From the NCBI GenBank assembly GCA_951813395.1, contig OX638356.1, forward strand, positions 1,715,340-1,779,339: DNA of 64,000 bases, written 5' to 3'. The notes under the pieces are model-generated. The model did no database searches and was not told the origin of the DNA. It saw only the letters and a list, made by a program, of their open reading frames with translations. This DNA comes from Longimicrobiales bacterium. Its GTDB lineage: Bacteria; Gemmatimonadota; Gemmatimonadetes; Longimicrobiales; Gaopeijiaceae. This document shows, piece by piece, positions 1 to 64,000 of this stretch (position 1 is its first letter; every line of letters begins with the position of its first letter). The position numbers were made by a program, and so were the translations under genes.

Positions 1-205
1 GGTTGGTCACGGCGCTGAGCTTGCCGAGCAGGTCGCCCCAGATCAGCGCGCTCCAGAACGCGTTCCATCCCGACATCTGGCCGGAGAGGAACCCGTCAGC
101 CTCGTGATGCGCGGGCAGGACGAACGACACCGCGAACAGGACCCATCCAGCGTAGATCAGCCGCCGCCACCTCGGGCTTCCGGCCTTGGCGAATTCCCTG
201 AACAT
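1..205 (-). CDS. Small membrane protein, N-terminal part only
   Basis: The reading frame starts at an ATG at 205 and runs off the left edge, so only the first 68 residues are visible. A GGGGAGG ribosome binding site lies just upstream of the ATG. After a basic N-terminus (FREFAKAGSPRWRR) there is a clear membrane segment (LIYAGWVLFAVSFVLP), followed by a tryptophan-rich loop (SGWNAFWSALIWGDLLGKLSAVTN). This layout resembles small uncharacterised multi-pass membrane proteins that begin with one hydrophobic helix and a GW-F-A loop. No function can be assigned. The gene is cut by the window edge, not visibly broken. Confidence 0.6.
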   Translation of the reverse strand, partial: MFREFAKAGSPRWRRLIYAGWVLFAVSFVLPAHHEADGFLSGQMSGWNAFWSALIWGDLLGKLSAVTN

Positions 206-255
206 GGCTGCCTCCCCAGGACATCTCGAGTGCGTCGTGCACGGTTCCTGCAGGA

Positions 256-522
256 TTATACTACAATGTCTCCGCCCGGATCCCGGCGGCGCAACCGGTC
301 GAGGGCCGCTTCCGCCTCGCGCATTCGGACCCTCCGCTGCTCTTCGTCCACCTTCGCGGCCTCCCAGAGCGGCGCCTCGTCCTCCTCCGGCACGCACCGC
401 ACCGCACCCGCCCGGACGCCGGCCGGCAGGCTGGCCAGCGGCACGTCCACCTGACGCTCGTCGTCGTCCGCGACCACAATGGCCACCGGCGGCTCCACGC
501 GGTCCACCACCCAGATCCGCAT
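256..522 (-). CDS. DUF3006 family protein
   Basis: Short protein of 88 residues. It begins MRIWVVDRVEPPVAIVVADD, continues with a DVPLASLPAGVRAG strand-turn, and ends in a charged helix (DEEQRRVRMREAEAALDRLRRR). That is the usual DUF3006 layout: a small beta-barrel-like half with the pattern VDRxE...VDVPxxxLPxGxxxG, then an Arg/Glu-rich helix. The family has no established function. The ATG at 522 is preceded by a GGAGG motif at good spacing, so this start is preferred over upstream in-frame extensions, which read as low-complexity Gly/Arg sequence. The gene stands alone between the truncated membrane gene and the divergent sec operon. Confidence 0.75.
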   Translation of the reverse strand: MRIWVVDRVEPPVAIVVADDDERQVDVPLASLPAGVRAGAVRCVPEEDEAPLWEAAKVDEEQRRVRMREAEAALDRLRRRDPGGDIVV

Positions 523-866
523 CGCCGCGTTGCCTCCGCTCCCGGGAACCCCGTCCTGCCCGCTCAATGGCTGTAGGCGATCACGACCGCCCCCCCCGCA
601 GCGACCTGCTCCCCCCGAGTTGCCCTGACTGACACCTTCGCCGTGTTGCCAACGAATGGTTGGGAACGGCACGCGGGTCGCTCGCGCACCCGGCGCCGGG
701 GTCGGTCCAGCGCCCGACAGCGGTGATTGACACCCCCGCCGGGCCGGGCCAACTTTAAGGGCTGGCGTCGGGGTGCACAACGCCCGTGACGCCATGATGT
801 CGACCGCTTCCGGATGGCGAGCACCGCCCGCGGTCGCCGAGGGTTCACGAAGGGGTCAGGACGCAC
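523..866. other. Divergent intergenic region upstream of secD
   Basis: This 344-base gap separates the minus-strand DUF3006 gene from secD. It contains a perfect TTGACA hexamer near its right half and otherwise GC-rich sequence with poly-C runs. No convincing gene was found. A minus-strand frame ending at about 564 has a short tail (VSVRATRGEQVAAGGAVVIAYSH) that looks protein-like but has no plausible N-terminal continuation. Confidence 0.4.
727..756 (+). promoter_or_regulatory. Candidate sigma-70 promoter for the sec operon
   Basis: A perfect TTGACA lies at 727-732. With an 18-base spacer the -10 position reads AACTTT (751-756), a weak match. It would place the transcript start about 100 bases upstream of secD. 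The -35 box is convincing and the -10 box is not. Confidence 0.35.
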
Positions 867-2543
867 ATGCTAAAGTCATTTCGGGGCCGGATCATCATCA
901 TTCTGGGGGTGATCGGTCTCTCGGTGGGTTATCTGTGGACGAGGGGTCTCAAGCTGGGCCTCGACCTTCAGGGCGGGATTCACCTGGTCCTGGAGATCGA
1001 CGACCCGGATGGGACCCTGACGCCGGAGCGGCGTGCGGACGCGATCGACCGGGCCGAACGGATCATCCGCACGCGGGTGGACGAGTTCGGCGTGGAGGAG
1101 CCGCTGATCCAGAAGAGCGGCGATGACCGGATCATCGTCGAACTCGCCGGTCTGGACGACGAGAGCCGGGCCAAGGAGATCATCAACCAGCAGGCGTATC
1201 TCGAGTGGAAGCTGGTCCTGGAGACGACCGAGATCGACCCGGCGCTGGAGCGTCTGGACCGGGCCGTCGTCGCCGCCATCGGGGAGGAGGGGCTGCGCGA
1301 GATGGGCCGGGCCACCGAGGTCACGGAGACCACCGCGTCGATCGAGCAGCTCCTCTTCAGCGAACCCGGCGATACCGTCGAGACGGCTGACAGCGCTGCG
1401 GTTGACGTGGCTGATGTCGTGGCGGCGGAGGGCGACGCGGCGACTGCCGAAGACGAGTCTCCCGACGGCGTCCAGCCCGAGGAGCAGGAACTGAACCTCC
1501 GTCCCTTTACGGGTCTCCTCAACCGGGGCGATGCGGGGACGTACACGGTCGACGCGGCGGATGCCGAGACCGCGAGCGACTTCATGGCGCTGCCCGAGTT
1601 CCAGCGCGCCATGCCCAGGAATGTCAGCCTGCAGTGGGGATGGGATTCGATCCCGATCGGCGGACGCTTCTATCGCGAGCTTTACGTCCTCGAGGAGACC
1701 GCGTTCCTGACCGGCGACCAGCTCGACGACGCCACGGCCAACCGCGACCAGCAGTTCAACCAGCCGCAGGTGCTCTTCGAACTCAACCGCCGCGGGGGAC
1801 GCGCGTTTCAGCAGCTCACCGGAGCGCACATCGGCGACCGCATCGCGATCGTCCTCGACGGCGAGGTCGTCAGCGCGCCGGTGGTGCGCGACCGGATCGG
1901 GTCCCGGGGCTCCATCGACCTCGGCACCGCCGACATGAACGAAGCGACGGATCTGGCCCTCGTGCTGCGGGCGGGCGCGTTGCCGGCGCCGCTCAGGATC
2001 ATGGAGGAGCGCGCCGTCGGACCTTCGCTGGGACAGGATTCGGTGGACCAGGGGAGGATCGCGGGGATCGTGGGGATCATCGCCGTGATCGTGATCATGA
2101 TCCTCTACTACAAGGTCGCGGGGATGCTGGCGGTCACGGCGCTCGGGATCTATCTGGTGCTGGTGCTCGGGGGACTGGCCGTGCTCAACGCCACCCTGAC
2201 GCTGCCCGGGATCGCGGGGCTCATCCTCTCGATCGGGATGGCCGTGGACGCGAACGTCCTGATCTTTGAACGCGTGCGCGAGGAACTCGCGGCGCGGCGA
2301 GCGCCCCGCACGGCGGTCGACGAGGGTTTCGGCAACGCCGTGTCCGCCATCGTCGATGCCAACCTCACGACCCTGATCACCGGGCTCATCCTGTTCCAGT
2401 TCGGAACCGGCCCCGTGCGCGGCTTCGCGGTAACGCTGTGCATCGGGATCGTGGCATCGTTCTTCTCCGCCCTGTACGTGACCCGCACGCTCTTCCTGAT
2501 GTACCTGTCCGGGAAGCGCGGTTCGGATCCCGTCAGCATCTAG
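867..2543 (+). CDS. secD: Protein translocase subunit SecD
   Basis: SecD is the larger half of the SecDF complex, which uses the proton gradient to help pull proteins through SecYEG on the outer face of the inner membrane. The 558-residue product has one N-terminal membrane helix (about 8-25), the GLDLQGG signature at 31-37, a large periplasmic part, and five C-terminal helices starting near IAGIVGIIAVIVIMILYY, including the GMAVDANVLIFERVREE motif. Between the two halves of the periplasmic domain there is an acidic low-complexity insert (about residues 155-215, rich in E, D, A and T), a lineage-specific loop. The ATG is preceded by AAGGGG. It heads the operon and is followed after 34 bases by secF. 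Confidence 0.97.
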   Translation: MLKSFRGRIIIILGVIGLSVGYLWTRGLKLGLDLQGGIHLVLEIDDPDGTLTPERRADAIDRAERIIRTRVDEFGVEEPLIQKSGDDRIIVELAGLDDESRAKEIINQQAYLEWKLVLETTEIDPALERLDRAVVAAIGEEGLREMGRATEVTETTASIEQLLFSEPGDTVETADSAAVDVADVVAAEGDAATAEDESPDGVQPEEQELNLRPFTGLLNRGDAGTYTVDAADAETASDFMALPEFQRAMPRNVSLQWGWDSIPIGGRFYRELYVLEETAFLTGDQLDDATANRDQQFNQPQVLFELNRRGGRAFQQLTGAHIGDRIAIVLDGEVVSAPVVRDRIGSRGSIDLGTADMNEATDLALVLRAGALPAPLRIMEERAVGPSLGQDSVDQGRIAGIVGIIAVIVIMILYYKVAGMLAVTALGIYLVLVLGGLAVLNATLTLPGIAGLILSIGMAVDANVLIFERVREELAARRAPRTAVDEGFGNAVSAIVDANLTTLITGLILFQFGTGPVRGFAVTLCIGIVASFFSALYVTRTLFLMYLSGKRGSDPVSI

Positions 2544-2577
2544 CCGCCAGCGGCACCAGTAAGGGATCAGCTAAGCC

Positions 2578-3537
2578 ATGTGGCTCTTTCACGAAGCGAA
2601 ATACCAGTTCATCGCGATGCGCCGGAAGGCGTACGTCCTGTCCGGCATCCTGCTTGTGGTCGGAATCGGCGCGATGGGCTTCAACATCGGACTCATCGGC
2701 TCCTGGCAGAACTACGGCGTTGACTTCACCAGCGGCGCCCTGGTGCACGTCCGGTTCCAGGAGCCCACCACCGACGACCAACTGCGCGGGGCGCTCGGAG
2801 GGGTCAACGCCCCTTCCATTACGAGCTTCGGCCAGAGCAACGACGAGTTCGTCGTGCGTGCCGCGCTCGCGGAGGTGGATATCGACGAAGTCGCGGCGGG
2901 CATCGCGGCGCAGATCGCGGCCGCGTACGGGGACGACGGCTTCGAAGTCGTGCGCCGGGAGCTGGTCGGACCGAAGATCGGCGCCGAGCTCGAGCAGCGG
3001 GCGGGTCTGGCCATCCTGTTTTCGCTCGTGCTCACGCTGATGTACATCGCGATCCGTTTCGAGCTTCGCTTCGGTGTGGCTTCCGTGATCGCCACCGCCC
3101 ACGACATGCTCATCACCCTGGGTCTGCTCGCGCTCTTCCGCGTCGAGATCTCCCTGCCCACGGTCGCGGCCATCCTGACCATCCTGGGGTACTCGCTGAA
3201 CGACACGATTGTCGTGTTCGACCGCATCCGCGAGAACCTCAACAGGAAGGGCGGGCGGCGTGAGGACCCCTATCGGCTCGTCAACCGCTCGATCAACGAG
3301 ACGCTGCCCCGCACGGTCCTCACCTCCGGCACGACTCTGGCCGTGCTGATGTCGCTCCTCGTGCTGGGCGGAGGCGTGATCCGCCCCTTCACGATGGTCC
3401 TGATTCTCGGTGTCCTGATCGGCACCTACTCGTCCATCTTCATCGCCGCGCCGGCCCTGCTGGAAATCCAGAGGCGGTACGGCACCGGCGAGGATCAGAG
3501 GAAGCAGCGTGCCGCGCGGAGGGCCGCGGCGGTGTAA
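2578..3537 (+). CDS. secF: Protein translocase subunit SecF
   Basis: Partner of SecD in the inner-membrane SecDF complex. The 319 residues include a first membrane helix (YVLSGILLVVGIGAMGFNIG), the family motif YGVDFTSGALVHVRF near 43-57, a short periplasmic domain, and five C-terminal helices with the conserved stretch ILGYSLNDTIVVFDRIREN. An AAGGG motif lies 12 bases before the ATG. Length and order (secD then secF) are those of the split secDF arrangement. The tail is rich in Arg and Ala (RKQRAARRAAAV), a normal cytoplasmic end. Confidence 0.97.
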   Translation: MWLFHEAKYQFIAMRRKAYVLSGILLVVGIGAMGFNIGLIGSWQNYGVDFTSGALVHVRFQEPTTDDQLRGALGGVNAPSITSFGQSNDEFVVRAALAEVDIDEVAAGIAAQIAAAYGDDGFEVVRRELVGPKIGAELEQRAGLAILFSLVLTLMYIAIRFELRFGVASVIATAHDMLITLGLLALFRVEISLPTVAAILTILGYSLNDTIVVFDRIRENLNRKGGRREDPYRLVNRSINETLPRTVLTSGTTLAVLMSLLVLGGGVIRPFTMVLILGVLIGTYSSIFIAAPALLEIQRRYGTGEDQRKQRAARRAAAV

Positions 3538-3541
3538 CGGG

Positions 3542-4314
<773 letters not shown>

Positions 4315-4318
<4 letters not shown>

Positions 4319-6048
4319 AGCGGATCCGGATCCTGCCGGACCACGTGGCGAACCAGATCGCCGCGGGCGAGGTCGTCGAGCGCCCGGCCTCGGTGGTGAA
4401 GGAACTGGTCGAGAATGCGCTGGATGCGGGGGCGGGCGAGGTGCGGGTGTCGATCGAGCGGGGAGGGAAGGGACGGATTCTCGTTGCCGACAACGGTTGC
4501 GGCATGATGCGCGAAGATGTCCTGCTCTGTCTGGACCGGCACGCCACCAGCAAGATCCGGCACGCCGAGGACCTGCGGGAGATCCATACCCTCGGGTTCC
4601 GCGGCGAGGCGCTGCCGTCGATCGCTGCGGTGTCGCGCCTGGTGATCGAGACCGCGGTGGCCGGCGAGGCTACGGGCACCCGGCTGCGGGCGCTTGCCGG
4701 CAGGATCCAGGGGATCGACGACGCGCCTCGCCGGCCGGGGACGACGGTGGACGTGCGCAACCTCTTTCTGAACACGCCCGTGCGCGCCCGCTTCCTGCGC
4801 AGCGCGCGAGTGGAGACGCGGGCGGTCTCCGAGGTGCTGCACGCGCTCGCCCTCGCCGACCTGGGGACGCGCTTCGTATTCGAGGTGAACGGGGCGATCG
4901 TCTTCGACCTGCCCGCGGACCGCTCTCTCGCGGCGCGGATCGGCGCGATCTGGAAGGACGCGGGTGAAGCGGGGCTCATCACGCTCTCCGCGCAGCGCGA
5001 CGGTCTGCAACTCTCCGGCGTGGTGCAGCGGCCCGACCTGGCGCGGCCCGGATTCCGCCGCGCCGGACTCTACATCAACGGGCGGCCGTTCCGCGACGGC
5101 GCGGTCATGCGCGCGGCGGACCGGGGATACCGCACCACCGTGTCGCAGGACAAGCGGCCCTGGGTCTTCCTTTTCGTGACCGTCCCGGGCGGCGAGGTCG
5201 ACGTGAACGTGCACCCGGGGAAGGCCGAGGTCCGCTTCCGCGACCGCAACCGGATCGAGCAGTTCGTGGAGGCCTCCGTGCGCAAGGCGCTCGAAGGGGT
5301 CGAGTCGGCGGCGACACTGGGAAGACCGCGCGCCGTTCAGGTCGTGCGCGAAGGAACGGGCCGGGGGCCGCGCGACGTTACAGGCGACATCCCGCAGATG
5401 CACCTCTTCCGGGGCGGGGCTTCGGGGGAGGGCGACCAGGCGGCGCCGGAAGAGGGGCACGCCCGACGGGCCCCGCGTCCCGAGCTGCTCCAGATCCACA
5501 ACAGCTTCATCCTCGCGGAGACCCGGGACGGCGTGATCATCGTCGACCAGCATGCAGCGCACGAACGGGTGCTCTACGAACGCATCGTGGCGGGTTTCGA
5601 ACGGGGGGGCGCGGAGGGACAGCGGCTGCTCTTCCCGATCGCGATTCGCTTGACGAAGCCGGAAGTGGAGATGATCGAGTCGATTCTCGAGCCGTTGGCG
5701 GGTCTCGGCTTCGAAGTCTCGCCCTTCGGGACCGACGCGATCCTCGTGCAGGCGGTGCCCAGTCCTCACCGGTACTTCGATGCGGAGCGGTGCGTGCGCG
5801 AGATGCTGCACGAACTCACCCACGGTTCCGACCTCATGAACTCCGCGCGCAACCAGAACGAGCGCGTGGCCATGAGCTTCGCGTGCAAGGCGGCGATCAA
5901 GGCGGGGCATGACCTCTCGCACGACGAGATGCAGGAACTCTTCGACCAGCTCTTCGCGACCGAGTTGCCGTACCACGACATCCACGGCCGCCCGACGATC
6001 GTGCGCCTCGGCCTGAGCGAACTCAGGCGGAAGTTCGGCCGGACATGA
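4315..6048 (+). CDS. mutL: DNA mismatch repair endonuclease MutL
   Basis: MutL couples mismatch recognition by MutS to strand incision and excision. The N-terminal GHKL ATPase shows ELVENALDAG, DNGCGM, ATSKI and GFRGEAL in the first 100 residues. The C-terminal dimerisation domain begins near residue 389 and carries the metal-binding endonuclease motif DQHA-x2-E-x4-E intact at 411-422. ACKAAIKAG (about 523-531) and HGRP (557-560) follow. This enzyme should therefore nick DNA itself and not depend on a MutH. The Cys usually found before the HGRP motif (CPHGRP) is replaced here. The 577-residue length is normal. The GTG start overlaps the tatD stop by 4 bases, and the 3' end overlaps miaA by 4. 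Confidence 0.96.
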
Positions 6049-7007
6049 CGTCGGCGAATGGGTCGACCGCCGGCGGACCCCGTTTTCTCGCCATCGTGGG
6101 GCCCACGGGGGCCGGGAAGACCGCGCTCTCCCTCCGCGTTGCGCGGAAGCTCGGCGGCGAGATCATCTCGCTGGATTCGCGTCAGATCTATCGCGGCATG
6201 GATATCGGCACGGCCAAGGTCAGCCCCGCCGAACGCGCGCTGGTCCCTCATCACGGCCTCGACCTGCGCAACCCGGACCAGCGCTACAGCGCGGGGGAGT
6301 TCGGCCGTGACGCCCGCCGCTGGATCGACGCGATAGAGCGGCGGGGCCGCGTGCCGGTGCTGGCGGGAGGCACCGGGTTCTTCCTCCGGGTGCTCACCGA
6401 ACCCATCTTCCGGGAACCGCCCATGGACCCGGTCGAGAGACGCGCACTGGAAGACCTGCTCGCCGGGCTCCCGCGCGGCGAGCTGGAGCGCTGGGTGCGC
6501 AGATTCGATCCCGAACGCGCCGAGATCGCAATTGCCGGGGGATGCCAGCGCATGCTCAGAGTACTGTCAATCACTATCCTGACGGGACAAAATCTATCCT
6601 GGTGGCATGTCCGGCATCCCACCGAGGGTAACGCACTCGCGGGCACGATCTGTCTTGTGGAGGTCCCGCGGGACGTACTGGACGAGCGCATCCGCCGCCG
6701 CACCGCCGAGATGGTGCGTGGCGGACTGGCGGACGAAGTGGCGCGCCTGATCAGCGATGGCTACGGGCGTGGCGACCGCGGGATGAACGCCGTCGGCTAC
6801 CGGGAGATCGAGGACCACCTGGCCGGAAAGCTGACTTTGCGCGAAGCGGAGGAGCGGATCCGGGTGGCCACCCGGCGCTACGCCCGGCGGCAGTACACGT
6901 GGTTTCGGCACCAGCTGGGACCCGGAACCGTCCGGATTGACGGCACGGCGTCGCTCGAGGAGCAGGCATCCGCGGTGCTCGACGCATGGCGGGGGTGCGC
7001 GGAATGA
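6045..7007 (+). CDS. miaA: tRNA dimethylallyltransferase MiaA
   Basis: Adds a dimethylallyl group to N6 of adenosine 37 in tRNAs that read codons starting with U. The 320-residue protein has the P-loop GPTGAGKT at 19-26, SLDSRQIYRGMDIGTAKVS, HHGLDLRNPDQRYSAGEF, the substrate-channel motif LAGGTGFFL, and the C-terminal RRQYTWFRH segment. Start and end overlap the neighbours by 4 bases (ATGA) on both sides. A short patch around 6550-6610 is more AT-rich than the surrounding gene (encoding RVLSITILTGQNLSWWH) but keeps the frame and the family pattern. Confidence 0.96.
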   Translation: MTSANGSTAGGPRFLAIVGPTGAGKTALSLRVARKLGGEIISLDSRQIYRGMDIGTAKVSPAERALVPHHGLDLRNPDQRYSAGEFGRDARRWIDAIERRGRVPVLAGGTGFFLRVLTEPIFREPPMDPVERRALEDLLAGLPRGELERWVRRFDPERAEIAIAGGCQRMLRVLSITILTGQNLSWWHVRHPTEGNALAGTICLVEVPRDVLDERIRRRTAEMVRGGLADEVARLISDGYGRGDRGMNAVGYREIEDHLAGKLTLREAEERIRVATRRYARRQYTWFRHQLGPGTVRIDGTASLEEQASAVLDAWRGCAE

Positions 7008-8149
7008 AGGTCGGGATCACCTGCTACCCGACCTATGGCGGTTCGGGGGCCGTGGCCACCGAGCTCGGAATCGGTTTGGCCGCTCGCGGGCACGAGATCC
7101 ACTTCATCTCCTACGCCCAGCCCTTCCGTCTCTCCGGCTTCCGCGAACGCGTGTACTTCCACGAAGTGGAGATGGAGCAGTACCCCCTGTTCGAGCGGCC
7201 GCACTACACTCTGGCGCTGGCCGCCGTGATCCACGACACCGCGCGGCGGGAACGGCTGGATCTCATTCACGTCCACTACGCCATTCCGCACGCCACGTCG
7301 GCATGGATCGCGCAGGAGATGCTCGAAGAGAACGGCGGTCCGCCCCTGGTCACCACGCTGCACGGCACGGACGTCACACTGGTCGGACTCCACCCATCCT
7401 TCCACCCCATCACGCGCTTCTCGATCATGCGTTCGCAGGGGGTCACCGCGGTGTCCCGCTTCCTCAAGGAAGTCACCGTGCGCGACTTCTCGGTGCCCGG
7501 GGAGCGCATCCGCGTGATTCCCAATTTCGTGGACACGGAGGTGTTCCAGCGGGGACGCGATCCCTGTCACCGGGAAGTGTTCGCACCCCGTGGCGAGAAG
7601 ATCGTGATGCACGTGTCGAACTTCCGCCCCGTCAAGCGCGTCGTCGACGTGATCGAAGTCTTCGCGGGCCTTCGCGCCGCGGTTCCCGCCCGTCTGGTCA
7701 TGGCGGGCGACGGTCCGGACCGCCCCCGGGCGGCCGCACGGGCGCGCGAACTCGGCGTGGACCGGGACGTGGTCTTCCTGGGCAAGCACGGGGCCGTCGA
7801 GGAGCTGCTCGCGTGCGCGGATCTCTTCCTCATGATGAGCGACCGTGAGTCGTTCGGTCTGGCTGCCCTGGAGGCGCTTTCGTGCGGCGTGCCCGTCGTG
7901 GGATACCGGGCCGGGGGGCTGCCCGAAGTGGTGCCTCACGGCGAGGCGGGCTTCCTCGTCCCGGTGGGGGCCGTGAAGGACGCCACGGAAGCCGCCATCG
8001 GCCTGCTCAGCGACCCTGCGCGGTGGCGGAAGTTCAGCGAGGCCGCGCGGACGGTGGCGGTCGAGCGGTACGGAGTGCAGTGCGTGCTGCCGCGCTATGA
8101 GGCGTACTATGCGGAGGTGCTTGGGCGACCGGCGGGCGGAGCGGGGTGA
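7004..8149 (+). CDS. bshA: N-acetyl-alpha-D-glucosaminyl L-malate synthase BshA
   Basis: BshA is the GT4-family glycosyltransferase that joins GlcNAc from UDP-GlcNAc to L-malate, the first step of bacillithiol synthesis. The 381-residue length matches known BshA proteins. The N-terminus MKVGITCYPTYGGSGAVATELG, the HVHYAIPHATSAWIAQEML stretch, TTLHGTDVTLVG, IPNFVDTEVF and the C-terminal ESFGLAALEALSCGVPVVGYRAGGLPEVV are characteristic and distinguish it from generic GT4 enzymes. The ATG at 7004 overlaps the miaA stop, and upstream starts would add an unconserved leader. The later pathway enzymes BshB and BshC are not in this window. Cytoplasmic. Confidence 0.9.
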   Translation: MKVGITCYPTYGGSGAVATELGIGLAARGHEIHFISYAQPFRLSGFRERVYFHEVEMEQYPLFERPHYTLALAAVIHDTARRERLDLIHVHYAIPHATSAWIAQEMLEENGGPPLVTTLHGTDVTLVGLHPSFHPITRFSIMRSQGVTAVSRFLKEVTVRDFSVPGERIRVIPNFVDTEVFQRGRDPCHREVFAPRGEKIVMHVSNFRPVKRVVDVIEVFAGLRAAVPARLVMAGDGPDRPRAAARARELGVDRDVVFLGKHGAVEELLACADLFLMMSDRESFGLAALEALSCGVPVVGYRAGGLPEVVPHGEAGFLVPVGAVKDATEAAIGLLSDPARWRKFSEAARTVAVERYGVQCVLPRYEAYYAEVLGRPAGGAG

Positions 8150-8922
8150 TGACGTGGTACGAAGGCGCGTTGTTGGGGCTGCTTCAGGGAGCGACGGAGT
8201 TCCTCCCGGTGTCGAGTTCGGGACATCTCGTCATGGGCCAGACCCTGCTCGGTATCGAGCTGCCGGGGGTGACGGTCGAGGTTGCGCTTCACTTCGCCAC
8301 CCTGCTGTCGGTTCTGATCGTGTACCGGGGCCGCGTCGCCAGACTGCTTGCCGGGGTCGCGCGTCGCGATCCCGCCCAGATGCGCTACGCCGGGCTCCTT
8401 CTCCTCGCGTCCGTGCCTGCGGCCATCGCCGGGCTCGGCTTCGGCGGATTCCTCGAGTCGCTTTTCGACACTCCCGCCGTTGCGGGCGCGGCGCTTCTCG
8501 TGACGGGGTGCATTGTCTGGACCGCGCGGCGCGCGCTGGCGCGCAGACCGGCCGGAAGCCCCGGCGCCGGTGTGGCGGTCGTGATGGGTCTCGCCCAGGC
8601 GGTGGCCATCGTACCGGGGATCTCGCGGTCGGGCGCCACGGTGGTCGCGGCGCTGTGGCGGGGCGTGAGCCCTTCCGAGGCGGCCGCGTTCTCCTTCCTG
8701 ATGTCGGTGCCGGCGATCGGGGGGGCGGCGCTTCTCAAGCTTCCCGCGGCGGGATGGGAAGAGGGCGGCGCGCTCGCTGTGGCGGGGATCGTGGCGTGCG
8801 CGACCGGGGTGGTGGCGATTCGCACGTTTCGCATGATGCTCGAGCGCCGCGCCTTTCACCTGTTTGCGCCCTACCTGTGGGCGGCGGGTGCGGCCTTCCT
8901 CGTGTTCACGGCGCGGGCATGA
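8149..8922 (+). CDS. uppP: Undecaprenyl-diphosphatase UppP (BacA family)
   Basis: Integral membrane phosphatase that recycles undecaprenyl pyrophosphate to the monophosphate lipid carrier for peptidoglycan and glycan export. It can give bacitracin resistance. The 257-residue product contains both signature motifs: GLLQGATEFLPVSSSGHLV at the N-terminus and the catalytic PGISRSGAT near residue 155, embedded in about eight hydrophobic helices. The ATG at 8149 overlaps the bshA stop by one base (TGATG). A GTG one codon earlier is the only nearby alternative. The 3' end overlaps birA by 4 bases. Confidence 0.95.
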   Translation: MTWYEGALLGLLQGATEFLPVSSSGHLVMGQTLLGIELPGVTVEVALHFATLLSVLIVYRGRVARLLAGVARRDPAQMRYAGLLLLASVPAAIAGLGFGGFLESLFDTPAVAGAALLVTGCIVWTARRALARRPAGSPGAGVAVVMGLAQAVAIVPGISRSGATVVAALWRGVSPSEAAAFSFLMSVPAIGGAALLKLPAAGWEEGGALAVAGIVACATGVVAIRTFRMMLERRAFHLFAPYLWAAGAAFLVFTARA

Positions 8923-9809
8923 GCGCCGCACCGGAAGGGCCGTCCCTCCGCGCGCCGGGGGATCCGGAGAATCCGGGGGACCCCGTGGGACCGGCCCTGT
9001 GGGAGGGTCGTTCCGCCGAGGATTGGAGGCGCCGCTGCTCGCTGGAGACGGTCGAGTTCCACTCGCGAATCGGCTCGACCAGCGACCGTGCCCGCGATCT
9101 GGTCCGGGAAGGGTCGGCATTGCCCGCGCTGGTCGTGGCCGACCGCCAGAGCGCGGGGCGCGGCCGAAGAGGGCGGCGCTGGGTGTCGGACACGTCCCTC
9201 GGGCTATGGTGCACGGTGGCGCGGAGCTGGACCGGCGGGGACCTGGGGCCCCTCTCGCTGCGGGTGGGACTGGCCGCGGCGCGCGGGATCGAATCGGTGG
9301 CCCGGGGGCTGCGTATCGATGTGAAATGGCCCAACGACCTCTTCGCCTCGGGCCGCAAGATGGGGGGCATTCTGTGCGAGCGCGCGGCCGGGGCGGTGCT
9401 CGTCGGGATCGGCGTCAACGTCAACCAGCGCATGAGGGATCTGCCGCTGGGGCCGACGCCGGCGCCGACCTCGGTGCTCGTGGAGTCCGGACGCGAGATG
9501 CCGCGCGGATGGGTTCTCGAAGCGGTCATGGAATCGCTGGAGCAGGTGTGGGCCCGTCCCGGACGCCTCATTCCTTCGGCCGAGCTGACGGCGTTGCGGG
9601 CGCGTTCGCCCTTTGGCGGCCACAGGTTGTCGGTAGACGGCGCAGTACGCCATTCTTCCGGACGTGCGCGAACCGTCCGGGGACTCGTCGCGACATCGAC
9701 GGGTCTGCATGCGGACGGCTCGCTCGGGCTGAGGGACGAAGGAGGCCGGCGCCTGTCGCTGATCGCAGGATCCGTTTCATTGCCGTCCACGGTGAAACCC
9801 GGGAGTTGA
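8919..9809 (+). CDS. birA: Biotin--[acetyl-CoA-carboxylase] ligase, single-function type
   Basis: Activates biotin with ATP and transfers it to the lysine of the biotin carboxyl carrier protein. The 296-residue protein starts with an unconserved Pro/Gly-rich stretch of about 45 residues and then the catalytic domain: GSTSDRARDLV, the biotinyl-AMP loop GRGRRGRRW, KWPNDLF, and KMGGIL with the catalytic lysine. A small C-terminal SH3-like domain follows. There is no N-terminal helix-turn-helix, so it is probably an enzyme only and not a biotin-operon repressor. The ATG overlaps the uppP stop by 4 bases, and coaX begins 2 bases after its stop. Confidence 0.92.
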   Translation: MSAAPEGPSLRAPGDPENPGDPVGPALWEGRSAEDWRRRCSLETVEFHSRIGSTSDRARDLVREGSALPALVVADRQSAGRGRRGRRWVSDTSLGLWCTVARSWTGGDLGPLSLRVGLAAARGIESVARGLRIDVKWPNDLFASGRKMGGILCERAAGAVLVGIGVNVNQRMRDLPLGPTPAPTSVLVESGREMPRGWVLEAVMESLEQVWARPGRLIPSAELTALRARSPFGGHRLSVDGAVRHSSGRARTVRGLVATSTGLHADGSLGLRDEGGRRLSLIAGSVSLPSTVKPGS

Positions 9810-9811
9810 GC

Positions 9812-10594
9812 ATGGCTTGCCAGCTGGTCGCCGACGTGGGAAACACGGAGACCGTTTTCGGCCTCCTCGATCTCGATGGCCGGGAGGTGTTGAGGCACTG
9901 GCGGGTCAGCACCCGCGTGCCCAGGACCGAGGCGGAATACGGAGTTCTGCTGCGAGCGCTGCTGTCCACGGACCCGGGGCCGCCCGCTCCCATTCGGCGG
10001 GGCGTGATCGGCTCGGTGGTGCCGTCCGGGGACCGTACGCTGCGGCGCGTGATGTCTTCGCTGGTCGACGGTGCCGTCCACAACGTGAGCGCTCGCTCCG
10101 ACCTGCCGATCCGGCTCGACGTGGAGGAGCCGCTCACGGTGGGCGCGGACCGGATCGTCAACACGCTGGCGGCCAAGGTCCGCTTCGGTCGTGACACGAT
10201 CGCGGTGGACCTCGGCACAGCCACGACCTTCGACTGCATCAGCGCCGACGGCGTCTTTCGCGGCGGGGTGATCGCCCCGGGACTGAGCGCGGGTCTGGAC
10301 TGGCTGGCGCGCAGCACAGCGAAGCTCCCCACGGTCGAACTGGTCCCGCCCGCCGAAGTGGTGGGGCGCCGCACCGAGACCTGTATCCAGAGCGGCGTCT
10401 TCTACTCGGTTGTGGATGCAGTGGACGGGATGGTGCGCCGGATCAGGGCCAGTTGGGGGTCGAAGGACCTCCTCGTCGTGGCGACCGGCGGCTTTGCTCC
10501 GGTGGTTGGACCCCACGCGGCTACGGTGGACAGGATCGAACCGTTTCTGACGCTGGAAGGGCTGGGGATCGCGGGGGCGCACCTGGACCGCTGA
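9812..10594 (+). CDS. coaX: Type III pantothenate kinase CoaX
   Basis: Phosphorylates pantothenate, the first committed step of coenzyme A synthesis. Type III enzymes belong to the ASKHA fold. The 260-residue protein shows DVGNTETVFGLLD at the N-terminus (phosphate 1 motif), GADRIVNTLAAK in the middle, DLGTATTFDCI (phosphate 2 motif) and a C-terminal ATGGFAPVV segment. A GGGAG ribosome binding site lies 7 bases before the ATG. It is the last gene of the tightly packed run that starts at secD. The birA-coaX pairing is common and links biotin and CoA use. Confidence 0.94.
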   Translation: MACQLVADVGNTETVFGLLDLDGREVLRHWRVSTRVPRTEAEYGVLLRALLSTDPGPPAPIRRGVIGSVVPSGDRTLRRVMSSLVDGAVHNVSARSDLPIRLDVEEPLTVGADRIVNTLAAKVRFGRDTIAVDLGTATTFDCISADGVFRGGVIAPGLSAGLDWLARSTAKLPTVELVPPAEVVGRRTETCIQSGVFYSVVDAVDGMVRRIRASWGSKDLLVVATGGFAPVVGPHAATVDRIEPFLTLEGLGIAGAHLDR

Positions 10595-10683
10595 GACTCC
10601 CGGCGGGCTCGCCGCCGACTGCCTGCCCGCACGCGGCCGACTCGCGCAGACACGCGGCCGCCGGCGTCAGACTCGGGGGCACC

Positions 10684-10712
10684 TTGACACGCCGGTATCG
10701 ATTCGCGAGACT
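10684..10712 (+). promoter_or_regulatory. Likely groESL promoter
   Basis: A perfect TTGACA at 10684-10689 is followed after 17 bases by GAGACT (10707-10712), a poor -10 that keeps only the A and the final T. It sits directly upstream of the CIRCE element, the usual position for a HrcA-controlled promoter. Confidence 0.45.
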
Positions 10713-10724
10713 CCATTGCTGTTG

Positions 10725-10751
10725 TTAGCACTCGCGCACATTGAGTGCTAA
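10725..10751 (+). promoter_or_regulatory. CIRCE operator (HrcA binding site)
   Basis: Perfect consensus inverted repeat TTAGCACTC-N9-GAGTGCTAA, both 9-base arms matching exactly. CIRCE is bound by the repressor HrcA, which GroEL keeps active, so groESL is induced when GroEL is titrated by unfolded protein. It lies 60 bases before the groES start. hrcA itself is not in the window. Confidence 0.97.
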
Positions 10752-10811
10752 CACTGGCAGCGGGCACGCCGCCCGCGATTCCAAACCAACCCATTCCAAG
10801 GAGGAGCGCGC

Positions 10812-11114
10812 ATGTCGGCTGCGAACAAGATCCAGCCCCTGGCGGATCGGGTGGTGGTGAAGGCACTCGAGGAAGCCGAGCAGATGCGGGGTGGCCTGTA
10901 CATCCCGGACACCGCCAAGGAGAAGCCTCAGGAGGGCGAGATCGTCGCCGTGGGACCCGGCAAATTGTCGGACGAAGGGAGCCGGATCCCGATGGAAGTC
11001 GCTTCGGGCGACAGAGTGCTGTACGGCAAGTACAGCGGCACCGAGGTCACGGTCGAAGGGGATCAGTACCTGATTCTCCGGGAATCGGACATTCTGGCCA
11101 TCGTCAACCACTAA
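10812..11114 (+). CDS. groES: Co-chaperonin GroES
   Basis: The 10-kDa lid of the GroEL chaperonin. The 100 residues include the N-terminal strand [44 protein letters not shown], which contains the mobile loop that binds GroEL, then [14 protein letters not shown] and the C-terminal [14 protein letters not shown] strong AAGGAGGA site precedes the ATG. It is the first gene of the CIRCE-controlled pair, separated from groEL by 56 bases. Confidence 0.98.
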
Positions 11115-11170
11115 CTCGGCCGGGGGCGCCCGCAGGCGCTCTCCGAGAACACAACCAGGAGACAAACGAA

Positions 11171-12808
<1,638 letters not shown>

Positions 12809-12836
12809 CACGCCGCGAAGAGCAACAAGGCAACAG

Positions 12837-12866
12837 GGGGTCCGGGCGCGCGCGCGCCCGGACCCC
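12837..12866 (+). terminator. Strong palindromic hairpin after groEL
   Basis: Perfect 30-base palindrome with arms GGGGTCCGGGCGCGC and its exact complement, 28 bases after the groEL stop, followed by GCTTTC. The stem would be extremely stable. The T-run is only three bases, so it may act as an intrinsic terminator of the high-GC type or as an mRNA end-protecting structure. Confidence 0.7.
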
Positions 12867-12950
12867 GCTTTCAATCGAGCGCCTCCGGGCCCACCTTGAG
12901 CAGCGCTCAAGCCTTCACCCGCAAGTGGCCCCAACCGGAGGACGAATACC

Positions 12951-13871
12951 GTGAAACCGACCCGCCTTGCTTTCCTCGGCCTGGCCGCCCGTAGACAGAG
13001 CCTTCCCGGGTTCATCCTCGGATTGCTTGTCTTCATTCTTGCCGTCACGCCGGCCGCCGCCCAGGAAATCGGCCCCGAAAACGGCACCCTGATCGTCGCG
13101 GGCGGAGCGCTGACCGACCCGGCGGTGTTTCGCCAGTTCGTCGAACTCGCGGGCGGGCCCTCGGCGCCGATCGTCATCATTCCGACGGCCGGCGGCGGCG
13201 ACAGCTACGATCAGTACTTCGGAGGGCGGCGGCGATTCGAGGAAGCGGGCGCCCGCGATATCACGGTTCTTCACACCTACGACCCGGAGGTCGCCGATAC
13301 GGACGCGTTCGTCGCCCCGTTGCTCGCAGCGCGCGGCGTCTGGTTCACCGGGGGACGCCAGTGGCGGCTGGCCGACTCCTACCTGGACACGAAGACGCAC
13401 GACGCGCTCTGGGGGGTCCTCGACCGTGGCGGCGTCATCGGCGGGTCATCGGCCGGCGCGTCCATTCAGGGGTCGTACCTGGTCCGGGGCGACACCCGCA
13501 CCAACACGGTCATGATGGGCGACCACGAGGTGGGGCTGGGCTTCCTGAAGGGCGTGGGCATCGACCAGCACCTGCTGCGGCGAAACCGCCAGTTCGACCT
13601 GATCGAGGTCATCCGCGCAAAACCGGAGCTGCTGGGCATCGGGATCGACGAGAACACGGCCATCGTGGTGCGGGGGGACCGCTTCGAGGTGGTCGGGCAG
13701 AGCTACGCGGTCATCTACGACGCCAACGCGACGCTCGACAGCGGGGGACTGTTCTATTTTCTGGCGCCGGGGGACCAGTACGACATGGCGGCGCGGGAGG
13801 CGTTCCGTCCCGGCCGGGATCAAACGCCGCTGCAGCGCGTCACCGGGACTCCCTGGCCGCCGCCGCTGTAG
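12951..13871 (+). CDS. Secreted cyanophycinase-like peptidase (family S51)
   Basis: The 306-residue protein has a Sec-type signal peptide with a long hydrophobic core, ending near TPAAAQE. The mature part starts with the GTLIVAGGALTDPAVF strand and has IVIIPTAGGG, WFTGGRQ and the nucleophile elbow GGSSAGASIQGS, where the Ser between G-S and A-G fits the S51 catalytic serine. It continues with the HEVGLGFL and IGIDENTAIVV segments typical of cyanophycinases. Family members cleave beta-Asp-Arg dipeptides from cyanophycin or act on Asp-containing peptides. The secreted location suggests use of outside polymer or peptide, not a cell reserve. GTG start with GGAGG 9 bases upstream. Confidence 0.85.
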   Translation: MKPTRLAFLGLAARRQSLPGFILGLLVFILAVTPAAAQEIGPENGTLIVAGGALTDPAVFRQFVELAGGPSAPIVIIPTAGGGDSYDQYFGGRRRFEEAGARDITVLHTYDPEVADTDAFVAPLLAARGVWFTGGRQWRLADSYLDTKTHDALWGVLDRGGVIGGSSAGASIQGSYLVRGDTRTNTVMMGDHEVGLGFLKGVGIDQHLLRRNRQFDLIEVIRAKPELLGIGIDENTAIVVRGDRFEVVGQSYAVIYDANATLDSGGLFYFLAPGDQYDMAAREAFRPGRDQTPLQRVTGTPWPPPL

Positions 13872-13933
13872 GGGTCCGCCAGGCGTTCCCGGGCGCCCGG
13901 GGAGGCGCGGAGCACACGTGCGCGCGAGAGTGT

Positions 13934-13939
13934 TAGCTT
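13934..13939 (+). promoter_or_regulatory. Possible -10 box for a leaderless thrS transcript
   Basis: TAGCTT ends 7 bases before the thrS ATG and no Shine-Dalgarno sequence is present in that gap. This is the geometry seen for leaderless mRNAs in high-GC bacteria (TANNNT, then about 7 bases, then the start codon). No -35 is evident. Confidence 0.35.
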
Positions 13940-13946
13940 TCGCGCC

Positions 13947-15869
13947 ATGAATGCTCCATCCATCCACGTAACGCTCCCCGACGGCAAGTCGGTGGCGCTC
14001 CCCGAAGGCGCCACCGCGGCTGCCCTCGCGGCCGCGATCGGACCCGGTCTGGCGCGGGCGGCGCTCGCGGCGATCGTCGACGGCGAGATCGTCGACCTCG
14101 ACCGTCCGCTCCGCGACGGCGCGTCCGTCCGCCTCCTCACCGAGCGCGACCCGGAGGCCCTCGGGGTCCTCCGCCATTCCGCGGCCCACGTTCTGGCCAC
14201 CGCGGTCCGCGAGATGATCCCGGGCGCGGGGATCGGGTTCGGCCCCGCGATCGACGACGGCTTCTACTACGACTTCGACGTGCCCGAGCCCTTCACGCCC
14301 GAGCAGCTCGAAGCGATCCAGCAACGGATGGACGAGGTGGTGAAGGCCGACCATCCCTTCGAGCGCCGCGTCGTGTCGCGTGAGGAGGCCCGCGAACTCT
14401 TCGCCGACGACCCCCTCAAGCTGGAACGGCTGGAGGAGTTCGCCGAAGACGAAGTCATCACGGTCTACCAGGACGGTCCCTTCCTGGATCTCTGCCGGGG
14501 GCCGCACGTGCCCGGCACCGGCCGCCTCAAGCACTTCAGGCTCCTGAGCGCGGCCGGAGCGTACTGGCGCGGTGACGAGCGGCGCCAGATGCTCCAGCGC
14601 ATCTACGGCACGGCGTTCTTCAGCGCGAAGGACCTGCGCGCGCATCTGCACCGCCTCGAGGAAGCCCGGAAGCGCGACCACAGGGTGCTGGGGAAGCGCC
14701 TCGACCTCTTCTCGATCCAGGAGGAGGTCGGTCCCGGCTTCGTATTGTGGCACCCCGCCGGGGGACGCGTCCGGAACACCATCGAGAGTTTCCTCAGGGA
14801 GACCCTGGTGGACCACGGCTACGAAATCGTCTTCACGCCCCATGTGGCCAGCGAGCAGCTGTACCGGATATCGGGCCACCTGGAGGTTTTCGCCGACGAC
14901 ATGTTCCCGGCGATGGACGACGACGGGGAGCGGTTTCGCATGAAGCCGATGAACTGTCCCCATCACTTCATGATCTACCGCTCCGGGATCCGGTCCTATC
15001 GCGACCTGCCGCTGCGCTACGCGGAACTGGGCACCTGCTATCGCTACGAGCGCTCCGGGGCGCTCCACGGCATGCTGCGCGTGCGTTCGTTCACCCAGGA
15101 CGACGCGCACATCTTCATCCGCGAGGACCAGATCGAGGAGGAGTACGACCGTCTGCTGGACCTCGGGGACTACCTGCTTGGGGTGTTCGGCTACGAGTAC
15201 CGCACGGCCCTTTCAACCCGCCCGGAGAAGGCCATCGGCGACCCGGCCGTCTACGACGCCGCCTCGGACCGCCTGGCGGGCGTCCTGCGGAACCGGGGGC
15301 TGGACTACGAATTGGACGAAGGAGGCGGCGCCTTCTACGGGCCCAAGGTCGACATCCTCGTCACCGACGCACTGGGGCGCGAGTGGCAGGGGGGCACGTT
15401 CCAGCTGGATTTCCTGATGCCGCAGCGTTTCGGGCTCGAGTATGTGGGCTCGGACAACCGGCGTCACCAGGCGGTGGTCATCCACCGCACGCTGCTGGGG
15501 TCGATGGAGCGCTTCATCGGTGGCCTGATCGAGCACTACGGCGGCGCGTTCCCGCTCTGGCTGGCTCCCGAGCAGGTCCGCATCCTGCCCGTGTCCGAGC
15601 AGTGGGTCGAGTCGGCGCGGGAGCTGACCGGGCAACTGGGAGAAGCGGGGCTGCGGGCGGAAATCGACGAGCGCGACACGCTGGGCTACCGGATCCGCCA
15701 CGCCGAGACGATGAAGGTGCCGTACATGGGCATCGTGGGTGAGCGCGAAGCGGAAGCGGGCACCGTGTCGGTGCGGAAGCGGGGCGCGAAGAAGAAGCAG
15801 GTGACGATGGAGCGGGGGGAGTTTCTGCGGCGGCTGAAGAGCGAGGTCGAGAGCCGGACGCTGGAATAG
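13947..15869 (+). CDS. thrS: Threonine--tRNA ligase
   Basis: Charges tRNA-Thr. The 640-residue protein has an N-terminal TGS domain (about 1-62), the editing domain with HSAAHVLATAVRE near residue 73 for removing mischarged Ser, and the class II catalytic core. The core includes MNCPHHFMIY with the zinc-binding Cys, RSFTQDDAHIF with a zinc His, the GGGAFYGPKVDILVTDALGR segment, and VIHRTLLGSMERFIGGLIEHYGGAFPLWLAP with the third zinc ligand and motif 3. An anticodon-binding domain with a Lys/Arg-rich tail follows. Length is as in E. coli. No T-box or leader hairpin is visible, and the start lacks a ribosome binding site. Confidence 0.97.
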   Translation: MNAPSIHVTLPDGKSVALPEGATAAALAAAIGPGLARAALAAIVDGEIVDLDRPLRDGASVRLLTERDPEALGVLRHSAAHVLATAVREMIPGAGIGFGPAIDDGFYYDFDVPEPFTPEQLEAIQQRMDEVVKADHPFERRVVSREEARELFADDPLKLERLEEFAEDEVITVYQDGPFLDLCRGPHVPGTGRLKHFRLLSAAGAYWRGDERRQMLQRIYGTAFFSAKDLRAHLHRLEEARKRDHRVLGKRLDLFSIQEEVGPGFVLWHPAGGRVRNTIESFLRETLVDHGYEIVFTPHVASEQLYRISGHLEVFADDMFPAMDDDGERFRMKPMNCPHHFMIYRSGIRSYRDLPLRYAELGTCYRYERSGALHGMLRVRSFTQDDAHIFIREDQIEEEYDRLLDLGDYLLGVFGYEYRTALSTRPEKAIGDPAVYDAASDRLAGVLRNRGLDYELDEGGGAFYGPKVDILVTDALGREWQGGTFQLDFLMPQRFGLEYVGSDNRRHQAVVIHRTLLGSMERFIGGLIEHYGGAFPLWLAPEQVRILPVSEQWVESARELTGQLGEAGLRAEIDERDTLGYRIRHAETMKVPYMGIVGEREAEAGTVSVRKRGAKKKQVTMERGEFLRRLKSEVESRTLE

Positions 15870-15873
15870 ACCG

Positions 15874-15893
15874 CGGCCTTACCAGGCCGGTTT
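15874..15893 (+). terminator. Weak hairpin after thrS
   Basis: CGGCC-TTACCA-GGCCG followed by GTTT, 4 bases after the thrS stop. The stem is only five perfect GC pairs and the T-run is short, so termination is possible but not certain. Confidence 0.35.
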
Positions 15894-16225
15894 GCCGTGG
15901 CTGAATGCATGCGAGCTTGCATACAAGCAGGCTGAACACTACTGTGCGGTTGTAGTAATCCGCTGACCGAAAGCTGGTGGACACCCGTGCAGGACGCAGG
16001 CTACCCTCCGTGGCGGGGCAGGCGAACCCTGTCCTCCAGCGCCTTTTCCGGGCGATCCCCGCGTAGCGTTCGGCCCCGCCCCAATCGGGACCCGGCGAGG
16101 TCTCCCCCTCCTCTCCGTTCGGTTTCCCCGACGAAGCACCCCGGCTCGCCGTCCGCACGGCGTCCGCGCGAAGGACCAGTCCGGGTTTTCCATGAATCCG
16201 GCGTCTCAATGAAAGGAGCTGTGGC
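15894..16225 (+). other. Intergenic region upstream of susC
   Basis: These 332 bases hold no convincing gene on either strand. The left part (about 15900-15960) is less GC-rich than the surroundings and contains TTGCAT at 15917-15922 and TACTGT at 15940-15945 with a 17-base spacer, a reasonable promoter candidate that would leave a leader of about 270 bases. The right end carries an AAAGGAG ribosome binding site for susC. No riboswitch fold was recognised. Confidence 0.4.
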
Positions 16226-19200
16226 ATGAAGAAAAACATTATCAGAACCCTTTCCCTGGGAGTCGTTCCTCTGATTGTCGCGACAGCCCTGGCGGGCCAG
16301 CAGAACGGCACTTTGACGGGGGCGGTGACGGACGCCATGAGCATGGAGCCGCTTTCGGGGGCGCAGGTCAGCATCGATGGGACGACCCGCGGTTCTCTCA
16401 CTAACGCGGAAGGGCGCTTCGTAGTGCTCAATGTCCCCGCCGGCACGTACACGGTGCGGGTCCGGCTCCTGGGGTATGGGGCCGGAGAGCAGACGGTGAC
16501 CGTCGCGGCTGGCGGCACGGCAACGGTGAACTTCGAACTCTCCCAGCAAGCGATCGAGGTGGAGGGCGTCGTGGTCACCGCGCTCGGCATCGAGCGGGAG
16601 GAACGGGCCCTCACCTACTCGGTGCAGACCGTGAACTCGGAAGTCCTCGAGCGGACTCCCGAAGTCAACCTCGTGCAGGCGCTGCAGGCCCAGTCCGCCG
16701 GGGTGCAGGTCGTTCAGTCGAGCGGTCGGCCAGGGGCTTCCTCCTTTATCCAGATCCGTGGACAGTCGACATTCACGGGATCGAGCCAGCCGCTCTTTAT
16801 CGTCGACGGCGTTCCCGTGAGCATCGACCTGGATGCGGAAGTCGGAGGGAGCATCTACGGGCGCGGCCAGGCCGGCAACCGGGGTATGGACTTCGACATG
16901 TCGAACGTCGATGAGATCTCGGTGCTGCGCGGAGCCGCAGCCACGGCGCTCTACGGATCTCGGGCCGCGGCGGGCGCAGTGGTGATCAAGACGAAACAGG
17001 GGCGGCCGGGCATGCCGGTCCGCTTCGAGTTCTCGAGTTCTGCACGCCTGGACGACCCGATCATCGAGGGCTACGTGACCGACTGGGCCGCGGGGCGTGA
17101 CCGCCTGCTTTGCGACGGCAGACTCCAGTCGAACGGTGGCTACTGCCAGCCAGGGTATCCTACCGCGACCGGTTTCGAGACGCGTACAATCACGAGTTCG
17201 AGCTATCCGGGTTGGGGTCCCCACAAGGACAGCATTCCGCCCGAGGTGACAGCCGCGTTGGGTGACGTCCTGTTCGAGGATACGCGCTCGCAGTTCTACC
17301 AGCAGGCCCGGACGCTGGAGAACTCGCTCCGCGCCACGGGCAGCCTGGGAGACATGGGGTCGTTCACGTTCGGTGTCTCCTACCTCGACCAGGGAGACAT
17401 CACGCCGACGGGGAAGCTGGAGCGGCTCAACCTCAGCGCGAACGTCAACCTGCAGATGTCCGACAGGCTGACGTCCACCACAAGCGTCCAGCGCGTCAAC
17501 ACCCAAAACCCCTGGCCGGCCGACTCCTGGGTCAGTGTCCATCACAACCTGCTGCACATTCCGCCCAACGTCGACATCCGGACGGCGTGGAACGACGATG
17601 GCACGCCGGTGATGTGGGGCTCGAACAGTCCGCACTACCAGTGGGTGATGGAGAACGAGTACAGGGACAGCAACGTGAACCGCTGGATTGTCTCGCAGCG
17701 CTTTGCGGCGACGATCGTGCCGGGGGTCAGGCTGTCGAACACCTGGGGCCTGGACACCTACCTCGACGAGCGGCGCACATATCAGAACGAACGGCCCTGG
17801 CGGACCGCCGATGGACTCAATTCCGGCGGGACGCGACAGGAGAAGCTCAGCCGGACACAGATGAACAACGATCTGGTGCTCAGCGTGGACCAGGTGCAGC
17901 TTGCCGACGACATCAACGTCAGCGCGCTGATGGGCGGCAACATCTGGATGACGGACAACAGCCGCATCACGGGCGAGGGCTTCGACATCGTCATCCCCGA
18001 CTACTACAATGTCGAGAATTTCCAGCGTCAGGACGTCTATGCCTCCCTGCCCGAGAGCCGACGGTTGCTCGGGGCGTACGCCCAGGCGACGGTGGACTAC
18101 AAGGGCTGGTCGTACTTCACGCTGACCGGGCGTAACGACTGGAGTTCGACGCTTCCCAAGGACGCGAACAACTACTTCTACCCCTCCGCGAGCGTGGGCG
18201 TCATCTTCACGGACGCCCTCGACTGGCGTCCGTCATGGCTGCAGTACGGCAAGGTGCGTCTCTCGTATGCACGCGTTGGGGCGGATGCGCCGCCGTACAG
18301 CCTGTCGTCCCGGTACTATGCCGCGAGCGCGCCGGGCGTGCACCAGGGGAGCTACCAGTTCGACCCGACGACGATCACTTTCCCGTTCCGGGGCCAGGTC
18401 GGCTTCGTTCAGGGTAACCAACTGGGGAATCCGGACATCAGACCGGAGTCGACATCGGAGATCGAGGTGGGCCTCGAGCTGCGCGGGCTGAACAACCGTG
18501 CCAGCCTGGACGTCTCGTACTACGACAAGAAAAGCTATGACCAGATCTTCTCGGTGCCGGCCTCCGCGTCCAGCGGGTATACATACATCACCCGGAATGC
18601 CGGTGACCTCCGCAACAAGGGCTGGGAGGTCTCGGTCCGCGGTCGACCGATCCAGTTCCAGGACCTCACCTGGGATCTGAGCGCGAACTGGACGCGCAAC
18701 CGGAACTCGGTCATCGAGCTGGCCCCGGGCATCGACAACCTTCATCTGGCCGGCTATTCCTGGCCGAGCATCCGCATCATGGCGGGTCTGCCCTACGGTG
18801 TGATCTGGGGGTACGGCTACCAGCGGAACTGCGTCCCGGAAACGGGCAACTACTGCTTCCCCGACCAGCCGACCGGTGCGCTCATTCTCGGTGACGAGAA
18901 CTGTGCGAGCGTCCGGTACAACCGAACCGGCGACTGCCATGGCCTTCCCATACGGACCCAGCGCCAGTTGCCGCTGGGCACCGCGCTGCCGGACTGGCTT
19001 GCCAACTTGAGCAGCGTCATCCGCTACAAGGGTTTCGGGCTGTCAAGCCTGTGGGACATGCGCAAGGGCAGTCAGATTCTCAACTTCGAGATCCAGTACA
19101 CGACGGGCCGGAACGGACGCCACATCCTGACGAACGATCGGTACTCGGTCGTCACCGTCGAAGGGATCAACCAGACGACCGGCCAGCCGAACACGAAGTC

Positions 19201-19519
19201 GGTCGTAAAGGACCCGACCTACTACGAACTGATGCACGGCTACGACAAGCACGAGGGTCAGATCGAACCCGGCGGTTTCATCAAGCTGCGACAGGTCACG
19301 CTGTCGTACGACGTACCGCGGACGCTGCTGGAGAGCATCGGTGTCGACCGTGCAACGGTATACGCGACCGGTCGAAACCTGGGCGTGTGGTCGGATTTCT
19401 CGATGGGCGATCCGGAAGCGGACATCTCAGGTGGCTTCAACAGTGCCTGGCAGTACTACCGGCACTTCCCGGCGCCCCAGACGAAGGGTTTCACGTTTGG
19501 TATCCGGACGAGCTTCTGA
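16226..19519 (+). CDS. SusC/RagA-type TonB-linked outer-membrane porin
   Basis: Outer-membrane beta-barrel that imports oligosaccharides or peptides held by a SusD-like lid, powered by TonB. The 1,097-residue protein has a signal peptide (MKKNIIRTLSLGVVPLIVATALAGQQ), a carboxypeptidase-regulatory-like domain (about 27-112, GTLTGAVTDAMSMEPLSGAQV), a plug (about 120-250, with FIQIRGQSTFTG, PLFIVDGVPV and AATALYGSRAAAGAVVIKTK), and a barrel ending in FTFGIRTSF with the terminal Phe expected for BAM insertion. AGGAG precedes the ATG. The susD gene follows after 31 bases. The substrate cannot be read from sequence: the pair is not inside the arabinose operon, though it lies in the same window. Confidence 0.93.
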   Translation: MKKNIIRTLSLGVVPLIVATALAGQQNGTLTGAVTDAMSMEPLSGAQVSIDGTTRGSLTNAEGRFVVLNVPAGTYTVRVRLLGYGAGEQTVTVAAGGTATVNFELSQQAIEVEGVVVTALGIEREERALTYSVQTVNSEVLERTPEVNLVQALQAQSAGVQVVQSSGRPGASSFIQIRGQSTFTGSSQPLFIVDGVPVSIDLDAEVGGSIYGRGQAGNRGMDFDMSNVDEISVLRGAAATALYGSRAAAGAVVIKTKQGRPGMPVRFEFSSSARLDDPIIEGYVTDWAAGRDRLLCDGRLQSNGGYCQPGYPTATGFETRTITSSSYPGWGPHKDSIPPEVTAALGDVLFEDTRSQFYQQARTLENSLRATGSLGDMGSFTFGVSYLDQGDITPTGKLERLNLSANVNLQMSDRLTSTTSVQRVNTQNPWPADSWVSVHHNLLHIPPNVDIRTAWNDDGTPVMWGSNSPHYQWVMENEYRDSNVNRWIVSQRFAATIVPGVRLSNTWGLDTYLDERRTYQNERPWRTADGLNSGGTRQEKLSRTQMNNDLVLSVDQVQLADDINVSALMGGNIWMTDNSRITGEGFDIVIPDYYNVENFQRQDVYASLPESRRLLGAYAQATVDYKGWSYFTLTGRNDWSSTLPKDANNYFYPSASVGVIFTDALDWRPSWLQYGKVRLSYARVGADAPPYSLSSRYYAASAPGVHQGSYQFDPTTITFPFRGQVGFVQGNQLGNPDIRPESTSEIEVGLELRGLNNRASLDVSYYDKKSYDQIFSVPASASSGYTYITRNAGDLRNKGWEVSVRGRPIQFQDLTWDLSANWTRNRNSVIELAPGIDNLHLAGYSWPSIRIMAGLPYGVIWGYGYQRNCVPETGNYCFPDQPTGALILGDENCASVRYNRTGDCHGLPIRTQRQLPLGTALPDWLANLSSVIRYKGFGLSSLWDMRKGSQILNFEIQYTTGRNGRHILTNDRYSVVTVEGINQTTGQPNTKSVVKDPTYYELMHGYDKHEGQIEPGGFIKLRQVTLSYDVPRTLLESIGVDRATVYATGRNLGVWSDFSMGDPEADISGGFNSAWQYYRHFPAPQTKGFTFGIRTSF

Positions 19520-19550
19520 CCCATTGGGATCACGAGAAAGGAGAAGCGCC

Positions 19551-21041
19551 ATGTTTGATATGAGACGATCCCCGATGGCTCGGACTGCGGCGGTCGCGCT
19601 CCTGGCCGTGTTTGCCGGTGGCTGCGACAGCTTCCTTGACGTCAATACGGACCCCAACGCCCCCGTAAACGCCCGCGTCGACGTCCGCCTCCCGGCCGTG
19701 GTCACGGGCATGGTCCACACCGTCTACTACGGCGACCCGGGGCAGTGGTCCGTCGAGTGGATGCAGCAGACCTCGTACAACAGGGATTCGCGAGGCTACG
19801 ACGAGCTGCAGCTCTACGAGGTGCAGGACAACTCCGCAAACGGGGCGTGGAGCTACCACTACGCCACGATGCTCAACGAACTCAAGCTCATGATGGAGGA
19901 GGTCGACCCTGACACGGATGCGGCGTACTACGGCCTCGCCAGGTTCCTTTCCGCATGGGTCTGGCTCCACACGACGGACTTGTGGGGTCCCGTACCGTTC
20001 ACGGAGGCACTCGACCCGGCCGTTCCGACACCGGCATACGACGACCAGCTTCCGACCGTCTACGGGCAGGCGCTGGCGATGATGGACGAAGCGGTTGCCT
20101 CCATGAGACAAACGAGCCGGAGGACCCCGGGTGCCAACGACCTGCTCTTCGCCGGTGACATGTCCCGCTGGGTCAAGCTGGCCCGCGCGGTTCAGGCCCG
20201 GCATCAACTCCGCCTGGCGTATGCGCCGGGCGAGAACGCGCAGGAGCGTGCACAGGCAGCGTTGAGCGCGCTCGGTGAAGGCCTTTCCAGCACCACCGAC
20301 GACGTCGTCTTCGAATACCCGGGAGGAGCTGGTGCCCGAAATCCGCTTTGGCGATACGTCGACCGGAACCTCCTCTTCACTGCGAGCGGATTGACGGTTG
20401 ACATGCTGAAGGAGCGCAACGATCCGAGGTTGCCGATCATGGTGGAGCCAGCCGTCAAGGACATGGAGAACGGCGAAGTGGTGTACCGCGGCCACTACAA
20501 CGCGGATGAGCCCGCGCCGGACTCGACGATATCCGAGGTCGGGCACTTCTTCACGGCCGAGGACGCACCCCTGAACGTGGCCAGCTTCGCCGACGCGAAA
20601 TTCACGGAGGCGGAAGCGCGGCTCATCCTGAGCGGTCCCGGGGCGGCCGACGCGCCTTACCGGGAAGGCATCCGCGCCATCATGGAGAAGTGGGGTGTGG
20701 ACCCGGCGGACATCGATGCCTACGTGGCCGCCCGGCCGATGCTGGCGTCGCTGGCCAACCCGCTCGAGGAGATCATCAGGGAGAAGTGGATTGCCAACTA
20801 CCTGACCGTCGAGCCGTGGAACGACTGGCGGCGTACAGGCTTCCCCGCGATCGAACCCGTGCCGAATGCGTTCCTTCCCGCCATCCCGGTGCGGATCCGC
20901 ACGCCTGAGTCGGAGCTTGCCAGCAACTCCGAGAATGTTACGGCCAGTGGCGTGGACCCCGGCCTTCAGGGGATGTTGTTCTCTGGACCCTCGGTCTGGT
21001 GGGGCGGATCTCCCTCTGCCAATCTGACGGGAGGGAACTAG
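19551..21041 (+). CDS. SusD/RagB-type nutrient-binding lipoprotein
   Basis: Surface lipoprotein that forms the lid over the adjacent SusC-type porin. The 496-residue product has a lipobox ending LAVFAGGC (Cys about 24), then the SusD N-terminal signature CDSFLDVNTDPNAP. It is helical and TPR-like, with HYATMLNELKLMMEE, ARFLSAWVWLHTTDLWGPVPF, and the C-terminal EEIIREKWIANYLTVEPWNDWRRTGFP segment typical of SusD. It has the shorter SusD-like form common outside Bacteroidota. AAGGAG lies before the ATG. Two small lipoprotein genes follow on the same strand. Confidence 0.92.
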   Translation: MFDMRRSPMARTAAVALLAVFAGGCDSFLDVNTDPNAPVNARVDVRLPAVVTGMVHTVYYGDPGQWSVEWMQQTSYNRDSRGYDELQLYEVQDNSANGAWSYHYATMLNELKLMMEEVDPDTDAAYYGLARFLSAWVWLHTTDLWGPVPFTEALDPAVPTPAYDDQLPTVYGQALAMMDEAVASMRQTSRRTPGANDLLFAGDMSRWVKLARAVQARHQLRLAYAPGENAQERAQAALSALGEGLSSTTDDVVFEYPGGAGARNPLWRYVDRNLLFTASGLTVDMLKERNDPRLPIMVEPAVKDMENGEVVYRGHYNADEPAPDSTISEVGHFFTAEDAPLNVASFADAKFTEAEARLILSGPGAADAPYREGIRAIMEKWGVDPADIDAYVAARPMLASLANPLEEIIREKWIANYLTVEPWNDWRRTGFPAIEPVPNAFLPAIPVRIRTPESELASNSENVTASGVDPGLQGMLFSGPSVWWGGSPSANLTGGN

Positions 21042-21130
21042 CGCCCGGGGAAGGCCAGGGACCGACGGCGCCGGCGACTGTCCGGCGTCGTCGGTCCGGT
21101 CCCCAGGCCGCACAGAGCGGAGGCGTCTTG

Positions 21131-21622
21131 ATGGTGCGGTGGAAATCGGGTCTGGTCCTGCTGCTCAGCGGTTCGCTTTCGTCGACTGCGTGTGTGACGT
21201 ACACGGAGGTCGACGCGAGCGTTGTACCGGCCATGGAGGAAGTGCGCGTGCGGCTGACCGACGACGGGGCCGTCCGTGCTGCCCGGCACCTGGGCCGGTT
21301 GAGGACCGAACTGGACGCGGAGGTCGCATTGCGGCCTCCGGATTCCGTGGCCGTGATCGTGTGGCTCGGCAAGCACTACCCTGGCACGCAGTTCGAGAAC
21401 GTGCGCGAGACGATCGTCCTCCCCCGGCGCGAGATCAGCGAGGTTCACAGGAGAGAGCTGTCGGCCAGACGGACGGCGGTCGCTCTGATCGGAGCGGGGG
21501 CCGTGTTCGCGCTTCTCGTGGACCAGATCTTCCTGCAGGAAAACCCGAACCGACCCCCTGAGGTCGACGACGAGAATCCTCCGCCAGCGGGCTTCAGGAT
21601 TCTTCGCATCCCCATCGGGTAG
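21131..21622 (+). CDS. Small lipoprotein of unknown function
   Basis: A 163-residue protein starting at ATG 21131 after a GCGGAGG site. The signal peptide ends in a lipobox-like SSTAC at about residue 21. The mature part is predicted to be a short beta-rich domain (TDDGAVRAARHLGRLRTELDAEVALRPPDSVAVIVWLGKHYPG abbreviated) followed by a single membrane segment (TAVALIGAGAVFALLVDQIFL) and a Pro-rich tail. No family was recognised. Its place 89 bases behind susD and 19 bases before another lipoprotein gene suggests a helper in the same outer-membrane locus. Confidence 0.6.
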   Translation: MVRWKSGLVLLLSGSLSSTACVTYTEVDASVVPAMEEVRVRLTDDGAVRAARHLGRLRTELDAEVALRPPDSVAVIVWLGKHYPGTQFENVRETIVLPRREISEVHRRELSARRTAVALIGAGAVFALLVDQIFLQENPNRPPEVDDENPPPAGFRILRIPIG

Positions 21623-21641
21623 CCCCCCGAAAGGTGACACC

Positions 21642-22028
21642 ATGGAGAAAAAGGTCCTGCCCATCGCCGGGCTCGCCATCGTTGTGGTCGCAGCGGCGTG
21701 CACCGCCATGTCGTCGTCGTCTTCCGGGGCGGCGCGCAATGTGATCAGCGGCGACGAACTCTCGGCCACCAACAGCCAAACCGCCTTTGAAGCCCTGCAG
21801 ATGGTCAGACCCGAATGGCTGACGGGTCGCGGGCCCGTCTCCTTGACGGATGCTACCGAAGCCCGTCCCAACGTGTACATGTACGGTTCGCGCGTGGGTG
21901 ACCTGGACTACCTCAAGAGCGTCTACGTCCAGGATGTTGCCGAACTCCGCTACTGGTCGACGGGGGAGGCCAGCGCCCGTTTCGGCATGGGGAATCCCAG
22001 GGGCGTGATCGAAATCATCCCCCGATAG
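21642..22028 (+). CDS. Small lipoprotein resembling a TonB plug C-terminal half
   Basis: A 128-residue lipoprotein with lipobox VVVAAAC at about residue 20, a Ser-rich linker, then a single small domain. Its end, YMYGSRVGDLDYLKSVYVQDVAELRYWSTGEASARFGMGNPRGVIEIIPR in overlapping pieces (YGSRVGDLDYLKSVYVQDV; AELRYWSTGEASARFGMGNP; RGVIEIIPR), follows the pattern of the last strands of a TonB-receptor plug (I-x-V-L-K-G...A-x-x-x-G...G-x-I-x-I-x-T). It has no barrel. A regulatory or assembly partner of the nearby SusC porin is one possibility. GAAAGG precedes the ATG. Similarity judged by eye only. Confidence 0.6.
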   Translation: MEKKVLPIAGLAIVVVAAACTAMSSSSSGAARNVISGDELSATNSQTAFEALQMVRPEWLTGRGPVSLTDATEARPNVYMYGSRVGDLDYLKSVYVQDVAELRYWSTGEASARFGMGNPRGVIEIIPR

Positions 22029-22047
22029 GCAGGGTGGTGGGGTGTGC

Positions 22048-25000
22048 TCAGGATGGCGGGGACATGGCGCGAAGTACATGAAGCGCCTCGCTGCCGGCGA
22101 TGCCCGCGAGGAGGCCCGGATGCGGGTCCCTCCCCACGCGGACCAGCGCAAGCGTTCGAACCTCTCCCTCCAGCCAGAGCCCGCTTGCGCCCGGTGCCAC
22201 CGGACGGAAATTGCCGGCTCCGTCGCCCTTCAGGAAGACGCCCAGGCCGCCGTCCAGCCGGGGAATGCTGTGGTCGAACCCGTGAAAGTTGCCCGCCAGT
22301 ACGAGGTCGGTCGCGCCGTCGCCATCGAAGTCGGCGGGCACGGCGCCGGTGACGGCCGAGATCTGGGCGGCCCTCGGTAGCGGACGGGGCCGCAGCTGGC
22401 CGGCGCCCGTGTTTTCGAGATACAGGCTGGACAGCGTTCGGGCCTGGAGGCGCTGCGCGGCCCGTACGCCTTCGGGCCGGAGAATGTCCGCGAGGGTGGC
22501 ACTCGCGAACGAGTCGAGTGTGGGATAGAGCCGGGAAACCCAGGGCAGCATGGACGCCATGCGATCCCGGCCGAACCACGGGTACAGGCTGCCGCCTTCG
22601 TGATACGCGGGCACGCGTTCGTTCCGTCCGTCGCCGTCGAAGTCCCCCACGTATAGCTCGAACGGTTGCTCCGCCGACGGGCTGTAGGGATAGTTGAGGC
22701 CGACGTTGCCGGCGATGATGTCGAGGTCCCCATCACCATCGAAATCGGCTGCGGCCAGACTCTGCCACCATCCGGCCAGGCCGCCCAGGCCGGCCTGTTC
22801 TGTCGTATTGCGGAACCGCCCTCCGTCGCTCAGAAACAGGGTGGGGGGCATCCACTCTCCCGCCACCAGCAGGTCGAGCGTCCCGTTTCCGTCCAGGTCA
22901 GCCCACAGCGCGTCCGTTACTGTCTCCAGATCCGCGAGTTCCGGGGCCACCTCGGCGGTTGCGTCCGTGAACGACCCTCCGCTGTTGCGCAGCAGGCGGC
23001 TGCCCGTCGCCAGGCCGCTGCCGGGCACGCTGTAGCTTCCGACGAATACGTCCGTGCGGCCGTCGCCGTCGTAGTCGCCCGGGGCGAGGGTGGGCAGCGG
23101 ACCGGCCCCTTCCGCCGGGATCCCCGGCGATTCGCGGAAGCTCCCGTTCCCCGCGTTCAGGAACAGGCGATGGTGTTGCCCGGGACGGTTCAGGGCGGCC
23201 GCGTGGCCGGAAACAGTCCAGATGTCGTTCAGCCCGTCGCCGTCGGCGTCGAAGATTGCGGCGGCCGTCGTCTCCGACATGGCTGCAACCGCGGGGAGTT
23301 CGGTCAGCGCCTCGAATGTTCCGTCCTCGGCCTGGAAGTACACGAGGGACGGCTGGTAGTCACTCCCGCCGAAGACGAAGTCGTCCAGCGCGTCGCCATC
23401 GAGATCCCCCACCGCCAGCGCGACCAGTTCGCGTCTTGAGGGATACGGTTCCAGGGAGGCATCCGTCATGGACAGGCTCGCCGTGTGACGCGGCAGGGGG
23501 CGCAACAGCGATGTGGCGTCGGCAAATAGCGGTGCCGGGCCGGGTGGCGTTGGCGCGGCTGGTTGCGCATCCGAGTGGGCAAGGGTGAGCGTAGCGCCCG
23601 CGGCAACCCCGGTGCGCGTCTCCACGGATCCGTCCGGCCAGCGAACCTCCACCGCGTCCACCGTCGAACGCTCGCCGAGACCGAAATGCAGGACCGGCTC
23701 CACGGACGACTGGTATCCACGGGTGAGCTGCAATTCCTGCAATTGCCGGGAATCGCCCGTCGTCAGTCGCACGCGCGCTCCGATGCCGAACGGGTTGCCG
23801 GACGGACCGCGGAGTCTGACCCGCAGGAAGTGGGTGCCCTCCGTCTCGCGAGCGTTGTTCCTGTAGACGAAGGCCTCCTCCAGCACGTTGCTCACGACCA
23901 GGTCCAGGTCGCCGTCCCCGTCGAGGTCGGCGTAGGCCACCCCGGTGGAGTACGCCGGCTGGTCCAGGCCCCACGCGTCCGCCATGTCGGTGAAGGTCAG
24001 GTCCCCCTGATTCCGAAAAGCGTAGTTGGCTGTCCGGCGGCGGGGCATGTTCTCGACAAGCTCCAGGATGAGCGCCTCCGTGACGCGCCCTTCCGCCGCC
24101 TGGACCTCGGCGATGCGCCGCTCCATGTACGCGTCGAAGTCGGGGTTGATGCTCACGCCGGCCATGCCGTTGGTGACGAACAGGTCCCCCCGGCCGTCGT
24201 TGTCCAGATCCGCGAGCAGCGCGGCCCAGCTCCAGTCGGTTTGAGCGACTCCGGCGAGGTACGCGACATCGGAGAAGACGGGGGTGTGGCCGTCCGGGGT
24301 CCCGCGGTTCCACTGCAGCGCGTTGGCCATGTACTGGCGGTGCAGTCCCTCGCGGGCCAGGAGAGCGAACCGCTCCTGTTCCCGGCCCGTCTCCCGCGTC
24401 TTGCGACCGTAGTGCGTCGGCAGCTCCATCTCGAGAACCGCCAGGTCCAGCCAGCCGTCGCCGTCCAGGTCGCCGATTTCCGAGCCCATCGACGAGAGCG
24501 GAATGTGACCCATGGACCGTTCGATCACGTTCTGGAAGCGCCCGTCCGCCCGGCCCAGGTACAGGTAGTCGGGACCCGAGTAGTCGTTGGCCACGTAGAT
24601 GTCCGGGAGGCCGTCGTTGTTGAGGTCGCCCACGCTCAGACCCAGGCCGAAGCCCAGGTTGGAATCGATCAGCCCCGCCTCGGACGAGACGTCGACGAAG
24701 CGGTCGCCATCGTTCCGGTACAACTTGTCCACCTCAAGGGGCGAGCGTCCCGCCTCCAGTTGCAGCAGCGTCCGGTAGGCGGGGATGCCGTGATTCAGGA
24801 GGTACATGTCCAGGTCGCCGTCACGGTCGCTGTCGAAGAACGCAGCCTGCGTCGAGTAGGCGGGATCGTCGAGGCCATAGGCGGAGGCCTCCTCGGCAAA
24901 GACGGGAACGCCGCCCTCCTCCGTGCGGTTGACGAACAGCACGTTGCGGCGGAGATCGTCCTCGCCGAAGGGTCCCGACTGGCTGACGTGGATATCGAGG

Positions 25001-25461
25001 CGGCCGTCGGCGTTGATGTCGACCAGCGTCACCCCGGTGGCCCATCCGTCAGTGGGGCCGCCGACGCCGGCGCGGTCCGTCACGTCCTCGAACCGCATCC
25101 CGCCGCGGTTCAGATACAGGCGGTTGGGGCCGATGTTGGCGGTGAAGTAGAGGTCCGGCAGGTCATCGCCGTTCACATCGCCGGCAGCCACGCCCGCACC
25201 GTTGTAGTAGTACTGGTAGGCCAGCCCGTTTCTCCCAGCGGTCTCGGGCAGTTGGTTCACGAATGTGACGCCGGTCGCGGAGGAGGGCATCAGCGTGAAG
25301 AGCGGCCCGGATGCGCGCTCCGGCCCGTCCGCTCCGGTCCGTCCGTCCCGCTCGGGTGCGTCGCAGCCGGCCGCCGCGAGGGTCAGCAGCGACGGAAGCA
25401 GGCCTGGATGACATGGTCGAAGCATGGGGCTCATGGGCTGATCAGTGCGGAAAGGGGCCAT
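22048..25461 (-). CDS. Large FG-GAP/VCBS lipoprotein with ASPIC/UnbV domain (CRTAC1-like)
   Basis: A 1,137-residue exported protein. The signal peptide ends LLTLAAAGC, giving a lipid-anchored Cys. The mature part holds two integrin-like propeller halves made of repeated Ca-binding loops (DVNGDDLPDLYF, DINADGRLDIHV, DSDRDGDLDMYL, DLNNDGLPDIYV, DLDGDGWLDLAV, DLDNDGRGDLFV and more). Between them is an ASPIC/UnbV domain (GNPFGIGARVRLTTG...GYQSSVEPVLHFGLGE...VEVRWPDGSVE). Members are secreted or surface proteins of unknown role, often near SusCD in glycan users. The ATG at 25461 is used because a TACAAT box lies 7 bases upstream. ATGs at 25434 and 25425 would also give a good signal peptide. Confidence 0.85.
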   Translation of the reverse strand: MAPFRTDQPMSPMLRPCHPGLLPSLLTLAAAGCDAPERDGRTGADGPERASGPLFTLMPSSATGVTFVNQLPETAGRNGLAYQYYYNGAGVAAGDVNGDDLPDLYFTANIGPNRLYLNRGGMRFEDVTDRAGVGGPTDGWATGVTLVDINADGRLDIHVSQSGPFGEDDLRRNVLFVNRTEEGGVPVFAEEASAYGLDDPAYSTQAAFFDSDRDGDLDMYLLNHGIPAYRTLLQLEAGRSPLEVDKLYRNDGDRFVDVSSEAGLIDSNLGFGLGLSVGDLNNDGLPDIYVANDYSGPDYLYLGRADGRFQNVIERSMGHIPLSSMGSEIGDLDGDGWLDLAVLEMELPTHYGRKTRETGREQERFALLAREGLHRQYMANALQWNRGTPDGHTPVFSDVAYLAGVAQTDWSWAALLADLDNDGRGDLFVTNGMAGVSINPDFDAYMERRIAEVQAAEGRVTEALILELVENMPRRRTANYAFRNQGDLTFTDMADAWGLDQPAYSTGVAYADLDGDGDLDLVVSNVLEEAFVYRNNARETEGTHFLRVRLRGPSGNPFGIGARVRLTTGDSRQLQELQLTRGYQSSVEPVLHFGLGERSTVDAVEVRWPDGSVETRTGVAAGATLTLAHSDAQPAAPTPPGPAPLFADATSLLRPLPRHTASLSMTDASLEPYPSRRELVALAVGDLDGDALDDFVFGGSDYQPSLVYFQAEDGTFEALTELPAVAAMSETTAAAIFDADGDGLNDIWTVSGHAAALNRPGQHHRLFLNAGNGSFRESPGIPAEGAGPLPTLAPGDYDGDGRTDVFVGSYSVPGSGLATGSRLLRNSGGSFTDATAEVAPELADLETVTDALWADLDGNGTLDLLVAGEWMPPTLFLSDGGRFRNTTEQAGLGGLAGWWQSLAAADFDGDGDLDIIAGNVGLNYPYSPSAEQPFELYVGDFDGDGRNERVPAYHEGGSLYPWFGRDRMASMLPWVSRLYPTLDSFASATLADILRPEGVRAAQRLQARTLSSLYLENTGAGQLRPRPLPRAAQISAVTGAVPADFDGDGATDLVLAGNFHGFDHSIPRLDGGLGVFLKGDGAGNFRPVAPGASGLWLEGEVRTLALVRVGRDPHPGLLAGIAGSEALHVLRAMSPPS

Positions 25462-25468
25462 CCCACGT

Positions 25469-25497
25469 ATTGTACATGACTATCCGGCTGCGGCGAA
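25469..25497 (-). promoter_or_regulatory. Promoter with -10 box 7 bases from the start codon
   Basis: On the minus strand TACAAT (25469-25474) lies 7 bases before the ATG at 25461, with TTCGCC (25492-25497) at a 17-base spacing as a partial -35. No ribosome binding site fits between, so the transcript of the FG-GAP lipoprotein may be leaderless. Confidence 0.5.
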
Positions 25498-25569
25498 TCC
25501 GGCGATCCCCGCGGGCAGGCGGCCGTGGCGTCAGCCGCGTGCGCGGCACTCCGGGAGGAGGGTATACCC

Positions 25570-26547
25570 GTGTGCAGATTGATGCTTGTCCCAATGGCGG
25601 GTGCTTTGCTCGTCGGTGGCGTCGTGGATTCGGCGCTGGCCCAGGAGCGCCGGCCGCGCACCGAGGCTGAGGCCCGGGCGGCCGCCGAGCGCAACCGGGC
25701 GGAACGGGCCAGGCTGGAGGCCGAGACCGGTCGGCCGGTCGCGTTGCTCCATGACTACGTGGAGGCCACGGTGGGTCCGGTGCCCGAAGAGCTGGGGGTC
25801 GATCCGTTCTACCAGAAGTACGTGGACGCGGACGGCATTCCGGTGCTCTCGTCGACCAAGGTCCCCGATATCGCGCTGCTGGTCGTGCGCGACATCATCA
25901 ACGCGATGCTGGTGGCGCGGCCGGACCTGCGCGCGTCGATGATCGAGCGGAACTGGCGCACGGGCGTGATTGCCGAGGTCGAAATGACGATGGATATCCC
26001 CGAATACGGAATGCGCAAACGGCCGGGTGCTCCCGAGGACGAGCCCATCATGCAGGCGGACCGGGACTATCATGCCAACCGGTCGCGGGGACTGGGCGGC
26101 AACCCCACCACCGGGGCCGAGGAGAACATCCTGGGCTATCCCGACACGCGCTACTTCGGCGAACACATCTTCGTCCACGAGTTCGCCCATGCCATCCACA
26201 GGGCGATCCGGGACGTCGACCCGGGAATGGCACAGGAGATCGTTGCCGCGTACGACGCGGCCATGGCTGCGGGCAAATACGAGCACGCCGACGGGCGCAG
26301 GCACTACGCCACCACGAATCCGAACGAGTACTGGGCCGAAGGCGTCCAGTGGTGGTTCTTCTCCAACTACGGAGAGTGTTTCGCCGGGGATGTGACGGTG
26401 GAGTCGCCGGATGAATTCGTAGCCTACGACCCTGTGCTCGGCGAGCTGCTCGGGCGCGTCTTCAACACGCACCGCATCCCCATGGACATCTTCCACGGGA
26501 AGCGGATCCGGCCGGTATCGTGCGCGGAGCAGCCAACCGCTCGCTAA
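25570..26547 (+). CDS. Secreted HExxH zinc metallopeptidase-like protein
   Basis: A 325-residue protein with a Sec signal peptide (cleavage near SALAQ), an Arg/Glu/Ala-rich coiled segment (about 27-55), and a catalytic half with HEFAHAIH at 203-210 (zinc His 203 and 207, Glu 204). NEYWAEGVQWWF at 252-263 could supply the third ligand (Glu 253 or 257). The pattern HEFxHxxH...NExxAExxQ is that of gluzincins related to the anthrax lethal-factor-like group, often found as orphan secreted proteins in planctomycetes and relatives. GTG 25570 is chosen because GGGAGGAGG lies 8 bases upstream. An in-frame ATG at 25525 lacks a site. Substrate unknown. It is convergent with the operon ending at 26551. 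Confidence 0.75.
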   Translation: MCRLMLVPMAGALLVGGVVDSALAQERRPRTEAEARAAAERNRAERARLEAETGRPVALLHDYVEATVGPVPEELGVDPFYQKYVDADGIPVLSSTKVPDIALLVVRDIINAMLVARPDLRASMIERNWRTGVIAEVEMTMDIPEYGMRKRPGAPEDEPIMQADRDYHANRSRGLGGNPTTGAEENILGYPDTRYFGEHIFVHEFAHAIHRAIRDVDPGMAQEIVAAYDAAMAAGKYEHADGRRHYATTNPNEYWAEGVQWWFFSNYGECFAGDVTVESPDEFVAYDPVLGELLGRVFNTHRIPMDIFHGKRIRPVSCAEQPTAR

Positions 26548-26550
26548 CAG

Positions 26551-27252
26551 CTACGATGGACCGGGCTCGACCAGGGTGGCGCCGATGATGCGGTCGAGGA
26601 GGGGGAAGTTACGGTCCAGGTACTCGTTGCCGCCTTCCACGATGGGACCCTGGCGGCCCTGCCTGACGCCGCTGCCGGACTCCTCGCCGTAACCCGAATA
26701 GAGACTGTCCAGCACTTCCATCCCCTCGACAACCCGCCCGAAGATCGCGAAGGGCTCGACGTCGTTGCGCGTGTTGTCGCCCAGGTTGATGTAGATCTGG
26801 GTGTTGCGGGTGTTCGGCTCGGGCGACATTGCGAAGGCCAGCGTTCCGCGAACGTTGCTGCCGTGGGCCGGGTCGTCGGGGATCTGCAGGTGCAGCCAGG
26901 CAGCGTTCACCCGGGGATCGCCGTGCAGCCCGAACTGGACGATGTACCCTTCGCTGACGCGGTGGAATCTCGTATCGTCGTAGTATCCCAGGCGCACGAG
27001 GTTGTAGAACCGGTCGGCGCCGAGAGGGGCCTGGTCCCGGACCAGTTCCAACACGAAGGCACCCTTGTTCGTCTCGAAGCGGGCGCGCCAGACGGATGGC
27101 GAGGGGCGGGTCCACTCCGGGTTGGACGGGTCAAGGAGCAGGCTGGCGTGGTCGCTCGTTCCGTTCCCTGAGCAGCCGGCCGCGGTCGCGAGCAGCAGGA
27201 GCTTCGCGCCGACGCGGCGGCCACGGAGCATGCGGCGCGACAAGGCTCTCAT
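26551..27252 (-). CDS. Cyclophilin-type peptidyl-prolyl isomerase lipoprotein
   Basis: The 233-residue product has a lipobox ATAAGC at about residue 27, then a cyclophilin fold: FETNKGAFVLELVRDQAPLGADRFYNLVRLGYYDDTRFHRV, IVQFGLHGDP, RGTLAFAMS, NTRNTQIYINLGDN and FAIFGRVVEGMEVLDSL. It should catalyse Xaa-Pro isomerisation in the periplasm, helping fold exported proteins. Its start overlaps the stop of the DUF5695-like gene by 4 bases, making it the last gene of the long arabinose-linked operon. This is an unusual place for an isomerase and hints at a dedicated folding role for the large exported proteins upstream. Confidence 0.9.
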   Translation of the reverse strand: MRALSRRMLRGRRVGAKLLLLATAAGCSGNGTSDHASLLLDPSNPEWTRPSPSVWRARFETNKGAFVLELVRDQAPLGADRFYNLVRLGYYDDTRFHRVSEGYIVQFGLHGDPRVNAAWLHLQIPDDPAHGSNVRGTLAFAMSPEPNTRNTQIYINLGDNTRNDVEPFAIFGRVVEGMEVLDSLYSGYGEESGSGVRQGRQGPIVEGGNEYLDRNFPLLDRIIGATLVEPGPS

Positions 27253-30227
27253 GGCGCGCCCGGGGCTGCGCCCGCCCTCCGTACGGTTACCACTCCCGAG
27301 CCCGCGGTCCCGTCCACGGAAACGTCGAAGTTGGCTGCGGCCCCTTCTGCCACTTCGAACGAGGCGGTGGCATCCGCTCCACGCGACCCGTCCCCGCGCA
27401 ACACCCGGTAGGTTCCCGAGGGCAGCCCGGCCACGCGCACCGCGTTGACGTGCGCCGCCGGGTTCCGGCTTTCGAGTTCGAAGCTGAGTTCTCCGAGGTC
27501 CTCACTGAACGCTATGGGCCGGCCCGCCGCGAAACGGTCGACCTCGGTCTCGACGTGGAGGCGCCCGCCCGCCAACAGCGCGTGGAAGCGCCGCCGCACG
27601 CCGTCCCGCGGCACGACCTCGATTCGGCCCGCCCGCCCGGCCGCCTCCCGCCAGGTGCCGCCGAAGCAGAACCGTCCGAAGACCGGGTCGTCCGCGATCA
27701 CGGTGCGCGCGCAGCGGAGGCCGCCGCAAAAGCCCAGGTCGATTTCGCACGAGTAGTACCACGATCCGCGCGAGTGCGGCTGGTCGAGCCAGGTCTCCCC
27801 GTACGGAGCGGGTTCGAAACCGCCGCCCGCGCCGCCGTCGTTTTCCGGGCCCGGATACCAGTGGCCGTAGCCGGATTCCGGGGTGCCGGTGTTCATCAGC
27901 GCCCAGGCGCTCAGGAAGGACGCATAGCCAAGCCGAAGGTAGGGCCACGGGTCCTCTGCATGGTGAAGCGCGTAGTCGAGCACGCTCCAGCCCCCCATCT
28001 GCGACATGTAGGTGAGCGTGTAGGAGTTCCCGCCGGAGCCCCTTATGTCGGAGCCGAGCAGGTAGTATGCGTTCTCCAGCCAGCCGCGGCAGAATACGTT
28101 CGCGGCCATCTGGATCTCCATGAACTCCCGCGCGGCCTCCAGCGGAATGCGCGTCGAAGGCGGATAGTCGACCCATCCCACGCGCACTTCGCGGGGCTCT
28201 TCCGGGCCTCCGGCGTCGGCCATCGCCAGGGCGTGTTTCGCCAGTGCGTGCGTCTCCTCGAAGCCCGTGGTGTCGAACGGGTACTCCGAGCGGAAGAGGT
28301 CGGGCCGGCCGGTCACGAAGGTTCGTACCTTGCGTTCCCAGTGCGGGAGCAGGCGCTCGGCCTCGTTGCGCATCCCTTCGGCGAAGAGCGCACCGACGAC
28401 GTCCTGGACGACCAGCCCGTTCATCAGCCCGGTCTCGTACGCCGACCAGCGCTCGATCTCCCACGGAATGGTGAAAAGGGCGAGGGCGGTGCCGTAGGCG
28501 CGCATCAAGTATTGATGCGCGGTCATCGCCGTGCGGATGTGGGGGTGATTCCTCGCGACCCGGTACATGCTCAGGTACATGAGGGTGACATGGGGGTAGT
28601 CGTAGATCCGCCACAGGTGCTGCCGGCCCGCCCGCCCGGGATCGTCGCTCTCGCGGTTCGTTTTCCAGTCGGGGATCCCGTAGATCCCGTAGGAGAATGT
28701 CTCCTCGGTCGTCCGCTGAAGCCCGCCCCATACGAAGTTCTCGATGTAGTAGTCGAGGGCCTCGACCTCTTGCTGCACCGGGTATTCCGCGTTCTTGGAG
28801 GCGAGAAAGGCCGGCTTGCTGAGCCCGGGATCGTCGCAGGTCACCTCGTAGATCCGCCACCCGACGATCCGGTCGTAGTTGTCGGGCCCGAGCATCACGT
28901 GCGTGTCCATGGCCCACTCGGCCAGGAGCCCGTCGTACCAGAGGGCCGGGTCGCGGTGCTGATGGGTGGCGATGAAGGCGGCGCGCTTGGCGATGAGCGT
29001 CTCCAACGGCTCCGTGGCGAAGAACTCGAGGTGCATGTGGCGGTCGTCGCCGAATCGGACCGTGAGACGGTTCTCGCCGAGCCGCGAGAGGGCGACTTCG
29101 TAGATGACCGAATCGCCGTCCCGGCCCACGCGGCGGAGGCGTGTTGCCGCGGGATGTTCCGCGTCCACCCCGCGAATCTCTTCTTGCGAACGCAGCGCGA
29201 TGCGGGCTTGGAGGTCCGTCGGCACGGTCATGCCGGGTACCACCTGCACGTCCACCAGGCCGTGCTCGAAGAGAATCTCCCGAGCGTGGTCGTAGTCGTC
29301 CGCCCAGCGCATGGTGAAGGCGTAGGACCGCTCTTCACCGGGCCCCAGCACGAGATTGGTGTTGGGTTGCCGCCAGTGGCAGCCTCGTTCCACCGCGACC
29401 GCGCCTGCCGCCGCGGAATGGATGAAGACCCGGTATCCGCTCTGCGCTTCCCAGTATTCGAGCGCGGTGTGCCCGTCGGGAGTGAGCATGAGGTAGGGTC
29501 CTACGCTGTTGCCGCGTGTCCATACCAGGTACGAGCCGTGGCCCGCGACGAGGCTGTGCTTGAGCACGGGCGGCGACGGGTTCTCCTCCCCTCTGCGAGG
29601 GCGGTTGGGGTTGATGGGCAGAGGGATCGCGAGGTCTCCGATTTCGATGGCGCGACCGGTCGGGTTGCGGGCGGTGATCGTCCACAGGATCGAATCCTCT
29701 GCGACCGTGAAGCGGACGTCGACTTGCGGCGCCCCCGATCCGGGCGGGCCGGTCACCGTGACCCGCTGGTCCTGGCCGTCGGCGCTGGCCCGAGCGACAC
29801 GGCGGACCTCGGCGTCGTCGGTCCGGACATCGCGCCAGGCTTCGTCCCCCCGCCGGAAGCGCACGATGACGTCGCCCAGGCGGGTCTCCGGCGTCACGTA
29901 CTCGGTGGCGACCGTGTCGTCGGCGCAGCGCAGGCTGGTAATCGTCCCGTCCTCAAAGGTCACGACGAACCGGGAGGCCCGAGCGCGTCGGGGCGCGGCG
30001 GCGCGTGGTGAGCGCGTGCCTGCACTCCCCGGGACTTCCATGGTCGTGCCCAGGGTTGCGAGGCCGGCCGCCTGGAGGAACTGGCGGCGGCTGGGGCCGG
30101 CGGTGTCACCCCCGGAGGACCCGCGGCGGCCTGGGCGGGCGGGGTCATTCCCGGACGACTCGCGGCGGCCTGGGCGGGCGGGGTCTGCGCGACTCATGGG
30201 GGCGGCTCCCAGGCTCCTCGCGGTCAT
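27249..30227 (-). CDS. Large Tat-exported DUF5695-like protein, copy A
   Basis: A 992-residue protein with a Tat motif SRRQFLQAAGLATLG around residues 46-60. In front of it lies a 13-residue repeat region (RRxSSGxDPARPG). The mature protein starts with beta-sandwich-like sequence and continues as a probable (alpha/alpha)6 toroid: FVWGGLQRTTEETFSYGIYG, YDYPHVTLMYLSMYRVARN, YPFDTTGFEETHALAKHAL, RLGYASFLSAWALMNTG. It is paralogous to the gene at 33115-35964. I place both near DUF5695 from memory, with moderate confidence. A carbohydrate-active role (hydrolase or lyase) is inferred from the fold and operon. ATG 30227 overlaps the upstream gene by 4 bases; ATG 30197 is an alternative with a nearby GGGAG and would shorten the repeat region. 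Confidence 0.65.
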   Translation of the reverse strand: MTARSLGAAPMSRADPARPGRRESSGNDPARPGRRGSSGGDTAGPSRRQFLQAAGLATLGTTMEVPGSAGTRSPRAAAPRRARASRFVVTFEDGTITSLRCADDTVATEYVTPETRLGDVIVRFRRGDEAWRDVRTDDAEVRRVARASADGQDQRVTVTGPPGSGAPQVDVRFTVAEDSILWTITARNPTGRAIEIGDLAIPLPINPNRPRRGEENPSPPVLKHSLVAGHGSYLVWTRGNSVGPYLMLTPDGHTALEYWEAQSGYRVFIHSAAAGAVAVERGCHWRQPNTNLVLGPGEERSYAFTMRWADDYDHAREILFEHGLVDVQVVPGMTVPTDLQARIALRSQEEIRGVDAEHPAATRLRRVGRDGDSVIYEVALSRLGENRLTVRFGDDRHMHLEFFATEPLETLIAKRAAFIATHQHRDPALWYDGLLAEWAMDTHVMLGPDNYDRIVGWRIYEVTCDDPGLSKPAFLASKNAEYPVQQEVEALDYYIENFVWGGLQRTTEETFSYGIYGIPDWKTNRESDDPGRAGRQHLWRIYDYPHVTLMYLSMYRVARNHPHIRTAMTAHQYLMRAYGTALALFTIPWEIERWSAYETGLMNGLVVQDVVGALFAEGMRNEAERLLPHWERKVRTFVTGRPDLFRSEYPFDTTGFEETHALAKHALAMADAGGPEEPREVRVGWVDYPPSTRIPLEAAREFMEIQMAANVFCRGWLENAYYLLGSDIRGSGGNSYTLTYMSQMGGWSVLDYALHHAEDPWPYLRLGYASFLSAWALMNTGTPESGYGHWYPGPENDGGAGGGFEPAPYGETWLDQPHSRGSWYYSCEIDLGFCGGLRCARTVIADDPVFGRFCFGGTWREAAGRAGRIEVVPRDGVRRRFHALLAGGRLHVETEVDRFAAGRPIAFSEDLGELSFELESRNPAAHVNAVRVAGLPSGTYRVLRGDGSRGADATASFEVAEGAAANFDVSVDGTAGSGVVTVRRAGAAPGAP
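30091..30195 (-). repeat. 39-bp tandem repeat in the N-terminal coding region
   Basis: About 2.7 copies of a 39-base unit (30091-30129, 30130-30168, 30169-30195) that begins CCTGGGCGGGCGGGGTC on the plus strand. The second and third units are nearly identical over their shared length. The unit keeps frame and encodes 13 residues (about ARPGRRxSSGxDx) just before the Tat motif of the DUF5695-like protein. Copy number could vary between strains without breaking the frame. Confidence 0.8.
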
Positions 30228-33118
30228 CCGTCGATGCCCAGGAACGCGCGCGCTTCCGACAGGTAGCGGCCCGGTGCTCCGGCCGCCTCCAGTCGCCGGT
30301 ACTCGTGACGGGCGTCCGCCAGGCGACCCGCTTGTGCATGCAGCCTCACCAACGCCACGCCTGACCGGAAGTTGAACCGGAAACGCGCCAACGCGAGTTC
30401 GTGATGCTCGACCGCGCCGTCCAGGTCGCCGTCGCGTTCGGCGAGCATGCCGGCGCGGGTGTGCACCCGGGACGCCGTGGGCTCGCCAAAGGCGCCGACC
30501 GGCGCGAAACCGCCATCCCGAAAGACGAACTCGACCGGACCCGGCTCCCGGACCATCTTCAACGCCCGCTCGAGGAGCGCCCGCGATTCGTCGTCGTCCA
30601 CGCCATCGAGCACCTCGCTGAGCTGCACGATGGCGCTCAGCGGGGAACCGTCAAGGTCGAGCACCTGTTCGAGCAGGCGCCGCGCGGCCGCCGCGTTCCC
30701 GTCGTGCGCCGCGAACTCCGATCGGACCTCAAGAACGCGCGGATCGTCCGGATCCAACAACTGCGCCGTAGCGAGGTCTTCGTGTCCCTCGTCGGGCCTT
30801 CCGGTTCGCAGTTCTGCCAGCGCCAACTCGGCCCAGGCCGATGGATCCCGGCGATTGATGTTCTCGAGACTGTGCCTGAGCGCCTGCTCGGCTCCCTCGT
30901 AGTCCTCCCTGAGCATTCTCCCGCTTGCCCTCAGGATCCAGGGGTTCGCGATGCCGCCATACGGATTGGGCGACTCCTCGATGCTCAGCGCCGAGTCCAG
31001 GGCCAGTTCCATGCTGTCGAGCCTGCCGGCCGCATGGTAGACATCGGCCAGCCTCAACCGGGGCTCCGCGGAATCCGGACGACGGTGTGCCGCAGTGCGG
31101 AGAACTTCAATGGCGCGCTGGTGGTCGCGCGTCTGCAGAACCACGTCCTCGGCGAGTCCCGCGTAACCGGCGATGGCCTCGGGGAAGGCTTCGATGGACA
31201 TGCGGTGCAGACTCCGTGCCTCGGCGTAGTTGCCCCGGAGCAGATGGACGCGTGCGAGCAGGGACAGGAGGTCGGGATGGTCACCGTAGCGTCTCAGCGC
31301 CTCCCGCGCCGTCGTGGCCGCCCCGGTCAGGTCGCCCTCCCGGACCAGCGTGTTTCCCTTCTGCCGGTACGCGCGAATCTCGACATCCCGGTAATTGTCC
31401 CCCTCGTTGACCCGTTCGAGGAACTCGAAGAGCGCGGGATCCCTGGTGCGCAGTTGGTCCCGGGTGTGCTTCGAGGTCCCCCGCTGGTCCGTGAACTTGA
31501 CCTCGGAGATGAAGGCCTCGGCGGCCTGGGCGAGGTACTCCATCTCGTTGAAGTCGGCGTAGTAGTCCAGCGTGCGCCGCTCCGCCCTGGCGGTCTGGAA
31601 CAGGCGCGCAACCTCGACACGCTGGTCGTCGGGGAACATGCCGTGCACCTGATGCGTGAATTCGTGCGTGACGACATTCCAGCGCTGATAGCGCACGTCC
31701 CGGACCCATTCCTCGCCGCCGACGGCGTGAAAGCCCCCTTGCCCCTTGACGTCGTCCCACAGCCGCAGGTCGAAGGTGCGCGTCCCCCTGGTGCGCTCCT
31801 TGTGGGGGGACTGCCAGAGCAGCTTGTGGAACGGCAAAAGGTGGAAGGTGGCACCGCCGACCGCGAGGGCGGGCAGGTAGTTGCTGAAGGGCTCCACGGA
31901 CAGGCGCACGATCTTCCGGAGTTGATCGTCGAGACGCTCATAGTCCGGGAAAACGTCCCGCAAACCGGGCGGCTCCGGCGCATCGCGCTGCTCGAAGACC
32001 GCGCGCATCTCGTCCAGCCCCACGATCACGCGGTCCCGCATCCGACGAAGGGCATAGCTGATCCCGTAGTGGGCGAGACCGTATCCGGGATGATCGGCCA
32101 GGATTCGCTCGAACCACCCCAGCGCGGTTTCGAACTCTCCCAGATGATAGTGCGCCGTGCCGATGCCCATGAGGGCCACCGTGTTCGCGGGGTCGGTGGC
32201 CAGGACCTCGCGGAACGGGTCCATCGCCTCGCTGTACCGTCGAGCCAGCAGGTGCTGGTCTCCGAGGGTCAGGAGCTCGCCGATACGGCCGTCGAACTCG
32301 CCGGGATCCGCCGGTACCGAGTCGTAGCCGAAGAGCGATCCTCCGTTGCCGAGGTAGGAGTGAGCTCCCTGTGAGAAGGGATCGAGGTCGATGGCCCGTT
32401 GGGCGTGTCGGTACGCGCTCTCGAGTTCTCCGTCGCTCCTGAGGACGGAGGCCAGCGCGGCGTGGGCGGCGGCGGACAGGGAATCGGCGGCGACGGCCCG
32501 AAGCACCGACGCTCTCCACTCTGCGTTGGCCTGTGCCTCGCGATCGATGCGGGCGGCCAGCAGGTGGGCGGGGGCGAGGGATGGATCGAGGTCGAGCGCC
32601 TGTTGGAGGAGGGCACGTGCATCCGTGTGGCTGTCGGTCCAGAAGGCAACTTCGGCAAGGCCCAGTAACGCATCCGCCGAGTTCGGGTCCCGCTCGAGCA
32701 GCTGGCCGAAGATCGTGCTCGCGGCGACCAGGTCCACCCTGTCGAGGGCCAGCCGACCCTCGAGCAGGACGACCCCCTCACTTTCCGGTGCCAGTTCGGC
32801 GGCGTATGCCAGCGACCGGGCCGCGTCTCCGAAACGGTACTGGCGGCGACGGAGGTGAGCCTGCGCAAGCAGGGCGTCCGGTCGGTCCGGATCTTCGCTG
32901 AGCAGCTGCCCCAGAATCGAGTCGGCGTCTTCGTAGCGGCCCGCCTGCATTCGCAGCCCCGCCATTCGGCAGCGGAGTTCCCGCGACGTGGGCCGATCCT
33001 CGATCAGACGCTCGGTCTCGGCGGTCGCCGAATCCAGTTGCCCGACTGTCCTGACCGGCTGGACGCACCCGGAGTCCTGGACGCCGATCGAAAGAGTGAG
33101 TGCCGCGATGACGTTCAT
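30224..33118 (-). CDS. TPR protein with an embedded HExxH metallopeptidase domain
   Basis: A 964-residue protein. It has a short hydrophobic N-terminus (MNVIAALTLSIGVQDSGC), then TPR repeats over about 30-360, a gluzincin-like domain with HEFTHQVH at 485-492 and NEMEYLAQAAEAF at 524-536, and a second set of TPR repeats to the end. The zinc ligands would be H485 and H489 with Glu 525 or 534. A larger upstream frame exists, but the ATG at 33118 overlaps the stop of the preceding gene by 4 bases and removes an 80-residue nonconserved leader. It lies between two DUF5695-like paralogues with 4-base overlaps on both sides, so co-translation is likely. Substrate unknown; processing or assembly of the flanking proteins is conceivable. 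Confidence 0.75.
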   Translation of the reverse strand: MNVIAALTLSIGVQDSGCVQPVRTVGQLDSATAETERLIEDRPTSRELRCRMAGLRMQAGRYEDADSILGQLLSEDPDRPDALLAQAHLRRRQYRFGDAARSLAYAAELAPESEGVVLLEGRLALDRVDLVAASTIFGQLLERDPNSADALLGLAEVAFWTDSHTDARALLQQALDLDPSLAPAHLLAARIDREAQANAEWRASVLRAVAADSLSAAAHAALASVLRSDGELESAYRHAQRAIDLDPFSQGAHSYLGNGGSLFGYDSVPADPGEFDGRIGELLTLGDQHLLARRYSEAMDPFREVLATDPANTVALMGIGTAHYHLGEFETALGWFERILADHPGYGLAHYGISYALRRMRDRVIVGLDEMRAVFEQRDAPEPPGLRDVFPDYERLDDQLRKIVRLSVEPFSNYLPALAVGGATFHLLPFHKLLWQSPHKERTRGTRTFDLRLWDDVKGQGGFHAVGGEEWVRDVRYQRWNVVTHEFTHQVHGMFPDDQRVEVARLFQTARAERRTLDYYADFNEMEYLAQAAEAFISEVKFTDQRGTSKHTRDQLRTRDPALFEFLERVNEGDNYRDVEIRAYRQKGNTLVREGDLTGAATTAREALRRYGDHPDLLSLLARVHLLRGNYAEARSLHRMSIEAFPEAIAGYAGLAEDVVLQTRDHQRAIEVLRTAAHRRPDSAEPRLRLADVYHAAGRLDSMELALDSALSIEESPNPYGGIANPWILRASGRMLREDYEGAEQALRHSLENINRRDPSAWAELALAELRTGRPDEGHEDLATAQLLDPDDPRVLEVRSEFAAHDGNAAAARRLLEQVLDLDGSPLSAIVQLSEVLDGVDDDESRALLERALKMVREPGPVEFVFRDGGFAPVGAFGEPTASRVHTRAGMLAERDGDLDGAVEHHELALARFRFNFRSGVALVRLHAQAGRLADARHEYRRLEAAGAPGRYLSEARAFLGIDG

Positions 33119-35964
33119 CGTCGGCCATCCAGCACGACTACGGTCGGTCCTCCGCCCAGGGGCACCACGTAGGCGCCCCGCTCCATCGGAAACGACTCGG
33201 CTGGCGCGATCGGGCCCACTCCTTCGATGGCAGCAGGCTGCTCGACACGCAACCGCGCGCTGCGCACGGTCGCCGTGGCTGGCGAGAGCGTCACCCGGAC
33301 CACCGCTCCGGACAGCTCGACGGCCTCGAAGGCGCCCGCGTCGAGCGTGAGCCAAAGACCGAGCGGCGCCAGGTACACCCGTGAACGGGCGGCGTCGAGA
33401 GGGACCACGCGGACCATGCCCGCCGCGTCGTCCGACGCGCTCTCCGTGTCGCGCGAAGCCACGCTCAGGTTGCCTCCGAACGCCAGCCAGCCGAAAACCG
33501 GATCGTTGACGACATACGTGCCCGTGCCCACCGCGTGCCCGAAGAACCCGGGCCCATAGTCGCCGGAGTAGCCGTCAATCCGGAGCGTCGCAGGGTAGGC
33601 ATGGAATGCGCTGGGACCGAAGCCGTCGCGCGTCACGTTCGCAATGCCTCCCATCATTCCTGCGTACCCGACGCGCAGCAGGTAGAGGTCTTCAGGGTGG
33701 TCCCGGTATTCGGAGAGGACGGGGATCGCGTTCAGCGCCGAGCCGTAGTGGTGGAGCTGGCGCTCGATCCCGCGAAGCTTGCCCGCGTACATGAAGTCCC
33801 AGTACCTGCGGGCGCTCCCGTTGTAGCCCCAATGCGGAACGGTGGGCATATAGGCGAGGATGGCGTTCAGCGTCACGAGCGCCTTCTCGTCGAAACCGAA
33901 GTACCTGCACCACGCATACACTTCCTCCTGTCCGGTCGAGTCCCACGGCATCTCGCTGCCGAACGGATAGCCGAGCGAGCGCCACACTTCCGCCCGTGCG
34001 CGCATCGTCTCCTCGAGCGCCCCGGCCGCCTCCAGCCAGCCCTCCCGCTGCAGGTCGAGCAGGATGAGGAGGAAAACGGTCCCGTCCATCTGGCCGAACT
34101 GGGCGTAGCGCGGGGCGTGCTCGGCCATGGCCAGCCCGGTCCGCCAGGCGCGGTCGAGATACCAGTCCCAGGGGTGATTGGTGACCAGACCCTCCTGGTT
34201 GCGGGCCAGGCGGTACAGGACCCAGTGCAGCGCGGCGACGTGGGGATAGTTGTAGGAGCGGACGACGGTCATCGCGTGCTCGCGATCCCAGCTCGACCAG
34301 CCGCCGTAGCGAACGTCGTCGCTGTAGGTGCCCTCGGGCATGTCATCCGGCTCATAGTAGAACAGACTCTTGCGGACGCCGTAGGCAAGTTCGCCCTCGT
34401 CGTACTGCAGTCCGCCCCACAACACCTCGTCCACGAAACGCTGCATCTTCACGAGTTCGGCCGGGTCGGGCTGGACGAGCTGCTTCATGATCGCGGCCAG
34501 CCAGGAGCCCGATCCGCCCTCGTCCCCCAGACCGGCGATCCAGGCCCGGTTGTCCTCGGTGACGTGGCTGCGCTCGTCGTAGTCGTAGCTGATGACCGAT
34601 GGACTTCGTCCAAACGGATCGTCGCGCTCCTCGAACCACTGCTCGGTGGTGAGAAACCGGCCCAGGTCGGCCACGACGTCACCGGCCGGCTTGACGACCT
34701 TGTAGTGGATGGTCTGCTCCAGACCGTCTTCGTACGCGATGGTCATGCGCGCGCGGCCCCACGACCGCCCGCGCACGTCGTAGGCGAGCCAGCCGGATGC
34801 GGCGGGGTCGGCGGCGGTCGTGAGCGCTGCCGGGTTCCCGGAGCGCGTGATCGTGAGCGCGCCCGGAGGGTCCACCTCGAGCGACCGCACTCCGGCGGCA
34901 TGCTTGAGAAAGAGCCGACCATCGTTGTCCATCGGCAACACGTAGCCGGGCAACCCCACAGCGACCGGCCGGCGGTTCGCAAGCAGGGTGGACTCAATCT
35001 CGCGGATCTCGTCGGCCACGAGAAACCCGACGCCGTACGAGCGGGTTTCTCCGGGTGCCAGGGTGGCGGAGGTCGGCGGATTCCACGGGTCGGCTCCGCT
35101 CCAATCTTCCTCGGCGTAGGCGCGGCTGTGCGCCATCCACTCGTAGAAGCCCTCGAAAGTGACGCCGCGTGGGGTCGGGTCGCCGAGCAGCGGATTGTAC
35201 GCCTCGAAGGGGGTGTCGCCGAGAGGCACGACGAGCAGCGCGGGCCCTTGTCCGCTAAGGCGTGTGACCTGCAGATATCCGGCGTCCCGTCCGATGTAGG
35301 GGTCGTGGAACGAGGACACCGCGTGTGCTTCGTCCAGCGACCGGTCCGACAGGATGTTGTTGAAGACCATCGGGATGCCAAGAGCCCCGATCTCCACGGG
35401 AACCTCGCCCGGGTTGTGCAACTCGAAGCGGAGCGTCAGGTGGCCATCGCGGGACTCCCAGTAGCGGTGAACGCGCAGGGGGAGGTCGGTGGGGAGGGTG
35501 GGGGCGAGGTCGGAGGCGGCGAGGACCGGTTCCCGGGCGGGAAGGGGCTCGACGGGGCGACGGGCCTCGGCGGTCGAGTAGTGCCTCCAGGCGTCCGAAG
35601 CCTCCCGGCGCAGACGCAGCGTCAGGTCGCCGAGATGGAAGTGCTCGTCACCCGCGCGGCGCTCCAGCCAGTCGGACGGGGTGAAGTCGAACCCGCCGTG
35701 TCCTTCGGGCTGCAGCGCGGCCACGGTCTGTGAGGCGCGCACGAGTGCGAGGCGCAGCGGGCCCGCCTGAAGCTCGTGCACTCCCTGATCGAGGCCGAGG
35801 GTGGGGATTGGGTCGCGGGCGCCGCGTTCCTGAGTGCAGGCGAATTGCAGTGTCGCGGTCGCGGCCATCGCGAGCAGCCGGACGCCGGTCGGCCGGCCAC
35901 GTGGCCGCAACAGCCCTGCAAGCGGGCCGGATCGTCGATCGAGAGCCGCGCCAATCTCTGCCAT
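33115..35964 (-). CDS. Large exported DUF5695-like protein, copy B
   Basis: A 949-residue paralogue of the protein at 27249-30227. Its signal region MAATATLQFAC, about 30 residues in, suggests a lipoprotein. Shared landmarks are VLWGGLQYDEGELAYGVRK, YNYPHVAALHWVLYRLARN, MPWDSTGQEEVYAWCR (the TGxEE pair is present in both copies), and RVGYAGMMGGIANVTRDGFGPSAFHAYP. The C-terminal 150 residues form beta-rich repeats. Probable (alpha/alpha)6 carbohydrate-active enzyme, inferred only. The ATG at 35964 has a GGAG 8 bases upstream, so the start is well supported. A 144-base gap containing a phosphatase stump separates it from araD. Confidence 0.65.
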   Translation of the reverse strand: MAEIGAALDRRSGPLAGLLRPRGRPTGVRLLAMAATATLQFACTQERGARDPIPTLGLDQGVHELQAGPLRLALVRASQTVAALQPEGHGGFDFTPSDWLERRAGDEHFHLGDLTLRLRREASDAWRHYSTAEARRPVEPLPAREPVLAASDLAPTLPTDLPLRVHRYWESRDGHLTLRFELHNPGEVPVEIGALGIPMVFNNILSDRSLDEAHAVSSFHDPYIGRDAGYLQVTRLSGQGPALLVVPLGDTPFEAYNPLLGDPTPRGVTFEGFYEWMAHSRAYAEEDWSGADPWNPPTSATLAPGETRSYGVGFLVADEIREIESTLLANRRPVAVGLPGYVLPMDNDGRLFLKHAAGVRSLEVDPPGALTITRSGNPAALTTAADPAASGWLAYDVRGRSWGRARMTIAYEDGLEQTIHYKVVKPAGDVVADLGRFLTTEQWFEERDDPFGRSPSVISYDYDERSHVTEDNRAWIAGLGDEGGSGSWLAAIMKQLVQPDPAELVKMQRFVDEVLWGGLQYDEGELAYGVRKSLFYYEPDDMPEGTYSDDVRYGGWSSWDREHAMTVVRSYNYPHVAALHWVLYRLARNQEGLVTNHPWDWYLDRAWRTGLAMAEHAPRYAQFGQMDGTVFLLILLDLQREGWLEAAGALEETMRARAEVWRSLGYPFGSEMPWDSTGQEEVYAWCRYFGFDEKALVTLNAILAYMPTVPHWGYNGSARRYWDFMYAGKLRGIERQLHHYGSALNAIPVLSEYRDHPEDLYLLRVGYAGMMGGIANVTRDGFGPSAFHAYPATLRIDGYSGDYGPGFFGHAVGTGTYVVNDPVFGWLAFGGNLSVASRDTESASDDAAGMVRVVPLDAARSRVYLAPLGLWLTLDAGAFEAVELSGAVVRVTLSPATATVRSARLRVEQPAAIEGVGPIAPAESFPMERGAYVVPLGGGPTVVVLDGRR

Positions 35965-36017
35965 GGGCCAGTCTCCGTCAGGTCATCCCACGACAACATG
36001 GGGCACGGAATCCACGT

Positions 36018-36119
36018 CCACCAGCGCGCGCGGTGCTGCTCGCCGGTGTCGGCGAGGGTCCCGTCCAGGTCCCGGAGCACGGCCCGGGGCAGCGCCTCGT
36101 GGGCGATCTCAATCCTGGC
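36018..36119 (-). pseudogene. Stump of a HAD-family phosphatase (beta-phosphoglucomutase-like)
   Basis: In the gap after araD, a minus-strand frame reads EIAHEALPRAVLRDLDGTLA followed by DTGEQHRARWW. This is the N-terminus of a HAD phosphatase: motif I DxDGT is intact (DLDGTLADT) and the EQH-x-x-W context is that of beta-phosphoglucomutase-like proteins. Similarity stops after about 34 codons, where the start of the DUF5695-like gene follows. No other HAD motifs are visible downstream. It overlaps the end of araD by a few codons. Most likely a deletion relic of a former operon member. Recognised by eye. Confidence 0.55.
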
Positions 36120-36813
36120 CGTAATACGCGTTGCTGCCGTGCTTGCGTAGAAAGTGCCGGTCGACGAGGTGATGAGCGGGGCGGGGCGCGTCGGGCGCAA
36201 TCGCGCGGATCGTGCACTCCATGCGGGCGAGCACTTCCAGCATCTCGGAACGCGCCACGGCCTCGTGTCCGTCCGCGCCCCAGGTGAACGGTCCGTGGTT
36301 CGCGACCAGGACGGCCGCCACTTCTTCGGGCGAGATGCCGGCGTCCGCGAACGCCTCGACGATGACAAGCCCCGTGTTGCGCTCGTACTCGCCCGCGACC
36401 TCCTCCCGGGTCAGCTCCCTCGTCACCGGGACGTCGCCCCGGAAGTAGTCGGCGTGGGTCGTGCCCATGCAGCGCACGGGTAGGCTCGCCTGCGCGAGCG
36501 CGGTCGCGAACTCCGAGTGCGTGTGGGCCACGCCGCCACAAGGAAAGGCCCGATACAGCTCGAAGTGCGTAGGGGTGTCAGACGAGGGGCGCAAGTCGCC
36601 CTCGACCACGTCTCCGGTCTCAAGCGAGACGATCGCCATGTGGTCCGGGGTCAGCTTGGCGTAGGGGACTCCGCTGGGCTTGATCGCGAAGAGGCCGGCC
36701 TCGCGATCTGCCCCGGACACGTTGCCGAAGGTGCCGGTGACAAGGCCGCGCGCGGCGAGTTCGAGGTTCGCCGCCCAGACGGACTCCTTCAATGCGCCTG
36801 TCCGCCGGCTCAT
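36109..36813 (-). CDS. araD: L-ribulose-5-phosphate 4-epimerase
   Basis: Converts L-ribulose 5-phosphate to D-xylulose 5-phosphate, the last step of L-arabinose catabolism. The 234-residue class II aldolase-fold protein has the zinc ligands HTH at 97-99 and HG at 173, NVSGADREAGLFAIKPSGVPY near the N-terminus, SSDTPTHFELYRAFP, and the AraD C-terminal signature KHGSNAYYGQ. That signature separates it from fuculose aldolases. The start overlaps the araB stop by 4 bases. Cytoplasmic. Confidence 0.96.
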   Translation of the reverse strand: MSRRTGALKESVWAANLELAARGLVTGTFGNVSGADREAGLFAIKPSGVPYAKLTPDHMAIVSLETGDVVEGDLRPSSDTPTHFELYRAFPCGGVAHTHSEFATALAQASLPVRCMGTTHADYFRGDVPVTRELTREEVAGEYERNTGLVIVEAFADAGISPEEVAAVLVANHGPFTWGADGHEAVARSEMLEVLARMECTIRAIAPDAPRPAHHLVDRHFLRKHGSNAYYGQD

Positions 36814-38531
36814 GCCGCGCCCGCCCCCGCGCCCGCCCCCGTGCCGGTCGCCGCGACGCGCTCGCGCAAAGCCATCAGCCGCTTCATGAGCGACGGGAAG
36901 TCGGCCTGGGCGCCCCGCACCCCGCCGAAAGAGTCGTGCAGTTCGCGGTACATGGAGTACAGGCCATCGTAGATGGCGCGTGCCCGGGGCTCCGGGTCGA
37001 AGCGCTCGTCGCGCACCGACGTCATCCGCGCCTGAGCGTTTTCAAAGTTCGCGTACCCCCCGTTGTCGGGACCTGCCGCAACGGCCGCGGAGATCGCCGC
37101 ACCAAGCGCCGGGGTCTGCCGCGAACCTGCCAGGAGCATCGGCCGCCCCAGGACGTCCGCGTAGATCTGCATGAAGAGATCGTTCTTCGCCGCGATCCCG
37201 CCGCAACACACGATCCGGTGGATCGGAATGCCGCAATCCACGAGCCGCTCAACGATCACGCGCGCGCCAAAGGCGGTCGACTCGATGAGCGCGCGGTACA
37301 CCTCTGCCCGGGTGGTTCCCAGCGTCTGTCCAAGGATGAGGCCCGTCAGGCGCGGGTCGACCAGCACCGTGCGATTGCCGTTGTTCCAGTCGAGGGCGAG
37401 GAGCCCGGACTCGCCCGGGTGGAGCCTCGCTGCCTCGTCGGACAGCGTGCCGTGCAGTGCGTCGTCCCCGTCGCAGACGGAATCGATCCACCAGTGCAGC
37501 AGGTCGCCGACGGCGGACTGGCCGGCCTCGATCCCGTAGTAGCCGGTCATCACGGAACCGTCCACGATCCCGCATATCCCCGGCACATCGGCGAGCGCCT
37601 CCGTCGCCGGCGCGACGGTGATGTCGCAGGTCGACGTCCCGATGATCTTGACCAGGGTGCCGGGCGCTACCCCTGCTCCCACCGCTCCGTAGTGGGCGTC
37701 GAATCCCCCCATGGCGATCGGGATCCCGGCAGGGAGACCGAGTTCTTCGGCCCACCTGGACGAAAGCCTGCCAGCGGGCAGGTGGGGAGGATGCGCTTCC
37801 TCGTAGAGGTGGCCCCGCAACTCGGCCAGCCGCGGATCGAGCCGCGCGAGGAATCCCGTGGAAGGCAGGCCGCCCCAGGCCCGCGAGTACATCGCCTTGT
37901 GCCCCGCGGCGCACACGCAACGCAAAACGTTGCGCGGGTCGGAAACGCCGGAGAGAACGGCCGGTACGAAGTCGGCGAGTTCCACCCAGCTGTTGGCCTC
38001 CGCGAAGACATCCGGCGCCACGTTCAGGCAGCGCCAGACCTTGGACCAGAACCACTCGGAGGAGTACGTGCCTCCGATGGGCGCCAGATACTCGGGCGCG
38101 TGCTCCCTGGCGACTGCAGTGATGGCGGCCGCCTCCTCGGCCGCGGTGTGGTCCTTCCATAGCCAGGCGTGGGCGGCGGGGTTGGCGCGCCACTTCGGGT
38201 CAAGGGCGAGCGGGCGGCACGCGGCGTCGACCGGGATCGGCGTGGAGCCTGTGGTGTCCACGCCGATGCCTGTGACCCGGTCGCGCGAGAAGCCGCCGGT
38301 TTCGTCGGCGTCGGCCAGCGCGCCCAGCGTGGCCACCCGAAGGCCCTGGACGTAGTCGGCCGGGTTCTGCCGGGCCAGGTGAGGGTCCGCGGCGTCCACG
38401 ATGACGCCGCGTTCCCCCGACGGGTAATCGAAGACATGCGTCCCGACGGTGCCGCCGTCTGCGCAGGAGACGACTACGGCCCGTACCGAGTTCGTGCCGT
38501 AGTCAAGGCCGAGTGTGTGCGCTGGCTTCAT
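36810..38531 (-). CDS. araB: Ribulokinase
   Basis: Phosphorylates L-ribulose with ATP. The 573-residue FGGY-family protein begins with the LGLDYGTNSVRAVVV phosphate-binding loop. It has VTGIGVDTTGSTPIPVD, ANPAAHAWLWKDHTAAEEA, WFWSKVWRCL, GGFDAHYGAVGAGV, DWNNGNRTVLVDPRLTGLI and CCGGIAAKNDLFMQIYADVLGRPM, all as in AraB and not xylulokinase. The C-terminus ends in a low-complexity GTGAGAGAGAA tail coded by a GC-rich repeat. It sits between the symporter (19-base gap) and araD (4-base overlap). Confidence 0.96.
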   Translation of the reverse strand: MKPAHTLGLDYGTNSVRAVVVSCADGGTVGTHVFDYPSGERGVIVDAADPHLARQNPADYVQGLRVATLGALADADETGGFSRDRVTGIGVDTTGSTPIPVDAACRPLALDPKWRANPAAHAWLWKDHTAAEEAAAITAVAREHAPEYLAPIGGTYSSEWFWSKVWRCLNVAPDVFAEANSWVELADFVPAVLSGVSDPRNVLRCVCAAGHKAMYSRAWGGLPSTGFLARLDPRLAELRGHLYEEAHPPHLPAGRLSSRWAEELGLPAGIPIAMGGFDAHYGAVGAGVAPGTLVKIIGTSTCDITVAPATEALADVPGICGIVDGSVMTGYYGIEAGQSAVGDLLHWWIDSVCDGDDALHGTLSDEAARLHPGESGLLALDWNNGNRTVLVDPRLTGLILGQTLGTTRAEVYRALIESTAFGARVIVERLVDCGIPIHRIVCCGGIAAKNDLFMQIYADVLGRPMLLAGSRQTPALGAAISAAVAAGPDNGGYANFENAQARMTSVRDERFDPEPRARAIYDGLYSMYRELHDSFGGVRGAQADFPSLMKRLMALRERVAATGTGAGAGAGAA

Positions 38532-38550
38532 GTGGCGGCCCGTCCGTCCC

Positions 38551-40314
38551 TCAGCCGCGGAAGTAGAGGTAGGCCAGCAGGATCATCACCAGAACCATTG
38601 CGGATCCGATCACGTCACCGCGGCCCCAGCTCCGGCGCGATTCGGCACGGTGCTCGTCCGTCACCGTGGCGTACGTCAGCCCCGAGATCCGCCCATATGA
38701 CGGCGCCTCCGTCAGATAGCTCACCACGACCATCACCACCACCGAGACCGTGAAGATGAAGAGGCTGTAGTACTGGAAGTAGATGTTGTTGACGATCCAC
38801 AGGAACGACCCGGGATCGTAGCCCGCCTCGAAGCCCGCCATCCCCATGGAGACCGGGGTGTCGACGGCCAGGCGGAATGCCCCCAGCACGAAGCCGACAA
38901 CGAGCGCGGCCAGGCATCCCTTCGCATTCAGCCGCTTCATGAAGACGCCGAGGAAGAAGACCGTGAAGATGGGAGGCGCCAGATACCCCTGCACGCCCTG
39001 GAGGTACTGGTAGAGGCCCCGCGAACCCTGGATCACCGGGATCCAGAGCAGCCCGATGACCACCATTGTCGTGGTGGCCACCCGTCCCACCCACACCAGC
39101 CGTTGCTTCGACGCCTCCGGCCGCCACTTCTGATACAGGTCCATTGTGAACAGCGTGGACGACGCGTTGAACACGCCCGCGAGCGAGCTCATCAGCGCGG
39201 CGAGCAGTCCCGCCACCACCAGCCCCCGCACCCCGACCGGCAGGATGCTCGTCACGAGCAGCGGGAACGCGGCCTGCGCGGCTCCCGGGATCACGTTTCC
39301 GTCCGCGTCGACCATCTGGTTGAGCGCGCCGTACTCGCCGGTGCGGGCGAGCGCCAGCGCGATCATCCCCGGGATGATGAAGATGAAGACGGGCAGCAAC
39401 TTGAGCATCCCCGCGAAGATGCTCCCGCGGCGGGCCTCGGTCTCGTTCCGCGCGCCCAGCGCCCGCTGCACGATGTACTGGTCGGTGCACCAATACCACA
39501 GCCCGATGATCGGAGCGCAAAGGAGCATCCCCGGCCACGGGAAGTTGCCGTTGAAGTACCACGCGATCCGGTTCGGCTCCACCACCGGTGCCCACGTCCC
39601 CTCCATCCCCTCGGGGATGATCGGCTTCCACAGGTTGAACATGTCCGGATCGAGCGCCTCCCTCAGTCCCCCCCAGCCCCCGAGTGCCGCCAGCCCGAAC
39701 CAGGTGAGCAGCCCCGATCCCAGCACCAGCACCAGCGTCTGCAACGCCTCGGTGTAGGCGACCGCGCGCATCCCGCCGGCGACCGTATACACACCGGTCA
39801 GCACGATCACGACCAGCGAGCCCACCCAGAAGCTGTTCAGCACCCACGGCCCGAGCTGCAGGTGCACGTCCGGCAGGAGCGTCGCGAAGACCACACCGCC
39901 CGCGAAGATCCCCACCGCGATCTTGGTCAGCACGTAGCTCACCAGCGAGATCAGCGAGAGCACCCAGCGCGCGGCCGGCGAGAAGCGCCGCTCCAGGAAC
40001 TCGGGCATGGTGTAGACGCGCGAGCGCATGAAGAAGGGGACGAACACCCAGGCCAGGATGAGGAGGCACCACGCGTGCAGCTCGTAGTGCGCCAGCGCCA
40101 CCCCGTCCGTCGCCCCCGATCCGGCCAGACCCACGAGATGCTCTGAACCGATGTTCGACGCGAAAATCGACGCCCCGACGATGAACCAGCCGAGGTTGCG
40201 GTTGGCCAGGAAATAGTCGTCCGGCGTGTCCTTGCGCCTGCGGAAGACCCACGCGGCGAGCCCGCCCACCACCCCGAGGTAGGCGATGATGATCAGCCAG
40301 TCGAGGGTCGCCAT
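38551..40314 (-). CDS. Sodium/sugar symporter, SGLT type (SSS family)
   Basis: An inner-membrane protein of 587 residues with about 14 helices of the LeuT fold. The N-terminal ASNIGSEHLVGLAGSGATDG, AHYELHAWCLL, and the middle LLCAPIIGLWYWCTDQYIVQRALGA closely follow the sodium/galactose symporter vSGLT, including the region that forms the sugar site. VFNASSTLFTMDLYQKW is the usual Na2-site segment. With araA, araB and araD on either side, L-arabinose is the likely cargo, though related pentoses or galactose cannot be excluded. It is the only sugar importer of the inner membrane seen in the window. Confidence 0.92.
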   Translation of the reverse strand: MATLDWLIIIAYLGVVGGLAAWVFRRRKDTPDDYFLANRNLGWFIVGASIFASNIGSEHLVGLAGSGATDGVALAHYELHAWCLLILAWVFVPFFMRSRVYTMPEFLERRFSPAARWVLSLISLVSYVLTKIAVGIFAGGVVFATLLPDVHLQLGPWVLNSFWVGSLVVIVLTGVYTVAGGMRAVAYTEALQTLVLVLGSGLLTWFGLAALGGWGGLREALDPDMFNLWKPIIPEGMEGTWAPVVEPNRIAWYFNGNFPWPGMLLCAPIIGLWYWCTDQYIVQRALGARNETEARRGSIFAGMLKLLPVFIFIIPGMIALALARTGEYGALNQMVDADGNVIPGAAQAAFPLLVTSILPVGVRGLVVAGLLAALMSSLAGVFNASSTLFTMDLYQKWRPEASKQRLVWVGRVATTTMVVIGLLWIPVIQGSRGLYQYLQGVQGYLAPPIFTVFFLGVFMKRLNAKGCLAALVVGFVLGAFRLAVDTPVSMGMAGFEAGYDPGSFLWIVNNIYFQYYSLFIFTVSVVVMVVVSYLTEAPSYGRISGLTYATVTDEHRAESRRSWGRGDVIGSAMVLVMILLAYLYFRG

Positions 40315-40318
40315 GGGG

Positions 40319-41512
40319 TCAGCCCGCCACGCCGAAGATCAGGACAGTGCGTGTGGCGTACTCTTCGCCGGGACGGAGAATGGTGGACGGGAAGGCGGGC
40401 TGGTTGGGAGAGTCCGGATAGTGCTGGGTCTCCAGGCAGAACCCGCTCCGGTGCCCGTAGGCGCGGCCGGCTTTGCCCGCGATGGTGCCGTCGAGGAAGT
40501 TTCCGGAGTAGAACTGGATCCCCGGTTCCTCGGTGTGGATCTCCAGGGTGCGGCCGGTCACCGGTTCGAGCACGAAGGCCGCGCGATGAAGGCTGGCGCC
40601 GATGTTTTCCGTTAACCCTGACGTTACGTTAGGGTCCGCGTCCAGCACGAAGTTGTGGTCGTAGCCCAGCCCGTTTTGCAGTTGGGGATCGTCAACGTCG
40701 ATGCGCGCACCGATCGACCTGGCGGTGCGGAAATCGAAAGGCGTTCCCTCGACCGGCACCAGCTCGCCCGTGGGGATCAGCGTCGAGTCCACGGGGGTGA
40801 ACCGGCTCGCGTCGATGGTGAGCTCGTGTCCAAGAACGTTGTCTGCGGCAGCCCCGGCCAGGTTGAAGTAGCTGTGTTGGGTCAGGTTGACGGGCGTGGC
40901 GCGGTCTGTGGTGGCGTGGTAGTCGAAGATCAGCTCGTCCGCGTCCGTGAGCGTGTAGGTGACGCGCACGTTCAGCGTCCCGGGATAGCCTTCCTCGCCG
41001 TCCGGGCTGGAGTAGGTGAAGACGACGCCGACCGCGTCCTCACGTTCGAACGGCTCGCCCCTCCACACAACCTTGTCGAAGCCGATGTCGCCGCCGTGCA
41101 GGTGGTTCGGCCCGTTGTTGGTCGCCAGCGCGAAGGTCTCTCCGTCGAGCGTGAAGCGACCGCCCGCGATGCGGTTGCCGTAGCGCCCGATTATGGAGCC
41201 GAAGTAGGGGGATCCCGCCTCGTAGGGCTCCAGGCTGTCGAATCCCAGGACGATGTCGTCCCAGCGGCCGTCCCGGTCGGGCGTCTTGATCGAGAGGATG
41301 ATCCCGCCGTAGGTGATGGCCCGCACCTCGATCCCGTTGGCATTGGTCATCGTGAAAAGGTCGACGACCTCGCCCGTGGAGGTGGTGCCGAACGGGACGG
41401 TGGCAATGCTTCGCGGCATGGGCGGGTCGGATCCTCCACAGGCGGGCAGGAGGGGCAGGGTGATCAACAAGGCCAATGGCCTCCGGGCGAGCCGAAAACT
41501 TGCTCGGGTCAT
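40319..41512 (-). CDS. Aldose 1-epimerase (mutarotase), exported lipoprotein
   Basis: Interconverts alpha and beta anomers of free sugars. The 397-residue protein carries a lipoprotein signal (LALLITLPLLPACGG, Cys about 25), then the GalM-family beta-supersandwich: YGGIILSIKTPDRDGRWDDIVLGFD, GRYGNRIAGGRFTLDG, NNGPNHLHGGDIGFDKVVW (substrate His), TQHSYFNLAG (catalytic His) and GIQFYSGNFLDG with a C-terminal catalytic Glu in EPGIQ. The lipid anchor places it in the periplasm, where it can equilibrate arabinose released by the GH127 enzyme before uptake by the SGLT-type symporter 4 bases downstream. Confidence 0.93.
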   Translation of the reverse strand: MTRASFRLARRPLALLITLPLLPACGGSDPPMPRSIATVPFGTTSTGEVVDLFTMTNANGIEVRAITYGGIILSIKTPDRDGRWDDIVLGFDSLEPYEAGSPYFGSIIGRYGNRIAGGRFTLDGETFALATNNGPNHLHGGDIGFDKVVWRGEPFEREDAVGVVFTYSSPDGEEGYPGTLNVRVTYTLTDADELIFDYHATTDRATPVNLTQHSYFNLAGAAADNVLGHELTIDASRFTPVDSTLIPTGELVPVEGTPFDFRTARSIGARIDVDDPQLQNGLGYDHNFVLDADPNVTSGLTENIGASLHRAAFVLEPVTGRTLEIHTEEPGIQFYSGNFLDGTIAGKAGRAYGHRSGFCLETQHYPDSPNQPAFPSTILRPGEEYATRTVLIFGVAG

Positions 41513-41537
41513 CCTCAGGCGCTCCCTTCCGATGTTC

Positions 41538-43028
41538 TCACTGCAGCTCCCTCTGGAACTGTCGCAAATTGGTCTTCCCGTCGATGAACAGGCAATCGAG
41601 GCCCGCCATCGCGCCGAAGTCCTCCAGGTGCTCCGCCGTCAGCGCCAGCGAGAATCCCGTGTGATGCGCGCCGCCCGCGTGGATCCACGCGGCAGCCGCG
41701 GTCTCCAGATCCGGACGCGGCTTCCACAGCGCGCGCGCTACGGGGAGCCTCGGTAACGGCGCGATCGGTTCGATCACCTCCACCTCGCTCACCACCATCC
41801 GGAAGCGGTCGCCCAGGTCCACCACGGTCACGTTCACGGCCGGCCCGGCGGCCGCATCGAACACGAGCCGCACCGGGTCCTCACGGCCCCCGATCCCGAG
41901 CGGATGCACCTCACACGATGGCGTCCCTGCGGCGATCGACGGGCAGATCTCCAGCATGTGCGCGCCCAGGACCGTCTGGCCGCCGGGATCGAGGTGGTAG
42001 GTGTAGTCCTCCATGAAGCTGGTGCCGCCGGGGAGGCCGTGGGCCATCACCTTCATCGACCGCACCAGCGCGGCGTGCTTCCAGTCCCCCTCGGCGCCGA
42101 AGCCGTAACCGTCGGCCATCAGGCGCTGTACGGCGATACCGGGGAGCTGCCGGAGCCCGTGCAGGTTCTCGAAGGTGTCCGTGAAGGCGTGGAAGCCGCC
42201 TTCGGTCAGGAAGGAACGCAGCCCCAGCTCGATCCGTGCGGCGTCGCGCAACGACTGGTGGCGCGCGCGGCCCGGCAGCAGCCCCTCCATCATCGTGTAC
42301 GAGTCCGCGTATTCCTCGCACAGCGCGTCGCCCGCGGCTTCCGGCACCGCGTGGACGTGCGCCACCAGGTCGCCGAGCCCGTACCCGTTGACGGCGTACC
42401 CGAAGCGGCGCTGGGCCTCCACCTTGTCTCCCTCGGTCACGGCGACCTGCCGCATGTTGTCCCCGATGCGCGCGATCCTCATCCCGTGGCTGTCGTGCCA
42501 CGCCGCCGCCGCACGCAGCCAGGTCGCGACCCTGTCCTGCACCGCCTCGTCCTGCCAGTGACCAGCGACCACCTTGCGGCTGATGCCCAGACGGGTACAG
42601 ATGTAGCCGAACTCGCGCCCTCCGTGTGCCGACTGGTTCAGGTTCATGAAGTCCATGTCGATGGTGGACCAGGGGATGTCGCGGTCCATCTGCGTGTGCA
42701 GGTGGCACAGCGGCCGCCGCAGCCGCCTCAGTCCGCCGATCCACATCTTTCCCGGGCTGAACGTGTGCATCCACGCGATGACGCCGATGCACCCCGGCGC
42801 GGCATCCGCATCGCCGAGAGCCGCCGAGATCTCCTCCGGCGTCGTCAGTACCGCCTTGAAGACGACGCGGACCGGCAGCGCACCCGACCCGTTCAGGCCC
42901 GCCACGACCGCCTCCGAGTTGGCCCGCACCCGCTCCAAGGCCTCCGGCCCGTAAAGGTGCTGGCTGCCGGCAAAGAACCAGGCTTCGAGGGGCGCGTAGT
43001 CGATCAAGCCCCGCTCACCGCAGCTCAT
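41538..43028 (-). CDS. araA: L-arabinose isomerase
   Basis: Converts L-arabinose to L-ribulose using Mn2+. The 496-residue cytoplasmic enzyme has [18 protein letters not shown] at the N-terminus and [17 protein letters not shown]. The metal and catalytic residues lie in [13 protein letters not shown] (Glu), [10 protein letters not shown] (Glu), [12 protein letters not shown] (His) and HHTGFS (His). The annotated ATG overlaps the GH127 gene stop by 14 bases and has a weak ribosome site. A TTG further in (before [10 protein letters not shown]), preceded by GAGCGGGG, is an alternative that would remove the overlap. Confidence 0.96.
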
Positions 43029-45513
43029 CCGCGCGCACCATCCGCAGCCCGAAGACCGTGGCGATCTGGCTCTCCGGCTTCGCCTGCAGCCGCACCGTCA
43101 CGCTCTCCCTGCCCTCGACCAGCTCCGCCGGGATCGGGTATTCAACGTCGTAGAACCGCGGCGGCTCGCTGCGGTCCACGTCAGGCTCGGCCACCCTGGT
43201 TCCATCCACGAGGATCTCGAACGACGCCGGCGTACCCCGGCGGTCATCGCTGTAGTACGTCGCAATGAGCGTCATGGGATGATCCGGCGCCACCGGGACG
43301 TCGAAGGAGAACCAGCCTCCTCCCCGGCGTCCGGGGCGGCCCAGCATGCGTTGTGTGACCGCGTCCTCGCTGCCCTGGTAGTTGAACGCGTCCTCGAAGA
43401 CGCGCTCGCCCGGCTCCAGGTAGGCCACGGTGGCCCCCTCCAGCTTGCGCACGCGCTCGGCTTCGGTGGCGTACTCCGCCTTCTGCTCCTCCCATTCGTC
43501 CGGCGTGAAGAGGTCCCAGTACGTGGAGTAGGTCCGCCGGTGCAGGCGGAAGAAGGGGTGCAGGTCCACGTCGACCGCGCGACCGACCTGGTCCGGCTCC
43601 CGGCCCACGCCATCCGTTCGGAAGTGACCGGGGCTCCCGGGCACCGGCTTGACCCACGATGCCGCCGGCGCCTCGGCCGCGACGAAGACTGGTACCTTCG
43701 GCGGCTCCTGCCGCTCCGAACTCTCGGGACCGCGTTCGCGTTCGGGCCCCAGGTCGCCGGCCAATACGATCGGACCCCACATGACGGACGCGCGGCGCGG
43801 GTTGTCCCGGAGCGCTTCCAGCCTGAGCGGCTTGGGCAGGTCGACCTCCACCACGTCACCGGTTCGCCACGTGCGCTTCAGTGCCCTGAACGTGCTGGCG
43901 TCGTACTGCAGCCGCCCGTACTGGCTGCGGCCGGTGAACTCGAGGCCATCGGGCCGCGCCGACGGGGCCGCCACGTCGCCGTTGACCCTTGCCGAGAAGC
44001 CTTCGCCGGCCCAATAGGGCTGCCGCAGCATCAGCGTGAACTCGCGCGGCTCCCGCGCCTCCACCCGGAGCGTCGCGGTCTCGCCCTCGGGGAACCCGGT
44101 TTCCACGGTCAGTCGGACGCCGGCGTCCGTCCAGTCAGCCGTGGAAGGCGCGTACAGGTTCACCCAAAGCCTGTCGCCGTCCTCGTAGTAGACCCCGTCG
44201 CCGTGCAGCGCATGGCTCTCCATCCCCGACCCCACGCAGCAGGTGAAGCTGCGCTGCATGTCCTGGTACTCGCGCTGCTCGCCGCGGCCCACCGGCACCA
44301 TGTAGCAGGTGCGCCCGTCCTCCGGATCGATGGACGACAGGATGTGGTTGAACAGGGCGCGCTCGTGGAAGTCCGCGTAGTGCGCGTCCGGCCGCAGCGA
44401 GAAGAGCTGCCGCGTGAGCTTGAGCATGTTGTAGATGTTGCACGTCTCGGCCGTGCGTCCGTCGATGCGGTCGCTGAGCTGGCCGGGCGGGCCGAAGTAC
44501 TCGTCCTTGCCGTGGCCGCCGCTCGAAAACGTGTGGAACTGGACCACGCGGTCCCAGAAGAACGCCGCGCCGATCAGGTCGGCGGGATTGCCGGTCAGCG
44601 CGAAGCGGTCGGCCGAACCGATGAGCTTGGGCACGGCGGTGTTGCCGTGCTTGCCTGCCAGGATGTCCTGGTGCCGTTGGAGCGGCTCGATGAACTCGCG
44701 GTGCTCGAATTTGTACGAGAGATCCAGCCAGCGCTCGTCGCCGGTGTCCGCGTAGAGGTCGACCATGATCTCGTTCATGCCGCCGAACTCGGTGTTCATC
44801 ATGTGCTGGAGCTGCGCGTCGGAGAGGCCCGACAGGATTCCTTCGGCCCACTCCGCGAAGGCGATCTCCATCTGCAGCGCCGTCTCATTCCCGGTCAGGC
44901 GGTACGCGTCCCGGAGTCCGCCGAAGGTCTTGTGGAGCGTGTACCAGGGCGCCCATTCGCCGTTCAGGTCGAAGGACGCCGAACGGATATCGCCGCGCGC
45001 GAGCTCGCCGAAGGCCCGGCGCAGGCCGGACAGCGCGCTGAGGTAGCCGTCGCCGTGGGCGTCCTGCACCTCCTTGAGCTCCCTGACCAGGTAGTCGGCG
45101 CGTTCCTTGAAGCGCTCGTCGCCGGTGGCCGCCCACATGAGGCTCACCGCGGTCAGGTAGTGGCCCGCGATGTGGCCGGTGAGGTTGCGGCCGTCCCCGT
45201 CCCAGCCGCCGTAGGGCTCGCCCTTCGGCGTGAGCCCGGCCCGGTCGCGGTAGTACGCCAGCATCCGGTCGGGTTCGAGCTCCAGCAGGTAGCGGGCGTT
45301 CAGATCCTGCGCGTGCCTGAGCGGGCCGCCGGTCAGGCGGACGGCGTTGAGCGGGAGTGCCCTGGCCTTCACGAGGTCGTCGGGCGCGGGGGCGGCGGAC
45401 GTGGGCGCGAATGAGGTGGGGGTGCCCTGGGCGGCGAGGGGTGCCCTGCCCAGCAAGGGCAGTGCTCCAGCCCCCAGGCCGAGTTTGAGCGCAGTTCGAC
45501 GGGGGAGCTTCAT
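43015..45513 (-). CDS. Exported beta-L-arabinofuranosidase, GH127/GH146 type
   Basis: Removes beta-L-arabinofuranose from oligosaccharides or glycoproteins. The 832-residue protein begins [20 protein letters not shown], a Tat-like signal. The (alpha/alpha)6 catalytic domain has [13 protein letters not shown] with Glu356-x-Cys358 and [14 protein letters not shown] with Cys425-Cys426. This E-x-C plus C-C set binds zinc and supplies the cysteine nucleophile in GH127. The [10 protein letters not shown] pattern and long beta-rich C-terminus point to the GH146 side. Start: the in-frame GTG at 45525 overlaps a GGAGGT motif that fits the ATG at 45513, so 45513 is used. It leads the 19-kb minus-strand operon. 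Confidence 0.9.
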
Positions 45514-45698
45514 CGGGACCTCCACGTTGGACTCCGTTTTCCGGATGGGTACACGTTACTCGGGCCGTGGGCTTCCCGACAGACCATGCGAGGGGCCGTG
45601 CCGGTCGGAACCTGTCGCCTGGACGCCGCCGCTGATATTTCTGATGATCCCGGGTCGCTTCCGATTCCGGAAGGGGCCACCGATGGACGGATGACCCA
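45514..45698. promoter_or_regulatory. Divergent promoter region between arabinose operon and sulfatases
   Basis: This 185-base gap lies between the divergently read GH127-type gene and the first sulfatase, so it should hold both promoters. It contains slightly AT-richer segments near 45535-45560 and 45635-45650 (GATATTTCTGATGAT). I see no clear -35/-10 pairs and no inverted repeat that stands out as an AraR or AraC site. Confidence 0.45.
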
Positions 45699-47243
45699 AT
45701 GGCGCACGAGCCCCGCAGAGGCTCCGCGAGTTCGCGGCGAGCCTTCCTCGAACGGGCGGGCGTTGGCGCGATGGCGCTCGCGCTGTCCCGTTGTACGCCC
45801 GAGGCCCCCGGCGGGGCGCAGGCCGACCGCGGCGGAGCGACCGGTCAGGGCTCCGATCGGCCCAACATCCTCCTGATCACGACCGACTACCAGAGTGGCA
45901 TGGATGTGCCGGCCATCGGTCACCGTTTCCTGGAAATGCCCACTCTGGAGCGGCTCGGCCGCGAGGGAGCGGTCTTCCGGCGTCACTATTCGACAGCGCC
46001 AATCTGCATCCCGGCGCGTAATACCTGGATCACCGGGCAATACCCCCACACCCATGGGAAGTGGGAGAACATCGGGGGCTGGGTGCCGGAATCCAGCCCG
46101 GTGCTCATGGAGGAACTGGGTGGGCGGGGCTACCAGACGACGGCGGTCGGCAAGCTCCACCTCGGCTTTCCCGACGACAAGCCGCTCGGCGGCTTCGACC
46201 GCTGGGTCTCGGCCGACCGGAAGGGCAACTACGGGGCGGCCGGGCAGCAGGACGACTACGCAGCGTTCCTGGCCGCGCGGGGACTCGTCCGCGACGACTA
46301 TCTCCGGATGGGCGCGGAGGCACCGATGCCTCACGTGTACGATTGGCCATGGGAGGAGTCCTGGCACATCGACGCGTACGTGGGCGAACGGGCTCTCGAA
46401 ATCGTTGAGCGGAGCGAACTGCAGCCGCCATGGTTCTTCTGGGTGTCCTTCAACGGTCCCCACAATCCCTGGGATCCGCCGGCCCGCTGCTCGGCTCCTT
46501 ACAAGGAGATGGACCTGCCGCTGGGTCACACATTCCCCGGCGAACTCGACACCAAGCCCACCGACCACACGAGGCTGCGCTTCAACTACACCGCAGAAAT
46601 CGCGCACCTGATCGACTCCGACTACCGGCGCCGGGACCAGATCATCCATGCCATCCGTGCCGGCCACTACGGAAACCTCACGTTCATCGACGAACAGGTG
46701 GGACGGGTCATCGACGCCCTCGAGCGCGGCGGCGAGCTGGACGACACGATCGTCCTCTGGACCAGCGATCACGGCTCGCACCTCGGAGATCACGACCTGA
46801 TCCACAAGGGCACGCACTACGACGCCTCGGCGAGGGTGCCGCTCGTGGTGCGCCATCCGTCCAGGGTCCAGCCGGGTGTGCGCGACGGCTTCACGGCCCA
46901 TGTCGATCTCATGCCGACGATCCTCTCGCTGGCGGGCGCACCCCCTCCGGAAGCCATGGAGGGCCGCGACCTGACCCCGTTGCTGGAGGGCAGGGTGCCC
47001 TCCGTACAGGACGAGGTTTTCATCGAGATCCGCGGCAGCACCTCCATTGTCACGGACCGATGGAAGATGGGACTCTATCCCCACGACCGCGAAGGCGACC
47101 TGTACGACCTGGAGGACGACCCGTTCGAGCTGATCAACCGCTACGGGGACGGTGACTACGCTGGTGTGCGCGAAGAGCTGTCCGAACGCATTCGCGAATT
47201 CGCGCCCGTGTGGCCGCCCGCGTTCTCGGTGGTGAACAGATGA
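45699..47243 (+). CDS. Tat-exported sulfatase, family S1, with CIPAR active-site motif
   Basis: A 514-residue type I sulfatase that should hydrolyse sulfate esters on a sugar. It has a Tat-like signal SSRRAFLERAGVGAMALALSRC (in pieces SRRAFLERAG and ALALSRC, the latter a possible lipobox). The catalytic domain starts PNILLITTDYQSG. The formylglycine site is C103-I-P-A-R107, a CxPxR variant of the usual CxPSR, followed by TGQYPHTHGKW. C-terminal metal ligands are in SDHGSHLGDHDLIHKGTHYD. Formylglycine conversion of Cys103 requires a maturing enzyme not present in this window. The next sulfatase overlaps it by 4 bases. Confidence 0.9.
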   Translation: MAHEPRRGSASSRRAFLERAGVGAMALALSRCTPEAPGGAQADRGGATGQGSDRPNILLITTDYQSGMDVPAIGHRFLEMPTLERLGREGAVFRRHYSTAPICIPARNTWITGQYPHTHGKWENIGGWVPESSPVLMEELGGRGYQTTAVGKLHLGFPDDKPLGGFDRWVSADRKGNYGAAGQQDDYAAFLAARGLVRDDYLRMGAEAPMPHVYDWPWEESWHIDAYVGERALEIVERSELQPPWFFWVSFNGPHNPWDPPARCSAPYKEMDLPLGHTFPGELDTKPTDHTRLRFNYTAEIAHLIDSDYRRRDQIIHAIRAGHYGNLTFIDEQVGRVIDALERGGELDDTIVLWTSDHGSHLGDHDLIHKGTHYDASARVPLVVRHPSRVQPGVRDGFTAHVDLMPTILSLAGAPPPEAMEGRDLTPLLEGRVPSVQDEVFIEIRGSTSIVTDRWKMGLYPHDREGDLYDLEDDPFELINRYGDGDYAGVREELSERIREFAPVWPPAFSVVNR

Positions 47244-48835
47244 TGAGACAAGCCCTCACTCGCCGTGCCCTGCCCGTGGCGCGCCCTGGCGATGCGGATG
47301 CTTGCCCGGGGCTACCGGTCCGCCTGTGGGTCGCCGCCACGCTGGCCCTGATGCCGGCGACCCATGCCTGCGCGAACTCCGACGAGGGTGCGTCCGACGA
47401 TGGGGTGGCCCCTCCCGACATCCTCTTCATCGTCATCGACGACATGAACGACTGGATCAGCCCACTGGGCGGCTATCCCGGCACGGTTCATACTCCGAGT
47501 CTGGAGCGTCTCGCTGCCCAGGGCGTGGTCTTCACGAACGCGCATGTGCCCGCGGTCTCGTGCAACCCGTCCCGGACGGCGGTGATGACCGGAGTGCGGC
47601 CCTCGACTTCGGGTGTCTACGACCTCAGGACGCTCTGGCATGAGGCGCCGGCGCTCCGCGATGTTGCGACATTGCCCGCGCACTTCCGCGCCAACGGCTA
47701 CCACACACTCGGAACGGGGAAGATCTTTCATGCCCTGTCGTGGCTCAACGGCAGCTACGGAGTCGACCAGAACGACGTGGACGCCTGGGACGAGTTCCAC
47801 CCGTCGCCCGACCAGCAGATGCCCGACGCGCGCTTCCCCGAGGGCACGGTGCGCACCGTGGATGAGCAGGGGTTCTGGCTGTACGAATGGGACCGCGTCG
47901 CGGCCGGGATCGGGGAGCGCCCGGAGATCGACGTACCCTACTTCATGGACTGGGCGCCCTTTCCGGAGGGCGAGCCGTTCCCGGACGAGAGGGTCACGGA
48001 CTGGGCTGTGGAGCAGCTGACCCGGGAGCGCGAGGAGCCGCTCTTCCTGGCCGTCGGCATCTTCAGGCCGCACATCCCGTGGTTCGTACCGGAACACTTC
48101 TTCGACCTGTACCCGCTGTCCGAGGTCCGGCTGCCCGAGCCCGGCAGCTGGCAGGAGGGCCTGCCCGAAGCAGGCCGGAGGATGGGTGCGGAGCGAAGGG
48201 TGTGGCACCAGTGGATCGAGGCCAATGGCGAGTGGCCGTCGGCCGTGCAGGGCTACCTCGCGTCCATCAGCTTCGCCGACGCCCAGGTGGGACGGCTTCT
48301 GGATGCCCTGGAGGAGAGCGGCCGGGCGGACCGGACGATCGTCGTGCTCTGGTCCGACCACGGATTCCATCTCGGGGAGCGAGAGACGTGGGAGAAGTTC
48401 ACCCTCTGGGAGGAGTCCACCCGGGTGCCGTTCATCGTGGTGGCGCCGGGTCAGGTAGAACCCGCCACGCGTTCGGCGCGCGCGATCGACCTGCTCGACA
48501 TCTACCCGACGCTCGTGGAGCTTGCCGGCCTGCCCGGCCCGGCGCACGAGTTCGAAGGGGGAAGCCTGATGCCGTGGCTACGGGACCCGACGCGCCCAGG
48601 GGAGCGGCCGGCCATCTCGACGGCGGCCAGCGGCCAGCACACGGTGCGCTCGGACCGCTGGCGCTACATCCGGTATCGGGACGGAAGTGGGGAGCTGTAC
48701 GACCACGAGAGCGACCCGGAGGAGCGGGTCAACCTTGCGGGCGACCCGATGTACGCGGACACGTTGGCAATGCTGGGTGGCTGGCTGGAGCCGATTCTGG
48801 CAGCCGAAGCGGAACGGAATCCGGCCGGTAGCTGA
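47240..48835 (+). CDS. Exported sulfatase, iduronate-2-sulfatase-like
   Basis: A 531-residue S1-family sulfatase. The N-terminus has a hydrophobic export segment (LPVRLWVAATLALMPATHAC). The catalytic domain starts PDILFIVIDDMNDWISPLGGYPG, and the site C108-N-P-S-R is the canonical CxPSR, within AHVPAVSCNPSRTAVMTGVRPSTSGVY (in pieces). GTGKIFH, FRPHIPWFVPEHFFDLYP and WSDHGFHLGERETWEKFTLWEESTRVPF match the iduronate-2-sulfatase-like subgroup. The true substrate is unknown. ATG 47240 overlaps the stop of the previous sulfatase (ATGATGA), implying co-translation. Convergent with the cytochrome gene, with one base between the two stop codons. Confidence 0.92.
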   Translation: MMRQALTRRALPVARPGDADACPGLPVRLWVAATLALMPATHACANSDEGASDDGVAPPDILFIVIDDMNDWISPLGGYPGTVHTPSLERLAAQGVVFTNAHVPAVSCNPSRTAVMTGVRPSTSGVYDLRTLWHEAPALRDVATLPAHFRANGYHTLGTGKIFHALSWLNGSYGVDQNDVDAWDEFHPSPDQQMPDARFPEGTVRTVDEQGFWLYEWDRVAAGIGERPEIDVPYFMDWAPFPEGEPFPDERVTDWAVEQLTREREEPLFLAVGIFRPHIPWFVPEHFFDLYPLSEVRLPEPGSWQEGLPEAGRRMGAERRVWHQWIEANGEWPSAVQGYLASISFADAQVGRLLDALEESGRADRTIVVLWSDHGFHLGERETWEKFTLWEESTRVPFIVVAPGQVEPATRSARAIDLLDIYPTLVELAGLPGPAHEFEGGSLMPWLRDPTRPGERPAISTAASGQHTVRSDRWRYIRYRDGSGELYDHESDPEERVNLAGDPMYADTLAMLGGWLEPILAAEAERNPAGS

Positions 48836-48836
48836 C

Positions 48837-51239
48837 TCAGCGGCTCAATTCCGAGATCAGTGCCGGGCCCGCGGGATCGCGGGGGTGGGCCTCGGCCAAC
48901 GCCCGCGCGTACCGCAGCGCCTCGCCCGTCCGGCCGGCGTCGCGGTGCAGCACGGCCAGCGCGACCAGAATATCGCGGTCGCGGGGGTGCCGGTTCAGCG
49001 CCTGCTCCAGCACGTCCCGGGCCGCCGCGGTGTCCCCCGCCGACCGGAGGGCCACGGCGTACGTGTAGGCGTAGCGGGTGCCCCGGGCCTCATGCTCGGC
49101 GGCCCGCCGCAGTGAGGCCATCGCTTCGCCGCTGCGGCCCAGCCGGACGAGCAGCAGTCCCAGCGCGTGGTGCGCGTCTGCTGATCGGGGCGACTGGTCC
49201 AGTGCGGACCGCAGGAGAGGCTCGCCCTCGGGGTCGCGGTCGGCGCGGCGGTACAGGTCCGCGAGGTTGACGTATGCGGGCACGAAGGCGGGGTCCAGGG
49301 CGATGGCCTTCTCGAGGGCCGTTTCGGCCCGGTTGCGGTCGTCTTCCAGCACCGCCAGCCAGGCCAGGTTGAGTTGCGCTTCCGGGCGTTCTGCATTGGC
49401 GAGCTGCGCCTCGCGGTACTCGGCCAGAGCTTGGCGCAGCGCCGGTTGGAGCGGCGGGGGGAGCGGCACGGCAGTCGGCGGGGCAGGCGCGGAACGGGGT
49501 CGCGGCTGGCCCGTCCCGTTGCCCCCGTCGGGTTGGATCGCGAAGGGGGCCACGGCCTCGGCGGCGGCCAGGCGGACCGCGCGTACAGGATCCTGGAGAA
49601 GTGGCACCGACATGTCCAGGAGTTGTCGAGTGGGCGAGAGCCCGACACCGCGCACGGCTCCGAGTCGGACGATCGGATCCGGATCCTGCAGCCCTCGCCG
49701 CACCGCTGCCACACGCTCCGGGGCAGGGTCGGACCCCAGCAGGGTCAGCGCCGTCGCCCTGGTGATGGCAGGGGCCCCGGGGTCGCGCAGCAGCGCGTAC
49801 AGCCCGGGACGACTCTCCGGATCTCCCCTGCGGGCGGCGTCGAGCGCGAGGGCGTGGTATCGCGTGCGCCGGGTCGGGGCGCCGTCCCGTCGCTCCGCGA
49901 TCGTGGCGGCGGCCTCGGCGCCCGTCATCTCCGAGTGGCAGGTCGTGCACGGATCCGCCGCACCGATGTCCCGGGATGTCTCCGCGTCCGGTACGCGGAA
50001 GGAATGGTCGCGCCGCGGGTCCACCCCCATGTAGGTGCGCGCAGCCATGTGACAGGAGACGCACAGGGACGCCCTTGTCCCACTCTCGTGGAAGTGGTGA
50101 TCGGGGGTGTCGAACCGCGACGGTGTGTGACATGTCGCGCAGACGGCGTTGCCCTCGCCCCGGACGCGGAGCGAATGCGCATCGTGACAGTCGTTGCATG
50201 TGACCCCGGCGCGATACATGGCGCTCTGCACGAACGAGCCCCAGACGTAGACCTCGCCCCGGATCTGTCCGTCCGCGAAGTAGAGCCCCTCTTCGAGCAG
50301 CGCCGGCTGGTGCGAGTCGAGAAGCGTCTGGCCGTGCCGGTAGCGCGCGGTGATCGCGGAGCGCCGGGCGTGGCAGCGGCCGCAGGTGTCGACCTGTCCA
50401 TCGGAGGCTGGCCCCGCGAGAGGACGGGCGGTTCCGGTCTGCGGATCCCGCAACCAGGCCCCGGGATCGTGTGCGTCGAAGCGGACGACAAGTCCGAGGT
50501 CCGCCCCCTCGAGCGACGCCGCGGGAACGAACGATCCGGAGTCAAGAGCCTCCGCCCAGGCCACATGCCCCGAGCCCGGTCCATGGCAGGCTTCGCAGCC
50601 CACGTCCGGCTCGGCCCACTCGGTGGCATAGCGATCCGACGCCGCCGAGTAGTTCTTGCGCAAGCCCGTCGAATGGCAATCGGCACACATCGAATTCCAG
50701 TTGAAATCGCGTCCGCTCCAGTGCCGGACGTCGCGCACGGCGGGCGCGGGGCCGGTCGCGACCGGGACATCGCTTTCCCCCGGCTCAACCTCGAACCAGC
50801 GCTGTCCGCCCTGGTCGACCGGGCGCGAGTCCCACGCGACGGGGAGCACCTGGTAGCGCCCCCCCGGGAACTCGACCAGGTATTGCTGCAGGGGGACGGC
50901 TCCGAAGGTGTATGCAACGCGATACTCTCCCGCCGCGCCTCCGGGACCCTCGGCACGGGCGACGAACGCCGGCCCATCGCGGAGGAGCGTCCAGACCGAC
51001 GACGACCCTTCGAATCGAGCGCCTCCGAAGTCACCCAGGACGGTCTCGGCGGTGGCGCCCTGCATCGCAAGGTCGTGGTGCGATCCGGCCCAAAGGTCCG
51101 CTTCGGCCGTGTGGCAGGACATGCACTGGGCGTTGCCCACGAATCCCGACTCGGCCGAGAGCATTTCGCCGTCACCCCGGGGAGCGCATGCAACGAACGA
51201 GATCGGCAATAATGTAAAGTAAACATTACATAATGTCAT
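48837..51239 (-). CDS. Octahaem c-type cytochrome with HEAT and TPR repeats
   Basis: An 800-residue exported protein. Eight CXXCH haem sites occur in order: CMSCH, CADCH, CEACH, CGRCH, CNDCH, CATCH, CVSCH, CTTCH, all in the N-terminal half. A HEAT-like region follows (RATALTLLGSDPAPERVAAVRRGLQDPDPIVRLGAV in pieces), then a Pro-rich linker and TPR repeats to the end (LNLAWLAVLEDDRNRAETALEKAIALDPAFVPAYVNLADLYRR in pieces). A lipobox-like SFVAC lies at residue 18. Likely periplasmic electron carrier or redox-sensing scaffold; no oxidase or reductase lies next to it. Start uncertain: ATG 51239 sits inside a palindrome, and GTG 51257 would add a charged residue to the signal. Neither has a clear ribosome site. 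Confidence 0.85.
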   Translation of the reverse strand: MTLCNVYFTLLPISFVACAPRGDGEMLSAESGFVGNAQCMSCHTAEADLWAGSHHDLAMQGATAETVLGDFGGARFEGSSSVWTLLRDGPAFVARAEGPGGAAGEYRVAYTFGAVPLQQYLVEFPGGRYQVLPVAWDSRPVDQGGQRWFEVEPGESDVPVATGPAPAVRDVRHWSGRDFNWNSMCADCHSTGLRKNYSAASDRYATEWAEPDVGCEACHGPGSGHVAWAEALDSGSFVPAASLEGADLGLVVRFDAHDPGAWLRDPQTGTARPLAGPASDGQVDTCGRCHARRSAITARYRHGQTLLDSHQPALLEEGLYFADGQIRGEVYVWGSFVQSAMYRAGVTCNDCHDAHSLRVRGEGNAVCATCHTPSRFDTPDHHFHESGTRASLCVSCHMAARTYMGVDPRRDHSFRVPDAETSRDIGAADPCTTCHSEMTGAEAAATIAERRDGAPTRRTRYHALALDAARRGDPESRPGLYALLRDPGAPAITRATALTLLGSDPAPERVAAVRRGLQDPDPIVRLGAVRGVGLSPTRQLLDMSVPLLQDPVRAVRLAAAEAVAPFAIQPDGGNGTGQPRPRSAPAPPTAVPLPPPLQPALRQALAEYREAQLANAERPEAQLNLAWLAVLEDDRNRAETALEKAIALDPAFVPAYVNLADLYRRADRDPEGEPLLRSALDQSPRSADAHHALGLLLVRLGRSGEAMASLRRAAEHEARGTRYAYTYAVALRSAGDTAAARDVLEQALNRHPRDRDILVALAVLHRDAGRTGEALRYARALAEAHPRDPAGPALISELSR

Positions 51240-51250
51240 GTTTACTTTAC
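51214..51250. promoter_or_regulatory. AT-rich 37-bp inverted repeat, likely operator
   Basis: Perfect 13-base arms GTAAAGTAAACAT (51214-51226) and ATGTTTACTTTAC (51238-51250) around an 11-base loop. Nested inside is a second palindrome, ACATTA-CA-TAATGT (51223-51236). The block is almost pure A/T in a GC-rich genome and lies between the divergent cytochrome and amidohydrolase genes, covering the cytochrome start codon. It looks like a binding site for a dimeric or double-dimeric repressor. Confidence 0.75.
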
Positions 51251-51536
51251 TAGTCACGTGTGTAGGACTACGTTTGGGGGGCACCTGTTGGCAGGGTCGT
51301 TCGGAGCCTTCGGGATTGGCCTCGCAGGCCTCCGCCGGGTTGTCGGGAACCGCAGCATAGAAGCGGGTGCGAAACAGGGCAAGGAAAGAGGACCGGACTT
51401 GCCGCCCGTGGAGGAACCGACGCCGGAGGGGGGGATCCTTGTTCGGCGGTACCCCAGGACCTATATCGGTGGCAACGGCGTGCGGCCCGCATCTATTCAT
51501 GCCGTCGGAGTACGGCGCGTCCAAGGGATGGCAACC
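51251..51536 (+). other. Leader region before the amidohydrolase gene
   Basis: This region extends the amidohydrolase frame upstream but encodes nonconserved sequence. It follows the 37-bp palindrome and ends with AAGGG before the ATG at 51537. No RNA element or small gene was recognised; CTATATC near 51460 could be part of a promoter. Confidence 0.35.
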
Positions 51537-53060
51537 ATGATCACCACCCCCGCCTTTCGGTATTCCTTTTCCGCGATCCTGTTGTTCTCGCTGGTGCTCG
51601 GGTCGTCCACCGTTGCCGCCGGCCAGGCCGCGACCGCCGTCGTCGGCGCCACCCTCATCGACGGGAACGGCGGTCCGCCCCTCGAGAACGGCACGATCGT
51701 CTGGACGGGCAACCGGATCACGGCCGTCGGACCGCGAGGCTCGATCGAGGTGCCCGACGGCGCCCGTGTGATCGATGGCGCCGGCAGGTTCGTCACGCCC
51801 GGTTTCATTGACAGCAACGTTCACCTGTCGCTGTACGGGGCAGGGGAGACCATCGTTCGCTATTTCGACCGGAATGCGGCCCTGACGCTCGAGGCCGCGC
51901 AGATGCAACTCAAGCACGGCTTCACGACCGTGCGCGACAGCTACGGGTCGCTACTCGCCCTGATGGAGATTCGCGATGCGGTTGCCCGCGGCGACACGGT
52001 CGGGCCGCGCATGCTGGTGGCGGGGAACATCGTCGGGTGGGGCGGGCCGTATTCGATCAGCTTCTCGCTCATACGCGAACGGGGTCTGACCCTCTTCCAG
52101 GAGCAGTTCAACGACTACATCACTCAGGGTTCGGGCGAGGAACTCATGGAGATGGAGCCCGAAGATCTCCGTGCCGCGATCAACGACTACCTCGACCTGG
52201 GCCCGGACTTCATCAAGTTCGGGGGCACGGGCCACTTCTCGAATCCGATCATGATCGGGTTCTCGTCGAGGGCGCAGCGCGTGATGGTCGAGGAGACGCA
52301 CAAGCGCGGCCTCGTGGCCGAAACGCACTCTACGAGCCCAGAGGGGCTGCGTATCTCGGTGGAGGCCGGCATCGACCTCATTCAGCATCCGGGGGTGCTC
52401 TCCTCCGACATGTCGGACGAGCTGGTCGAGATGATTGTCGACCGTGGGATCGTGTGCGCGTTCCTCTCCAACACGGTTACCGGCAAGGCCTGGCAGGATC
52501 ACCTCGATGCGCAGGCCGAGCGGATGGAGAGGGAGGCGAAGGAGAAGACCGAAGCCGAGGCGGCGGGCCAGGACGCGGACAGGAGGAAGAAGACCTCGGC
52601 CGAGTTGCGCGCGGAGCGGCGTGCTCGCGGCGGGGGCATCGAGATCCGCCGCCGCAACACCGAGAGGCTCATCGAGGCCGGATGCGTATCCACGATCGGG
52701 ACCGACAACTACCTGGGCACCGCGCCCGAGTTTCGGCGGTCGCCCAAGGCCGAGAACCAGGCCTTCGGGTCTGGCAGCGTCATTGCGACCGAAGGGTTGG
52801 TGGAACTCGGCATGACCCCGATGGAGGCGATCGTGGCCGTGACGAGGAACGGAGCGATCGCGTCCAGGATGCTCGACGATCTGGGTACGCTCGAGGTCGA
52901 CAAGTTCGCGGATATCCTGATACTGGACGCGAACCCTGTCGAGGATATCAGCAATATCCGCGCTATCGGCACCATCATCCGCGATGGCCTCATCGTAGAT
53001 CGTGACGCGCTCCCGTACGAGAGGATCTTCTCACGGCCGGGCAAGGGGCACGCGTGGTGA
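51537..53060 (+). CDS. Secreted amidohydrolase-superfamily protein
   Basis: A 507-residue protein with a Sec signal (FSAILLFSLVLGSSTVAAGQ). The composite-domain start is VGATLIDGNGGPPLENGTIV. The TIM barrel has metal-site segments PGFIDSNVHLSLYG, KFGGTGH, VAETHSTSPEGL, IDLIQHPG and GTDNYLGT. The first HxH pair reads N-V-H, so the first His ligand is replaced by Asn. A charged helical insert (ERMEREAKEKTEAEAAGQDADRRKKTSAELRAERR in pieces) lies between strands 6 and 7. Related exported proteins include prolidase-like and imidazolonepropionase-like amidohydrolases; no substrate can be named. ATG 51537 is preferred for its signal peptide and the AAGGG upstream. Confidence 0.82.
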   Translation: MITTPAFRYSFSAILLFSLVLGSSTVAAGQAATAVVGATLIDGNGGPPLENGTIVWTGNRITAVGPRGSIEVPDGARVIDGAGRFVTPGFIDSNVHLSLYGAGETIVRYFDRNAALTLEAAQMQLKHGFTTVRDSYGSLLALMEIRDAVARGDTVGPRMLVAGNIVGWGGPYSISFSLIRERGLTLFQEQFNDYITQGSGEELMEMEPEDLRAAINDYLDLGPDFIKFGGTGHFSNPIMIGFSSRAQRVMVEETHKRGLVAETHSTSPEGLRISVEAGIDLIQHPGVLSSDMSDELVEMIVDRGIVCAFLSNTVTGKAWQDHLDAQAERMEREAKEKTEAEAAGQDADRRKKTSAELRAERRARGGGIEIRRRNTERLIEAGCVSTIGTDNYLGTAPEFRRSPKAENQAFGSGSVIATEGLVELGMTPMEAIVAVTRNGAIASRMLDDLGTLEVDKFADILILDANPVEDISNIRAIGTIIRDGLIVDRDALPYERIFSRPGKGHAW

Positions 53061-53157
53061 GCTGCCGGGCGGGGATACGAGGACGGTGCGGTATGCGGGC
53101 CAGCGGGTCGAGGTGAGGTTCTGAGCAGAGGAGGTCCAGCCCGCCGTCCCGCGCGGC

Positions 53158-54840
53158 CTAGGAGGCTTCCGGCCGCGGAAATACCCGGACCCGGTTCGCC
53201 CAATCCTCCCACATCGCCGTCAGCCGCGCCAGCTCACCGGGTTGGCGCGCGGCCAGATTCAGCGTCTCGGTCCGGTCGAGCTCCGTGTCGTAGAGTTCCC
53301 AGGGGCCGGTGCTCCCACGCGCGACCGCCTTCCACGAGCCGTGCGCAACGGCCCGGCTCCCTTCGTGCTCGACATAGATCGCGCCCCGGTCCAGGGGCCG
53401 GTCGTCCGTGAATGCCGGCACCAGACTCACGCCTTCCATGGGCTGGATCTGTTCGCCGGCGTAGTCGGTGGGGTAGGCGGCCCCGGCGAGTTCCACGAGT
53501 GTCGGCATGATGTCGATCAGATGGCCGGGCTGGTCCCTCAGTGCGCCCGCGGCGGGAATGCCCGCCCGCCAGTGCGCGATGAGCGGTGTCGCGACGCCCC
53601 CGGTGTGGGTCAGGGCCTTGTAAAGGCGGAAGGGCGTGTTCGAGAGGTTGGCCCACGGGAGGCCGTAGCTCTGGTAGGTGTCGTCGGGGCCCGGCATCAC
53701 GGCCGGGTCGTTGCCAACCTGGATCGGGCTGCCGTCCAGCGTGAACTCCCGGCTGACACGCTCGCCCCCCCGGAGGATGTAGTCGTACCAGCCCTGGGTG
53801 TTGATCTCCTCCGCGCACCCGCCGTTGTCGGAGAGGAACAGGATCAGCGTGTCGTCCAAGACCTCCCGCCGTCGCAGCGTATCGAGCAGGTGCCCGATCG
53901 CCCGGTCCATCGACTCGACCTGTGCCGCGTAGACCTCCATGCGGCGGAGGTGCCAGGCGCGGTCTTCCGCTGCCTCCCAGGGGGGCGCTCCGGCCTCCCG
54001 CTCCGGCAGCGCCCAGCGGGGGTCGACGATCGCCGCCGCCAGCATCCGCTCGTGGCGCTCCCGCCTCAGACGGTCCCAGCCGGCGTCGAAACGCCCCCGT
54101 GCCAGGGCGACATCCTCCTCGGGAGCGTGGAGCGGCCAGTGGGGCGCCGTGAACGACTGATAGAGGAAGAACGGCGCGTCGGGCCTACGGTCCAGGTGAT
54201 CCTCGAGGAACCGGACGGATTGGGCGCCGATGGCGTCCGTGTAGTAGAAGCCTTCGCCCAGCTCCTCGAAGGGGTCGTTATCGAGGGTCAGCGTCTGGGG
54301 CTCGAAGTAGCTGCCCGCGCCGGTGATCGTGCCGAAGTAGCGGTCGAAGCCGCGCTGAAGCGGCCAGTTGTGCTTCGGCCCGTCCGCCTCGATGAAGCGG
54401 GTGACGTGCCACTTGCCCGTGGCGTACGTCCCGTAGCCGGCATCCCGGAGGACCTCTGCCAGCGTGACGCAGTCGCGGACGAGGTCGCCGCGGTAGCCTG
54501 GCACGCCCCGGTCGTTCATCATGCCGCCCACCCCGGCCTGGTGGGGATAGAGACCGGTGAGGATGCACGCCCTGGAGGGGCAGCAGCGGGCCGCGTTGAT
54601 GAAATTGGTGAAGCGCAACCCTCCCAGTCCCAGGAAGTCGATGTTGGGGGTGAGCAGCTCGCCGCCATAGCAACCGATGTCGGAGTAGCCCAGGTCGTCC
54701 GCGAAGATCAGAACGACGTTGGGCCGCCGGGCGTCCTGCCCGGCAGGCTGGGCGCAACCGGCGAGGCTCCCCAGTATGGCGGGCCCGGCGAACGCGGCCG
54801 AGCCTGCCGAGGCACGGCGCACGAATTCTCGACGGTTCAT
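53158..54840 (-). CDS. Tat-exported arylsulfatase, family S1
   Basis: A 560-residue sulfatase. Its signal starts MNRREFVRRASAGSAAFAGP and ends near a lipobox LAGCA (Cys 29). The catalytic domain has PNVVLIFADDLGYSDIGCYGGE with the metal-binding Asp pair and the formylglycine site C86-C-P-S-R90. TGLYPHQAGVGGMM, TGKWHVTRF, YQSFTAPHWPLHAPEED and FLSDNGGCAEEI follow. It is arylsulfatase A-like in layout, so removal of sulfate from a glycan is likely. Its ATG overlaps the upstream GH127 gene stop by one base, making it the last gene of the second glycan operon. Confidence 0.93.
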   Translation of the reverse strand: MNRREFVRRASAGSAAFAGPAILGSLAGCAQPAGQDARRPNVVLIFADDLGYSDIGCYGGELLTPNIDFLGLGGLRFTNFINAARCCPSRACILTGLYPHQAGVGGMMNDRGVPGYRGDLVRDCVTLAEVLRDAGYGTYATGKWHVTRFIEADGPKHNWPLQRGFDRYFGTITGAGSYFEPQTLTLDNDPFEELGEGFYYTDAIGAQSVRFLEDHLDRRPDAPFFLYQSFTAPHWPLHAPEEDVALARGRFDAGWDRLRRERHERMLAAAIVDPRWALPEREAGAPPWEAAEDRAWHLRRMEVYAAQVESMDRAIGHLLDTLRRREVLDDTLILFLSDNGGCAEEINTQGWYDYILRGGERVSREFTLDGSPIQVGNDPAVMPGPDDTYQSYGLPWANLSNTPFRLYKALTHTGGVATPLIAHWRAGIPAAGALRDQPGHLIDIMPTLVELAGAAYPTDYAGEQIQPMEGVSLVPAFTDDRPLDRGAIYVEHEGSRAVAHGSWKAVARGSTGPWELYDTELDRTETLNLAARQPGELARLTAMWEDWANRVRVFPRPEAS

Positions 54841-57197
54841 CAGAAGGCCCTGATCGCTCTCACCCTGCGGGGAAAGTCCTTGTCGTCGCCGTGCACCCGG
54901 CCCAGATCGGGGAAGTCGACGTGGGCGGCCATGTCGGCGCTTACCTGGGACGACGCCCAGTAGGTGAAGTTGTCCGCCAGCCCGATGTCCCTGAAGTTGC
55001 CGATCCCCCGCGCCCGGAGGCTCTCGTACATGAGGACGAGCTCGTCGGTCGACGGCAGGAACCAGCCTCCGATCCCGTTGAGCACGAAGTGGGCGCAAAG
55101 GTACGCCGCCGAGCCCGGCTCGTCGCAGGCGGCCAGAATGTCGGCCGTGTTCTGCCTGCCGGTGCCCACGGCCGTGCCGCGCGCTCCCGTAACCTCTCGC
55201 CGGAAGCACCCCCACTTCGCCCCGCCACTCTGGTCGAACGGGGCAGCTTCAAGATATTGCCAACCGTCATTTACATAGTTTGGATTCACGTAACAGATGA
55301 ACCCTCCGGCGGGCCCGGTATCTCCCGGCGCCAGTTCCCGGCGGGATAGCCAGACAGACATCTCGCCCGCCCCGCGGTTGGCCCACAGATGATAGGGCAC
55401 CAGCGTTACGGGCATCGCCGGCGCGGACGAATCAGTGAGGCTTCGAGCCTCCGTGTCGATGACTGGGTGGCCCCCGAGCAGGTCGGCGTCAAGGCGCGTT
55501 CGCATCCCGGTGTTGTCGTCGAATAGCAGATCCAGGACCCCTCCGCCCTCGACTTCGGGCCATTCGCAACAGTACACGATGGGGCCGCGCTCGACAGCGA
55601 ACCGGCCCCGGTTCTCGCGAACCCGCTCGTCCGCGACCACCCTGCGAACCTCCATGGGCAGCACCACCCCGATTACATCTCCGTCCCGCCAGGACCGCGT
55701 CAGGGACACGTAGCCCAGCTCGTCGGGCGTCGAGTCCACCGCCCGGCCGTTCACCGTCACCGAGGGTGGACTGGCCAGCCGGTCCGTGTAGCTGTAGAGC
55801 CCCAGTGGCGTCGGCACGTCGCGGGCCCATCCGGGCATGCGCAGCCTGATCGTGCCCCGCAGGGTCTCCTCCGTCGAGACCGTGATCCAGGAGTCCCCAC
55901 CCCAGGGCATTTCGCTCTCGACCGAGAGCCCCAGCCTGCCCCCGCCCATCTCGAACCCGGTTTCGCTGGACACGTACAGGTTCACGAAGACCACCCCGTC
56001 GGGATCCTGTGCGTAGATGTAGCCCGGCACCCGGGCCATGAAGCGGACGAGCGTGGGCGGGCAGCACTCCAGCGATGCCCGCTGCCAGCGGAGGTCGCGG
56101 CCGTCGCCGGCACTCGCCAGACGGTTCACGTAGAAGTAGTGATCCCCCGAGACGGAGACGCCGCACGCGGCATTGTTGTACATGCCGCGTTCCATGATGT
56201 CGATGTAGCGGCCATCCCCGGTAGCGAGAAAAAGGTTGTGGCTCAGAGTGATCAGCATCAGAACCGCGCAGGACTCCGAATAGGCGTCGATGTTCGGCAG
56301 CGAGTACGGCTCGCCGAAGCCCTCGTTGCCGGTCGTCCCGACGCCCCCCGTGATGTACATCTTCCGGCTCACGGCGTCGTGCCACATGCGTTGCGCGACC
56401 CGCAGGTACTCCTCGCGTCCCGAAAGGATGCCCACGTCCGCCAGCGAGACCGCGAGGGTCATGCAGTTCACCGCGTGGCCCACAGCCTCGGCCTGCTCCA
56501 GGACGTGCCTGTGGGACTGGTTGTGGCGGCTCCGCCCGACCGAGTCGTCGCGGCCCCGGATATCCAGATAGTGCCTGGCCAGATCGAGGTGCCCGGAATC
56601 CCCGGTGATCCGGTAGAGCCGGGAGCAGTTGAGCGAGTCCCGCTCTCCGCCCGAAAACGGAGGGTCGTTGGCCTGGAAGTCGTCCTGGAGCAGCGCTGCC
56701 GATCGAATCGCCCTGTCCAGAAGTTCGCGTCCGCCCGTTGTCCGGTGCCATGTAGCCGCAACCCCGAACTCGCGATTGCTGGCTGGTGCCTCCTGGCCCG
56801 CCATCTCGCCGACCCTCCTGTCCACCCACGCCTGAAGCCACGGATCGGGATGGGTCACGAGCGACAGCATGGCGGCCTCGAGGACACCACCGCGTGTCCG
56901 CCTCGGCGAAGCTTCCAGCTTCCGGGCTTCCAGGGGTATGGTGACCTCCGCGTTCCTCCGAACCCGGGGCTCCCAGAAGTCGTCGGCCAGGACAACCTCG
57001 GAGTGGAGCGCGGGACGAATGGGATAGTCGGTAGAGGCCGCGCGTGTCGACTTCCAGAGCTCGATGTCGGGTCGGCCCCTGCTGGAAGACGTGCCCGCCA
57101 CCGGGGGCGCAGGGGTTTGCGCCGCCGCCGCGCAGGCCAGCGCGCCCGCTGCCGGAACGGTCTGGAGGAAGCGCCGTCGGGGGATGTGTTCGTTCAT
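54840..57197 (-). CDS. GH127 beta-L-arabinofuranosidase fused to a DUF1566/Lcl-type domain
   Basis: A 785-residue exported enzyme. A Tat-like signal (PRRRFLQTVPAAGALACAAAA) precedes the GH127 domain (about 60-625), with Glu308-x-Cys310 in AYSESCAVLM, Cys378-Cys379 in SLECCPPTLVRFM, and the typical family end LWANRGAGEMSVWL. From about residue 631 a different domain begins: GGFICYVNPNYVNDGWQYLEAAP, GTGRQNTADILAAC, GGWFLPSTDELVLMYESL, NFTYWASSQ and the closing RVRAIRAF. This is the pattern of DUF1566/Lcl C-terminal, lectin-like modules. The frame is continuous with no stop or shift at the joint. The tail may bind glycan or anchor the enzyme. It lies 10 bases downstream of another GH127 gene. 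Confidence 0.88.
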   Translation of the reverse strand: MNEHIPRRRFLQTVPAAGALACAAAAQTPAPPVAGTSSSRGRPDIELWKSTRAASTDYPIRPALHSEVVLADDFWEPRVRRNAEVTIPLEARKLEASPRRTRGGVLEAAMLSLVTHPDPWLQAWVDRRVGEMAGQEAPASNREFGVAATWHRTTGGRELLDRAIRSAALLQDDFQANDPPFSGGERDSLNCSRLYRITGDSGHLDLARHYLDIRGRDDSVGRSRHNQSHRHVLEQAEAVGHAVNCMTLAVSLADVGILSGREEYLRVAQRMWHDAVSRKMYITGGVGTTGNEGFGEPYSLPNIDAYSESCAVLMLITLSHNLFLATGDGRYIDIMERGMYNNAACGVSVSGDHYFYVNRLASAGDGRDLRWQRASLECCPPTLVRFMARVPGYIYAQDPDGVVFVNLYVSSETGFEMGGGRLGLSVESEMPWGGDSWITVSTEETLRGTIRLRMPGWARDVPTPLGLYSYTDRLASPPSVTVNGRAVDSTPDELGYVSLTRSWRDGDVIGVVLPMEVRRVVADERVRENRGRFAVERGPIVYCCEWPEVEGGGVLDLLFDDNTGMRTRLDADLLGGHPVIDTEARSLTDSSAPAMPVTLVPYHLWANRGAGEMSVWLSRRELAPGDTGPAGGFICYVNPNYVNDGWQYLEAAPFDQSGGAKWGCFRREVTGARGTAVGTGRQNTADILAACDEPGSAAYLCAHFVLNGIGGWFLPSTDELVLMYESLRARGIGNFRDIGLADNFTYWASSQVSADMAAHVDFPDLGRVHGDDKDFPRRVRAIRAF

Positions 57198-57207
57198 GTC
57201 CGGGCCC

Positions 57208-59676
57208 TCAGCCTATCTGCCATTCGATCACCCCGAACTCGCGCCACTCGATGTCCTCGTCGATGAACATCGCCGCGGGCGGACCGATCTGCCCAGCGGT
57301 GTACGAGATCGTGCGGGGCTCGACCTCCAGCCGCAGCGCACGGGTCACGACCGGCTCGAACTCGATGGTGCTCCACGAGTCCTCTTCGACCGTGAACGCT
57401 CCGTCGGTCGCCACGGTCCGCCACTCCCGCCCGTCCCGCCAGAGCACCCGCCACGACTCGGGGAAGTTGCAGAACCGCTTGTCGTCGAAAAAGAAGACGC
57501 GCGAGGACGACATCCGCACCGGCGCCTCGAACTCGTATTCCAGCCAGGCGCGTTCGCCCACCGGGGGCCGCATGCGGAAGAAGCGGTGCGACTGGTCGGC
57601 CGAGTTGATCGGCTCGCGCCCGTCGTGGATCGCCGCGATGTCGTCGTTCTGGTCGTTGTACCCCGTCCAGCCCTTCTCGACACCGCCCGAGGTGCGTACG
57701 GCGGAGACCGGAGCCGGGAGCGTCGGTGGGAGCCACGCCGCGGCGGGCTCCCTCGCCATCCAGACCGCCATCTCGCCCATCCCCCGGTTGGCCCATGCAT
57801 AGTAGGGGATGGCGGTGAGCCGGTGAGGGACGGTCGGGGCGCGCTCGCCGCGGCTGTCCTCCCGGATCGCCTCCACGTCGCCCCGTACGACCTGAACTCC
57901 ACCCAGCATATCCTCCCGGAACGCCGATTCGAAGGTGGCGGCGTCCGGCACGACGATGTTGAGCGCGCGCCCACCGTTGTCCGGCCACTCCGCGCAGTAG
58001 ACCAGGGGTCCGCGCTGCAGGGCGACGCGCCCGCGGTCGTCCTGAATTGCCTCGTGGGCCAGCACCCGCCGCACCGGCATCGGAAGATCGAGCTCCACGA
58101 CATCGCCGGCCCGCCACGTGCGCTGGATCCGGGCGTATCCGCGTTCCAGTTCACGGGTGCTCACCTCGCGGCCCGCGGCCTGGCCAAGGCGTGACCCGCC
58201 GCGCCCCACCCGCAGGGTCGGCGACTCCGGATCCGCATCCGCAAAGCGGTACAGCTCACCCGGCATGACCTCGCCGCGCGCCCATCCGGGGATCCGTACC
58301 AACAGCGGGAAGGTGGCCTCGCGCTCCGGATCGATGAGGATGCGGACGCGACCCTGCCACGGATAGTGCGTTTCCTGGCGCACCCGCACCGGCACACCGG
58401 CGATTTCAACCCGGGCGTCAGAGTTTGTGAAAAGATTCACATAGAGCATCCCCGACGGATCGGTTGCGTAAACGTAGCTGCCGATCGAAGCGAGAATGCG
58501 GATCACATTCGGCGGGCAGCAGGGAACATTGATCCAGTCAAAGCGCTCGTAATCGCCGAAGGATTTCAGCGGGTTCTGGTAGAAGAAGCGGTCGCCCCGG
58601 AGCGACACGCCGACGAGCAAGGCGTTGTACAGCACCCGCTCCATCACGTCGACGTAGCGGGCGTCGCGGTCCAGGAGCGCCAGCCTGTGGCACCAGACCG
58701 CGCTTCCGTACGCGGCGCAGGTCTCGTTCCAGGCGCTGAGGTTGGGCAGCTCGTGGGGCTCGCCGTACTTCTCGTGGAAGCGCGTCGACCCGATCCCGCC
58801 GGTGAGATACGTCTTCAGATGAGTCTGGTCCTCCCAGATGCGGTGCACGGCTTCCGTGTACGCCGGATCCCCCGAAAGCGCCGCGATGTCGGTCATCGCG
58901 ATGTACAGGAAGGTGGCCCGTACCGCGTGCCCGACCGCCTCGGACTGCTCCACCGCCGGCTTGTGGTCCTGGGCGTAGGTGCGATCGATCGCGTATTCGC
59001 CGGTGCGCGGGTAGTTGTCGCGGCCCCGCGCGTCGGCGAAAAACCTGGCCAGCTTCCAGTAGCGCTCGTCGCCGGTGGCCCGGTACAGCGCGACAAGCCC
59101 GATCTTGAGCCCCTGGTGCCCGGAGATATGCATCTCCTTCCCGGGCCCGTAGACGGAATCCATCTGATCGGCAAGCCGCACAACCGCGTCCAGCAGTCTG
59201 GACTTGCCGGTCGCCGCCGCGTACGCTGTCGCCGCCTCCAGCACGTGGCCCGAGACGCCGATCGATTGCTGCGGGGTCTCGATGCGCCGCTCCAACTCCG
59301 CGAGCATTCCGTCGATGCGCTCATCGGCGTACGCCTCCAGTTCGGGGTCCGGGCGTTGCTCGAGCATGTAGGCCGCGGCCTCGATGAGCTTGGAGAGACT
59401 GAAGCCTCCGTCCCCGAACCTCTCGAAGCAGTAGGGAAGGGAGACCGCGCGGTTCGCGTCCATCCGCGGCCGCCAGAACTCGTCCGTAATCGTCACCTGG
59501 GCCGAGCGGACCACTCGGAGCGGGTAGTCTTCGGCGACAGGAGAAAGCGGGGAGGCGTCGAGCCCGGCGAGCGGACCGGTCCTGCCTTCCGCGGTGCCTG
59601 CAAGACGCTTCAGCGCGGCGGGGAGGGGAAGCACTCCCGCGCCCGCCGCCGCACGGAGAAACAGCCGACGGTCCAT
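57208..59676 (-). CDS. GH127 beta-L-arabinofuranosidase with discoidin-like C-terminal domain
   Basis: An 822-residue exported enzyme starting MDRRLFLRAAAGAGVLPLPA, a Tat-like signal. The GH127 domain covers about 50-645 with Glu318-x-Cys320 in SAWNETCAAYG, Cys386-Cys387 in NVPCCPPNVIRIL, and the family end YYAWANRGMGEMAVWM. From about 654 a beta-sandwich resembling F5/8 type C (CBM32-like) modules follows: LEYEFEAPVRMSSSRVFFFDD, ESWRVLWRDGREWRTV, and FEPVVTRALRLEVE. This should help hold the substrate. The ATG at 59676 overlaps the preceding stop by one base. The longer upstream frame is a shadow of the propeller gene. Confidence 0.92.
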   Translation of the reverse strand: MDRRLFLRAAAGAGVLPLPAALKRLAGTAEGRTGPLAGLDASPLSPVAEDYPLRVVRSAQVTITDEFWRPRMDANRAVSLPYCFERFGDGGFSLSKLIEAAAYMLEQRPDPELEAYADERIDGMLAELERRIETPQQSIGVSGHVLEAATAYAAATGKSRLLDAVVRLADQMDSVYGPGKEMHISGHQGLKIGLVALYRATGDERYWKLARFFADARGRDNYPRTGEYAIDRTYAQDHKPAVEQSEAVGHAVRATFLYIAMTDIAALSGDPAYTEAVHRIWEDQTHLKTYLTGGIGSTRFHEKYGEPHELPNLSAWNETCAAYGSAVWCHRLALLDRDARYVDVMERVLYNALLVGVSLRGDRFFYQNPLKSFGDYERFDWINVPCCPPNVIRILASIGSYVYATDPSGMLYVNLFTNSDARVEIAGVPVRVRQETHYPWQGRVRILIDPEREATFPLLVRIPGWARGEVMPGELYRFADADPESPTLRVGRGGSRLGQAAGREVSTRELERGYARIQRTWRAGDVVELDLPMPVRRVLAHEAIQDDRGRVALQRGPLVYCAEWPDNGGRALNIVVPDAATFESAFREDMLGGVQVVRGDVEAIREDSRGERAPTVPHRLTAIPYYAWANRGMGEMAVWMAREPAAAWLPPTLPAPVSAVRTSGGVEKGWTGYNDQNDDIAAIHDGREPINSADQSHRFFRMRPPVGERAWLEYEFEAPVRMSSSRVFFFDDKRFCNFPESWRVLWRDGREWRTVATDGAFTVEEDSWSTIEFEPVVTRALRLEVEPRTISYTAGQIGPPAAMFIDEDIEWREFGVIEWQIG

Positions 59677-62600
59677 CACCGCCCTCCGTCCCCCAGCTTC
59701 CGCTCCAGCTCGGCGACAGGTCCTGCCAGAATGGCTTCCAGCATGGCCGCATACTCCTCGACCTGTCGCGCGTAGCGCTCGATCCACTCCCACTGGGCGG
59801 CCGTCGGCCGTCCGCTGTAGTTGCCGATCTGGATCGTGAACCAGTTGAGGCGCCCCGCGAGATTCACGTGGCCAGGGTCCCGGACATCGCCGGCGAATCC
59901 GAGCAGGATTGGCCGCAGCCCCTCGCGGACGGCCGCGGCCTCCTCCCGGATCGAAGCGTCTCCCGAAGTCTGCTCCGCCTCCTCAAGGCGGGCGTCAAGC
60001 GGCTGTATTCTGCCCAGCGCGTCCCGTACCGTGCACTCCGCCCGCTCGATCATGCCCGCGGCACGGTACCAATCCTCCATGTCCGCCGCCGACGCGTCCA
60101 CACGCGGATCCATGCGGACCACGACCCTTCGTTCACTCGTCTCGCCGTCCAGCGTGAGGCGCGCCGAGTACGTCCCCGGGATCGCGCGCACCCAGGTGCC
60201 GCCGCCCCCCCTCCCCCCGCGTCCCACACCCGCCACGGCCGCCGGTGCGGCATCCTCCCCCTCGGGCACGCACGCCGACCGCTCGCCCAGGTTCCACGCC
60301 ACGCGGTTCAACCCGGACTCCGCGGGACCCGTCAGCGAGTGCACCAGGCGGCCGTCGCCGTCGGCGACATCGACGCGGACCCGTCCTCCCGGGTTCCATT
60401 CAGGGTCCACCCAGTACGTCAGCAGCGCACCGTAGGGCTGGTTCGGGGCCACCCAGACCCGGTTTCCGAGCGTGCTCACATCGGACGCCCTCGTGTAGCG
60501 CACGGCCGGCATGGGTTCGAAGAGTTCGAGGCGCGCGAGGCCATCGCCCTCAATCCCCGGCGCGCGCGCCGCGGCCAGTCGCTGGAGCGCCGTCACGTCA
60601 TCCAGGACATAGAACCCCCGCGAGTGCGTGGCGATCACCAGATCGTTGTCGCGCGGGTGCAGCTCCAGGTCACGCACCGCAACCGGCGGCAGTCCCAGCC
60701 GCAGGTCCACCCACCGGTTGCCGCCGTCGAAGGAGGCGAAGATCCCGAGTTCGGTGCCCGCATACAGGAGGTTCGGCGAACGCAGATCCTCGTCTACTAC
60801 GTGCACGTAGCTGCGCAGCCCGTCGCTGATGCGCCGCCAGGTGGACCCGAAATCCTCGGTTACGAAGATGTAGGACTCGAAGTCGTCCATCCGGTGCTGG
60901 TCGATGGCGATATAGGCCCGTCCCGGCACGGCACGGGACGCCTGGACGCTCCCTACCCATGAGTTGGGCGGCGCCCCCTCGATGTTCGGGGCCACATTCG
61001 TCCAGCTCTCCCCGCCGTCGCGGGTGATCTGAACGTTGCCGTCGTCGGTCCCCACCCAGATCACCTCCGGGTCGAGCGCGCTCTCGGAGATCGACAGGAT
61101 CGTGCTGTGGTACTCGGCACGCGTGTTGTCGGGCGAGATCGGCCCGCCGGAGAGGCGCTGCTTCTCCGGGTCGTCGGTGGTCAGGTCCGGGCTGATGATG
61201 TCCCAGGTCTCCCCGCCGTCCCGCGTGCGGAAGAGGACGTTGCCGCCGTAGTAGATCACGTCGGGGTCGCTCGGCGACATGTGAATCGGCGAGTTCCAGT
61301 TGAAACGGTACTCCTCCAACTCGGCGCCCCCGCCTGCAGGCCCGGGCGGATACGGCTGGATGTAGCGCTCCTCGCGGGTGCGCATGTCGATCCGGGTGAT
61401 GTCGCCGAAGTGGCCGTTGTAGTAGATGACTTCGGGGTCGCGCGGGTCCGCTATCGTGTACATTCCGTCGGCCATGTATCGCAGCCGCACCCAGTCGCCC
61501 TCGCGCACCCCCACCCGGTTCCACTTCTCGTTCGGCCCGCGCCAGATCTCGTGATCCTGGAAGCCGCCGAGAACGTTGTAGGGCTCGGCCATGTCGAGCC
61601 CCAGGTGGTACGCCTGCGCCATCGGCATGTTGTTCAGGAAATCCCAGTTCTCGCCGAAATCGTTCGAGATCCAGAACCCCCCGTCGGTGCCCGACAGCAG
61701 CCGCGCCGGGTCGGTGGGGTCGATCCACAGGGCGTGGTGATCCCCGAACATGCTCCCGCCGTGGCCGCCGAAGGTCAGCCCCCCGTCCGTCGAGACGCTG
61801 AACTGGCCGGCAAGCGTGTAGACGCGGTCGGGGTCCACCGGGTCGGCGCGCACCTGGGTGTAGTAGAAGGGACGGTTGTTGAGACGGCGTTCGGCGCTCA
61901 CCACCTGCCAGGTAATCCCGCGGTCGTCGGAACGCCAGAGTTCGCCTTCCTCCTGGGACTCGACAAGGGCGTACACGCGGTTCGGGTCCGCCGCGTGCAC
62001 GCTGACGCCCACACGCCCGATGACGCCGGCACCGGGCAGGCCGTTCGCCAGCGCGGGGTCGGTGAGGCGCGTCCAGCTGTTGCCGCCGTCCGCCGAGCGG
62101 AAGAGGCCGCTCCCCGGGCCGCCGCTACGGAAGTGCCAGGGCCGCCGCAGGTAGTCGTACATGCCGGCGTAGACGATGTCGGGATTGAGCGGGTCGATCG
62201 CGACGTCGCTCGCGCCCGTGGTCTCGTTCCTGTAGAGGACGCGTTCCCACGTGTTGCCGCCGTCCGCCGATCGGAAGAGGCCCCGCTCCTCGTTCGGTCC
62301 CCACGCGTGGCCCATGGCCGCCGCGAAGACGATCCGGGGGTTGCGGGGATGGATGACGATGCGCGAGAAACGCTCCGTTTCGGTCAGCCCGAGGTGCGTC
62401 CAGGTCGCCCCGCCGTCGATGCTCCGGTAGATGCCGTCGCCGATCGAGATGCTGTTGCGCACCGCGCCCTCCCCGGTGCCCACATACACCACGTCCGGGT
62501 CGTCCGGCCGCACCGCTATGGCCCCGATCGACAGCGTGCCCCCGTCCTCGAAGACCGGCTCGAAGGTGGTGCCGCCGTTCGTGGACCTGAAGAGTCCTGA

Positions 62601-62852
62601 AGACGAGGAGCCGACGTACAGGATGTTGCGGTTGTCCGGGACGCCGGCGACGTCCGAGATCCTTCCCGAGAACATGGCGGGGCCGATTTCGCGCCAGGAA
62701 AGGCCGGACAGGACCGCTCCATCGCCCACAAGCGCGTTCGGCCCGGTGGTGGTGGCCTGGGCAGCGGGCGAGTCGGGCGCTGGCTGACAGCGCGCCAGGG
62801 CGAGGGCCAGGAAGACCGCGAGAAGGGATGCGGCTGCGCGGTTCCGGATCAT
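59676..62852 (-). CDS. VPS10/sortilin-like beta-propeller lipoprotein with Asp-box repeats
   Basis: A 1,058-residue protein with a lipoprotein signal (SLLAVFLALALARC, Cys about 22). About eleven Asp-box-like repeats run through it: RSTNGGTTF, RSIDGGATW, RSADGGNTW, RSADGGNSW, RSDDRGITW, VSTDGGLTF, ISNDFGENW, RTRDGGETW, ITRDGGESW, VTEDFGSTW, ASFDGGNRW. They make one or two propellers of the sortilin/exo-sialidase-like type. A C-terminal Ig-like part (GTYSARLTLDGETSERRVVVRMDPR in pieces) and a helical end follow. These are often annotated glycosyl hydrolase, but no catalytic residues are established. It leads an operon with two GH127 enzymes and a sulfatase, so a glycan-binding or hydrolytic role is plausible. 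AAGGAG precedes ATG 62852. Confidence 0.82.
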   Translation of the reverse strand: MIRNRAAASLLAVFLALALARCQPAPDSPAAQATTTGPNALVGDGAVLSGLSWREIGPAMFSGRISDVAGVPDNRNILYVGSSSSGLFRSTNGGTTFEPVFEDGGTLSIGAIAVRPDDPDVVYVGTGEGAVRNSISIGDGIYRSIDGGATWTHLGLTETERFSRIVIHPRNPRIVFAAAMGHAWGPNEERGLFRSADGGNTWERVLYRNETTGASDVAIDPLNPDIVYAGMYDYLRRPWHFRSGGPGSGLFRSADGGNSWTRLTDPALANGLPGAGVIGRVGVSVHAADPNRVYALVESQEEGELWRSDDRGITWQVVSAERRLNNRPFYYTQVRADPVDPDRVYTLAGQFSVSTDGGLTFGGHGGSMFGDHHALWIDPTDPARLLSGTDGGFWISNDFGENWDFLNNMPMAQAYHLGLDMAEPYNVLGGFQDHEIWRGPNEKWNRVGVREGDWVRLRYMADGMYTIADPRDPEVIYYNGHFGDITRIDMRTREERYIQPYPPGPAGGGAELEEYRFNWNSPIHMSPSDPDVIYYGGNVLFRTRDGGETWDIISPDLTTDDPEKQRLSGGPISPDNTRAEYHSTILSISESALDPEVIWVGTDDGNVQITRDGGESWTNVAPNIEGAPPNSWVGSVQASRAVPGRAYIAIDQHRMDDFESYIFVTEDFGSTWRRISDGLRSYVHVVDEDLRSPNLLYAGTELGIFASFDGGNRWVDLRLGLPPVAVRDLELHPRDNDLVIATHSRGFYVLDDVTALQRLAAARAPGIEGDGLARLELFEPMPAVRYTRASDVSTLGNRVWVAPNQPYGALLTYWVDPEWNPGGRVRVDVADGDGRLVHSLTGPAESGLNRVAWNLGERSACVPEGEDAAPAAVAGVGRGGRGGGGTWVRAIPGTYSARLTLDGETSERRVVVRMDPRVDASAADMEDWYRAAGMIERAECTVRDALGRIQPLDARLEEAEQTSGDASIREEAAAVREGLRPILLGFAGDVRDPGHVNLAGRLNWFTIQIGNYSGRPTAAQWEWIERYARQVEEYAAMLEAILAGPVAELERKLGDGGR

Positions 62853-62960
62853 GACGAACTCCTTCCGGCCGGAGCGGCGTGCCCGGTTAGGATAGGGGGC
62901 CCCGAGTGCGGCGGGCAAGCGGTAACGGTGCCCCCTGCATGTCAGGTCAGCCCGTCACGC
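62853..62960 (-). promoter_or_regulatory. Gap upstream of the second glycan operon
   Basis: 108 bases between two minus-strand genes, holding the AAGGAG site of the propeller gene. GC-rich with no clear -35/-10 pair. Whether transcription starts here or continues from the gene upstream cannot be decided. Confidence 0.3.
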
Positions 62961-64000
62961 TCAGCGTCGCCCGATTCTCCGCGTATGCCAGGTCTCGACG
63001 ACCTCAGGGTACGGGTATGACGCGGCACCGGGGCGGTCCCGAGCGTCCACGGCGCTGACGCGGTCGCCCTCTGCCACTCCCCGCCCGGCCTCGTCGTACG
63101 GGTATTGGCCCATCCCGTCAAAGGGCATGGGGCCCACCTTCCACCCGGCGGCGGTATTCATGTCGGCGTCCTTCAGCCATCCCTCGGTGTATATGACGAA
63201 GTCACGAGTCCACCCCTCGCGCAGATCCGGCAGTCCGCCGGCATCGAAGCGGAGCGACAGCTCGTCGCCGGGGCCCATGATCGGGTAGCGGTCGTCGGCT
63301 TCCCCGACCAGCGGGAGCACGTCGCCGTAGCGCGTGAAGCGCCCGACGATCGGACGCCAGCGCGGCTCCTCCGACACCGTTCCGTAGTCGAACCAGGGCG
63401 GGCCCGAGCGTCCGCCTTTCCGGTATTCCCGGGAGAATCCGCGGTAGCGCAGGTCGGCCGCGGCAGGTTCAAGCACGGTCAGCCTTGTGGGGGCCGCGGG
63501 CGCGCCCACCGAGAAGAAGACCTCGTCCCAGTAGATGTTCATGTTGGTGCGGATGCGAACGCGGTGGTCGGAGGTCGGAAAGAGCCCGGTGAGATCCTGC
63601 ACGATCGTCTTGTTTTTCCCCGACGGGAAGCTGAGCTCGGCGACCGCGGTCTCCCACTCGCCGTCCTCGCCGATCACCTGCAGGTGCGGCATGACGGTTG
63701 CCAGCGCGGAAGACTGCGAGAGCGCGACGTTGATGCTCGCGTCGGTCGGAAAGATCCATCCGCGCAGGTACAGCTGAATCGGCTGGCCGGGGTCGAAGTC
63801 GCCCAGGTCGAGGACGAGATCGTGCAGCTCGCTGATGCCCTGGTATCGGAGCGGCCTGAAGTCGCCGACGTACACGTCGTCCGACGCCGCAAGCGCCACC
63901 AGAGCGTCGCGTCCGAGGTGGTCGGTGGCCCAACGGGGTGAACGCCGCTCCCCAACCTGGTGGAGTGCCAGGCGGACCTCGGGTCCCGGTGCCACAAAGC
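62961..64000 (-). CDS. C-terminal part of a large CRTAC1/FG-GAP-type protein
   Basis: The frame is open at the right edge, so the N-terminus lies outside the window and about 346 residues are seen. The visible part has RGWIFPTDASINVALSQSS and WDEVFFSVG (galactose-binding-like strands). Then comes a conserved tail: LRYRGFSREYRKGG, GRFTRYGDVLPLVGEADDRYPIMGPGDELSLRFDA, GWTRDFVIYTEGWLKDADMNT, and PFDGMGQYPY. This tail occurs at the end of long exported TPR/FG-GAP/ASPIC (CRTAC1-like) proteins, which fits the ASPIC lipoprotein elsewhere in the window. Function unknown. A GTG at 63995 exists but is probably internal. Confidence 0.65.
   Translation of the reverse strand, partial: FVAPGPEVRLALHQVGERRSPRWATDHLGRDALVALAASDDVYVGDFRPLRYQGISELHDLVLDLGDFDPGQPIQLYLRGWIFPTDASINVALSQSSALATVMPHLQVIGEDGEWETAVAELSFPSGKNKTIVQDLTGLFPTSDHRVRIRTNMNIYWDEVFFSVGAPAAPTRLTVLEPAAADLRYRGFSREYRKGGRSGPPWFDYGTVSEEPRWRPIVGRFTRYGDVLPLVGEADDRYPIMGPGDELSLRFDAGGLPDLREGWTRDFVIYTEGWLKDADMNTAAGWKVGPMPFDGMGQYPYDEAGRGVAEGDRVSAVDARDRPGAASYPYPEVVETWHTRRIGRR

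What the first reader, a model, noticed from the sequence alone, without database searches (positions are those of the whole stretch)
26551..35964. Four-gene coupled module: two DUF5695-like giants around a TPR-metallopeptidase, plus a cyclophilin lipoprotein
Copy B (949 aa), a TPR protein with HEFTHQVH, copy A (992 aa, Tat signal) and a periplasmic isomerase overlap each other by 4 bases in turn, so they are probably translated together in fixed ratio. The two large proteins are diverged paralogues sharing WGGLQ, YPHV and TGxEE landmarks on a probable (alpha/alpha)6 fold. A protease and a foldase locked between and after them suggest a dedicated maturation or assembly system for an unrecognised carbohydrate-active enzyme pair. 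This is my best candidate for an undescribed system.
Basis: partly seen in the sequence, partly recalled or inferred. Interest (0 to 1): 0.72.

Follow-up and report, generated by a model that had tools for sequence, protein, structure and literature searches.

The report
Glycoprotein-eating gene module, sugar-plus-peptide enzymes
Next to arabinose-digesting genes, this bacterium carries two little-known relatives of a known sugar-chain lyase, one coupled to a metal-dependent protease and one to a proline isomerase; related gene sets in several bacterial phyla suggest they help dismantle arabinose-coated, hydroxyproline-rich (plant- or algal-type) glycoproteins.

Summary
In detail: four minus-strand genes (26551-35964) overlap by 4 bp each (ATGA) and continue an arabinose utilisation cluster (araA, araB, araD, transporter, galM, three GH127). 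Both large proteins belong to DUF5695 (PF18951). Their predicted structures match one solved protein far above all others: polysaccharide lyase PL27 BACCELL_00875 (Foldseek E 7e-28 and 6e-24; Z 27 and 26). Copies A and B are ancient paralogous families found across phyla, not a recent duplication. DUF5695 was found at 400 places in species genomes and is strongly linked to GH127 beta-L-arabinofuranosidases, prolyl/DUF885 peptidases and the 4-hydroxyproline catabolic pathway. Sister species fuse copy B to the TPR-metallopeptidase or copy A to the cyclophilin, and six insert a hydroxyproline-epimerase-like gene between peptidase and copy A. A Verrucomicrobiota gene run contains all four components. 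I therefore reject 'maturation system' and propose a utilisation module for arabinosylated hydroxyproline-rich glycoproteins, in which each glycan-acting enzyme is paired with a peptide-acting partner. Fold and gene linkages are shown; substrate and chemistry (hydrolase or lyase) are inferred. Absence of GH88/105 near DUF5695 argues mildly against a PL27-like uronate product.

The parts
33115..35964 (-). Copy B, 949 aa, full-length DUF5695 (PF18951), PL27-like fold; invariant R569/Y573/H575, S670-E671, D675, T677, E680, E681, R719, R720, H738, H739, Y740
30224..33118 (-). 964-aa TPR protein with a central gluzincin-type metallopeptidase domain (about 360-575; H485-E486-x-x-H489, candidate third ligand E527)
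   Evidence: fused in frame to copy B in L027
27249..30227 (-). Copy A, 992 aa, diverged DUF5695 family with Tat-type leader (SRRQFLQAAG), PL27-like fold
26551..27252 (-). Cyclophilin-type peptidyl-prolyl isomerase, 233 aa, lipoprotein-type leader; fused to the C-terminus of copy A in two sister MAGs
25525..26547 (+). Convergent neighbour, 340 aa, HEFAHAIH...NEYWAEG: second metallopeptidase of the same family as the domain in the TPR protein; homologues lie near DUF5695 in Bacteroidota and Verrucomicrobiota
36109..36813 (-). AraD, L-ribulose-5-phosphate 4-epimerase, directly upstream (about 145-bp gap, no promoter- or terminator-like site found in it)
36810..38531 (-). AraB ribulokinase
38551..40314 (-). 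Sodium:solute symporter
40319..41512 (-). Aldose 1-epimerase (galM-like)
41538..43028 (-). AraA L-arabinose isomerase
43015..45525 (-). GH127 beta-L-arabinofuranosidase family protein; its homologue abuts copy B in more distant Gemmatimonadota (L057, L058)
54840..57197 (-). GH127 family protein
57208..59793 (-). GH127 family protein
16226..21041 (+). SusC-like TonB receptor (16226-19519) and SusD-like lipoprotein (within 19341-21041), likely the uptake pair; kept near the locus in sister genomes
   Evidence: L036, L037

Best explanation
The four genes are the glycoprotein-dismantling part of an arabinose utilisation locus. Copies A and B are two ancient families of exported enzymes built on the PL27 scaffold (galactose-mutarotase-like beta-sandwich plus (alpha/alpha) barrel) that trim or cut the glycan of an arabinosylated, hydroxyproline-rich glycoprotein (plant/algal extensin- or AGP-type, or a similar glycoprotein met by a marine or sponge symbiont). 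The TPR-metallopeptidase, working with copy B (fused to it in one relative), cuts the peptide backbone. The lipoprotein cyclophilin, working with copy A (fused to it in two relatives), isomerises prolyl/hydroxyprolyl bonds in the rigid peptide so that peptidases can proceed. GH127 enzymes then release L-arabinose, which AraA/B/D consume; hydroxyproline is consumed by epimerase/dehydratase pathways where these are present. Shown: fold, homology, gene linkage, fusions. Inferred: substrate, direction of coupling, isomerase action on substrate rather than on the enzymes, and the chemistry. I favour glycoside hydrolysis (about 0.55) over beta-elimination (about 0.3) or a non-catalytic role (about 0.15).
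For: Arabinose operon immediately upstream and three GH127 genes in the window. Both models match PL27 BACCELL_00875 best by a wide margin, and the copy-A profile hits it by sequence (E 1.1e-11). In 80 DUF5695 loci within 10 kb: GH127 in 38, S9 prolyl-oligopeptidase family in 21, proline-racemase family in 18, amino-acid permease in 14, DUF885 in 13; 13 loci hold at least 3 of the 4 enzymes of the 4-hydroxyproline pathway, and one representative is a 4-hydroxyproline epimerase above NCBIfam's cut-off (598 vs 376 bits). In an evenly drawn set of 345 Bacteroidota, 10 of 14 DUF5695 genomes have a full proline-racemase-family gene vs 76 of 331 others (Fisher p 2e-4), 7 of them within 20 kb of DUF5695 (0.09 expected). 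In 20 DUF5695 genomes, GH127 lies within 25 kb in 12 (17 genes vs 0.74 expected). Sister genomes place a proline-racemase-family enzyme with the Ser/Cys pair between TPR and copy A (the pair is known from a 4-Hyp epimerase, eLife.03275). In-frame fusions copyB-TPRpeptidase (L027) and copyA-cyclophilin (L022, L023). G418 (Limisphaerales) runs copyB - metallopeptidase - GH127 - S9 - abhydrolase - cyclophilin - GH31 - S9 - DUF885 - POT peptide transporter - copyA on one strand.
Against: No biochemical data for any DUF5695 protein. In this genome the Hyp-epimerase-like gene is missing from the operon; the only proline-racemase-family gene is elsewhere and looks like a trans-3-Hyp dehydratase. Many DUF5695 loci show no Hyp genes within 10 kb. 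The TPR protein and the cyclophilin next to DUF5695 are nearly confined to this genus. Signals differ (Tat, Sec, lipoprotein, unclear for TPR), so co-location in one compartment is not proven. Catalytic residues could not be matched to PL27. Sponge or marine hosts need not offer plant extensin.
Confidence: 0.6

Rival explanations
1. One reading: the protease and the cyclophilin are a maturation or folding system for the two large enzymes.
For: 4-bp overlaps; fusions show physical linkage; cyclophilins are often periplasmic foldases (general knowledge).
Against: Most DUF5695 loci lack the TPR protein and a nearby cyclophilin. A maturation protease fused in frame to one client would be unusual. 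The same metallopeptidase family and the cyclophilin turn up among prolyl peptidases and a peptide transporter in another phylum.
Confidence: 0.15
2. Copies A and B are true PL27-type lyases that remove L-rhamnose caps from rhamnose-alpha-1,4-glucuronate ends of arabinogalactan proteins by beta-elimination.
For: Best structural match by far is PL27; PL27 releases rhamnose from gum arabic (PMC8377490); copy B keeps an invariant R719/R720/H738/H739/Y740 set of the kind lyases use (the comparison with lyases is general knowledge).
Against: 15-18% identity over the structure; copy B has no sequence hit to PL27; the histidine of the YPH motif is W in PL27. No GH88/GH105 gene of at least 100 bits lies within 25 kb of DUF5695 in 20 genomes although these genomes carry 56; recurrent neighbours handle arabinose and hydroxyproline, not rhamnose or uronate.
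Confidence: 0.2
3. The substrate is a peptide-free arabinose-rich polysaccharide (arabinan, pectin side chain, coral mucus polysaccharide); peptidase and isomerase genes are bystanders of the operon.
For: araABD, GH127, GH51 and GH43 neighbours also fit arabinan; 62 of 80 loci lack a proline-racemase gene within 10 kb.
Against: Peptidases, peptide/amino-acid transporters and the Hyp pathway recur in the loci, the Hyp marker far above chance; peptide-acting domains are fused to DUF5695 proteins.
Confidence: 0.2

Closest known systems
Polysaccharide lyase family 27 (BACCELL_00875, PDB 5no8/5nok; L-rhamnose-alpha-1,4-D-glucuronate lyase)
   Same: Same two-domain fold over nearly the whole chain (632 of 669 residues, rmsd 3.3, Z 27.1 for copy B; Z 26.5 for copy A); copy-A profile finds it by sequence at E 1.1e-11.
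   Different: Only 15-18% identity, an extra C-terminal beta region, different residue at the YPH site, no uronate-handling genes nearby, arabinose/Hyp context.
Bifidobacterium longum Hyp-arabinooligosaccharide system (GH127, GH121 and a third enzyme with an ABC transporter; PMC7263609 abstract)
   Same: Targets beta-L-arabinooligosaccharides of hydroxyproline-rich glycoproteins; GH127 is shared.
   Different: No DUF5695, peptidase, cyclophilin or Hyp catabolism is mentioned in what was read; here peptide- and glycan-acting enzymes are coupled.
Svx metallopeptidase (PMC13164431)
   Same: A secreted metallopeptidase that cleaves arabinosylated extensin and needs its accessory domain to recognise the arabinan substituents.
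   Different: Relation of the peptidase domains was not tested here; in this locus the partner is a PL27-fold protein rather than an acyltransferase-like domain.
4-hydroxyproline catabolic clusters (eLife 03275)
   Same: Epimerase + D-Hyp oxidase + DHDPS-family deaminase + ketoglutarate-semialdehyde dehydrogenase families occur beside DUF5695 in many genomes.
   Different: Here they are attached to arabinosidases and peptidases; in this window's own locus the pathway is absent.

Membership tests
DUF5695 (PF18951) | Score above Pfam's gathering cut-off (25.2 bits) | tested here: met
   copy B 1254.9 bits, copy A 173.5 bits
PL27 | N-terminal beta-sandwich plus (alpha/alpha)6 barrel superposable on BACCELL_00875 | tested here: met
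PL27 | Clear sequence relation to a characterised member: copy A | tested here: met
   profile A6 vs 5no8 E 1.1e-11, mainly the beta-sandwich
PL27 | Clear sequence relation to a characterised member: copy B | tested here: not met
   profile A4 finds no PL27 chain
PL27 | Conserved catalytic residues of PL27 | tested here: inconclusive
   barrel-domain profile A7 gives no alignment to 5no8; the only aligned barrel segment has W where DUF5695 has the invariant H
PL27 | Beta-elimination at Rha-alpha-1,4-GlcA | not testable with these tools
   needs an enzyme assay; context has no strong GH88/105 within 25 kb in 20 genomes
Polysaccharide/glycan utilisation locus | SusC/SusD pair with CAZymes, transporter and sugar catabolism | tested here: met
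   SusCD is on the other strand and about 5 kb from the four genes
Hydroxyproline-rich glycoprotein utilisation locus | Beta-L-arabinofuranosidase (GH127) | tested here: met
   three in window; family-wide enrichment
Hydroxyproline-rich glycoprotein utilisation locus | Peptidases in the same locus | tested here: met
   HExxH proteins at 30224-33118 and 25525-26547; S9, DUF885, M1 elsewhere. Activity not tested.
Hydroxyproline-rich glycoprotein utilisation locus | Hydroxyproline catabolism in this window's locus | tested here: not met
   no proline-racemase family gene in the window; present in six sister genomes at the TPR/copy A junction and in 18 of 80 loci overall
Dedicated enzyme maturation system | Protease and foldase accompany the enzymes wherever these occur | tested here: not met
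   TPR protein in 7 of 80 DUF5695 loci and cyclophilin homologues in few

The most novel reading that the evidence does not exclude
DUF5695 and its copy-A sister family are two unrecognised CAZyme families of the PL27 clan that, with an undescribed metallopeptidase family and a prolyl isomerase, form a widespread pathway for complete use of arabinosylated hydroxyproline-rich glycoproteins, in which glycan-cutting and peptide-handling activities are physically joined (copyB-peptidase, copyA-isomerase); isomerase-assisted digestion of a polyproline-type glycoprotein would be a new principle.
Probability: 0.3. Interest if true: 0.82.

Novelty: new variant of a known kind. Interest (0 to 1): 0.62.

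Why it matters
Extensins and arabinogalactan proteins resist microbial attack, and how bacteria degrade both their sugar and their polyproline backbone is poorly known; a search of the open literature for loci that join these activities found only one genome survey. The result gives a fold, a candidate substrate and testable partners to a domain of unknown function present in hundreds of species, predicts a new metallopeptidase family aimed at glycoproteins, and may help explain why GH127 is enriched in sponge symbionts (PMC8163846), for which those authors discussed hydroxyproline-linked arabinosaccharides.

Tried and rejected
Searching the literature for DUF5695 function: one incidental mention in fungal proteins. 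Searching the PDB with copy B by sequence: nothing useful. Mapping PL27 catalytic residues: the PL27 paper (PMC5555188) is not held, the barrel-domain profile gave no hit, and a search with the visible part of 5no8 found no PL27 in 395 Bacteroidota genomes, which proves nothing without a positive control. Finding copy-A homologues at random in 296 Bacteroidota: only the genome already known, so copy A is rarer than DUF5695. PDB search with either metallopeptidase: only chance hits; the family's only Pfam signal is a sub-threshold ATLF match, read as a distant relation among zinc peptidases and nothing more. Rejected: recent duplication of A and B, because A homologues in Acidobacteriota, Verrucomicrobiota and Bacteroidota are 37-46% identical to copy A whereas A and B share 25%. 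Rejected: strict conservation of the four-gene order outside the genus. Promoter/terminator scan of the araD-copy B gap: none found, uninformative for this phylum.
Full report
OBSERVATION. The four minus-strand genes exist as described. The three junctions are ATGA overlaps. The TPR gene begins at the ATG at 33118. Pfam gives DUF5695 for both giants (B 1254.9 bits over the full model, A 173.5 bits), TPR repeats for the middle protein and cyclophilin for the last. The genome (4.09 Mb, one contig) has only these two DUF5695 genes.

SETTING. The four genes follow araD, araB, a sodium symporter, galM and araA, and three GH127 beta-L-arabinofuranosidase-family genes lie further upstream. A SusC/SusD pair lies on the other strand at 16226-21041. 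So the module is the distal part of an L-arabinose utilisation cluster. The same cluster is kept in sister genomes, mostly with 70-96% protein identity. Record titles of relatives call them Gemmatimonadota MAGs; isolate labels such as RHO and SB suggest sponge samples, which is an inference.

WHAT THE GIANTS ARE. The copy B model (41-sequence alignment, pLDDT 85, pTM 0.87) and the copy A model (15 sequences, pLDDT 71.6) both match PL27 BACCELL_00875 best in the PDB: Foldseek E 7.1e-28 and 5.6e-24 against about 1e-6 and 2e-5 for the next entry; VIA-align Z 27.1 (632 residues, rmsd 3.3) and 26.5 (583 residues, rmsd 3.5) against 16.8 and 16.1 for the next. Copy A's family also reaches PL27 by sequence, going from E 2.6e-4 (single protein) through 4.2e-7 to 1.1e-11 as the alignment deepens; copy B's does not. 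A and B are homologous to each other. Within each family the conserved motifs W-G-x-x-Q, R-x-Y-x-Y-P-H and S-E-x3-D-x-T-x-x-E sit mostly just before or at the starts of barrel helices, the expected cleft end; copy B adds R719, R720, H738, H739, Y740, for which the copy-A alignment shows no evident counterpart. The two families therefore probably share a scaffold and part of the site but differ in specificity. The duplication is old: copy-A homologues in Acidobacteriota, Verrucomicrobiota and Bacteroidota are 37-46% identical to it.

DISTRIBUTION AND NEIGHBOURS. A scan of 84,980 species genomes confirmed 400 stretches encoding a relative of copy B; the best 80 lie in Gemmatimonadota, Bacteroidota and Rhodothermia, Acidobacteriota, Verrucomicrobiota, Aminicenantes and Planctomycetes-type (Sedimentisphaerales) records. 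In the phylum of the window 19 of 395 genomes have DUF5695, in Bacteroidota 14 of 345. Clustering the genes within 10 kb of 80 loci gave, after DUF5695 itself: GH127, S9 prolyl-oligopeptidase family, proline-racemase family, FAD (DAO) oxidoreductase, amino-acid permease, DUF885, aldehyde dehydrogenase, GH51, DHDPS family, GH43. Proline-racemase family + DAO + DHDPS + aldehyde dehydrogenase is the 4-hydroxyproline pathway described in eLife.03275; a representative scores as 4-hydroxyproline epimerase far above the curated cut-off. Thirteen loci hold at least three of the four enzymes.

CONTROLS. In the evenly drawn Bacteroidota set, proline-racemase-family genes occur in 10 of 14 DUF5695 genomes and 76 of 331 others (p 2e-4), and in 7 of the 14 one lies within 20 kb of DUF5695 where 0.09 would be expected. 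In 20 DUF5695 genomes that I chose from the scan, GH127 genes lie within 25 kb in 12 (17 genes, 0.74 expected), proline-racemase family in 7, and GH88/GH105, which would process unsaturated uronate left by a PL27-like lyase, in none although these genomes carry 56 strong ones. The Poisson figures assume uniform placement and ignore relatedness among genomes.

COUPLING. In six sister genomes a 357-aa proline-racemase-family gene lies between TPR and copy A; it has the Ser/Cys pair (MSGTNT...DRSPCG), known from a 4-hydroxyproline epimerase, although the closest NCBIfam model by score is trans-3-hydroxyproline dehydratase, below its cut-off. The window species lacks it there; its own copy elsewhere has a Cys/Thr pair and resembles trans-3-hydroxyproline dehydratase. 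In L027 copy B runs in frame into the TPR-metallopeptidase (83% identity to copy B, then 71% to TPR residues 2-572, no stop). In L022 and L023 copy A runs in frame into the cyclophilin, which has lost its lipoprotein leader. In a Limisphaerales genome one strand carries copyB, a doubled metallopeptidase of the 25525-26547 family, GH127, S9, an alpha/beta hydrolase, cyclophilin (53% identical), GH31, S9, DUF885, a POT peptide transporter and copyA. The peptidase domain of the TPR protein is itself a distant member of the 25525-26547 family (reciprocal profile hits near 1e-8).

INTERPRETATION. Glycan-acting (A, B, GH127) and peptide-acting (metallopeptidases, prolyl peptidases, isomerase, peptide transporter, hydroxyproline catabolism) functions are tied together by gene clusters and fusions, and sugar catabolism is for arabinose. 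The simplest reading is use of arabinosylated hydroxyproline-rich glycoproteins. A metallopeptidase that needs recognition of extensin's arabinan to act is known (Svx, PMC13164431), and GH127 in sponge symbionts was already connected to hydroxyproline-linked arabinosaccharides (PMC8163846). The isomerase is more likely aimed at Pro/Hyp-rich substrate than at folding A and B, because it sits among prolyl peptidases in another phylum, but this step is inference. Whether A and B hydrolyse or eliminate is open; I lean to hydrolysis because nothing around them handles unsaturated uronate.

VERDICT. Real, coupled and biologically coherent; new variant of a known kind (glycan utilisation locus) built on two unassigned families of a known fold. 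Interest 0.62.

Noticed in passing
L027:3-4160 (+): Copy B fused in frame to the TPR-metallopeptidase in a sister MAG, with the C-terminal TPR array missing; L026 has an equally shortened peptidase with its own leader.
   Followed up: yes
L022:13946-18076 and L023:9889-13944 (+): Copy A fused to the cyclophilin (1376 and 1351 aa ORFs, the N-terminal start is overcalled) with loss of the lipoprotein leader.
   Followed up: yes
window 25525-26547 (+): Metallopeptidase-like protein without a Pfam family; homologues near DUF5695 in Bacteroidota and Verrucomicrobiota, some with two tandem domains of which the second lacks HExxH (L115, L119); a second copy lies next to it in L021 and L024.
   Followed up: partly
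window 45510-47084 (-): 524-aa protein with no Pfam hit next to a GH127 gene, conserved (roughly 54-65% identity) in sister genomes.
   Followed up: no
window 47210-48835 (+) and 53158-55215 (-): Two sulfatases inside the arabinose cluster, suggesting a sulfated substrate; not explained by plant extensin.
   Followed up: no
window 48837-51917 (-): 1026-aa protein with multihaem cytochrome c motifs, HEAT and TPR repeats inside the sugar cluster, conserved in sister genomes.
   Followed up: no
window 22048-25461 (-): 1137-aa FG-GAP/ASPIC-UnbV protein; relatives also occur within 10 kb of DUF5695 in Acidobacteriota loci.
   Followed up: partly
G000:C1:1075713-1076681 (L169): Only proline-racemase family gene of this genome; Cys/Thr pair, closest to trans-3-hydroxyproline dehydratase.
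   Followed up: partly
L165:5047-8580 (-), L129:20653-22679 (+): DUF6055 proteins (one with HExxH) recur beside copy A / DUF5695 and may be further glycoprotein peptidases.
   Followed up: no

Follow-up and report, generated by a model that had tools for sequence, protein, structure and literature searches.

The window analysed here is the full stretch of 64,000 nucleotides at positions 1,715,340 to 1,779,339 of contig OX638356.1, from a Longimicrobiales bacterium (genome G000) whose 4.09 Mb genome is a single contig. Within it, a minus-strand gene for an octahaem cytochrome with TPR and lipoprotein features diverges from a plus-strand amidohydrolase gene (Table 1). A preliminary description of the sequence had reported, between the two, a perfect 13-base inverted repeat with an 11-base loop that spans the apparent cytochrome ATG. 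This proved exact on recheck: the arms (51214-51226 and 51238-51250) are perfect complements around the 11-nt loop TACATAATGTC, the ATG lies inside the repeat, and the site encodes part of the predicted signal peptide (peptide MTLCNVYFTLLPISFVAC), as claimed. The AT island within GC-rich DNA was likewise recovered, with the 42-mer at 51208-51249 reaching 81% A+T, the maximum of the window (runner-up 64%), against an overall window GC content of 68.1%. The second, 6-base palindrome is present as ACATTA (51223-51228) and TAATGT (51231-51236) with a 2-nt gap, but it is only partly nested in the first, overlapping the left arm at its final four bases.

Table 1. Features at the cytochrome-amidohydrolase locus, in window coordinates.
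Feature	Position	Strand	Basis
Octahaem cytochrome/TPR lipoprotein gene	48837..51239	-	Pfam; eight CXXCH motifs
Likely cytochrome ATG, inside operator	51237..51239	-	Orthologue N-termini
Alternative in-frame GTG start (MTSKVNMTLC...)	51255..51257	-	Sequence
Divergent amidohydrolase gene with signal peptide; alternative ATG at 51528	51537..53060	+	Pfam PF01979
Inverted repeat of the preliminary description	51214..51250	.	13-bp arms, 11-nt loop
Tandem operator (41 bp), centre 51232	51212..51252	.	Leave-one-out matrix, 61.7 bits; recurs genome-wide and genus-wide
Dyad 1, ATGTAAAGTAAACATTACAT	51212..51231	.	Genome-wide site alignment
Dyad 2, ATGTCATGTTTACTTTACTA	51233..51252	.	Genome-wide site alignment
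Promoter-like hexamers ATGACA, 17 bp, TACATT; predicted transcription start ~51204	51211..51239	-	Sequence match only
Promoter-like hexamers ATTACA, 17 bp, TACTAG (weak -10), facing amidohydrolase	51225..51253	+	Sequence match only
Operator-holding segment lacking end-to-end similarity to this locus in close species	51145..51615	.	Nucleotide comparison

Taken by itself, the inverted repeat does not exceed chance, since five Markov shuffles of the window yielded longest arms of 11-15 bp, and it was rejected as evidence on its own. The longest perfect inverted repeat detected in the window is a GC-rich palindrome of 15 bp at 12837-12866 (GGGGTCCGGGCGCGC/GCGCGCCCGGACCCC). A further repeat, TGTTAGCACTC-N9-GAGTGCTAACA at 10723-10753, matches the motif of the CIRCE/HrcA heat-shock operator.

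Tandem dyads in the genome and the genus

The palindrome forms part of a 41-bp element composed of two 20-bp dyads (consensus ATGTAAACTNNAGTTTACAT) that are separated by one base, so that their starts lie exactly 21 bp apart. A matrix derived from 14 other sites, with the window site left out, assigned the latter a score of 61.7 bits, compared with -10.6 for the best other place in the window and a maximum of -6.3 over 20 Markov shuffles; unlike the lone inverted repeat, the tandem-dyad pattern is far above chance. The suggestion that the palindrome is an operator is supported, although the unit is a pair of tandem dyads rather than a single hairpin-like palindrome. A single diverging dyad (GTTTACATNATGTAAAC) was also considered as the unit and set aside, having been found at 22 places compared with 31 for the converging 20-bp dyad, with nearly all sites paired at 21 bp.

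The genome-wide search with the arm sequence that had been proposed to find a regulon was productive, returning 21 strand-matches with at most two mismatches versus one for the reversed control. A strict tandem pattern (at most three mismatches) occurs at 15 places in G000, with none for its reversed control, and a profile of 24 sites returned 59 strand-matches at about 30 places; two weak half-sites (L060 and L064) of alignment A1 were not carried over into model alignment A3. Targets, named by reading the translations of those seen, include exported hydrolases, dehydrogenases, a Rieske protein, glutamine synthetase III, blaI, and modABC; among the targets identified by eye, no molybdenum theme was apparent beyond modABC. 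Four of 30 G000 sites examined fall within coding sequence and may be chance matches. At L047 (G000:C1:2280802), a site within an SMC-like gene, KAELTS heptads of 21 bp mimic the tandem spacing, and the match is probably fortuitous. Two other sites (L009 and L010, at G000:C1:899194 and 1173062) are identical 41-mers with near-identical flanks 274 kb apart, indicating a duplicated stretch that carries its operator.

When 59 genomes were scanned, the strict pattern was present in 22 of the 23 genus genomes, with between 15 and 141 places apiece, these copy numbers being dependent on the threshold of the pattern. G010 has the most places (141), followed by G014 (100), G012 (86), G005 (72), and G021 (71), and G000 has the fewest (15). 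The sole genus genome with no strict match is G008 (94% complete), and a profile scan gave the same split. Copy numbers are those of the strict pattern, as the profile scans covered at most 111 and 150 candidates per genome. No strict match was found in the 36 genomes from outside the genus, nor any match to the reversed pattern in all 59. In a 400-kb sample of G021, which holds 16 tandem pairs, strong dyads recurred at no spacing other than 21 bp (six cases; the next best spacing occurred once). Many of these Gemmatimonadota MAGs presumably derive from sponges.

An XRE regulator associated with the element

A degenerate form of the tandem pattern was used to scan 84,980 prokaryote genomes and returned at least 120 stretches, 80 of them titled among the matches listed. 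These 80 divide into 47 from Gemmatimonadota and 33 from other groups, a split that leaves out 40 untitled stretches, 16 of which also have an XRE gene within 1.5 kb. The other groups among the matches listed include Bacteriovoracaceae, Planctomycetota, Bacteroidota, Bacillota, Acidobacteria, and one Methanoperedens archaeon. Among these listed matches, a gene for a small YozG/CylR2-like XRE protein lies no more than 1.5 kb from the element in 29 of the 33 loci outside Gemmatimonadota, and in 22 of 26 once the seven loci used to build the profile are removed; the corresponding figure for Gemmatimonadota is one of 47, the one being an XRE frame of regulator length. The neighbouring small XREs share a signature helix, (S/T)RQ(T/A)(I/V)xxIE. 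Of the 33 listed loci from other groups, 18 additionally have a neighbouring gene for a multi-helix membrane protein that bears a DER motif, as does none of the 47 from Gemmatimonadota. In several loci (L181, L193, L197, L208, L211, L252, L255, L258, and others) the operator, the XRE regulator, and a small DER-motif membrane protein (one of which matched DUF2178) form a module like CylR1/CylR2. In three Bacteriovoracaceae loci (L192, L217, and L242), the operator is centred between divergent ABC transporter and XRE genes, the start codons of which lie ~28 bp off on both sides. A phage origin of the element was rejected: the IMG/VR contigs L177 and L178 share one stretch of 47-49% GC with a perfect tandem copy (a direct dyad repeat) and, by eye, no regulator-like frame nearby.

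A profile (A5) of 20 small XREs, none of them titled Gemmatimonadota (two rows, L275 and L292, with GC contents of 0.49 and 0.47, are untitled), was searched against the 59 relatives. At E<=1e-9 it had a single match in every one of the 22 element-bearing genomes of the genus and none in G008; matches were also obtained in 12 of the 36 genomes outside the genus, which lack the element. The gene found in G000 (G000:C1:366727-367836) encodes a protein of 369 aa and is the first gene of an operon that also contains modA, modB, and modC. The protein carries an HTH_3 domain (PF01381, 43 bits, residues 10-64) and a PBP_like domain of the molybdate-binding type (PF12727, 146 bits), with no TOBE domain detected by Pfam. 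Downstream, modA scores 129 bits (NCBIfam cut-off 62.5) and modB 204.5 bits (cut-off 182.6), and the third gene encodes a modC-like ATPase with a best match, under its cut-off, to TIGR02142. The tandem element occupies the regulator's own promoter in 22 of the 22 genomes (20 at 30 bits and two weak sites at 29.8 bits). The analysis establishes the element with its 21-bp spacing and its spread through the genus, as well as an association with XRE genes and a one-to-one co-occurrence with this regulator. That co-occurrence does not amount to 22 independent observations, because the absence of both gene and element from G008, possibly a single early branch, may be one event on the tree; the co-occurrence may thus reflect one or a few events. 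The single XRE and PBP_like protein that heads modABC is most likely the genus regulator of the element. It is probable that the element is the tandem operator of an XRE dimer and that this regulator is autoregulated, likely a repressor, and a putative sensor of molybdate or tungstate.

Other binding partners were weighed against these observations. A BlaI/MecI-type repressor (G000:C1:3298227-3298610) merits consideration in that its gene has a tandem site some 200 bp upstream in G000 and that this family favours TACA/TGTA half-sites; the BlaI/MecI and CopY operators (TACANNTGTA) resemble the central part of the element, which reads TACATNATGTA. However, the element has three bases rather than two between TACA and TGTA, its paired regulator in other phyla (among the matches listed) is an XRE protein, and the site upstream of blaI exists in only some species. 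Moreover, a BlaI orthologue is present in the site-free G008 and was not found in G010, the genome with the most sites. As its presence does not track the element, BlaI was rejected, and its role as the regulator is very improbable. An ArgR-like hexamer, for which the likeness is one of geometry only (ARG boxes consist of two 18-bp palindromes 3 bp apart), is scarcely credible as the binding protein given the XRE genes that accompany the element across phyla among the matches listed. The element could instead be a mobile or selfish short repeat of the REP or MITE kind that has no protein partner of its own, as might be proposed from its high and variable copy number, its labile positions, and, among the relatives searched, its confinement to one genus. 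Against this, the copies (mean identity 76%) agree mainly at symmetric, contact-like positions, vary in the centre, and differ in their flanks, and the element is both retained before the regulator throughout the 22 genomes and found beside XRE genes in unrelated phyla. A mobile repeat is hence highly unlikely, and the reading as an operator of the XRE and PBP_like protein is retained below.

Among characterized systems, the closest PDB sequences to the HTH of this regulator are those of CylR2 (phmmer; 2xiu, E=1.3e-9, and 1utx, E=3.1e-8). CylR2, a small XRE repressor of Enterococcus faecalis, has a predicted membrane protein as its partner and binds divergent promoters that overlap; as described in the source, it has 66 aa and no ligand domain and governs one operon (PMC3709268). 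The genus regulator is related to CylR2 through the HTH sequence, and the membrane partner CylR1 recalls the pairs of XRE and membrane proteins beside the element in other phyla. It is nevertheless not a small protein with a membrane partner of the CylR2 kind, being fused to a PBP_like domain and heading modABC, with an element that recurs tens to more than 100 times per genome. By its HTH_3 domain and the dyads in its own promoter, it would form with the element a candidate operator-regulator pair of the Cro/CI (XRE) repressor kind, and by the mod operon and the molybdate-type binding domain it is a putative molybdate-responsive regulator. ModE, a winged HTH protein with Mop/TOBE domains, resembles it in probable ligand class and in the modABC target; the HTH_3 and PBP_like domains and the lack of TOBE set the genus regulator outside the ModE family. 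Plasmid homologues alike in sequence and setting occur in Thermomicrobium and two Deinococcus, beside modA, and in Nostoc, beside nif genes. These four, annotated as 'substrate-binding domain-containing protein', share about 35-40% identity with it over nearly the full length. Counting against the assignment of this regulator to the element, a tandem site was recognizable in only one of the four, in D. psychrotolerans, where two weak dyads 21 bp apart, with TTGACA-17-TACACT, immediately precede the ATG of the XRE-PBP gene. Also against it, G034, outside the genus, encodes the regulator and modABC, and no site was found there, the stretch covered at the regulator ending at the gene start, short of the promoter. 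In G033:C28 (L331), ATGTAA...ATTAC pairs lie just upstream of an XRE-PBP gene with a spacing of 22 bp rather than 21, possibly an ancestral or drifted operator. A published description of such a regulon, or of an XRE-PBP molybdate regulator, was not found in open-licence papers.

Proposed action and the cytochrome start

The two dyads, with centres 21 bp, or two helical turns, apart, would each be bound by a Cro/CI (XRE) family dimer. A -35 hexamer, TTKACA, lies in one dyad and, after 17 bp, a -10 hexamer, TACATT, ends the other; T directly follows the second dyad at 63 of 112 distinct sites, with the same count for each side, in DNA of about 68% GC. A gap of 17 bp is that of sigma-70 promoters, and the element may therefore act as promoter and operator in one, with enough symmetry for promoter activity in both directions. 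Since the -35 and -10 hexamers are within the dyads, a pair of dimers on the element would hide the promoter, making repression the likely action. In keeping with a built-in promoter, 16 element-adjacent XRE genes from other phyla, their start codons chosen by rule, begin 23-61 bp from the element centre, with four at 28-29 bp, the predicted position of the transcription start. From its domain content and neighbouring genes, the regulator would sense molybdate or tungstate; the targets identified by eye, with no molybdenum theme beyond modABC, count against the overall reading.

The arrangement at the cytochrome gene differs in that the element covers the first codons. The preliminary description had offered two ways out, simultaneous control of transcription and translation or a true start elsewhere. 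The latter was not borne out: in orthologues from eight other genomes (65-71% aa identity), starts, where evident, fall within a few codons of the ATG, and the lipoprotein signals (MTRLRICAAVSLLAC and MRRAQTICLTASLVAC) align with it within about three codons, which supports a predicted start at or near this ATG. The alternative GTG at 51257 is possible and would add MTSKVN, including a lysine more typical of a signal peptide. With either start, the operator occupies the first cytochrome codons, and the operator reading needs no simultaneous control of translation. The predicted minus-strand transcript would miss the ATG, which lies 7 bp upstream of the element centre, and because the predicted transcription start is downstream of the likely start codon the built-in promoter cannot serve the gene at this and four more of the 30 G000 sites. 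The other four sites covering a likely start belong to exported proteins (a beta-lactamase-like hydrolase, an amidase, a CocE-like hydrolase, and a D-aminoacylase-like protein). As a proportion of five in 30 fits, by a rough estimate, a broad placement around starts, such overlap appears to be a tolerated position and not a rule. The element's cover of the first codons points to an operator that, for the cytochrome, would obstruct transcription from a more distant upstream promoter or would serve the divergent amidohydrolase.

It is also conceivable, if somewhat doubtful, that the operator serves only the amidohydrolase here and that the cytochrome, transcribed from a promoter of its own, tolerates the AT-rich codons of its signal peptide. 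Hydrophobic, AT-rich sequence is indeed tolerated in signal-peptide codons, four other sites are placed alike, and the plus-strand hexamers face the amidohydrolase; on the other hand, their -10 is weak, a transcript from them would have a leader of about 270 nt, and a degenerate tandem site lies upstream of the orthologous cytochrome gene in two genomes (G007 and G011).

For most small XRE regulators of this class, no DNA target is known to have been assigned. The present comparison ties to that class an operator that is present across many bacterial groups and in a single archaeal genome, and finds one genus using the same operator code tens to more than 100 times per genome. A speculative reading is that a local molybdate/tungstate repressor of modABC might have turned global in this one Gemmatimonadota genus, presumably a largely sponge-associated one, by way of a symmetric 41-bp two-way promoter-operator cassette; trace-metal supply would then determine how strongly secreted hydrolases and a multihaem cytochrome are expressed. 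The self-contained nature of the cassette, arising in or exchanged into many promoters and sometimes falling inside signal-peptide codons, is proposed to account for the genus-wide rise of the repressor. Both the passage from a single-operon repressor to a global regulator and the signal read by these uncultured bacteria become testable, with G008, which lacks gene and sites, as a natural control.

Absence of the palindrome from relatives that conserve the coding sequence had been named in advance as grounds for doubting the operator. Such absence was observed at the cytochrome, where six of the eight orthologues lack the element (G007 and G011 have the degenerate upstream site), but it does not count against the operator because the nearest species carry a different cytochrome allele (72-75% nucleotide identity versus 88-89% for the neighbouring amidohydrolase). 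G003, G016, and G019 are mutually 90-91% identical across the whole cytochrome-amidohydrolase locus. Compared with these three, G000 is 88-89% identical in the amidohydrolase from ~51615 and only 72-76% identical at the nucleotide level in the cytochrome; between ~51145 and 51615 only short fragments align to the close species. In the downstream sulfatase, G000 is 81-82% identical to G003 and G016. With divergence far above that of the amidohydrolase, the cytochrome and its upstream region, operator included, appear to be a replaced segment, and the divergent cytochrome segment of G000 would explain why the nearest species have no site here.
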